Shown: in pieces, positions 1 through 23,044 of the stretch
Layout of the letters: each line of letters begins with the position of its first letter
Position numbering within the stretch: position 1 is the stretch's first letter
From: a virus
Reading direction: 5' to 3' (one strand)
Length of the DNA: 23,044 nucleotides
IMG/VR virus record: IMGVR_UViG_3300036826_000026
Location: 1 to 23,044 of that record
The notes under the pieces: model-generated
Databases searched by the model: none
What the model saw: only the letters and a program-made list of their open reading frames with translations
What the model was told of the DNA's origin: nothing
Made by a program: the position numbers and the translations under genes

Positions 1-123
1 AAACCACAGAAACAGGCCGTCGCGATCGCGCTCGACGTGGCGCGGCGAAGCGGCGCGAAAATTGCGCCCAAGAGGCGCGGCGGGATAGATAACTTGCGAC
101 CGGGAGATTACCGGAGACGGTGA
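1..123 (+). CDS. C-terminal end of a small conserved phage protein (5' cut by window edge)
   Basis: Frame 1 is open from the first base for 40 codons and stops with TGA at 121-123, so the start lies before the window. The visible peptide is basic and contains KQAVAIALDVARRSGAKIA, which resembles the KQ-AIAL-A pattern of small phage proteins of the DUF6496 type. Those are of unknown function and often sit near portal and head genes. The next gene starts on the last base of this stop (TGATG), so the two are translationally coupled. The assignment rests on one short motif. That it is coding is fairly sure from the overlap and from the run of sensible codons. Confidence 0.55.
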   Translation, partial: KPQKQAVAIALDVARRSGAKIAPKRRGGIDNLRPGDYRRR

Positions 124-425
124 TGCCCAAGAGTCTCGACGAGTTGATCTCTGGAGAATATCGCCGAGCGGGCGAGGAGGCGTTGCGTTTTCTCGGGAGT
201 CAGCCGCGGGCCGCTTCGGAAATGATGAGAACTCAAATGCAGCGGGCGCTGGATATCATCAACGCGCAGAGTGGAATACCTTGGGCGCGCTCTGAGTTCC
301 GTGGAGGTCCGTGGGTTCAAGGATTTACGGGTGTTGTTCCACTCTCGACGTATCCGTGGGGCCAGTCGATGGATCGGTACACTGTTCCCGAGGCTATGCT
401 AGGACAGAACTGGTGGGAGAGATAA
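123..425 (+). CDS. Hypothetical phage protein, 100 aa
   Basis: The ATG at 123 shares its A with the upstream TGA; a GTG at 120 is an in-frame alternative but gives no better context. The protein begins MPKSLDELISGEYRRAGEE and has an amphipathic helical N-terminal half (to about residue 50). The second half is rich in Gly, Pro, Trp and Tyr and ends NWWER. I recognise no domain. Position between a DUF6496-like gene and the IKHPGAL-type gene, ahead of scaffold and capsid, suggests a head-region accessory protein. The stop TAA is one base from the next ATG, and a GGGAGAG ribosome site lies inside its last codons. Confidence 0.7.
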   Translation: MPKSLDELISGEYRRAGEEALRFLGSQPRAASEMMRTQMQRALDIINAQSGIPWARSEFRGGPWVQGFTGVVPLSTYPWGQSMDRYTVPEAMLGQNWWER

Positions 426-426
426 G

Positions 427-618
427 ATGGCTGACAAGTGGATCCAAGGCGCTATCAAGCATCCCGGAGCGCTTCATCGGCAGCTTGGGGTACCACAGGG
501 CCAGAAGATACCAGCGAGTAAACTTTCTGCGGCGGCGAAGAAGGGCGGCACGATTGGTCGCCGCGCTCGACTCGCGCAGACGCTCGCACATCTCAGACCC
601 GGTGGTTACAAGGGTTAG
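427..618 (+). CDS. Small conserved phage protein, KWIQGAIKHPGAL type
   Basis: This is a 63-residue basic protein. Its N-terminus, KWIQGAIKHPGALHRQLGVP, followed by IPASKL, KKGG, a GRRARLAQTL helix and a C-terminal GGYKG, matches a motif set common in small phage and prophage proteins of unknown function encoded close to portal and capsid genes. GGGAGAGATAAG precedes the ATG and provides a good ribosome site. Family knowledge gives no biochemical role. Its conservation and constant position in phages suggest a structural or assembly accessory. No membrane segment or signal peptide is visible. Confidence 0.75.
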   Translation: MADKWIQGAIKHPGALHRQLGVPQGQKIPASKLSAAAKKGGTIGRRARLAQTLAHLRPGGYKG

Positions 619-728
619 TAGGACTCCGCCTTTGGCGGTTCGTAGGCACCAACGACAAAGGTGCAGCGCTCGTCGAGGGCGAAACCTCGACTACGTAGCC
701 ACAACGATACTGTGGAAGGGAAGGTAAA
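619..728 (+). promoter_or_regulatory. Non-coding leader with two hairpins before the scaffold gene
   Basis: This 110-base stretch is the longest gap in the otherwise tight left arm, and I see no convincing gene in it. It holds CCGCC-TTT-GGCGG at 626-638 and GTCGAGG-GCGAAA-CCTCGAC at 672-691, then a purine-rich ribosome site (AAGGGAAGG) before ATG 729. Neither hairpin is followed by a T-run, so they are poor intrinsic terminators. A promoter or an RNA-processing or stability leader for the scaffold-capsid genes is plausible. I could not pick out reliable -35/-10 boxes. Confidence 0.35.
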
Positions 729-1541
729 ATGGCAGACGAAAGACCAATCGAGCAGCCTACTTCACAGGAGCTGTTCAGCCAGGCTGTGGCACCACCGCTT
801 CCGGTGGCACCAGAGCCAACTCCACCTTCAGCGGCACCAGCCGCGCCGGTTCAAGGGGAACTTCCCTTGGGCCAACCACCCCAGCCTCCGGAGGGGGTGG
901 GTATTCCTTCGTGGAGATTGAAGGAGGAGTCCGACGCGCGACGTGCAGCAGAGGAGCGGATACGGGAACTCGAAGGGCATCTTCAGAGGGTCGCGGCGCA
1001 TCTACAGGCGCAGCAGCCTCAGCAGAAGCCAGACTTCTTTCAGAACCCGGATCAGGCTACTCAGGAGATGATCTTGCGGACATTGGCGCCCTATGCTGAA
1101 GAGCAGCATAAGGTGTCGATGTATAATAGCAAGATGATCGCCTCGGCTGTGCATGGCGCAGAGGAGGTTGATAAGGCGGAAGAGGCTTTCTTGAAGGCCC
1201 GTGAAGAACAGACTCTCGATGTCGCGGATTATGAGCGAGTGGTGCAGTCGCCGAACCGCTATGACGCGGCGGTGCAGTGGTACAGACGCCAAAACGTCTA
1301 TGCTGCTGTAGGTGATGATCCAAACGCTTGGTTTGAGCAACAACTCGAGGCACGGATGGCTGACCCTAAGTTCCAGGCCACCGTGCTTGAAAAGATCCGC
1401 GGAGGTGCTGCCACTCGACCCGGAACAGTAAGCATTCCGCCATCGCTCTCCAAAGTCACCGCGGCTGCTGGAAACGGCGAGTTTACGGGGGACTTGAGCG
1501 ATCCTAGCTTGTGGGCCTACGCAATGGGTCCGAAGCGTTAG
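729..1541 (+). CDS. Probable capsid scaffolding protein
   Basis: The protein has 270 residues. The first 60 or so are Pro/Ala/Gln-rich and disordered-looking. A charged coiled-coil-like helix (about 68-98, with EESDARRAAEERIRELEGHL) and an acidic alpha-helical middle follow. The C-terminal third is less charged and ends WAYAMGPKR. Composition, predicted helicity and a position immediately upstream of the major capsid gene are the usual signature of tailed-phage scaffolds, which shape procapsid assembly and then leave or are cleaved. No protease motif is visible. The start is supported by AAGGGAAGG six bases upstream. The stop TAG overlaps the first base of a strong hairpin. The call is based on position and composition rather than on a sequence motif. 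Confidence 0.65.
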   Translation: MADERPIEQPTSQELFSQAVAPPLPVAPEPTPPSAAPAAPVQGELPLGQPPQPPEGVGIPSWRLKEESDARRAAEERIRELEGHLQRVAAHLQAQQPQQKPDFFQNPDQATQEMILRTLAPYAEEQHKVSMYNSKMIASAVHGAEEVDKAEEAFLKAREEQTLDVADYERVVQSPNRYDAAVQWYRRQNVYAAVGDDPNAWFEQQLEARMADPKFQATVLEKIRGGAATRPGTVSIPPSLSKVTAAAGNGEFTGDLSDPSLWAYAMGPKR

Positions 1542-1575
1542 ATCGGTACGATACGGTTTCCGTATTATACCGATC
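1541..1575 (+). promoter_or_regulatory. Long palindrome/hairpin before the capsid gene (element A)
   Basis: The arms GATCGGTACGATACGG (1541-1556) and CCGTATTATACCGATC (1560-1575) flank a TTT loop. In RNA all positions pair except one C/A mismatch next to one G-U pair. The inner 15 bases, ATACGGTTTCCGTAT, recur in the other arm at 20087-20101 as the exact reverse complement. The element starts on the last base of the scaffold stop codon and ends 22 bases before the capsid ATG. There is no T-run, so a simple intrinsic terminator is unlikely. An operator, a promoter element or an RNA-processing/stability site are alternatives. Confidence 0.6.
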
Positions 1576-1597
1576 GAGTTAGGAAGGGGTTGCAGCT

Positions 1598-2752
1598 ATG
1601 GCTGTGACAACCATTGAGACCAACAACAAACTTATCCGCTTTACACAGGAGATCGCGCGGGAGTTTGTTCGCGAGAATATGTTCTCGCCCTACATGGGTG
1701 AGAGCCTGACCTCTATCATCCGCCTTCGAAATGAGTTGAAGGCCGGTGGCGAGGACATGAACATCCCCATAGTGACTCGACTCACGGGTCAGGGGGTCGC
1801 CACACAGACCCTCGTGGGGAACGAAGAGAAGATCGACAACTACGGAATGCGTCTGCGAATAGAGTGGGCGCGCAACGCAGTTGTCTCGACGAAGGCCGAG
1901 GTTCAAAAGGACTCGGCGGATATCTTCGGCGAGGCGAAACCCCTGCTCAGTGATTGGGGCAAGGAACTTCAGCGGGATGAGATCATCGCCGCGCTGATGG
2001 CACTCCCGACGGAGACCCTTCCAACTTCCTCGGGTGGAGTCAGGGTCAACGGTATCCAATACGATCTGGCTACAGCTACTCAGCGTGGTCAGTGGCAGCA
2101 GGATAACGGTGATCGAGTGCTGTTCGGTGCCACTACTGCCAACCGCGTCAACTCAGCGGTGGCGACCGACCACGCCAACTCACTGTTGAACGTGGACACT
2201 ACTAACGACAAGTTCACTGCGACCAATCTCAGTCTGTTGAAGCGGGTTGCGATGAATGCGAATCCTCGCATTCGGCCTTATCGAACTGAGGATGGGTACG
2301 AGCACTACGTGTGCTTCGCGGGCACCAACACCTTCAGAGACCTCAAGTCTTCTCTGGAGTTAATCAACAAGGACGCACGGCCCCGCGAGCAGGCGGGTCT
2401 CCGCAATCCCATCTTCCAAGATGGCGATCAGATCTATGACGGTGTGATCGCGAGGTTAGTGCCGGAGATCTCGAGCTTTGTAACGAACGTGTGGACTTCG
2501 TTACTTACCGCGGGTGCTGCTTCGGCGCGGGTCGAGCCAGTGTTCCTCTGCGGCCAACAGGCCGTGGTGTTCGGGTGGGGCCAGATGCCAAAGCCTACGT
2601 TCCGTAAAGAGGACGACTATGGCTTCATCACTGGCACTGGCATCGACATGGCCTATGGTGTGGCAAAGATGTTCAAAAAGCATCCCAACACCGGGACCAT
2701 CTTGAAGCAGTGGGGCGTTGCCACTGGCTTCTTCGCGTCGGCGAGCGACTAA
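1598..2752 (+). CDS. Major capsid protein, N4 gp56/DUF4043-like
   Basis: This 384-residue protein should form the icosahedral shell. The N-terminal part has ARE-FVRENMFSPYMG. A segment around residues 55-90 has IPIVTRLTGQGVATQTLVGN followed by EEKIDNYGMRLRIEWARNAV. This pattern (LTG-G----L-GNEE, then a basic beta strand) is the hallmark of the N4 gp56/DUF4043 family of HK97-fold capsid proteins. No N-terminal delta domain or prohead protease gene is visible, which fits a separate scaffold. GGAAGGGG nine bases before the ATG is a strong ribosome site, as expected for the most abundant virion protein. It is followed at once by a decoration-like gene and then a probable terminator. Confidence 0.85.
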   Translation: MAVTTIETNNKLIRFTQEIAREFVRENMFSPYMGESLTSIIRLRNELKAGGEDMNIPIVTRLTGQGVATQTLVGNEEKIDNYGMRLRIEWARNAVVSTKAEVQKDSADIFGEAKPLLSDWGKELQRDEIIAALMALPTETLPTSSGGVRVNGIQYDLATATQRGQWQQDNGDRVLFGATTANRVNSAVATDHANSLLNVDTTNDKFTATNLSLLKRVAMNANPRIRPYRTEDGYEHYVCFAGTNTFRDLKSSLELINKDARPREQAGLRNPIFQDGDQIYDGVIARLVPEISSFVTNVWTSLLTAGAASARVEPVFLCGQQAVVFGWGQMPKPTFRKEDDYGFITGTGIDMAYGVAKMFKKHPNTGTILKQWGVATGFFASASD

Positions 2753-2773
2753 GGCCAGGAAAGGAGCATCAAA

Positions 2774-3166
2774 ATGGTAACCTCACTTAATCAAGGCGTG
2801 CCAGCGCGAGACTTTGGCTATGAGGTTTCGCAGTATATCGCCGGTCGTATCACAGCACTTGCTTCTGGCGCGGCCGTCAACGTGAAGATTGGTACTGTTC
2901 CAGCAGGATCAATCATCACCGGGATCTTCTCCCGAGTACAGACGGCTATCACTGGGGGTACTCCGGTGCTGGCACTTGGAACCGCTAGTGGTGGTTCGCA
3001 GGTTCAGGGTACGATGGCTGAGGCGGCCGGAAGCGAGTTGGTATTTCCGGCCGCGTCTCTGACTCTGCCACTTGCGGCGGATACTGACATCTGGGCGGGT
3101 ATCTCTGGCGGCGCAACTGCTGGGGATGCCTACATTGCTGTTGGGTTCATCAAACCTGTGGCCTGA
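2774..3166 (+). CDS. Small beta-rich structural protein, probable head decoration/stabilisation
   Basis: The protein has 130 residues, is low in charge and rich in Gly, Ala, Thr and Val. Repeated short beta-strand patterns are visible, such as VKIGTVPAGSIITGIFSRVQ and LPLAADTDIWAGISG. Proteins with this IGT-PAG-IITG pattern directly after a capsid gene occur in many phages and are usually small virion components that decorate or stabilise the shell. Direct evidence for capsid binding is not visible. AAAGGAG eight bases before the ATG supports the start. A probable terminator directly downstream would group it with the capsid gene as a high-expression unit. Confidence 0.6.
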   Translation: MVTSLNQGVPARDFGYEVSQYIAGRITALASGAAVNVKIGTVPAGSIITGIFSRVQTAITGGTPVLALGTASGGSQVQGTMAEAAGSELVFPAASLTLPLAADTDIWAGISGGATAGDAYIAVGFIKPVA

Positions 3167-3175
3167 CGCTAACTG

Positions 3176-3212
3176 GGGGAGAGGATAACCTCCACCTTTC
3201 CCCTCTCTTTTT
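3176..3212 (+). terminator. Probable intrinsic terminator after the decoration gene
   Basis: GGGGAGAGG (3176-3184) pairs with CCTTTCCCC (3195-3203), nine pairs including one G-U, around a 10-base loop. TCTC and a run of five T (3208-3212) follow. The T-run begins four bases after the stem, slightly further than ideal. It lies in the 58-base gap between the decoration gene and the next gene, whose AAGGAG ribosome site starts right after it. A partial terminator here would lower expression of the tail genes relative to capsid. Confidence 0.5.
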
Positions 3213-3224
3213 AAGGAGAATGAA

Positions 3225-3587
3225 ATGGCGAAAGTCACATGGCAAGGTGAATCAGAGACCCCGAACCTCAAGGAGACAACGAGATTTGGGGTGGCGTTTG
3301 AAAAGGGCAAGGCTGTCGAGGTTGAAAATGAGGTTCAGCTGCGGAAACTCTCCACCAATCCTGCGTTCAAGGTGGAGGACTACGAGGCCACAGAACCGAA
3401 ACTCGTACCGGCGGTAACTGAAGTGTCGGTACAGCACCCGGTACCGAAGCCCGGAGAGCCGATGCCCACGGAACCAGCTCCGCCAGAGACGGAGCCGAAA
3501 CTGTCTCCGGTGCCGAGGATGGTCCATAGAGACATTCGAGCTGGTTCATCTTCTGCGGCGAACCCTGTGCCAGCGAGTAAGAAATGA
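3225..3587 (+). CDS. Hypothetical head-region protein with Pro-rich tail
   Basis: The 120 residues fall into two parts. Residues 1-55 form a small beta-like domain (KVTWQGESE, then TRFGVAFEKGKAVEVENEVQ, then NPAFKVEDYE). It resembles short phage proteins with the pattern tW-G-----FG--F-KG--V-V--------NP-FKV, encoded between capsid and connector genes. Residues 56-120 are rich in Pro, Glu and Val and probably disordered. AAGGAG lies six bases before the ATG at 3225; an out-of-frame ATG at 3220 is better ignored. The last four bases overlap the next gene (ATGA). A role in head completion is an inference from position only. Confidence 0.65.
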   Translation: MAKVTWQGESETPNLKETTRFGVAFEKGKAVEVENEVQLRKLSTNPAFKVEDYEATEPKLVPAVTEVSVQHPVPKPGEPMPTEPAPPETEPKLSPVPRMVHRDIRAGSSSAANPVPASKK

Positions 3588-4234
3588 GCATCTCCTCGTC
3601 AACGCAGCCGAGTCTGCGGGCTCGGGTGCTTCCCAGGTTCCCGGCGAATGTTCTCGCCGGGAATGGGATCACTATATCCAAGAACGGGGGAACCTACGTG
3701 TTCTCGGTGGCACCTTACGATGACGTGCCGCTTAGTGCGTTGGAGGATATGGCAGCAAATACCGTTGTCGGACGCGAGGGTGGGGTTGGTCCGCCGTCAG
3801 CTAAGACAGTCTCGGGGGGACTCGGATTTAACGGGGGAAATCTCGAGTTAACCGCAAATCAGCGTATTCGAGCGCTGCCAGTTACAGTTTTTCAAAATGG
3901 GTCGGTTTTGACTACGGGAGTTAAGGCGGACTTGATAGTTCCGTTCTCTGGAATTATTACCGGAGTCACGTTGCTGGCGGATCAGGCCGGGAGTGTGGTC
4001 GTTGATATCTGGAAGGACACCTACGCCAACTATCCACCTACGGTGGCAGATACCATTATCAATACTGGCGCTGGTGGCATCAAGCCCGTACTATCGGCGG
4101 CGGCCAAGTATCAGGATCAAGTGTTAACAGGGTGGACTACGGCAATTATTGCGGGGGATACGCTGAGATTTAACTTCGATAGTGTCGCGACGATAACTCG
4201 ACTGTATATTGGGCTGGACATGAGGACAGTGTAA
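3584..4234 (+). CDS. Phage virion structural protein, beta-rich
   Basis: This 216-residue protein has an N-terminal segment RVLPRFPANVLAGNGITISK, a motif seen at the start of many phage structural and fibre-like proteins. A Gly-rich linker follows (about 55-95). A C-terminal domain contains LIVPFSGIITGVTLLADQAG, VVVDIWKDTYANYPPTVADT and GWTTAIIAGDTLRFNFDS. The last set is a recurrent beta-sandwich-like module in tailed-phage virion proteins whose exact place in the particle is not established. It overlaps its upstream gene by ATGA and its stop overlaps the next start (TAATG). Head fibre, decoration or tail accessory are possible roles. Confidence 0.65.
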   Translation: MSISSSTQPSLRARVLPRFPANVLAGNGITISKNGGTYVFSVAPYDDVPLSALEDMAANTVVGREGGVGPPSAKTVSGGLGFNGGNLELTANQRIRALPVTVFQNGSVLTTGVKADLIVPFSGIITGVTLLADQAGSVVVDIWKDTYANYPPTVADTIINTGAGGIKPVLSAAAKYQDQVLTGWTTAIIAGDTLRFNFDSVATITRLYIGLDMRTV

Positions 4235-4578
4235 TGGAACTGACCAAGACCCGTACAGAACTTATCCGCGAGGCTGCGGATAAGTTGAATATAGTGGGTA
4301 CAGGACAGTCGCTCGAGGACGACTACGCCGAGAGGATCAACGTCAACATAGATCCACTATTATCGCAGTTGGCGGCAGATGGTGTCTGTAATGTGGTGAA
4401 CACGCAGTATATTCCAGCAGAGTGGTTTGACTCGCTTGCAGGACTGCTGGCAAATGTCTGTGCTCCGGTGGGAGGCAAGAATTACGATCCACAGATCAAG
4501 CAATTCTACGAGTTTACACTGAGAAGGCTGACATCCAGCAGACCAAGCTACAACGTACAAGAGGCTGACTACTTCTAA
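4234..4578 (+). CDS. Head-to-tail connector, P22 gp4-like
   Basis: This 114-residue, mostly helical protein begins TRTELIREAADKLNIVGTGQ. It continues with DDYAERINVNIDPLLSQLAADG, then IPAEWFDSLAGLLANVCA, and ends with a helix FTLRRLTSSRPSY. The pattern (two-helix core, an IP-E-FD-LA--LA segment, an LRRL--SRP tail) fits small adaptor proteins related to P22 tail accessory factor gp4 that bind beneath the portal ring and join it to the tail hub. The neighbour downstream is the gp10-like hub, the same order as in P22. Start and stop both overlap their neighbours (TAATG at each end). It is shorter than P22 gp4 and carries no visible muramidase residues, so only the adaptor role is proposed. Confidence 0.7.
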   Translation: MELTKTRTELIREAADKLNIVGTGQSLEDDYAERINVNIDPLLSQLAADGVCNVVNTQYIPAEWFDSLAGLLANVCAPVGGKNYDPQIKQFYEFTLRRLTSSRPSYNVQEADYF

Positions 4579-6002
4579 TGGCCGAGATAATCTTTCCACC
4601 GACCTCAGCTCCTGGCGCTCGACCACAAGAGTCTGGCGGCAGACTCGTCAATGCCTTCGCAGAGAAGGCACCTGTCGGCGCGCCGAGCCAGATTATCATT
4701 CGGAGATCTCCGGGGCTCGAGCGGGTTGCGATGGCGAGTGGACGAGAACATACGAGGGGACTTATGGATACCGGAACGTCAGAGGCGTTCTGGGTTCTTG
4801 ACGATAGAATAATGAAGGTTGATGCTATCTTCGATGTTACTGATTTGGGGTCGCTCACTGGTGATCAGCCGATTACAATGGCCAAGAATAATAAACCTGT
4901 TGCAGATTATGTGGCTGTTACTGATAGTGGCTGTTTTAATTTGTTTCTTGGATCACCGCCTACAGGCTTCGCGGACCCCGATCTCCCATCCAGTCCAACG
5001 AGTGTTTGTAACTTCGATGGTTATTTCGTGTGGTCCTATGGCAACGGGCAGATATATGCCTCTGATCTAAATGCAGTAACTGTTGATTCGTTATCCTTCA
5101 CGACGGAACAGGGGCTGTTCGTGCGCCGTGTAGTACCCTATGGCGGGCGGCTCTACGCATTCGGAGATAAATGGACTGCGGTATTTCGGGATGCTGGCTC
5201 TGTTCCATTTCCGTTCGAGCGAGAAGTTGTTATCCCGAGGGGGATTGTTGGGACTCATGCGCTAGCGGGCTGGGAGCAGGGCTGGGCAAATCAGTTAGTC
5301 TGGGCTGGAGATGACTTTGTGGTGTATAAACTTGATGGTTATACACCTTCACCAATATCAACTAATGACGTTAGCCGGGCTATACAAGAGTCTGTTCTCG
5401 CTGGTAAGCGTAACTTTATTGAGGCGTTCGTCTATATGTACGAGCGGAATGCTTTTTGGGTTCTGACTTGTCACGACGATTGGACTTGGGAGTACAATCT
5501 CTCGACCGGAGAATGGAACGAGAGAATGTCCTACATGAGATCGAATTGGAAGGGGATGAAATCACTGCGAATTTTTGATAGGTGGCTGGTAGGCGATCAG
5601 TATACTGGCGAACTGTACCAGGTTAGCGGCACGTATTTTCTGGAGGGTGTTGATCCGCTTGTGTGGCAGGTCGAGAGCGGGGTGCTGCGAAACTTTCCTA
5701 TGGGAGTTGTGGTCTCGAGGGCGAGCTTCGATTGCACAGCAGGTGTCGGTAATTTGCCGGGAGTCGATGATCCGAAGGTATTGATCTCGTGGTCACTCGA
5801 TGGAGGATACAGTTTTGGGCGGCCGGTGACTCGCCGTCTCGGCGGTCCGGGCCGAACAAAATCTCATCCGTATGTGCTTAACTGTGGATTGTCGCGGGGG
5901 CAGGGAGTGCGATTTCGGCTGCTCGTATCTGATCCAGTGCATGTCGGATTGAGTGGCGGAACAGTGGACACTCGAGCTGACTCAAGTGGATATGCGGGGT
6001 AG
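4578..6002 (+). CDS. Tail hub / packaged-DNA stabilisation protein, P22 gp10-like
   Basis: The protein has 474 residues, about the length of P22 gp10. It is rich in beta strands, with repeating blade-like segments: SVCNFDGYFVWSYGNGQIYA (around 140), VVPYGGRLYAFGDKWTAVF, AWEQGWANQLVWAGDDFVVYKLDG (near 220-245) and ILIDER-type WVLTCHDDWTWEYNLSTGEW (around 290). The N-terminal pattern GRLVNAFAEKAP followed by RRSPGLERV is typical of the Phage_stabilise family (PF11134). In P22 this hub caps the gp4 ring, keeps DNA inside and holds the tail needle and spikes. It lies directly after the gp4-like gene, with start overlap TAATG. No needle (gp26) homologue is recognisable in the window. Confidence 0.78.
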   Translation: MAEIIFPPTSAPGARPQESGGRLVNAFAEKAPVGAPSQIIIRRSPGLERVAMASGREHTRGLMDTGTSEAFWVLDDRIMKVDAIFDVTDLGSLTGDQPITMAKNNKPVADYVAVTDSGCFNLFLGSPPTGFADPDLPSSPTSVCNFDGYFVWSYGNGQIYASDLNAVTVDSLSFTTEQGLFVRRVVPYGGRLYAFGDKWTAVFRDAGSVPFPFEREVVIPRGIVGTHALAGWEQGWANQLVWAGDDFVVYKLDGYTPSPISTNDVSRAIQESVLAGKRNFIEAFVYMYERNAFWVLTCHDDWTWEYNLSTGEWNERMSYMRSNWKGMKSLRIFDRWLVGDQYTGELYQVSGTYFLEGVDPLVWQVESGVLRNFPMGVVVSRASFDCTAGVGNLPGVDDPKVLISWSLDGGYSFGRPVTRRLGGPGRTKSHPYVLNCGLSRGQGVRFRLLVSDPVHVGLSGGTVDTRADSSGYAG

Positions 6003-6004
6003 TG

Positions 6005-6283
6005 ATGGCGATACAAGCGCCGAGAGATCCACTTTCTAGGATGGTCGATAAGGATGGAAGGTGTACTCCTGAGTGGTATCAGTGGTTCGTGGAGGTCTCG
6101 AGGGTCTTGACACCACCAGCATCAACAGTGGCTGAGTTGCCGCCCGCGTCTGTAGCGGGAGCGGGCGCAAGGCGATTTGTTACGGATGCTGCTAATCCAC
6201 CGAACTTTCTTACTACAGTGTCAGGAGGTGGACCGAATACAGTGCCAGTTATATCCGATGGAACTAACTGGTTGATAGGATAG
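6005..6283 (+). CDS. Small conserved phage structural protein
   Basis: The ATG at 6005 encodes 92 residues; a GTG at 6002, overlapping the previous stop TAG, would add one residue. The N-terminus APRDPLSRMVDKDGRCTPEWYQWF matches a frequent short phage motif (DP-SR-VD-DG--T-EW--WF) seen near tail and ejection genes. The C-terminus has a beta-rich tail (GARRFVTDAANPPNF, GTNWLIG) that resembles a single strand pair of fibre-type proteins. Function is unknown. Close coupling to the gp10-like gene and to the following Gly/Ala-rich gene suggests a minor tail or fibre-attachment component. Confidence 0.65.
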   Translation: MAIQAPRDPLSRMVDKDGRCTPEWYQWFVEVSRVLTPPASTVAELPPASVAGAGARRFVTDAANPPNFLTTVSGGGPNTVPVISDGTNWLIG

Positions 6284-6292
6284 GAGGCTCTT

Positions 6293-7444
6293 ATGGGGCT
6301 TTGGGACACACTCACGAATGTCTTTACTGGTCAACCGGCTATTGATGCTGCTGCACAACAGCGGCAGTATCTTCAGCAGATAATGAATGCCAATAATGCC
6401 CTGTACGAGGGCGCACAGAAACAGGGACTTGCGAGCCTACAAAGTGGACAACAACTTGGGACAGGCGCGATAACGTCTGGAGTTGGACAGGCTCGAAGCG
6501 ATATCTCGGGAGCTATTGATCCTGCCATAGCAGCGTTAATGGGCGGTACTGCTGGAGCCACGGGCGCACTTACGGCAGGACAAGGTGGAGCGCTTGGTGC
6601 CCTTCAGGGCGGTGTAGGAAGTGCGGTTGGCGCGTATGATCCGCTGGCGGCGGCCGCGGCTCGCTATGGAATGATCGGGGCTGGCGGCGCAAACATGAGT
6701 GCAGACGCCCTTGGGCTTAATGGACCAGAGGGTGTGGCGCGGGCCACAGCGGCGTTCCATACAGGGCCGGGATATAATTTTGCAGTCAATCAAGGATTGG
6801 ATGCACTTACTCGCGCCGCGAATGTGGGAGGAGGAGTCGCGGGCGGGAACGTGCTGCGCTCGGCGCAGACCTTTGGTCAGGGAATGGCTGATCAGGAATT
6901 CAAGGATTGGCTCACTCGAGTTGCGGGGCTCGGCAGCACGTATTCTCCGCTCGAGGCTAATGCGCTCGGACAGGTTGCCAGTGGAACTGGAAATGCTTAT
7001 CTCACTGGTGGCACTGGCGCGGCCAATATCTACACTGGAACTGGTCAGAGACTCTCTGATTTGTTGAGTGGGTATGGTACGAATGCAGCAAACATTTACA
7101 CTGGCGCTGGAAGGTCGCTGGCTGATCTTGCGGCCACGGGTGGAGCTAACCTTGCCAACATCTACACTGGAACATCGGGGCGCGAGGCTGATCTGTTAAA
7201 GGCTATTGCTCAGGGACAGACTGGCGCGCAGACTGGGATTGCTCAGCAGTACGCTCCGACGTATGCTACCGCAGCACAAGCCGAACTTGGTGGCTCAGCA
7301 AATCTGTGGAACCTAATTGGCAGCGCAGCGAAACTGATCGCCGGTGGGGGACTAAGTGGTCTCGGTGGACTAACTCCTGGGGCGTCTCTTCCTAACTTGA
7401 TGCCAGCTTCGGCTGCGGCTGGTCCCCGCGTAGGCCCGTTCTGA
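6293..7444 (+). CDS. Probable DNA-ejection / internal virion protein, Gly/Ala-rich
   Basis: The protein has 383 residues and is very rich in Gly, Ala, Gln and Thr. The N-terminal 130 residues are low-complexity helix with regular Gly. A recognisable central block (about 140-210) has DALGLNGPEGVARA, FHTGPGYNFAVNQGLDAL and GNVLRSAQTFGQGMADQEF. That block is common in phage proteins placed after the tail hub and annotated as ejection or tail proteins. Three 22-residue repeats follow (about 242-307), and a Gly/Leu-rich membrane-active-looking C-terminus (LWNLIGSAAKLIAGGGLSGL). P22 places ejection proteins gp7/gp20/gp16 at this genomic position. AGGAGG five bases upstream fixes the start. Confidence 0.62.
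   Translation: MGLWDTLTNVFTGQPAIDAAAQQRQYLQQIMNANNALYEGAQKQGLASLQSGQQLGTGAITSGVGQARSDISGAIDPAIAALMGGTAGATGALTAGQGGALGALQGGVGSAVGAYDPLAAAAARYGMIGAGGANMSADALGLNGPEGVARATAAFHTGPGYNFAVNQGLDALTRAANVGGGVAGGNVLRSAQTFGQGMADQEFKDWLTRVAGLGSTYSPLEANALGQVASGTGNAYLTGGTGAANIYTGTGQRLSDLLSGYGTNAANIYTGAGRSLADLAATGGANLANIYTGTSGREADLLKAIAQGQTGAQTGIAQQYAPTYATAAQAELGGSANLWNLIGSAAKLIAGGGLSGLGGLTPGASLPNLMPASAAAGPRVGPF
7016..7213 (+). repeat. Three 66-bp in-frame repeats (22-residue ANIYTG units)
   Basis: Three consecutive 22-residue units start at 7016, 7082 and 7148. Each begins with a variant of xAANIYTG followed by a polar segment ending in L-DL or EADL. The DNA of the units has drifted in third positions (for example aatatctacactgg, aacatttacactgg, aacatctacactgg), so selection appears to keep the peptide. 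A fourth weaker unit (GNAYLTGG) precedes them. Confidence 0.85.
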
Positions 7445-7454
7445 GGATCGTATC

Positions 7455-9308
7455 ATGGCTGACGTAACTGTGCCGAATGTAAGTTTCGATTGGCTTGCTG
7501 AACTGCCAAATCTAGCCGAACAGTCTCGGCTGCTAGGAGCGCGTCGAGCGGCACTGGCCGATCTCAATTCTGCTGATCCGCGATCGCTGGACGCAACGAT
7601 CGCCAAACTGATGGCCGCCGGAGACACGGAGACGGCCATCAAGTTGTATCAGGCGCGAACTCAGCGGATTTCGGCTCAACAGAGATCTGCGGAACAAGAA
7701 CAGTATCTGAGAATGCTCCCGTCGATACTTGGACGCGCCGGTGCGACTCAAGCTGCTACACAAGCAGCACAATCTGGATTTCCGCCAGGTGTCTCACCGG
7801 ATGCCGCTGTCTATGGTATTCCGGGTGGAGTCGAGACGGCTCCCTCAACAACTCCACCAGCGGCAGCGGGAGCCTTTCCCGCTCCACCTCCAATAACTCC
7901 TGGCGGTACGACTACAGTACCTCCTGGACTTGTGCCTCCGGGGCCACAGTCGGCACTTCCAGCGCCACCACTTTCTGTTGCAGAGAAACTGCAGCAGGGA
8001 ATGCCCGTACAATTAGCTGGTCCAATGCCAACTCCAGATACAGGTCCTCCTCCAGAAGCTCCTGGATTGCCAACTAATCCGCCTCCTTGGGCACGAGGCG
8101 CTCAAATACCTGCACCTCCTACGATGCCAGCGGCGTCAGCAACGCGACCGACAGCGCCCATTGGACCTGGAGTACCTGATCAAGGAGCTGCTGCTGTTCA
8201 GTCAGCACTGGTAAATGCCTATTCACTTACACCAAGAGCTCCTCAGTCTGCAGTTAATGCAGCGCGAATGCAACTTCAAGAGGCAATGGCAGCTGCAAAG
8301 GTCGATCCGCAAGTGAGAATGTGGCACCTTGATAATCTTCAACGTAAACAGTTAGGAGAGCCGATACAGTCTTTTCCTGATTATGTGTCAGAACCAGATT
8401 TCAGAAAGAGGAGATTTGATGCTGTTATGGATGCCTTTACGGGGTTGTCTCCGAGGGGTGGTGGTATCGGCGGGTATCGCACTGAGCAGATAAAGGCTCA
8501 AGATGTTCTAGGAACTATAAGGGGATTAGAAGCTATTGTCGGTGATCGTGCCTTTGTAAGTGGAGCGGACTCCAATAAGATCGAGAAATTTGCGAGTAGA
8601 TTGAGTACGATAACTGGATTTGCAAGATCTCTTGGCATACCAGAGAATTTAATTCCAGATATTCGAGCCTTAAATCAAGGGGATGGTCCGGCAAGAACTG
8701 CTGCGTTACAGAATGCATTTAATTCACTTACCAATGCGTTAGTATATAAAATGACTGGTGGTTTAGGCAACCAGATCTCTAACGCAGATCGTGAGTTTAT
8801 TGAAAGGATCAAACCTAGTCTACAAAATTCTGTGGCGGGAAATATGCTTCTAATAAAGATACTACGTACGACAGCTGAGAAAGCTGTAAAGGGAGGACTT
8901 GCTGCAGCAGAATATATGTCTGATAAGAGACCTGATCGTTATAAGAGTGTCGCTGGATTGGATAACTATGTAAGAGAAAATGCTTCTGACTCGTTTGCTC
9001 ATTTTGATCCAAGAGACAGTAATCTCCCATTTAATGAGAGGCGTCTGGTTTCTTCAACAGAAGGTCAGGATTTGCTCAAGCAAGTAGATCAGGCTATGGC
9101 AGAGTCTGCGCCAAACTTACCTCCCGGAGCGCGCTGGTCTGATATTCTTCTTAATCGGCAGGGACTGCCACAGCCTCCGCCCCCGCGACCTGGAGTTCCG
9201 CCACCAACAGTACCACAGCCGCCCGCAACGTCGTGGGTGCCGCCGTTCGGGACTCCGCTGCCACCGAGGCGACAGAGACCAGAGGTACCACCAGCGCCGG
9301 AGGAGTGA
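7455..9308 (+). CDS. Large Pro-rich virion protein, probable ejection/internal virion protein
   Basis: The protein has 617 residues in three parts. Residues 1-110 are helical and charged. Residues 115-245 are an extreme Pro/Ala/Gly linker. Residues 245-545 form a helical domain with VDPQVRMWHLDNLQRK, LEAIVGDRAFVSGADSNKI, NALVYKMTGGLGNQISNADREF and LQNSVAGNMLLIKILRTTAE. The C-terminal 70 are again Pro-rich. The NQISNADREFI-PSL-N--GN pattern resembles C-terminal parts of internal virion or ejection proteins in short-tailed phages. Position after another ejection-like gene and before the fibre supports that role. The helical domain is more AT-rich and uses AGA for Arg more than its neighbours, a possible sign of replacement. 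Function is inferred. Confidence 0.58.
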   Translation: MADVTVPNVSFDWLAELPNLAEQSRLLGARRAALADLNSADPRSLDATIAKLMAAGDTETAIKLYQARTQRISAQQRSAEQEQYLRMLPSILGRAGATQAATQAAQSGFPPGVSPDAAVYGIPGGVETAPSTTPPAAAGAFPAPPPITPGGTTTVPPGLVPPGPQSALPAPPLSVAEKLQQGMPVQLAGPMPTPDTGPPPEAPGLPTNPPPWARGAQIPAPPTMPAASATRPTAPIGPGVPDQGAAAVQSALVNAYSLTPRAPQSAVNAARMQLQEAMAAAKVDPQVRMWHLDNLQRKQLGEPIQSFPDYVSEPDFRKRRFDAVMDAFTGLSPRGGGIGGYRTEQIKAQDVLGTIRGLEAIVGDRAFVSGADSNKIEKFASRLSTITGFARSLGIPENLIPDIRALNQGDGPARTAALQNAFNSLTNALVYKMTGGLGNQISNADREFIERIKPSLQNSVAGNMLLIKILRTTAEKAVKGGLAAAEYMSDKRPDRYKSVAGLDNYVRENASDSFAHFDPRDSNLPFNERRLVSSTEGQDLLKQVDQAMAESAPNLPPGARWSDILLNRQGLPQPPPPRPGVPPPTVPQPPATSWVPPFGTPLPPRRQRPEVPPAPEE

Positions 9309-9311
9309 GCT

Positions 9312-10529
9312 ATGGGATCGCTGTGGAATAGGTCTGGGGTTGTCGAGCGCTACGCGGACGATCTCAAAGCACCGGGGGCGCAAGCGTTCTTCTTCAGTGG
9401 GGGTACCACAACGCCCCTTGTGGTATATCAGGACGCTGGAGAGAGCGCGGCGCACGCTATTCCGGTTGTGGCTGATGCCAATGGTCGTTGGCCTGATGTA
9501 TTCGTGCCTTATATTCTGGGTTACGATGTGCAGGTCAAGACAGCGGATGGGGTTCAACTGACCTATTCTCAGAATATACCCAATCCAGATCCAGTCCAAC
9601 TTACTGTTACACCAGACCCTTCGGCCGATATTGTAACTGGAATGGTACACGCGGAGTTGGTCAATACAACGCGAACTGGCTATGTGAGGTTGAATGGAAA
9701 GACTATTGGCAACGCTTCTTCGTTGGGTACCGAGCGCGCGAATTCGGATACTTCGGATTTGTTTACTTACTTGTGGAACGGACTTACTGATGCTATTGCT
9801 TCGGTCTCAGGCGGGCGCGGTCCTGATCCAGCATCGGATTTTGCTGCGAACAAGACTATAGTGTTACCAAATTGTCAGGGTACTGTGTTGGTCGGACTGG
9901 ATGATATGGGGGCGACCGCAGGTGGATTTTTCACGGGGCTCTCGTTTGCTACTGGCGATGCTGTGACTCCGGGCTCGAATACAGGTATCAACTCGCTGGC
10001 ACTTGCGTTGTCGAATATCCCGGCTCATACTCACTCCGGGACGACAGCAACGGAGAGCGCTCACACTCACTCCGGCACGACGGGAACTGAGAGCGTTTCT
10101 CATACGCACTCGGCAACGACTAGTAGCGATGGGGCACATCAACATAGTGCGTTTATCGGAGACGATCAGCATACTCACGGATTGAACAATAATACTTCTA
10201 TCTACAGGTCTGCTGGTGGAGCAAATATCGCACTCGCGGCGCAAGCGGCATCGACTACCGTAACTATATCTATGGACTCAGCCTCTACTGGTGTTAGGGT
10301 TAGGAGTACTGCTGGTAGCGCGGCTAGTGCGGATGACAAGGTGGCCTCGGCCGGAGCACACACTCACACGGTTACTACCGGGAATGCCTCAGTAACACAT
10401 ACTCATAGTTTCACGAGTGGCGCCGGAACAGCTCATAGTCACACGTTCACTACTGACTCGCAGGGTGGAGGACAGGCGTTTAATAATCTGCCCCGCGCTA
10501 GAACAGTTACATGGTATATTAAGCTCTAG
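9312..10529 (+). CDS. Tail fibre / collar-like protein with His-x-His array
   Basis: This 405-residue protein probably forms the host-contacting fibre. Residues 1-105 are a beta-rich attachment domain (WNRSGVVERYADDLKAPGAQ, then FFFSGGTTTPLVVYQDAG, then PVVADANGRWPDVF), a common N-terminus of phage fibres. Residues 108-215 resemble a tail-collar domain (GYVRLNGKTIGNASSLGTER and VLPNCQGTVLVGLDDMGA). Eight His-x-His motifs follow: HTH at 239, 251, 264 and 287, HQH at 276, then HTH, HTH and HSH between about 349 and 379. In T4 gp37 such motifs bind iron along a trimeric needle. The C-terminus LPRARTVTWYIKL is typical of this family. GGAGGAGTGAG precedes the ATG. Confidence 0.75.
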   Translation: MGSLWNRSGVVERYADDLKAPGAQAFFFSGGTTTPLVVYQDAGESAAHAIPVVADANGRWPDVFVPYILGYDVQVKTADGVQLTYSQNIPNPDPVQLTVTPDPSADIVTGMVHAELVNTTRTGYVRLNGKTIGNASSLGTERANSDTSDLFTYLWNGLTDAIASVSGGRGPDPASDFAANKTIVLPNCQGTVLVGLDDMGATAGGFFTGLSFATGDAVTPGSNTGINSLALALSNIPAHTHSGTTATESAHTHSGTTGTESVSHTHSATTSSDGAHQHSAFIGDDQHTHGLNNNTSIYRSAGGANIALAAQAASTTVTISMDSASTGVRVRSTAGSAASADDKVASAGAHTHTVTTGNASVTHTHSFTSGAGTAHSHTFTTDSQGGGQAFNNLPRARTVTWYIKL

Positions 10530-10538
10530 GGGGCACGA

Positions 10539-10871
10539 ATGTATACTGGATCACTTCCAACTGCATCAATCCACGGGACCTGGCTGGAGAATGTGGAGAT
10601 TTGGAGCACCGATGACGATACACTGATGGATCTCTCAGATGTAGTCGAGATAGTTCTTGAGTTACGTGACCCGGCTACAATGTTTCCCGAATTAACTCTG
10701 AGAATGTCTAGCGGAGATATCACTATCCCTTCACAAGGGATCATCCAGTGGCGGGCTGAGGTAGGAGCTATGGGGATGCTAGACTCGAAGCTGTATGAGG
10801 CTATTATGCTGCTGGAAACATCAAGTGATACAGTTCCGTTGTTTCTAGGTTCAATCTCAATAGTGGAGTAA
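10539..10871 (+). CDS. Hypothetical virion-region protein, 110 aa
   Basis: The protein is acidic and beta-rich. It has WLENVEIWSTDDDTLMDLSD, a hydrophobic strand VVEIVLELRDP, SGDITIPSQGIIQW and a C-terminal PLFLGSISIVE. Proteins of this size with the order 'D-S-V-EI-LELRDP ... G-I-------W----M--L---LYE' occur between fibre and lysin genes in phages and resemble small beta-sandwich virion parts. I do not recognise a named family. GGGGGCACGA precedes the ATG. Only three bases separate its stop from the endolysin ATG. Confidence 0.65.
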   Translation: MYTGSLPTASIHGTWLENVEIWSTDDDTLMDLSDVVEIVLELRDPATMFPELTLRMSSGDITIPSQGIIQWRAEVGAMGMLDSKLYEAIMLLETSSDTVPLFLGSISIVE

Positions 10872-10874
10872 GTC

Positions 10875-12077
10875 ATGCAGATCGTAATCTCGAGCGGACA
10901 TGGAAAGTACGTTCGTGGTGCGAGCGGATATCTCGACGAGGTTGATGAGGCTCGGCATGTGGTCGAGCAGGTGGCGACACTTCTTGAACACGCTGGAGTT
11001 GGAGTTAAGACGTTTCATGACAACACCTCAACGTCGCAGGATCAAAATCTACGTACCATTGTCAACTACCACAACTCTCAGACGCGAGACCTCGACGTAT
11101 CGGTGCATTTTAATGCTTACGAGACAACCAAAAAGCCTATGGGCACGGAGTGTCTGTACGTTACTCAGCAGACTCTTGCCGACAAGGTGGCGACGGCGAT
11201 TGCACGAGCCGGAAGTCTGATTGATCGGGGACCTAAAAAGAGGACCGATCTATACTTTCTCAATAACACCGAGGAGCCCGCGATCCTCATAGAGACGTGT
11301 TTTGTGGACTCTCAGGCGGACGCCGATCTCTATTACGAGCACTTTGATAGCATTTGCACGGCGATTGCAGAGACTATCGGTGGGGTAGAAATCGGTGACC
11401 AGCCTCCCGATATCGAGGAGCCGCCCGAAGAGCTTCCACCCTCGTCGGGCGGCTTTCGTCAGGGTGTAGTACATAATTTGGTCGGGGCTGACAGATTGAA
11501 TATCAGAGCGAGTGCAAGCTCGAATGCGCCTGTAATCGGACAGGCCAAGAATGATGATGTTGTGACTGTTGTTGGCGAATCGTGGAGTGGTAGTACGAAG
11601 TGGCTCAAACTGCAATTTGGTATGGGAGTTGTGGTCTATGGATGGGCATCGAGCGTATATATTGAGGTTGAGGGCGGTGAAGTACCATCCTCTGAGTGGC
11701 ACGAGCAGATCACTGCAACAGTTTTTGGGCACGAGGGGGATGAGCAAGAGGGTTCCTACGGAGGCTGGATCGACAGCGATACTGTCGGCGTATCCTTTCC
11801 GTACAAGTGGCGAGACTCTCCACGTCCATCTATCCTTGTCGCAGGACCGCTAGGCGAGATGGTAGTGGATGTAGTCGATGTGGGTCCCTGGAATACCGAT
11901 GATCCAGACTACGTTCTCGGCACGTCGCGGCCTCTATCAGAGAAACAGTATCAGGAGGGTACGGAGGCTCAGAATGGACAGGTGCCCACTAATGATGCGG
12001 GCATAGATCTAACCAAGCCAGTAGCTGATCGGATCGGGATTAGTGGGAAGGGAAAGGTGCGCTGGCGTATCGCATAG
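10875..12077 (+). CDS. Endolysin: N-acetylmuramoyl-L-alanine amidase with SH3 and DPBB-like domains
   Basis: The protein has 400 residues in three domains. Residues 1-175 are an Amidase_3 (PF01520) zinc amidase: SSGHG with His9, Glu25, SVHFNA with His78, and ILIET with catalytic Glu140, all at expected spacing. Residues about 193-265 form a bacterial SH3 domain (LNIRASASSNAPVIG, then WLKLQFGMGVVVYGWAS). Residues about 275-400 match a double-psi-barrel-like domain related to RlpA/expansin proteins (YGGWIDSDTVGVSFPYKWRD, VDVVDVGPWNTDDPDYV, NDAGIDLTKPVADRIGI). It would cut the amide bond between MurNAc and the stem peptide to lyse the host. No signal peptide is visible, so it should rely on a holin. 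The triple architecture is unusual for an endolysin. Confidence 0.85.
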   Translation: MQIVISSGHGKYVRGASGYLDEVDEARHVVEQVATLLEHAGVGVKTFHDNTSTSQDQNLRTIVNYHNSQTRDLDVSVHFNAYETTKKPMGTECLYVTQQTLADKVATAIARAGSLIDRGPKKRTDLYFLNNTEEPAILIETCFVDSQADADLYYEHFDSICTAIAETIGGVEIGDQPPDIEEPPEELPPSSGGFRQGVVHNLVGADRLNIRASASSNAPVIGQAKNDDVVTVVGESWSGSTKWLKLQFGMGVVVYGWASSVYIEVEGGEVPSSEWHEQITATVFGHEGDEQEGSYGGWIDSDTVGVSFPYKWRDSPRPSILVAGPLGEMVVDVVDVGPWNTDDPDYVLGTSRPLSEKQYQEGTEAQNGQVPTNDAGIDLTKPVADRIGISGKGKVRWRIA

Positions 12078-12086
12078 GAGATTTGG

Positions 12087-12356
12087 ATGGGTGCTGTTGA
12101 AGAGGGCGGAAAGGTCGCGGGCGGAATAGTCCAGGCACTTGGTACACAGCCAGCGGTACTGGCGTTAATCGTTGCCAATGTAGCTATGCTGGCGTTTATG
12201 TTCTATGCGATGCACGCAGCAGCTACATTTAGAAATGATATGCTGAAAGAGGCATTTAAGTATCAGCGCGAGGTAAGTGATCTGCTGTCGAAATGTGTGA
12301 TACCGCAGCGCTCCAGTCTGCAAGACGGTATCATTGATCCAATGATAGAGAAATAG
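12087..12356 (+). CDS. Single-span membrane protein, holin or spanin candidate
   Basis: This 89-residue protein has one clear hydrophobic segment (PAVLALIVANVAMLAFMFYA, about 23-42) between a short glycine-rich N-terminus and a charged helical C-terminal tail (about 50-89). AGGAG lies before the ATG, nine bases after the endolysin stop. Position directly after a cytoplasmic amidase suggests a lysis membrane protein. One span with a C-terminal helix fits class III holins and also i-spanins; no embedded Rz1-type lipobox gene was found. It is the last gene of the + arm. Confidence 0.6.
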   Translation: MGAVEEGGKVAGGIVQALGTQPAVLALIVANVAMLAFMFYAMHAAATFRNDMLKEAFKYQREVSDLLSKCVIPQRSSLQDGIIDPMIEK

Positions 12357-12364
12357 GGAGAGTG

Positions 12365-13588
12365 TTAGCCTTCGAGACGGGCTTCGCGCGGCGCTGGCTT
12401 GTAGCCAGTAAATTTATTGCCTTCAACAGTGACCTCGATCATATGGGACTTTACCATTATTTCGAGGCAGCGCATGATCGAGTGAGCTGGAACTCGCTCG
12501 CGAAGAAAGTGGAGGATACGGTGCTCGGCAACGGGCCTGTTCTCTTTTGAATAAATAGTCCATACATAGTTTAGGGCTTCATTCATAGCAGCGGAGTCGC
12601 CGCCGCTAACCATTGACTTGAAGATATCGGGCATGTAGCTCTCGGCTTCGATGAGCCAGTTCAAGGCCTCGCTGTAGTGCTCGAGGGCTATCACTTTGTT
12701 GTTTGAGCGGGAGATACTGGCAATCATACATAGTTTTAGGAGGTGCGCTACTCGACGAGAATTGTAGAATTGGAGTTTCTGATGAGTGGGTTCAGGAGCA
12801 CACTTGTTCTTGATCCAGGCTTTTATGGCTTGCGCGGCCGGAGTCGTAAAAGACATCTGCCCGAACTGGAGTGCGATTGTCTTGAGGTCGTGGAGTAGGT
12901 CGTTGTAGAGTCGGCCTGTAAGAAGCGTGGTACTCTCATCTACGAATGGATCTTTAATGAGACGCTGACCAGAGTAGATAAGGATAGTTCGAGAGATGAA
13001 GCCTTGATCCCATCCTCCAGCAGGCATGATCTCATTCAGGTAGGATGGGGTACAAGCGCCTAATAGGTTTATCTGGGGCGAAGTAATTTTGATGTGAAGG
13101 TCTTTACCTCGTCGTTTCTGATCGACTGTGAAACCGTCGTAGATATCGGTTAGGTTATTCATGAGTGCTGTGTCCCATGCGGGAATGAGCACTCCAAGTT
13201 CGCGGGAGATCACTGTGAGAGAATTAAATTCTATGAATGGAGGATCTCCCATGAGAACGAGACGGCGCACGGACTCGTTGAGGGCGTCGATCATACTGGC
13301 TGTGGTCATGTCCGAGGGGCCGATCTTGAGATCGGGGACCGCGCGAAGTATTATTTCTCCGAGGTGGATGGCCTGACCTTTACCTATCCCCGGAGGACCG
13401 ACTAGAAGCGTAAAAAGGCTCGGATATAGGTCTGAGCCCATAGTCCGAACCCATATTTTACGTTCCATCGCTGCTGCGATAAAGGCTATCGCTACCCACT
13501 TACGGAAGATTTGTGGAGAGGGTAGGATCTCGGTGTATTCCTCGTATGCCTCTATCCAACTGCTAAGCCGCCTGTCTCCGGCGCCCAT
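12365..13588 (-). CDS. DUF3987-like P-loop ATPase, probable replicative helicase
   Basis: The protein has 407 residues. An N-terminal helical segment (WIEAYEEYTEILPSPQIFRK, then WVAIAFIAAAMERKIWVRT) precedes a Walker A loop GPPGIGKGQ at 64-72. FIEFNSLTVISRELGVLIP and INLLGACTPSYLNEIMP lie at 120-185, with a helical C-terminus. This layout fits phage and prophage ATPases of the DUF3987/YfjI group, which act as primase-helicase components. The position after lysine 70, normally Ser or Thr, is Gly, so Mg2+ coordination may differ. It overlaps the end of the polymerase by 26 bases, so the two are translationally coupled. No clear ribosome site precedes ATG 13588. Confidence 0.72.
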   Translation of the reverse strand: MGAGDRRLSSWIEAYEEYTEILPSPQIFRKWVAIAFIAAAMERKIWVRTMGSDLYPSLFTLLVGPPGIGKGQAIHLGEIILRAVPDLKIGPSDMTTASMIDALNESVRRLVLMGDPPFIEFNSLTVISRELGVLIPAWDTALMNNLTDIYDGFTVDQKRRGKDLHIKITSPQINLLGACTPSYLNEIMPAGGWDQGFISRTILIYSGQRLIKDPFVDESTTLLTGRLYNDLLHDLKTIALQFGQMSFTTPAAQAIKAWIKNKCAPEPTHQKLQFYNSRRVAHLLKLCMIASISRSNNKVIALEHYSEALNWLIEAESYMPDIFKSMVSGGDSAAMNEALNYVWTIYSKENRPVAEHRILHFLRERVPAHSIMRCLEIMVKSHMIEVTVEGNKFTGYKPAPREARLEG

Positions 13589-15053
13589 CTGGCCACTTCG
13601 ATAGTCCGTAGGGGTTATCTTTGTCGGCCTTACCCCAATTCCAGCCCACTTGTATTTCGACGGGAACTACGAACTTTCGACTGGCCTCGAGTTCGAGGGG
13701 GACACGCATAGCAGATAGAACCTGCGGTACGATCTCATTCTCTTTCTCCTCAGGATACTGTATAAGGATTGAGTCGTGGCCCTGTAAAAGGATCTGGATT
13801 AGGTTCAGCCGCCACAACGCAAGCATAGCGAAATTCATCTCGTCTGCGGTCATAGATTGACCGAGAAAGGCTACCGCCTGTTTGAGAGTGTCACGGTCGT
13901 CGCGCCTGCCGAAGAACCAACGCTTGCGGCCGAAAGGCGTAACGAGATTGCCGATTTCAAGGAGCTGCTGCGCGACCCACTCATGGAGGCGCTGGATCGC
14001 GGGGAACGTATTGAAGTAGAGAGCTTGAAAATCTTTGATTATAGACTGTTCTATCTTTGTGTGTTTTGCCATCTCGAAGGGTGAACCAAGGTAATTTGTA
14101 CCGTGGCCGAGCACCTTGCACATATGCCTGAGAGAGTGATGACGGTAATATGGCTGATCAGCAATGGCTCGATCCTTTTTAAGATCTCCAGTCCAGGGCA
14201 GTTCGGGTCTGGACATTCTGGAAACAGAGGTGTGAAGATCTCCTGACTCGCAGGCGTCAAGGTATTTAGGATCTCGAAAGACGTTCCAGCAGAGGGCTCC
14301 GACATTACGACTGTCCGCTTGTTCGAGGTCGATGTTCGCGAATTTCATACCTGGGTCGGCGATGAAGATGCGTCGTAAGCGTTCTTCAATATTCTGGAGA
14401 TTACCTCCAGTACCGAAATCATTGAGGCTGCTTGAGAAGCGCCCTGTTGTAGTTCCCCCGATGTTATAGGATGTTCTGATGCGTCGATCGCTGTCAACCT
14501 TTGTCTCAAGAACTCCGATCTTTTTTCCAAAGTCTCTAAGAGCAAGGATATGAGCAATAACTGGCCGGGCGATAAAGTGAACTTGGAGTCTTTCGAGGGC
14601 GTCTCTGTTGACCGTTCGAGCCATCTCGCCGCGGTCATTCCGCTTACGGATTTCAGGCAAGCGGAGGATGTCGTAAAGTAGAGCCGCGACAAGGCTGTTA
14701 GAGCGCCACGCTTTAGTTTTTGCGGTGTTACGAAAGTCTGCATATCCTATTCCCTCGTGAACGATACGATAGAGATTCCGCTCAAGGCGCTCACTGTCGG
14801 CACGGTAAGTGGTAATAGCTCGTTGGCGCTCTGTCTCGTCGATCAGCACTCCGCGAAGGTTCATCTCCAGCACGGGTGCTTGAAGTGATAGCGACAGGGC
14901 GTAGGTACCGCCGGTCAGATTATCTAACTGCGGTAGTGTTTGTTCGAGGACTTCAAGGGTCACACAACAGTCAAGACCATTGTAAATCCAGAGACGTTCA
15001 GTCTCGGACTTCGGTTCGCCGGGGCGGAGCCCTTGAGTGTTGTAGATTTTCAT
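13563..15053 (-). CDS. Family A DNA polymerase carrying only the last exonuclease motif
   Basis: I chose ATG 15053 (496 aa) because it overlaps the previous stop as ATGA; an upstream in-frame start at 15074 is less likely. The polymerase motifs are clear. Motif A is NIDLEQADSRNVG with Asp242. Motif B is RHMCKVLGHGTNYLG with Arg309, Lys313 and Tyr321. Motif C is GHDSIL with His426 and Asp427. TTGRFSS and NLQNI are also present. Residue 317, at the place of E. coli Phe762, is His, and the usual motif C HDE is HDS. The N-terminus has Exo III (YNGLD, Tyr24-Asp28) but no Exo I or II; those are on the UDG gene two positions upstream. It is shorter than complete exo-pol enzymes for that reason. Confidence 0.9.
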   Translation of the reverse strand: MKIYNTQGLRPGEPKSETERLWIYNGLDCCVTLEVLEQTLPQLDNLTGGTYALSLSLQAPVLEMNLRGVLIDETERQRAITTYRADSERLERNLYRIVHEGIGYADFRNTAKTKAWRSNSLVAALLYDILRLPEIRKRNDRGEMARTVNRDALERLQVHFIARPVIAHILALRDFGKKIGVLETKVDSDRRIRTSYNIGGTTTGRFSSSLNDFGTGGNLQNIEERLRRIFIADPGMKFANIDLEQADSRNVGALCWNVFRDPKYLDACESGDLHTSVSRMSRPELPWTGDLKKDRAIADQPYYRHHSLRHMCKVLGHGTNYLGSPFEMAKHTKIEQSIIKDFQALYFNTFPAIQRLHEWVAQQLLEIGNLVTPFGRKRWFFGRRDDRDTLKQAVAFLGQSMTADEMNFAMLALWRLNLIQILLQGHDSILIQYPEEKENEIVPQVLSAMRVPLELEASRKFVVPVEIQVGWNWGKADKDNPYGLSKWPDGRRRQAA

Positions 15054-15364
15054 CGGAGATGAGCGTTGAACCATTGGCCCTTGGAAGGGGCCAAAAGGAA
15101 GGCTACGAACTGTTCTTCGGAGCCGGGATAATCGTAGGAACCGCCCCGCACAAACTGAACAGTTATGATACCGCCAACGTGATAGCCTATAGCACGAATG
15201 GCGCTGCTCGCGACCGGAACTGTGATCTCTGTCTTGAGTTCGTCCATGAACTGTGCGCCCCCGCCTTCAGCTATGTCCTCGAGAAAGGCACTGGTGAAGA
15301 CGCGGCCCTCAGCAGCAGCGGTAGCGCGGAGAACTACGCCAATGCCTGCGATCAAGGGAGTCAT
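15050..15364 (-). CDS. KTSC-domain protein lying between the two halves of the polymerase
   Basis: The protein has 104 residues. The C-terminal half (about 52-104) contains SSAIRAIGYHVGGIITVQFV, then GGSYDYPG, an FLLAPSKGQWFN segment and a terminal HLR. This matches the KTSC domain (PF13619), first described at the C-terminus of some lysyl-tRNA synthetases and thought to bind RNA or nucleic acid. The N-terminal half is Ala/Gly-rich and unassigned. AAAGGAGG seven bases before the ATG is among the strongest ribosome sites in this arm, so it starts independently and then couples the polymerase by ATGA. It interrupts what in related phages would be one UDG-exo-pol reading frame. Confidence 0.8.
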   Translation of the reverse strand: MTPLIAGIGVVLRATAAAEGRVFTSAFLEDIAEGGGAQFMDELKTEITVPVASSAIRAIGYHVGGIITVQFVRGGSYDYPGSEEQFVAFLLAPSKGQWFNAHLR

Positions 15365-15388
15365 ATTAGTCCTCCTTTTCTATAGAAG

Positions 15389-16414
15389 CTAATCCTCTTT
15401 TTTAATTGTTCCTTTGTGTTTAAGTCGAATTCCGAGTTTCCAGGCAGACTCGTCTGTGTAGACTGAGCCCAGGTAGTCCAGAGATTTTGGGCTTTCGGGC
15501 ATGAGGGCGTGATGCAGTAGCATAGTATCATGCCGAGCATTAGTGACTGGAATACCATAGGTTTTCCACAGTCTGGACATATCGAAGATACCATTCTGAA
15601 AGACCTTCTCGATGGGGGAGGCGAGGACTTTGCGGACCCACTTCCACGCGGCCAGTTCAGCCTCGATTGATCCCCAGTAGTTACCACCTAGTTTGCGGAG
15701 GTCCTCGAACGGAACGACGAGGGCAATATCTATCGCCGGAGCAAACCCGATGCAAGTAATACGCTCTCCGCGTGTTTCGATATCAACAGCGAGTCTTCTT
15801 GCCGGGGCAATGTGCTCGATGTAGAAGCGGTCGAGGTCGCCGAGGATGGGTTCGGTGTAGATGGAGCGTTTGGGTCTGCGAATCTCGGGATACTCGGACT
15901 CTCGACGGGCTTTTTGGAGGTCGAGGACTGTGACGTGCCGCTCGCCGTATCCTCCTTGGAGAATGTAGGAAGGATGGAAGGTTGGGAGGACTTTTTTTCC
16001 TGCCAGTACGGGGGAATTTGCGACTGCCCCACGAAGTTTCGATATTCTACCGTCACGTAGTATTGCCCAACAGGCAGTTCCCCCGAGGCACACAATGACA
16101 TTTGGATTAACTTCAATAAGTTCTCGATAAAGTCTGTCGAGTTCGGGGAGAAATTCATCACGGACGTACTTGCCAGATGATAACGGCGGGAGCGCATGGC
16201 GGACCTCCTTGCGAGTGGCGCATAGGTTCTCGATCTTGTTCGTGGGTCGGGGACGCAAGTTAAACACGTTGGTTAGGTAGCACTCGGCTCGAACTATTCC
16301 GGCATCGGTCAGCATGGAGTTGAGCTGCCAACCAGCGGGACCGACAAAGGGCATCCGCTGGCGTTCTTCCGCTTCTCCCCAGGCCTCTCCAACCAGGGCG
16401 ATTTTGTGTTTCAT
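15389..16414 (-). CDS. Uracil-DNA glycosylase fused to a truncated 3'-5' exonuclease domain
   Basis: The protein has 341 residues. Residues 1-170 match the UDG superfamily: GEAWGEAEERQRMPFVGPAG at 9-28, YLTNVFNLRP at 46-55, VIVCLGG at 106-112 and the active-site loop PTFHPSYIL with HPS at 147-149. No four-Cys iron-sulfur set is evident. Residues 185-341 are a DnaQ-type proofreading fold: Exo I AVDIET (Asp211, Glu213) and Exo II FQNGIFDMSRLW (Asn274, Asp278). Then comes HDTMLLHHALMPESPKSLDY, and the chain ends at TIKKED before Exo III. The missing Exo III is at the N-terminus of the polymerase gene. UDG-polymerase fusions are known, for example in phage SPO1. Its ATG overlaps the upstream stop. 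Confidence 0.85.
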   Translation of the reverse strand: MKHKIALVGEAWGEAEERQRMPFVGPAGWQLNSMLTDAGIVRAECYLTNVFNLRPRPTNKIENLCATRKEVRHALPPLSSGKYVRDEFLPELDRLYRELIEVNPNVIVCLGGTACWAILRDGRISKLRGAVANSPVLAGKKVLPTFHPSYILQGGYGERHVTVLDLQKARRESEYPEIRRPKRSIYTEPILGDLDRFYIEHIAPARRLAVDIETRGERITCIGFAPAIDIALVVPFEDLRKLGGNYWGSIEAELAAWKWVRKVLASPIEKVFQNGIFDMSRLWKTYGIPVTNARHDTMLLHHALMPESPKSLDYLGSVYTDESAWKLGIRLKHKGTIKKED

Positions 16415-16752
16415 GCAATATCTCTTTGATTTAGTTCTTCAAGTCGGAGTTTTAGGAGTCTGTTCTCCTCTTTGAGGCTGTTTATTTCCGGGGCGCTTCT
16501 CCGCTCGGAGTCATGCCAGCCTCTCGTATAATCAATTCCCACTATTATGCGTTCCATCTTGGAAGTCCACTTATCGTAGTCGGACTGAGTGAATTCGTCT
16601 CCCGTAGCCATATATCTCGACACGAACTTTCTGTTGCAGAAAGCGGGTCTCACTGTTCCCATGTCATCTATTATAGCCTTTATAAGTCTTCCTCCCTTTT
16701 CTTTGAACTCCCTGATTATCCTTCCCTGCTTCCACGTATCAAAGGTAGTCAT
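16411..16752 (-). CDS. Hypothetical protein with C-terminal leucine-zipper-like helix
   Basis: The protein has 113 residues. The first 80 have WKQGRIIREFKEKGGRLIKA, IIDDMGTVRP and a segment with many aromatic and charged residues (SDYDKWTSKMERII). The last 30 (INSLKEENRLLKLRLEELNQ) form an obvious coiled coil with leucines at heptad spacing, so it probably oligomerises or binds a partner. GAGGAG eight bases before ATG 16752 supports the start. It overlaps the UDG-exo gene by ATGA. Function is unknown; coupling to UDG-polymerase suggests a replication accessory. Confidence 0.6.
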   Translation of the reverse strand: MTTFDTWKQGRIIREFKEKGGRLIKAIIDDMGTVRPAFCNRKFVSRYMATGDEFTQSDYDKWTSKMERIIVGIDYTRGWHDSERRSAPEINSLKEENRLLKLRLEELNQRDIA

Positions 16753-16753
16753 G

Positions 16754-17509
16754 TTACTTACTCCTCTTTAGGTTTATCACGTTCTTGTCAGTTCCCTTGG
16801 GCTTCGTTGGCTTTAATATGGTATCTATCCGAACGATCATATTACATAGGGCTTCCCTGATAACTGCGAGACAGGCTGGATTATTCTCATAGAATTTATT
16901 GAGATTAAACTTATTTAGGTCTCCGGCTATCGACCGGGCAAAGTCGAGGTTGTAGATTATTGACTCGGATGAAGGATACTTTACTGGTCCCTTTCTCTTA
17001 TAGAAGTCTTTGTCGGGCGCGGTTCTGACGGTGGCCTCGAATTCCTCCTCACTCATCTTACCTACGGCTCTGATGTTTTTGGCGAGATTTTTGTCGATGT
17101 TCTGAGAGGCTAGTGTTGGCACAGTTTCGGAAATCGGGGTATTTTTTACCCCGATTTTTGTTGAGGGGCGTCCTGTTGCCAGTGTAGGCACAGTTTCAGC
17201 CGACGCGGGGTAATTTTTACCCTGCGTTGCACCGGGGTAATTTTTACCCCGGTGCTCCAGTGGAACACTTGTATCTCCACCGCCTCTAGCTAATCCCACT
17301 GTGCGACGCTGTTCTTCTATCATTTCGGCCAGGCGCCGTTCGGCCCGGCGCTGGATTTCTATGGCATCGAGTTCGAGTGTTTTGTCCTTGGCGAGACGGG
17401 CATATTCTCGCATAGCCTTACCCTTGTCACGGATGTCTTTGACTTCATCAACGGCCTTTGCCTCAGCAAGGGCGCGCTTTGCTGCCTCATACTTAACGAG
17501 TTCAGTCAT
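16754..17509 (-). CDS. Conserved phage protein with internal GKNYP/ETVPTLA repeats
   Basis: The protein has 251 residues. The N-terminal helical domain ([20 protein letters not shown], then [20 protein letters not shown], then [16 protein letters not shown]) and the later [20 protein letters not shown] segment are typical of a prophage protein family of unknown function found near ParB-type and replication genes. The central linker (about 75-140) carries GKNYP twice and SETVPTLA or AETVPTLA twice, an internal duplication. Its DNA holds three near-perfect palindromes (17131-17255). The start overlaps the previous stop (ATGA). A DNA-binding or partition-linked role is only inferred. Confidence 0.7.
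17131..17255 (+). repeat. Cluster of three GGGGTAA/TTACCCC palindromes inside a CDS
   Basis: Palindrome 1 is AAATCGGGGTA-TTTTT-TACCCCGATTT (17131-17157, 11-base perfect arms). Palindrome 2 is ACGCGGGGTAA-TTT-TTACCCTGCGT (17203-17227, one mismatch). Palindrome 3 is GCACCGGGGTAA-TTT-TTACCCCGGTGC (17229-17255, 12-base perfect arms). Centres of 2 and 3 are 27 bases apart; 1 is about 71 bases from 2. A flanking direct repeat AGTGTWGGCACAGTTTC occurs at 17112-17128 and 17181-17197 (69-base period). On the coding (-) strand palindromes 2 and 3 read GKNYP. Confidence 0.9.
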
Positions 17510-17820
17510 TTTTCTGGGACTCCCTGATTGCGTCTATTCTCGATCTCCTTTTCGAGCAATAATTTTGTTTTCTCAGCTTCGTGCTGCCAGCCGATGCTCT
17601 GACTGAGCAATTTATGTGCCTTATCCAATTCTGATCGCAGCCGCTCGATCTCACTATTGTAAGCCTTCATCCTGATTTCGTGCTCCTTTGAAAGAGAATG
17701 GCAATGGCTGGCGTGCTGTTCGCCATCATCGCGGATAACTTTCCGTAGCCGCTTGATCTCGTGTCGCTGTAGCTCGACTTTTCGTCGTAACTGTATGATC
17801 TCGTCATCCTTCTCAGTCAT
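17506..17820 (-). CDS. Coiled-coil hypothetical protein
   Basis: The 104 residues are almost entirely heptad-rich helix: [20 protein letters not shown], then a central [15 protein letters not shown], then [20 protein letters not shown] and [16 protein letters not shown]. It is strongly charged, with no membrane segment. It likely acts as a dimeric rod or scaffold. The His/Cys cluster near residue 38 (HASHCH) could bind metal but is too short to call. It overlaps the upstream gene by 8 bases and the downstream gene by ATGA. No family is recognised. Confidence 0.6.
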
Positions 17821-18034
17821 GTTCGATTGCTCGCCTCAATGACACTATTATCCGGTCTCCAGGTTTGAATTCTGGAGGGTTACCAAAGCGAATAGAGATG
17901 TCGTCTATTGTGACCCACCATGCTGGCTCTCCATAAGTTTCTATGGTTTTATCTGGATCATTTGGGTCTCGGCGTACGTTTAAGAGCCGTTTACGCTCTT
18001 CAACTTTACTGACGGTAGCTGTAAAACTATACAT
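17813..18034 (-). CDS. Small hypothetical protein, OB- or SH3-like beta barrel
   Basis: The 73 residues alternate as beta strands: MYSFTATVSKVEERKRLLNV, AWWVTIDDISIRFG, then FKPGDRIIVSLRRA. The pattern of five short strands with a GD turn before a final basic strand suggests an OB or SH3 barrel, but no family is recognised. GGAAAAG lies a few bases before the ATG. Stop and next start overlap by 8 bases. A nucleic-acid-binding role is possible but unproven. Confidence 0.55.
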   Translation of the reverse strand: MYSFTATVSKVEERKRLLNVRRDPNDPDKTIETYGEPAWWVTIDDISIRFGNPPEFKPGDRIIVSLRRAIEHD

Positions 18035-18053
18035 CAGTCTTTTCCGTGGCTGG

Positions 18054-18149
18054 TCATTTTCCGATCCACATAAAGAGGAACAAGAATATCAAGACCACAA
18101 TCACAAAGATGGTGACGTTTATAGCGATGTCTCGGCTTTTAGTTTCCAT
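18054..18149 (-). CDS. 31-residue single-span membrane peptide
   Basis: ATG 18149 opens a 31-codon frame ending in TGA at 18054-18056. It has a polar N-terminus METKSRDIAIN, a strongly hydrophobic segment TIFVIVVLIFLFLFMWIG (about 13-30) and a final Lys, a typical small transmembrane peptide. GGAG lies seven bases before the ATG, inside the end of the ParB-methylase gene, whose TAA stop lies within the first codons (11-base overlap). The next gene starts 19 bases after its stop, so it fills what would otherwise be a gap. Function is unknown; small phage membrane peptides can act in lysis control, exclusion or membrane anchoring of replication. Confidence 0.6.
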   Translation of the reverse strand: METKSRDIAINVTIFVIVVLIFLFLFMWIGK

Positions 18150-19443
18150 AAGCATCTCCGACAGCCTTCAAGCGGCGGGCTCGTCGAAGGGCGTCTCGGG
18201 CCAGAGCTGCGAACTCTGGATTGATCTCGAGCCCGAGACAATGCCTTGTACCAAGCGATTCAGCCGCTCGCAATGCACTTCCACTACCACAGGTGGGGTC
18301 GAGCATAACAGTGTTCTGGTCAACAAGCATCGAGAAGAAGTGACGCAGCATCGGTTCGGGTTTTTCAGACATGTGACGGTCCCGTACTGTCGGAGAGTGG
18401 TAAGCATTAGCAACAGCTCGAACAATTTTACGGTCTCCGCGGCTCCCAAGTAGACAGGTTTCGTAGATCTGTCGCGGTCCTCGTTCAGGATCTGGAAGGA
18501 TACCAACTCCATCGGACTTCATCCATATGAGGGGTTGTGGATTGATCTCCCACCCGATCATTTCGAGGGCTCGAGCGGTGGACTCGTAGAGGCGCTGACT
18601 GCCTTTTCTCATGGCAAACCAGAACATAAGATGGGCGCTCTGTGCCGTGAGTCGCTTAGTGGCGATCTCCAAAGACGACATGAGCTGTTGCCATGTTTCA
18701 TAGGTGTCAGTGTATCCCCCATGAGAACTTGCGCCGCCCTGATTAAACGAGTCTGACTCTATGCCGTAGGGGAAATCACAGTGGAAAAAATTGAACCTAA
18801 TAGCCATATCGAGGTGGACCCATTCACGAAAATCCGCAGTTAGGATGGTTTCCTCCTGTTTCTCAGCGACCTGAACTCCACCGAGGGAACTATGGAGCTT
18901 GTCAAGTATGCTTTGGTCGCGGCGCTCGATTGCTCGCCGGACTATCCCTGCGGCCGTAGAGAGCTTTGGTGCCTCTAAGACCATTTTATTGCCGAGGGAA
19001 AGTTCCTCGCCGAGTTGGAGCATAGTACCAGTGTGCTGTGGGGATAGGCCTATGGATCTGGCGGTGTCCTCTTGTGTCCATTCGAGGTTACCGGAGAGGC
19101 GGAGGGCGTGATACTCGCGGATTGCCGAGACTTGATCTTGCCAAGAGATGTCCTGGCGCTTTATGTTCTCTTCGAGTTCAATCTCTCGGAGACGGCCCGG
19201 CTCGAGTTCGTCGAGGTACTGGACCGGGATTGTTTGCCAACCGAGCTTGGTGCAAGCGGCGTAGCGCCGCTCGCCGGTGACAAGCTCCAACCCCTCGCGA
19301 GTGACCACGAGGGGATGGATGAGGCCGAGACGACGGATCGAGTCAGCGAGTTCGTCGATCTTTGTGAGTTCGCGCCGCTGCCGTTTTTCCCGACTGACAG
19401 TTATGCTGTCAAGCGGAATAATGTGGAAAGTGCCAGAAGTCAT
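18139..19443 (-). CDS. ParB-domain / adenine-specific DNA methyltransferase fusion
   Basis: The protein has 434 residues. The N-terminal ParB/Spo0J-like domain (about 5-100) has IPLDSITVS, an LADSIRRLGLIHPLVV segment and GERRYAA (57-63). A helix-turn-helix-like stretch follows (WTQEDTARSIGLSPQHTG, about 122-139). The C-terminal DNA methylase (N6_N4_Mtase type) has motif IV as CDFPYG (223-227, DFPY in place of DPPY) and later motif I MLDPTCGSGSA (380-390) with LEINPEF. The order IV then I indicates the beta class. Such fusions are common in phages and may modify phage DNA against host restriction. Start ATG overlaps the upstream stop. The last 11 bases encode the start of a membrane peptide. 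Confidence 0.87.
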   Translation of the reverse strand: MTSGTFHIIPLDSITVSREKRQRRELTKIDELADSIRRLGLIHPLVVTREGLELVTGERRYAACTKLGWQTIPVQYLDELEPGRLREIELEENIKRQDISWQDQVSAIREYHALRLSGNLEWTQEDTARSIGLSPQHTGTMLQLGEELSLGNKMVLEAPKLSTAAGIVRRAIERRDQSILDKLHSSLGGVQVAEKQEETILTADFREWVHLDMAIRFNFFHCDFPYGIESDSFNQGGASSHGGYTDTYETWQQLMSSLEIATKRLTAQSAHLMFWFAMRKGSQRLYESTARALEMIGWEINPQPLIWMKSDGVGILPDPERGPRQIYETCLLGSRGDRKIVRAVANAYHSPTVRDRHMSEKPEPMLRHFFSMLVDQNTVMLDPTCGSGSALRAAESLGTRHCLGLEINPEFAALARDALRRARRLKAVGDAYGN

Positions 19444-19634
19444 GCTGCGGCGTCCTCATTATCTGGAAGCCACGGATCTTCGTCTGAGAACCACCCGGCG
19501 AACTCATTGAGGATGGCACAGTCATCGTTGCTTCCAGCTGTAAGAAGGGCCGCTTTCTTCGAGCGCCATGAACCCCCCTCGTTAACGAGTTTGGTGAGAA
19601 GCTCGAAGAAATCATCATATTCACTGTTTGTCAC
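19440..19634 (-). CDS. Small helical hypothetical protein, GTG start
   Basis: I place the start at GTG 19634 because AAGGAG stands seven bases before it; a longer frame would run back inside the previous gene. The 64 residues begin MTNSEYDDFFELLTKLVNEG and continue with SWRSKKAALLTAG and NDDCAILNEFAGWFSDED, an acidic alpha-helical protein without a membrane segment. It overlaps the upstream gene by 14 bases and the ParB-methylase start by ATGA. No family is recognised. Coupling to the methylase suggests they are made together. Confidence 0.55.
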   Translation of the reverse strand: MTNSEYDDFFELLTKLVNEGGSWRSKKAALLTAGSNDDCAILNEFAGWFSDEDPWLPDNEDAAA

Positions 19635-20049
19635 TTGAAGACTCCTTTTTCGGCGGGGCGTAGAGATCGTTGAGTTGATCGTGGAGTTCTTCGAGCTTGG
19701 TTTCACTCTTGATGCAAGCGTTGTTGAGGCGTTCGATCTCGGAGGTGAGTTCGGTGGTGCGTTTCATGTAGTCTGATTTGATTTCGTTGGCCTTGCGCTC
19801 GATCTTCTCGAGTCGGTTCTTGACCTCGACGATCAGTTCGTCGATCTGTTGGGTGGGTAACTCGGCGAAATTCTTTACTGCACTCACTGTTAACCCTCCC
19901 AACTCCTTGATCCGATGGTGAGGGGGAAGAAACTCTTCGGGCGGCGGTCCACCTTGACTAGAGAGTTCACGGAGAGAGTTCTTGATGTCGCCCTCGATTT
20001 GTTCGAGGATGTTAGGGACGATCTTTGGAAGTGGAAGTTTGGGGCTCAT
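19621..20049 (-). CDS. Coiled-coil hypothetical protein, 142 aa
   Basis: Residues 1-35 have IVPNILEQIEGDIKNSLREL, then a Pro-rich hinge with PPHHRIKELGG. Residues about 58-130 are a continuous charged coiled coil (IDELIVEVKNRLEKIERKAN, TELTSEIERLNNACIKSETK). The tail is Ser/Lys-rich. GAGG precedes ATG 20049 by about nine bases. The 5' untranslated stretch carries hairpin element B (20076-20112). It probably oligomerises; nothing indicates enzymatic activity. Confidence 0.62.
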   Translation of the reverse strand: MSPKLPLPKIVPNILEQIEGDIKNSLRELSSQGGPPPEEFLPPHHRIKELGGLTVSAVKNFAELPTQQIDELIVEVKNRLEKIERKANEIKSDYMKRTTELTSEIERLNNACIKSETKLEELHDQLNDLYAPPKKESSSDKQ

Positions 20050-20075
20050 TCTGGGAATCCTCTATGGGTTTACAC

Positions 20076-20112
20076 TGACCCATATCATACGGAAACCGTA
20101 TTGTATGGCTCA
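20076..20112 (-). promoter_or_regulatory. Palindrome/hairpin element B, matching element A
   Basis: On the - strand TGAGCCATACAATACGG, TTT, CCGTATGATATGGGTCA forms a stem with 14 of 17 positions paired. The 15-base core ATACGGTTTCCGTAT is identical to element A at 1551-1565 in the direction of transcription. The element begins at the TGA stop of the upstream Cys-rich gene and ends 26 bases before ATG 20049. Its 3' arm can instead pair with ACCCAT at 20064-20069 (stem ATGGGT/ACCCAT at 20064-20083), next to the ribosome site, so two exclusive folds exist. Confidence 0.6.
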
Positions 20113-20295
20113 GTTAGTCGTTTCGCGTTTACTGCCCTGTTCCCACTCTCCACACCAGTTAGATTTGGCGAGAAGAGGAAAGTGGCTGGTTATCATAGCG
20201 CCCGCGACACCAGTTATCTGCGGGGGATAGCGCCGACAGACGATAACATTGTCGGAGCCAGGAATGCTAAATCTGCAGTTCTCACACGTTTCCAT
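20110..20295 (-). CDS. Small Cys-rich (zinc-ribbon-like) phage protein
   Basis: I take ATG 20295 as start because GGAGAGACCG precedes it and the upstream extension of the frame is low-complexity Arg/Pro/Ser lying in a structured leader. The 61 residues start METCENCRFSIPGSDNVIVC, with CxxC at 4-7. They continue RRYPPQ, SHFPLLAKSNWCGEWEQG and a basic tail. The CxxC-----CRR-PP---------P----WCGE pattern is a common small phage and prophage protein with four Cys that could bind zinc. Its function is unknown. Its stop codon lies at the base of hairpin element B. Confidence 0.65.
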   Translation of the reverse strand: METCENCRFSIPGSDNVIVCRRYPPQITGVAGAMITSHFPLLAKSNWCGEWEQGSKRETTN

Positions 20296-20417
20296 CGGTC
20301 TCTCCAGTAGCGGCGGTCTTATGAGCGGACTCTGCCGCCGCCCTACCCTGGAAGGCGAGGACCGGGCGAAGTCAGGTGACGCCCGGTCCCCTCTCAACCA
20401 CTACGTCCGGGAGTCAA
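20296..20417 (-). promoter_or_regulatory. Structured intergenic leader with two GC-rich hairpins
   Basis: This 122-base gap has no convincing gene. It contains GGACCGGGCG/CGCCCGGTCC (20359-20368 with 20380-20389, 10 perfect pairs, 11-base loop) and GCGGCGG/CCGCCGC (20310-20316 with 20335-20341, 18-base loop). Neither is followed by a T-run in the direction of transcription. It follows the DUF669-like gene stop and precedes the Cys-rich gene. RNA stabilisation, a factor-dependent stop or a leader RNA are possible; it matches no riboswitch I can recognise. Confidence 0.4.
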
Positions 20418-20846
20418 TCAGACGTGCGCGGTCGAGTCTACCCGGTGAAACACCCGCTTGCCATCCTGAGATAGCTCGTGACGCAGTTTCACCAGGATTT
20501 GTTTGCCGGGAGCCTGTGCGACCATCTGCTCGAGAGGATCAGAGTCGCTGATATCGAGGTGATCTCGAAGCATCTCCGTGAGTCGCCAACTGGCGTTATC
20601 GGTGATGTAGTATTCGGCCGTAACAGTCTTGCCGACGACCTGAACCTCGGCTGCCTGCCGAGCATCGACATCTTGCATGGGAGAGAGGATTTTGAACTTG
20701 ACCTGCAAGAAATCGGTCTGCTTCTGAGAGGACTTGCCGGGTGTGAGTGGGCCGTCGATCAGACAGTGATAGGTTCCAACGGGATAGGCAGGCGGCGGTT
20801 TGATCTCCGAGCCGGGCCGCTTCATGATTTCTTCGAAGGATGCCAT
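20418..20846 (-). CDS. Phage replication accessory, DUF669-like / ssDNA-binding candidate
   Basis: The 142 residues include FEEIMKRPGSEIKPPPAYPV, GTYHCLIDG, a KSSQKQTDFLQVKFKIL strand pair, then VTAEYYITDNASWRLTEMLR, DHLDIS and a C-terminal pair (ILVKLRHELSQDGKRVFHRV). The order 'P-P-GTY---IDG ... KKQTDFV-F ... FYLTE-A-WRL-EFL' matches a conserved phage family near recombination ATPases. It resembles DUF669-type proteins thought to bind single-stranded DNA. Its position three genes after the Sak4-like ATPase supports that. GGAGG precedes the ATG. The specific biochemical role is inferred. Confidence 0.6.
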   Translation of the reverse strand: MASFEEIMKRPGSEIKPPPAYPVGTYHCLIDGPLTPGKSSQKQTDFLQVKFKILSPMQDVDARQAAEVQVVGKTVTAEYYITDNASWRLTEMLRDHLDISDSDPLEQMVAQAPGKQILVKLRHELSQDGKRVFHRVDSTAHV

Positions 20847-20882
20847 TCTGAACCTCCATGTGTACGGATGGCAGGTGTGGAT

Positions 20883-21113
20883 TTATTCGCAGGCAGTGTC
20901 GATGTTACCGAGCGCGGACTCGATAGAGTCTTTGGCCTCGTTCAAGGCCCCTATGGCCGCCCCCATTTTCTCTCCTTTCTCGCCTTGTTGCATTCCCTCC
21001 GGTAGGTTATCTAAGGCTTCCTGCTCCTCATCCATGATCTCCTCAACTATTGCGCAGGCATCGCTGAGTGCAGAAGCAGCCACTTGCAGTTTCTTCCGAC
21101 GTTCATCGTTCAT
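20883..21113 (-). CDS. Small conserved acidic phage protein, MNDxRRK type
   Basis: The 76 residues start MNDERRKKLQVAASALSDAC and continue with EEIMDEEQEALDNLPEGMQQ and a C-terminal helix AIGALNEAKDSIESALGNID. This is a frequent conserved phage and prophage hypothetical (pattern RRK-L--A------A---IE-I-DEEQEA-DNLPE--Q-G--G), helical and acidic, with no known function. It starts within the HNH gene's stop (ATGA). It has neither a membrane segment nor catalytic residues. Confidence 0.75.
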   Translation of the reverse strand: MNDERRKKLQVAASALSDACAIVEEIMDEEQEALDNLPEGMQQGEKGEKMGAAIGALNEAKDSIESALGNIDTACE

Positions 21114-21493
21114 TTGCGGACTCCTATGGGACCGGGAAAGTTTCTGAGAAGGCTCACCGCTCGATCCGGTCTTCGTCGAGCGTGATAGCGTCTTGCGTTA
21201 TCAAGATGCGTTCCGTCTATGAGGTTCCATATACTGTTATTGCTCTTGTTCTCATCAAAGTGATCCAGAACATTAGGCCACTTGCCGTAGGCATAGAACC
21301 AGGCAAGCCTATTTGCTCTATACATCCTTCCTTCCACTTGAATATACCGATAGCCTCTATCATTTACGTTCCCGGCGAGTCCTCCGGTCCTCCAAAAGAA
21401 CAGACCGGAGCAAGGATCGTATGAAAGTAACTCTCTGAGCCTCTCAACAGAAAGGTTATAATTTCGCCGTCTGCCTCTATAATATCTTCTCAT
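21110..21493 (-). CDS. HNH homing-type endonuclease
   Basis: The 127 residues include LLSYDPCSGLFFWR, GYRYIQVEGRMYRANRLAWF, YAYGKWPNVLDHFD (Asp77-His78) and NKSNNSIWNLIDGTHLDNAR. This is the standard phage HNH order: YDP-TGLF-WR, a GYR-I-V-G--Y--HRLAW strand pair, IDH--------N-IWNLR--T---N. The usual His before RLAW is Asn61 here; that position is generally structural, so activity may persist. Both ends overlap neighbours by ATGA (with the ATPase and with the MNDxRRK gene), unusual neatness for a mobile endonuclease. It nicks or cuts DNA at a target that is probably elsewhere. Confidence 0.82.
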   Translation of the reverse strand: MRRYYRGRRRNYNLSVERLRELLSYDPCSGLFFWRTGGLAGNVNDRGYRYIQVEGRMYRANRLAWFYAYGKWPNVLDHFDENKSNNSIWNLIDGTHLDNARRYHARRRPDRAVSLLRNFPGPIGVRK

Positions 21494-22284
21494 GAGCGTA
21501 ACGTCTCGAAGAAGGTAGCTAACCCTGTTTCGATCGGCAACGTAGGCAGCATTTTGAAGCTGGCTGGGTTAGCGAGGTCGATCATAGCCGTCGGGGCCGT
21601 TTGGATCTGGCGCTTGCCCGCAATGGTCTGGGCGAGCGCGACACTGTTGAAGTAACGGGGGATCTGCGGAGAGAGCGCAGATCCAACGGCAGTTGGGTAG
21701 CCTTTCTTCGTGCCATCTGGGTTATCAACGTAGCGAACGTGGCTGATAACAATGACGTTAGTTCGGAAGGTTTCGGACGTAAGGAGCGCGAGGACACTCT
21801 CAACAGCATCTTGGGCGTCTTTATAGACAGCACGAACATCGTACTTTCCGTCCTTGGATCGGGGAACCAGAGGTTCTCGGAACCTAAATGCGCAGTCGGC
21901 CATAAACGTGAGACTGTCGATTATAAGGATGCAATCCTTGCCCCACTGAGCGGGCGGCCCGAGATCCACTCCATCGTATTTCCAGTTATCGAGCATTCGC
22001 AACGCCTCAATAAAGGCCGTCGCGGTTCCATCAACAACAGTTCCTGTGGGTGACGATTTTAGTTTGTCGCGAAGCGTGCGAAACTCTACATTGTCGAGGG
22101 CTTTGGGATTTTTCAGTTTTATGGCCTGAACGAGGGCATCTAGGCCATTATCGAAGTCGAGAATGCGAAGCAAGTAACCCTTCAGGGCAAGTGGAGCACA
22201 AGCGCCGGTTTTGCCAGACTTAGAGTCCCCCATGAGGAGGAGTTTGGTGAACTCGCTGGATTGGTGTTGGGATAGACTTGTCAT
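21490..22284 (-). CDS. Sak4/RecA-like phage recombination ATPase (AAA_24 type)
   Basis: I use ATG 22284 (264 aa), which overlaps the upstream stop as ATGA; a start at 22305 would add seven residues inside the nuclease gene. Walker A is GDSKSGKT (19-26), Walker B is CILIIDSLTFMAD, then a SHVRYVDNPDGTKKG segment and an LSPQIPRYFNSVALAQT strand. This fits the AAA_24 / Sak4 family of RecA-fold phage ATPases that promote strand annealing during recombination, usually with an exonuclease and an SSB. Both expected partners are near: a PD-(D/E)XK nuclease upstream and a DUF669-like protein downstream. Confidence 0.8.
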   Translation of the reverse strand: MTSLSQHQSSEFTKLLLMGDSKSGKTGACAPLALKGYLLRILDFDNGLDALVQAIKLKNPKALDNVEFRTLRDKLKSSPTGTVVDGTATAFIEALRMLDNWKYDGVDLGPPAQWGKDCILIIDSLTFMADCAFRFREPLVPRSKDGKYDVRAVYKDAQDAVESVLALLTSETFRTNVIVISHVRYVDNPDGTKKGYPTAVGSALSPQIPRYFNSVALAQTIAGKRQIQTAPTAMIDLANPASFKMLPTLPIETGLATFFETLRS

Positions 22285-23044
22285 CTGGGGATAAGGGGAT
22301 TCCACTGTCGCCGATCAAAACTGGACTCAAGGAACTTTTTGCGAACGGAGGGACTCTTAGAACAGATATCACGGAAAACACAACCTCCGTACTTGTGGCA
22401 GGATTTGTCGTTCTGTGGCCAGTAACCGGCGTCGGCGAAGATCTCAGCTTGGCGTAGCCATATCTTGAGATCTTTGAGCCATTCCTCGATCTGATCTTGA
22501 GTCTTGAAAACGAATGAGCGGACAAAGCGGCTGAAGCCGACTGCGATCTGTGCGGCGTCTATAATGACACCCCTCACAGGCGTCTTGAACGCAATCTGGG
22601 ACGCGACAGTGTAGAGAGACATTTGATTGTCTGGATCGTATTGCTCAAAATAGTATGATCCGAGGGTACTGGTAGTGGATTTACGGTCCATTACAAAGTC
22701 AAGTTCCTGAAATTCCACTACCCGATCGAGATAACCACAAAGGGTATAAGGGTGGGCTACATCAATTCCAGCTCCAATCTCGAACTGGAAGTGGAGTTCG
22801 ACCATAGGTTTTCTGGTGATAGGATGTATTCGAGTTTTGGCGGGGTCGTCTCGAAACTTGTCGAGATACCAGACCACCGTTCGGATAAGGTTTTCGCGGT
22901 TCTTGAGACTGGCTTTGTCGTCGGCTGGGAGGTCTTTCGCAGCGCGCCACGGAGCACCGTCTCGCCACGTTTTTGTCAGAAGGTCTCTTACAATGGCTCT
23001 AACTGCCTGATCGTGTCCTAGACCAGTGCTCTTGAGGATATCGT
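22281..23044 (-). CDS. PD-(D/E)XK (RecB/Cas4-like) nuclease, 5' end beyond the window
   Basis: The frame is open from 22281 to the last base of the window with no stop, so the gene starts beyond it; at least 254 residues are visible. HIS-poor helix VVWYLDKFRDDPAKTRI leads to HFQFEIG, then the nuclease core GYLDRVVEFQELDFVMDRKS (D-- and D-K signature), SLYTVASQIAF and a C-terminal CHKYGGCVFRDIC. Three Cys there fit the iron-sulfur cluster of the Cas4/AddB-like group, whose fourth Cys is N-terminal and would be outside the window. It would resect DNA ends for the adjacent Sak4-like ATPase. Confidence 0.78.
   Translation of the reverse strand, partial: DILKSTGLGHDQAVRAIVRDLLTKTWRDGAPWRAAKDLPADDKASLKNRENLIRTVVWYLDKFRDDPAKTRIHPITRKPMVELHFQFEIGAGIDVAHPYTLCGYLDRVVEFQELDFVMDRKSTTSTLGSYYFEQYDPDNQMSLYTVASQIAFKTPVRGVIIDAAQIAVGFSRFVRSFVFKTQDQIEEWLKDLKIWLRQAEIFADAGYWPQNDKSCHKYGGCVFRDICSKSPSVRKKFLESSFDRRQWNPLIPR

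What the first reader, a model, noticed from the sequence alone, without database searches (positions are those of the whole stretch)
1541..1575. Structured palindrome shared by both arms, placed right after a stop codon and 22-26 bases before the next start
Element A here and element B (20076-20112) have an identical 15-base core ATACGGTTTCCGTAT in the direction of transcription, a conserved C/A mismatch at the same place, and outer arms of different sequence that still pair (GATCGGTA/TACCGATC against CCATA/TATGG). Both begin on a stop codon and end 22 and 26 bases before an ATG. Conserved shape with changed outer sequence points to a structured RNA or DNA element rather than chance. Candidates are a processing or stability site, an operator for a dimeric regulator, a hairpin promoter of the N4 vRNAP kind, or a mobile mini-palindrome.
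Basis: partly seen in the sequence, partly recalled or inferred. Interest (0 to 1): 0.72.

Follow-up and report, generated by a model that had tools for sequence, protein, structure and literature searches.

The report
Phage operator for ParB-methyltransferase fusion
The two matching palindromes look like DNA landing sites for a protein that the same phage makes (a ParB-type DNA-binding switch fused to a DNA methyltransferase), and protein and site seem to change together from phage to phage, which suggests a DNA target for a class of phage protein whose role is unknown.

Summary
The window is a phage contig; elements A (before the capsid gene) and B share a 15-bp core (0.05 expected). Of 80 capsid-gene relatives, 52 have such a palindrome in the same slot, 24 an intrinsic terminator, 3 neither, 1 is truncated. 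A second copy sits upstream of a gene for a ParB_N-HTH-N6/N4-methyltransferase fusion (ParBMT; 31 of 35 testable loci). Within a genome the inner palindromes of A and B match (89% against 30% between genomes, p=2e-5); between phages they differ; an outer box GRTAYGKMY is shared. Across 20 ParBMTs, the 8-residue window that best follows the inner half-site is the HTH recognition helix (0 of 3000 permutations). Residue 135, equivalent to ParB R173, pairs R/K with G and Q/H with A at -6; residue 140 pairs R with C at -3. Mismatches show no G-U preference, so this is mainly a dsDNA site, though A-slot copies also keep a full hairpin. Best reading: parS/KorB-operator-like sites of ParBMT at late genes and its own operon, probably for transcription control. 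Binding is strongly inferred; the function is only inferred.

The parts
1541..1575 (+). Element A: 35-bp palindrome before the major capsid gene (centre 1558)
   Evidence: same slot in 52 of 80 capsid relatives
1551..1565 (.). Inner palindrome of A (ATACGG-TTT-CCGTAT), the proposed HTH target
   Evidence: genome-specific sharing; helix association
20077..20111 (-). Element B: second palindrome, upstream of the ParBMT operon (centre 20094)
   Evidence: B slot filled in 31 of 35 testable ParBMT loci
20087..20101 (.). Inner palindrome of B, identical core to A
18139..19443 (-). ParBMT: ParB_N + HTH + N6_N4 methyltransferase fusion, the proposed binding protein
   Evidence: Pfam PF02195 and PF01555 above cut-off; Noc/ParB and N6/N4 methyltransferase folds
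19021..19044 (-). Codons of ParBMT residues 134-141 (SPQHTGTM), the variable part of the recognition helix
729..1541 (+). Scaffold-like gene whose stop codon touches A
   Evidence: position as in Pam1, where the gene before the capsid gene is annotated scaffolding protein; no family match
1598..2752 (+). Major capsid gene downstream of A
   Evidence: phrog_334, E 8.4e-53
20110..20397 (-). Small WCGEW gene whose stop codon overlaps B
   Evidence: the same motif precedes many B sites
19621..20049 (-). 142-aa gene directly after B, first of the run that leads to ParBMT
   Evidence: no family above its cut-off

Best explanation
The palindromes are double-stranded DNA binding sites (parS- or KorB-operator-like) of ParBMT, a phage-encoded ParB_N-HTH-methyltransferase fusion. 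Each 35-bp site has a conserved outer box (GRTAYGKMY, inverted at both ends) and an inner inverted repeat of about 6 bp per arm around a 3-bp, mostly A/T centre. The HTH recognition helix reads the inner half-site: residue 135 with base -6, 136 with -5, 140 with -3. When the helix changes, the copies in that genome change with it. The outer box is read by something conserved, perhaps the methyltransferase half. Sites lie before the capsid gene, before ParBMT's own operon, and in single genomes before the endolysin gene or a packaging block. The likeliest action is transcription control: bound ParBMT acts as a repressor or elongation roadblock for late units and for its own operon, possibly with nucleotide-gated sliding as in KorB and with local methylation. 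Shown here: the site family, genome-specific sharing, covariation with the helix, the fold. Inferred: physical binding, the transcription effect, nucleotide use, methylation.
For: Inner sequence shared by A and B of one genome, not between genomes (0.889 against 0.296, p=2e-5). The recognition-helix window is the best of 426 windows (partial r 0.54; 0 of 3000 permutations reach it anywhere in the protein; best window outside 120-150 r 0.34, FWER 0.24). Top residue-base pairs of 2976 tested: 140R with -3 C, 135R/K with -6 G, 136Q with -5 A (a pair in the other domain ties with the third). Residues 135 and 140 correspond to ParB R173 and N178, which contact parS; R173 bonds guanine 1 and the Noc Gln bonds adenine 1 (PMC7383237 passages). 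Rules carry over to 9 distant genomes (0.615 against 0.299, p=0.0016; without G037 p=0.008). The B site precedes ParBMT in 31 of 35 testable loci. Three genomes without a ParBMT match have no site-model hit. No sense-strand G-U bias. Terminators hold the A slot in 24 of 80 relatives.
Against: No binding was measured. Single-column tests over all 303 variable columns are not significant; over the 117 most variable they give FWER 0.032 (135/-6) and 0.095 (140/-3). Some rules fail: L190 (Lys with T), G039 (Lys with T), G049 and G034. 4 of 35 testable ParBMT loci show no B site; 3 capsid slots have neither element nor terminator. Proteins are related, so permutations are not fully independent, although overall identity was removed. 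A-slot outer arms pair more than half-sites alone require. The order of contacts implies half-sites turned the other way from parS. 3 of 12 distant genomes gave no site-model hit. No promoter or RNA end data.
Confidence: 0.72

Rival explanations
1. The element is primarily an RNA hairpin (processing, stability or attenuation) between the scaffold and capsid cistrons, standing in for the intrinsic terminator found there in other phages; the shared core is secondary.
For: A-slot copies keep long pairing (outer arms 0.81 against 0.51; mean sense MFE -18.7 kcal/mol), lie right after a stop codon, and are replaced by terminators in 24 of 80 relatives.
Against: No G-U excess (A: 24 GU, 15 AC, p=0.20; B: 13 GU, 44 AC); both centre polarities; B-slot copies pair poorly outside the core and fold slightly better on the antisense strand; covariation with a protein helix is unexplained; no Rfam match.
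Confidence: 0.12
2. The sites are operators of another phage or host regulator, and ParBMT's helix changes with them by shared ancestry only.
For: Other small genes lie between B and ParBMT, and the outer box is not explained by the helix code. Sites exist in genome parts without a known partner.
Against: The association remains after overall identity is removed and peaks in the helix, not elsewhere in the protein; the base preferences match ParB/Noc contacts; in some phages B abuts ParBMT itself (L193, L198-L202).
Confidence: 0.1
3. The palindromes are mobile or copied mini-elements (REP-like) that spread within each genome.
For: Copies within a genome share the inner sequence; both centre polarities AAA and TTT occur.
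Against: Slots are the same across phages with unlike inner sequences; outer boxes of copies in one genome are hardly more alike than between genomes (0.55 against 0.45); a mobile element would not track a protein helix.
Confidence: 0.02

Closest known systems
ParB-parS and Noc-NBS (Spo0J, Caulobacter ParB, Bacillus Noc)
   Same: ParB_N fold plus HTH by sequence and model; palindromic DNA site; specificity residue at the same helix position with the same R-G and Q-A preference (passages)
   Different: Methyltransferase in place of the C-terminal dimer domain; sites are 35 bp with a constant outer box and a variable inner part; the order of contacts suggests half-sites facing the centre; placed before late genes and the own operon, not shown to act in partition
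KorB and its operators on plasmid RK2
   Same: A ParB-type protein that acts as a gene regulator at palindromic operators scattered over a replicon (PMC11790492, passages)
   Different: The KorB operator motif was not found in the assembled records; no KorA partner was looked for; methyltransferase fusion; drifting specificity
Stoperators of Cluster A mycobacteriophages
   Same: Sites spread over a phage genome, specific to the phage type, whose repressor specificity diverges with them; most block transcription elongation (PMC6550527, passages)
   Different: Those are 13-bp, mostly one-way sites, up to about 30 per genome, with an immunity repressor; here palindromes, few per genome, and no sign seen of an immunity repressor role
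ParB-CTPase fold fused to N6_N4 methyltransferase in phages (PNAS 2025 survey)
   Same: Same domain pair, reported as enriched in phages, role unknown (PMC12704722, passages)
   Different: No cognate site is named in the passages seen; here an HTH lies between the two domains and a site family goes with it
Intrinsic terminator between scaffold and capsid genes
   Same: Occupies the same slot in 24 of 80 capsid relatives
   Different: The element lacks a T run and its inner part is a genome-specific shared sequence

Membership tests
ParB/Noc/KorB proteins (for ParBMT) | N-terminal ParB-CTPase fold | tested here: met
   PF02195 44.6 bits, cut-off 26.3; Foldseek 7nfu Noc E 6.2e-08; phmmer Spo0J 1vz0 E 4.1e-15
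ParB/Noc/KorB proteins (for ParBMT) | Nucleotide-binding motifs (GERRxxA, ENxxR; motif names recalled) | tested here: met
   G57 E58 R59 R60 A63 and E92 N93 I94 K95 R96 invariant in 18 sequences
ParB/Noc/KorB proteins (for ParBMT) | Central HTH that reads a palindromic site | tested here: met
   By covariation only, not by binding:
ParB/Noc/KorB proteins (for ParBMT) | C-terminal dimerization domain | tested here: not met
   The C-terminal half matches N6_N4 methyltransferase from about residue 195 on
ParB/Noc/KorB proteins (for ParBMT) | CTP binding, hydrolysis and sliding | not testable with these tools
   Needs biochemistry; in the survey some such fusions bound ATP (PMC12704722, passages)
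parS / NBS / OB (for the element) | The canonical site sequence | tested here: not met
   Only one assembled record (G004) holds the exact 14-bp parS core, beside a B element; no NBS or OB within 1 mismatch in the 40 assembled records
Stoperators | Several genome-specific sites whose sequence diverges together with the DNA-binding protein | tested here: met
   (few per genome)
Stoperators | Site-bound protein stops elongating RNA polymerase | not testable with these tools
   Inferred from position and from terminators in the same slot only
Known structured RNA families | Match to an Rfam model | tested here: not met
   No match at gathering thresholds
Intrinsic terminators (for element A) | G+C-rich stem followed by a T run | tested here: not met
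   A is not among the terminator-like sites of 1-3300
N4-type hairpin promoters | Phage virion RNA polymerase gene plus short hairpin promoters | not tested
   No RNA polymerase family was seen among the 20 window proteins searched; the rest of the genome is not in the window

The most novel reading that the evidence does not exclude
The palindromes are loading sites for a nucleotide-gated DNA clamp that carries a methyltransferase: ParBMT loads at its phage-specific site, slides along the phage DNA and marks or silences it from there, giving each phage type its own address code, much as immunity repressors do. Half-sites facing the centre would make it an inside-out version of ParB-parS.
Probability: 0.2. 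Interest if true: 0.87.

Novelty: new variant of a known kind. Interest (0 to 1): 0.72.

Why it matters
ParB-CTPase fold fusions to methyltransferases are common in phages, and the 2025 survey (PMC12704722, passages seen) leaves their role open. This finding names a likely DNA target, a three-position recognition code that can be tested by base and residue swaps, and genes under it (capsid, its own operon, endolysin in one phage, a packaging block in another). Three literature searches turned up no report of such sites (listings only; the library is limited by licence).

Tried and rejected
Rfam at gathering thresholds: no match. Relatives of the 142-aa protein after B: 12 stretches matched a pattern, none confirmed. 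The protein of 20418-20846 in isolate phages: none. Exact core in all viral contigs: 45 stretches, of which 2 are near-copies of this phage (L109, L111); the other 43 were not examined one by one and nothing is claimed for them. A generic hairpin scan without sequence found true copies but also many coding-region hairpins and was dropped for the covariance model and later the site model. Single-column association over all variable columns was not significant. Promoter scan: none in 1-3300 and chance level in 16500-23044. Whether the outer box is the methylation target: GRTATGGYT is more frequent than in shuffles in 5 of 6 ParBMT genomes tested (not G004) and not in the 3 without ParBMT, but many copies lie outside sites, so nothing follows yet. 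Isolate phages with 26-30% identical ParBMT (Mel-JY34, Desulfofustis phage; 71-74% of each record scanned) gave no site-model hit. The VIA-align second look was filled by methyltransferases, with one Noc row at Z 11.5 but rmsd 16.2, so it adds nothing on the ParB half.

Rows dropped before counts: in the A set, 4 rows that the centre-finder had wrongly taken (L023, L047, L074, L079) were removed by hand and L014 was added by hand; L013 was also left out of the outer-box model and, where two near-duplicate A rows and one B row were collapsed. In the association L186, L182 and L192 were dropped as repeats of the same helix, and L182's row had been typed one base out of register. For the window row the A element was used, for the others a B element or a copy near ParBMT. 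In the Fisher table, base -6 counts as G if either arm has G. G037 was in both the 20-protein set and the 9-genome transfer test; the figure without it is given. The transfer rules were written after I had seen some distant sites, so that test is not fully blind. The site model misses true sites whose outer box is spaced by one base differently or reads CCATA outward (for example G009 A and B, G006 A).

Full report
What is in the window. The window is one 23,044-base virus record with a rightward late arm (scaffold-like gene, major capsid protein phrog_334, head closure, tail, endolysin) and a leftward replication arm (Sak4-like annealing protein, ParB-methyltransferase, a DNA polymerase split over two ORFs, primase/helicase).

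Relatives of the capsid slot. 251 stretches encode a relative of the capsid protein and the best 80 were kept. In 52 of 80 the spacer before the capsid start holds a palindrome of about 35 bp with the same build but mostly other letters; in 24 of 80 it holds a G+C-rich hairpin with a T run (classed by pattern; one checked by the terminator scan); 3 have neither and 1 is cut off. The element ends 10-25 bases (median 22) before the capsid start in 21 distinct sequences. G005, G007 and G013, terminator-class phages, share capsid genes with the window but show no match to its ParBMT or polymerase.

A second slot and the gene behind it. A covariance model built from 16 elements and later scans found further copies in the same genomes; at the site-model threshold shuffles give 0.1 per genome. 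Some single hits may still be chance, and the model misses some true sites. The regular second slot follows a small gene ending in WCGEW and precedes the operon of ParBMT, or abuts ParBMT itself at 1-19 bases (L193, L198-L202). Of 44 ParBMT loci, 35 reach far enough upstream to be tested by my count (9 are cut near or inside the gene); 26 had a B site at first look and 5 more on a second look, so 31 of 35. Other copies precede an endolysin gene (G004) and a two-gene block ending in a terminase-like gene (G037).

Genome-specific inner palindrome. In 9 genomes with both slots on one contig the inner six bases per arm agree at 0.889 between A and B, against 0.296 for A and B of different genomes (p=2e-5); with three alike genomes reduced to one, 0.905 against 0.257 (p=0.00018). 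The outer box agrees 0.55 against 0.45, so it is common to all. The outer half-box reads GRTAYGKMY (my summary of the counts).

The protein that goes with it. ParBMT has ParB_N and N6_N4 methyltransferase domains above Pfam cut-offs. A Foldseek search with its AF2 model (mean pLDDT 74.8) finds Noc and ParB for the front half and N6/N4 methyltransferases for the back half. Its HTH has a conserved first helix and a variable recognition helix. For 20 distinct proteins, similarity of each 8-residue window was compared with similarity of the inner half-sites after removing overall identity: the top windows start at 133 and 134, at the recognition helix; 0 of 3000 and 4 of 3000 permutations reach them anywhere in the protein. 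The residue-base pairs that stand out are 140 Arg with C at -3 (8 of 10, 0 of 10 otherwise), 135 Arg/Lys with G at -6 (7 of 8, 1 of 12 otherwise) and 136 Gln with A at -5 (8 of 8, 3 of 12 otherwise; a pair in the other domain ties with this last one). Gln or His at 135 go with A (G001, L200, L201). By the motif G-K-S-R....N (my reading of the residues named in the paper) residues 134, 135 and 140 stand for ParB S172, R173 and N178. R173 bonds guanine 1 of parS, the Noc Gln bonds adenine 1, and N178 contacts parS (PMC7383237, passages). That paper was read after the association was found. Single-column tests over all columns fail.

Transfer. In 12 fetched genomes with ParBMTs 46-55% identical to the window's, 9 gave site-model hits, with G037 (4), G040 (3) and G049 (3) the clearest. 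Rules from the core set fit their sites at 0.615, against 0.299 when helices are shuffled among the 9 (p=0.0016), and 6 of 11 without G037 (p=0.008). Clear hits are G042 (Arg with G, Glu with G) and G039 at -3 (Glu with G); clear misses are G049, G034 and G039 at -6.

DNA or RNA. If the transcript's hairpin were the selected form, G-U should outnumber A-C. Over 41 elements GU is 37 and AC 59; in B slots 13 and 44. Inner pairs +/-3 to +/-6 are 84-100% Watson-Crick in both slots, but outer pairs +/-9 to +/-16 in B slots fall to 20-70%. So the symmetric half-sites, not the hairpin, are what is kept. In the A slot alone the outer arms also match each other within an element (0.812 against 0.507); there the site may double as a hairpin between scaffold and capsid cistrons, where other phages keep a terminator.

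How it probably works. From the anatomy I infer control of transcription. The A sites lie inside what looks like one transcription unit, after a stop codon, with 10-25 bases to the next start; some B sites touch the start codon, which leaves no room for a promoter downstream. A bound protein there would block elongation or cover the start region. The presence of terminators in the same slot of other phages points the same way. KorB shows that a ParB-type protein can silence genes (PMC11790492, abstract start and passages), and stoperators show that phages use elongation blocks of drifting specificity (PMC6550527, passages). Whether ParBMT binds CTP, slides or methylates near the site cannot be told from sequence. 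The order -6, -5, -3 for residues 135, 136, 140 means that the helix reads towards the centre; if parS guanine 1 lies next to its dyad, as I recall, the half-sites are inverted relative to parS. That is an inference from correlations, not a structure.

Verdict. Observation confirmed; interpretation partly right (operator, not primarily RNA). It works like a parS or KorB operator; by membership ParBMT is a ParB-fold fusion without the canonical dimer domain, and the element is not a parS sequence.

Noticed in passing
G004 record 10657-10670 (L136:10657; also L193:3444, L230:2944, same phage): An exact 14-bp core of canonical bacterial parS (GTTTCACGTGAAAC) abuts the B element, itself flanked by an outer-box-like GAGCCATA; it is the only phage with it among 334 loci, 3.15 Mb. 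Could be a second site type or a decoy for host ParB.
   Followed up: partly
L331 centres 3943 and 5986 (Clostridia MAG contig): A 26% identical ParB-methyltransferase has two copies of a different perfect palindrome (TTTGATGATTTAATCATCAAA), one centred 58 bases before its start: perhaps the same logic in a distant lineage.
   Followed up: no
window 17128-17255 (-): Repeats of CGGGGTAATTTTTACCCC-type palindromes inside the reading frame 16754-17509, a coding region with palindromic repeats.
   Followed up: no
window 13563-16414 (-): The PolA-type DNA polymerase is split over two ORFs (15389-16414 and 13563-15074) that match consecutive parts of phrog_17, with a 104-aa frame between them; the split is kept in relatives.
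   Followed up: no
G037:14959: A well-formed site lies inside a 1351-aa open frame, so sites are not confined to spacers.
   Followed up: no

Follow-up and report, generated by a model that had tools for sequence, protein, structure and literature searches.

Can the proofreading exonuclease site of a family A DNA polymerase be divided between two proteins, and did such a division arise from a single unbroken chain? The question is raised by a locus in a 23,044-base virus record, the whole of which is referred to here as the window. On the minus strand, the order of transcription is a UDG-exo gene, a KTSC gene, a family A polymerase gene and a DUF3987/primase-like gene (Table 1). Our analyses indicate that this locus is likely to encode a two-subunit family A replicative polymerase with a predicted exonuclease site common to both chains, derived from one ancient fission.

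Genes and motifs at the locus

An earlier note on this DNA had placed Exo I (Asp211, Glu213) and Exo II (Asn274, Asp278) in a UDG gene ending in TIKKED, Exo III (YNGLD) at residues 24-28 of the polymerase, and a KTSC gene with its own AAAGGAGG between the two. All of these placements were confirmed, the Exo III numbering being that from the ATG at 15053, which gives a polymerase of 496 aa. An in-frame upstream ATG at 15074 would give 503 aa and place YNGLD at residues 31-35.

Table 1. Coordinates of the split polymerase locus and its motifs within the window
Feature	Position	Strand	Description or basis
UDG-exo subunit gene, 341 aa	15389..16414	(-)	UDG-superfamily domain and N-terminal portion of a DEDD 3'-5' exonuclease
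Exo I (D211-I-E213)	15776..15784	(-)	On the UDG-exo chain, by alignment
Exo II (N274-G-I-F-D278)	15581..15595	(-)	On the UDG-exo chain, by alignment
TIKKED C-terminal tail of UDG-exo, immediately ahead of the stop	15392..15409	(-)	Conserved among split subunits
AAAGGAGG, ribosome-binding-site-like, of the KTSC gene	15371..15378	(-)	Window sequence
KTSC-domain gene, 104 aa, between the halves	15050..15364	(-)	Pfam KTSC, E 1.9e-8
ATGA, overlap of KTSC stop and polymerase start	15050..15053	(-)	Window sequence
Family A DNA polymerase subunit, opening with the Exo III helix	13563..15053	(-)	Pfam DNA_pol_A, E 1.7e-28
Exo III (Y24-N-G-L-D28)	14970..14984	(-)	On the polymerase chain, by alignment
DUF3987/primase-helicase-like gene, directly downstream of the polymerase	12365..13588	(-)	Profile matches

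The UDG-exo gene matches the Pfam families UDG (residues 4-154, E 4.8e-20) and DNA_pol_A_exo1 (residues 205-319, 3.6e-5). The polymerase belongs to family A by its DNA_pol_A domain, in which both motif A and motif C have their catalytic aspartate. The acidic residues of Exo I, II and III are all there, but they are distributed over two chains. Exonuclease and polymerase are not on one polypeptide: UDG-exo and polymerase occupy their own ORFs, which differ in frame and have a further gene between them. In related phages, where the polymerase is unbroken, a DUF3987/primase-helicase-like gene is likewise found 3' of it.

The UDG gene accounts for positions 480-789 of PHROG 17, a profile of single-chain DNA polymerases, and the polymerase gene for 804-1237, and the UDG, exonuclease and polymerase parts of this UDG-exo-pol family are covered in order. 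This division of the match between the two genes places the break independently.

Position, recurrence and origin of the break

The break was located by alignment with single-chain homologues, including those of Microcystis phage Mel-JY34, MW202489, a Desulfofustis phage, archaeal virus vir526 and SPO1. It falls between the conserved Trp-Lys at the close of the Exo II subdomain and the Exo III helix, where the intact proteins have a short bridging loop, such as HWKDEGKEWDLASGNENWVYNGKD. In the split proteins, the UDG-exo chain mostly terminates 12 to 15 residues past the WK, usually as K[KR][DE][DE], a C-terminal consensus found in 127 to 132 of 161 pairs according to how the pattern is written, and a short M-K-x-I-x-T-D-like lead opens the polymerase. 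Judged by these alignments, both sides of the break have gained an added end in the split proteins. Inspection of the break covered 49 split pairs at the level of single residues and all 161 by their motif columns. Compared to the intact homologues, the same single loop is broken in every aligned split pair, and the halves abut in the alignment without any extra domain.

Loci were gathered by scans of IMG/VR and a phage collection. The 303 loci with both halves yielded 161 non-identical split pairs, 81 non-identical intact loci and 3 special cases that were set aside; these counts do not represent frequencies, because the queries were chosen. The split representatives fall into 47 clusters under 62% polymerase identity, and the same split is found in the isolated, plaque-forming Caulobacter podophage Kuura. 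The recurrence in relatives, which the earlier note had proposed to survey, thus extends over 161 non-identical pairs from many assemblies and one isolate, and it rules out a sequencing error, an assembly frameshift or chance as the source of the split. At every locus where one half was found alone, the sequence ends near the gene. A single-protein scan of genome contigs found no relative.

In a polymerase tree built from 71 representatives, one branch (SH-aLRT 100), corresponding to one change, parts the split enzymes from the intact ones. When the tree was enlarged with more distant UDG-exo-pol phages, the split clade (100) was nested among unbroken chains and the outgroups were unbroken, with the rooting approximate owing to long branches and a named outgroup not being equivalent to one side of a branch. 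This nesting makes an unbroken ancestor, and hence one derived gene fission, the simplest reading of the trees. Both the alignment with intact homologues and the polymerase trees support the claim that one ancestral chain was broken in a single loop between Exo II and Exo III. The HNH genes present in some gaps would fit an origin of the fission by insertion of a mobile endonuclease, as has been discussed for the split gene 43 of T4-like phages (PMC2988022).

A predicted exonuclease site shared by two chains

In the enzyme that we propose, subunit 1 would comprise the UDG-like domain and an exonuclease core bearing Exo I and Exo II, while subunit 2 would open with the Exo III helix and continue into thumb, palm and fingers. 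From its place at the polymerase N-terminus, this helix would pack back on the exonuclease core of UDG-exo, and D211, E213 and D278 of the first chain together with Y24 and D28 of the second would form one two-metal DEDD proofreading site.

The residues required are conserved. Both the Asp and the Glu of Exo I are kept in 160 of 161 split pairs, with a gap in the remaining one; for Exo II, the Asn is kept in 161/161 and the Asp in 160/161. The Tyr and Asp of Exo III are present on the polymerase in all 158 split pairs that have sequence there. Wherever these motifs are present in the split pairs, the polymerase Asp is kept as well, in 153/153 for motif A and in 144/144 for motif C. In 13 records (the window and 12 relatives, including Kuura), neither PF01612 nor PF00929 detected a second DEDD exonuclease beyond UDG-exo, with PF01612 missing the known subunit itself in 6 of the 13, and we have moderate confidence that these records lack one.

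Values of dN/dS were obtained from 22 pairs among 18 close relatives. The exonuclease core had a median of 0.060, the Exo III helix one of 0.030 and the C-terminal tail of UDG-exo one of 0.000; those for UDG and the rest of the polymerase were 0.069 and 0.078. Both pieces are under strong purifying selection. Constraint on the C-terminal tail could partly reflect a ribosome-binding sequence for the following gene, and an SD-like word lies within 91 of 127 tails. To explain the tail as nothing more than a ribosome-binding site is possible in part, but the Arg codons are of the CGN type in 24 of 65 cases and synonymous change is frequent (pS 0.41 versus pN 0.012). The evolutionary distances of the two halves are correlated (Mantel r 0.68, permutation maximum 0.26), which adds weak support because linked genes would show such a correlation anyway.

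The fold of the joined halves was modelled on a relative, L013 (84% and 81% identical to the window pair), whose halves are in frame. Its stops were read through, and its disordered spacer of about 100 residues served as a linker tethering the halves as a single chain. With intact homologues in the alignment, AlphaFold2 returned a pLDDT of 87 and a pTM of 0.85, the linker lying below 50; with split-locus rows only (29 in-frame read-through sequences from split loci), the values were 83 and 0.77. Both models superpose on the Pol I large fragment (8oo6, 604 aa) over approximately 772 columns with a target TM of 0.78 to 0.79, which puts the exonuclease and polymerase parts in one frame, since a match of this extent needs both. 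The polymerase part alone superposed on KlenTaq over 477 columns (TM approximately 0.64). The tethered models are consistent with a Klenow-like assembly of exonuclease and polymerase, although a site that closes in them is no proof of assembly, because AlphaFold2 knows Pol I folds and the halves were tethered.

At the level of sequence comparison, the break, its position, its single origin, the retention of catalytic residues and the strong purifying selection could be demonstrated. The suggestion that a working exonuclease would need both proteins draws support from motif retention, selection and the tethered models, the assembly itself being predicted.

Other readings of the same data were considered. 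UDG-exo might act without the polymerase, in uracil repair for instance, with another partner or with no third motif. Stand-alone phage exonuclease subunits do exist, such as LUZ24 gp25 and phiEco32 gp74, but these own an Exo III, whereas here every pair has Exo III on the polymerase chain, with its helix strongly selected, and we regard separate action as very unlikely. It is highly improbable that the exonuclease is a relic, the fission having ended proofreading and the pieces persisting for their UDG and polymerase functions only. While loss of exonuclease residues is known for phage PolA, as in divPolA1, where all three catalytic aspartates are replaced (PMC11348598), the catalytic residues here are retained across 161 diverse pairs. 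In a dead exonuclease, the core and the Exo III helix would not be expected to show what they show here, constraint as strong as that on UDG and polymerase, or stronger.

The two remaining alternatives concern what lies between the halves. At 158 split loci the gap holds from 0 to 6 ORFs (none at 16 loci, one at 73, two at 34, three or more at 35), for a total of 272 ORFs of which 142 are singletons. The commonest are of the DUF7768 type (30 loci), followed by KTSC (approximately 23), HNH endonucleases (11 and 4) and MazG-like genes (9), where the MazG-like and second HNH labels were assigned from sequence features. Kuura differs from the window in carrying two unrelated genes in the slot and no KTSC. 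In another relative, L069 (77% and 73% identical to the window pair), there is no gap gene and the polymerase start overlaps the UDG-exo stop. We judged the gap to be a cargo slot with variable occupants, sometimes none, and KTSC to be interchangeable cargo that is no part of the enzyme.

The earlier note had raised the possibility that the KTSC protein helps the two halves to assemble, which these data do not support. In favor of KTSC as a factor that assembles or regulates the split enzyme, retained in the operon for that role, are its position exactly between the halves, the overlap of its stop with the polymerase start and the description of KTSC as a DNA-binding domain (PMC9503650). Since KTSC-family genes are found in only about 23 of the 158 split loci, with DUF7768, HNH, MazG-like or unknown genes, or none, elsewhere, and since L069 has no KTSC, we give this role hardly any credence.

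Rejoining of the frames into one chain at the RNA or protein level, by an intron, a programmed frameshift or a split intein, is scarcely credible: SPO1 gene 31 contains an intron, introns have been reported in polymerase genes of LUZ24 and other phages (PMC3517423, PMC10580990), and directly adjoining split halves always have the polymerase in the -1 frame, but the halves are separated by freely varying genes, at most junctions of adjacent pairs stop and start overlap in the ordinary way (ATGA, TAATG) with no common slippery sequence, and no extra domain is seen where the halves meet. No Rfam intron family was matched at E<=1 in window positions 12000-17000, and the locus does not fall in the intron-interrupted class. 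A programmed -1 frameshift is ruled out by the whole genes that lie between the halves in most loci.

Known split polymerases and a possible role of the fission

The single-chain UDG-exo-pol enzymes (SPO1 gp31, Microcystis phage Mel-JY34, Desulfofustis phage, vir526) have the same domains, order and exonuclease motifs as the two-subunit enzyme proposed here, and the podo-like members also share the downstream DUF3987/primase gene. They differ in being one polypeptide, whereas the window enzyme is cut between Exo II and Exo III. A parallel from a phage with a cultured host is gp29/gp26 of Caulobacter phage Kuura (OQ067476), which is split in the identical loop and is 38% and 36% identical to the window pair. 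Its gp29 is annotated as hypothetical, and the genome paper mentions neither an exonuclease nor a glycosylase, nor the split (PMC9959647).

Split polymerases are already known, but in those compared the break lies at another place or the exonuclease is a complete protein of its own. In the LUZ24 group and phiEco32, the proofreading exonuclease and the family A polymerase are encoded separately (PMC3517423). When translated, LUZ24 gp25 and phiEco32 gp74 proved to be complete exonucleases with their own Exo III (YCLQD and YCEQD); the window locus is not of this self-contained class, its Exo III being on the polymerase chain. The halves of the split replicative polymerase gp43A/43B of T4-like Aeromonas phage 25/44RR co-purify and have polymerase activity (PMC2988022); that enzyme is of family B, and its break is a different one that goes with a homing endonuclease or an untranslated insert, while reassembly of the window enzyme is predicted. 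In the OM43 phages MEP401/402, two ORFs on either side of a small gene make up a family A polymerase (PMC10580990), but the break lies within the polymerase domain and the exonuclease domain is whole. A search of the open-licence literature found no published family A enzyme with its exonuclease motifs divided between two proteins.

Its great age, its wide distribution and the chance to test it in an isolated phage make the split of interest. One possibility, which we consider rather unlikely, is that the fission made proofreading switchable and that the gap, free of coding constraint, became a cargo slot. If so, the polymerase subunit alone, having neither Exo I nor Exo II, would copy without proofreading, and docking of UDG-exo would complete the active site. 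Fidelity could then track the subunit ratio or a ligand of the UDG-like domain, for example template uracil. If the proposed two-subunit enzyme is real, it would show that a replicative DNA polymerase can endure for long spans of evolution with its catalytic domain divided, in a diverse phage clade that stems from one fission. It would provide a natural two-part system for the coupling of exonuclease and polymerase sites and for the tuning of fidelity by subunit binding. Kuura, as an isolated phage with a cultured host, makes the claim directly testable. In gene-by-gene annotation, one half would be called a hypothetical protein, as in Kuura, and the polymerase would score as lacking proofreading.

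Gene content between the two halves

The gap between the UDG-exo and polymerase halves behaves as a cargo slot, both in the window and in the corresponding slots of relatives (loci L010-L239), whose ORF content was compared. Across the 158 split loci examined, that is, those encoding UDG-exo and polymerase as separate genes, the gap holds 272 ORFs in approximately 160 sequence groups, the gene types including DUF7768, KTSC, HNH, MazG-like and ligase-like.

Breaks were also seen elsewhere in related polymerases. In Vibrio phage ABTNL-3 (L006) the break lies within pol and contains a 184-aa ORF, in MW202554 (L008) it falls directly after Exo III and contains a zinc-ribbon (NrdR-like) ORF, and in Youna2 (L322) an ORF separates two polymerase CDS.

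Sequence features of the separated proteins

K[KR][DE][DE] is retained clade-wide at the C-terminal end of the split UDG-exo protein (window 15392-15409). Since 91 of 127 such tails contain an SD-like word, the tail may serve both the protein and translation of the next gene.

At the N-terminal end, UDG motif 1 reads GEAWG in 101 of the 161 non-identical split proteins (window 16350-16414 and relatives) and mostly GEAPG in intact, single-chain relatives where the motif was found. The MW202554-type N-terminal cysteines are apparently missing from the split UDG proteins. Their uracil excision may be altered.

In the polymerase, the equivalent of E. coli Pol I Phe762 is His in every relative with the motif found (split, 138/138; intact, 53/53). 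Published phage surveys have Phe, Tyr or Leu at this position.

Other genes in the window

The virus with the split polymerase also encodes a free-standing HNH_3 endonuclease, the kind of enzyme that may cause a gene to split. Neither repeat protein had a Pfam match; both are likely structural.

Window features discussed in this section
Feature	Position	Strand	Detail
Motif with Phe762-equivalent His	polymerase, 13563-15053	-	RHMCKVLGHGTNYLG
Gap between halves	15050-15389		
HNH_3 endonuclease gene	21110-21493	-	free-standing
ParB N-terminal domain fused to N6/N4 DNA methyltransferase	18139-19443	-	
Repeat protein	9312-10529	+	short histidine-rich repeats, HTHSGTT-type
Repeat protein	6293-7444	+	short NIYTG repeats
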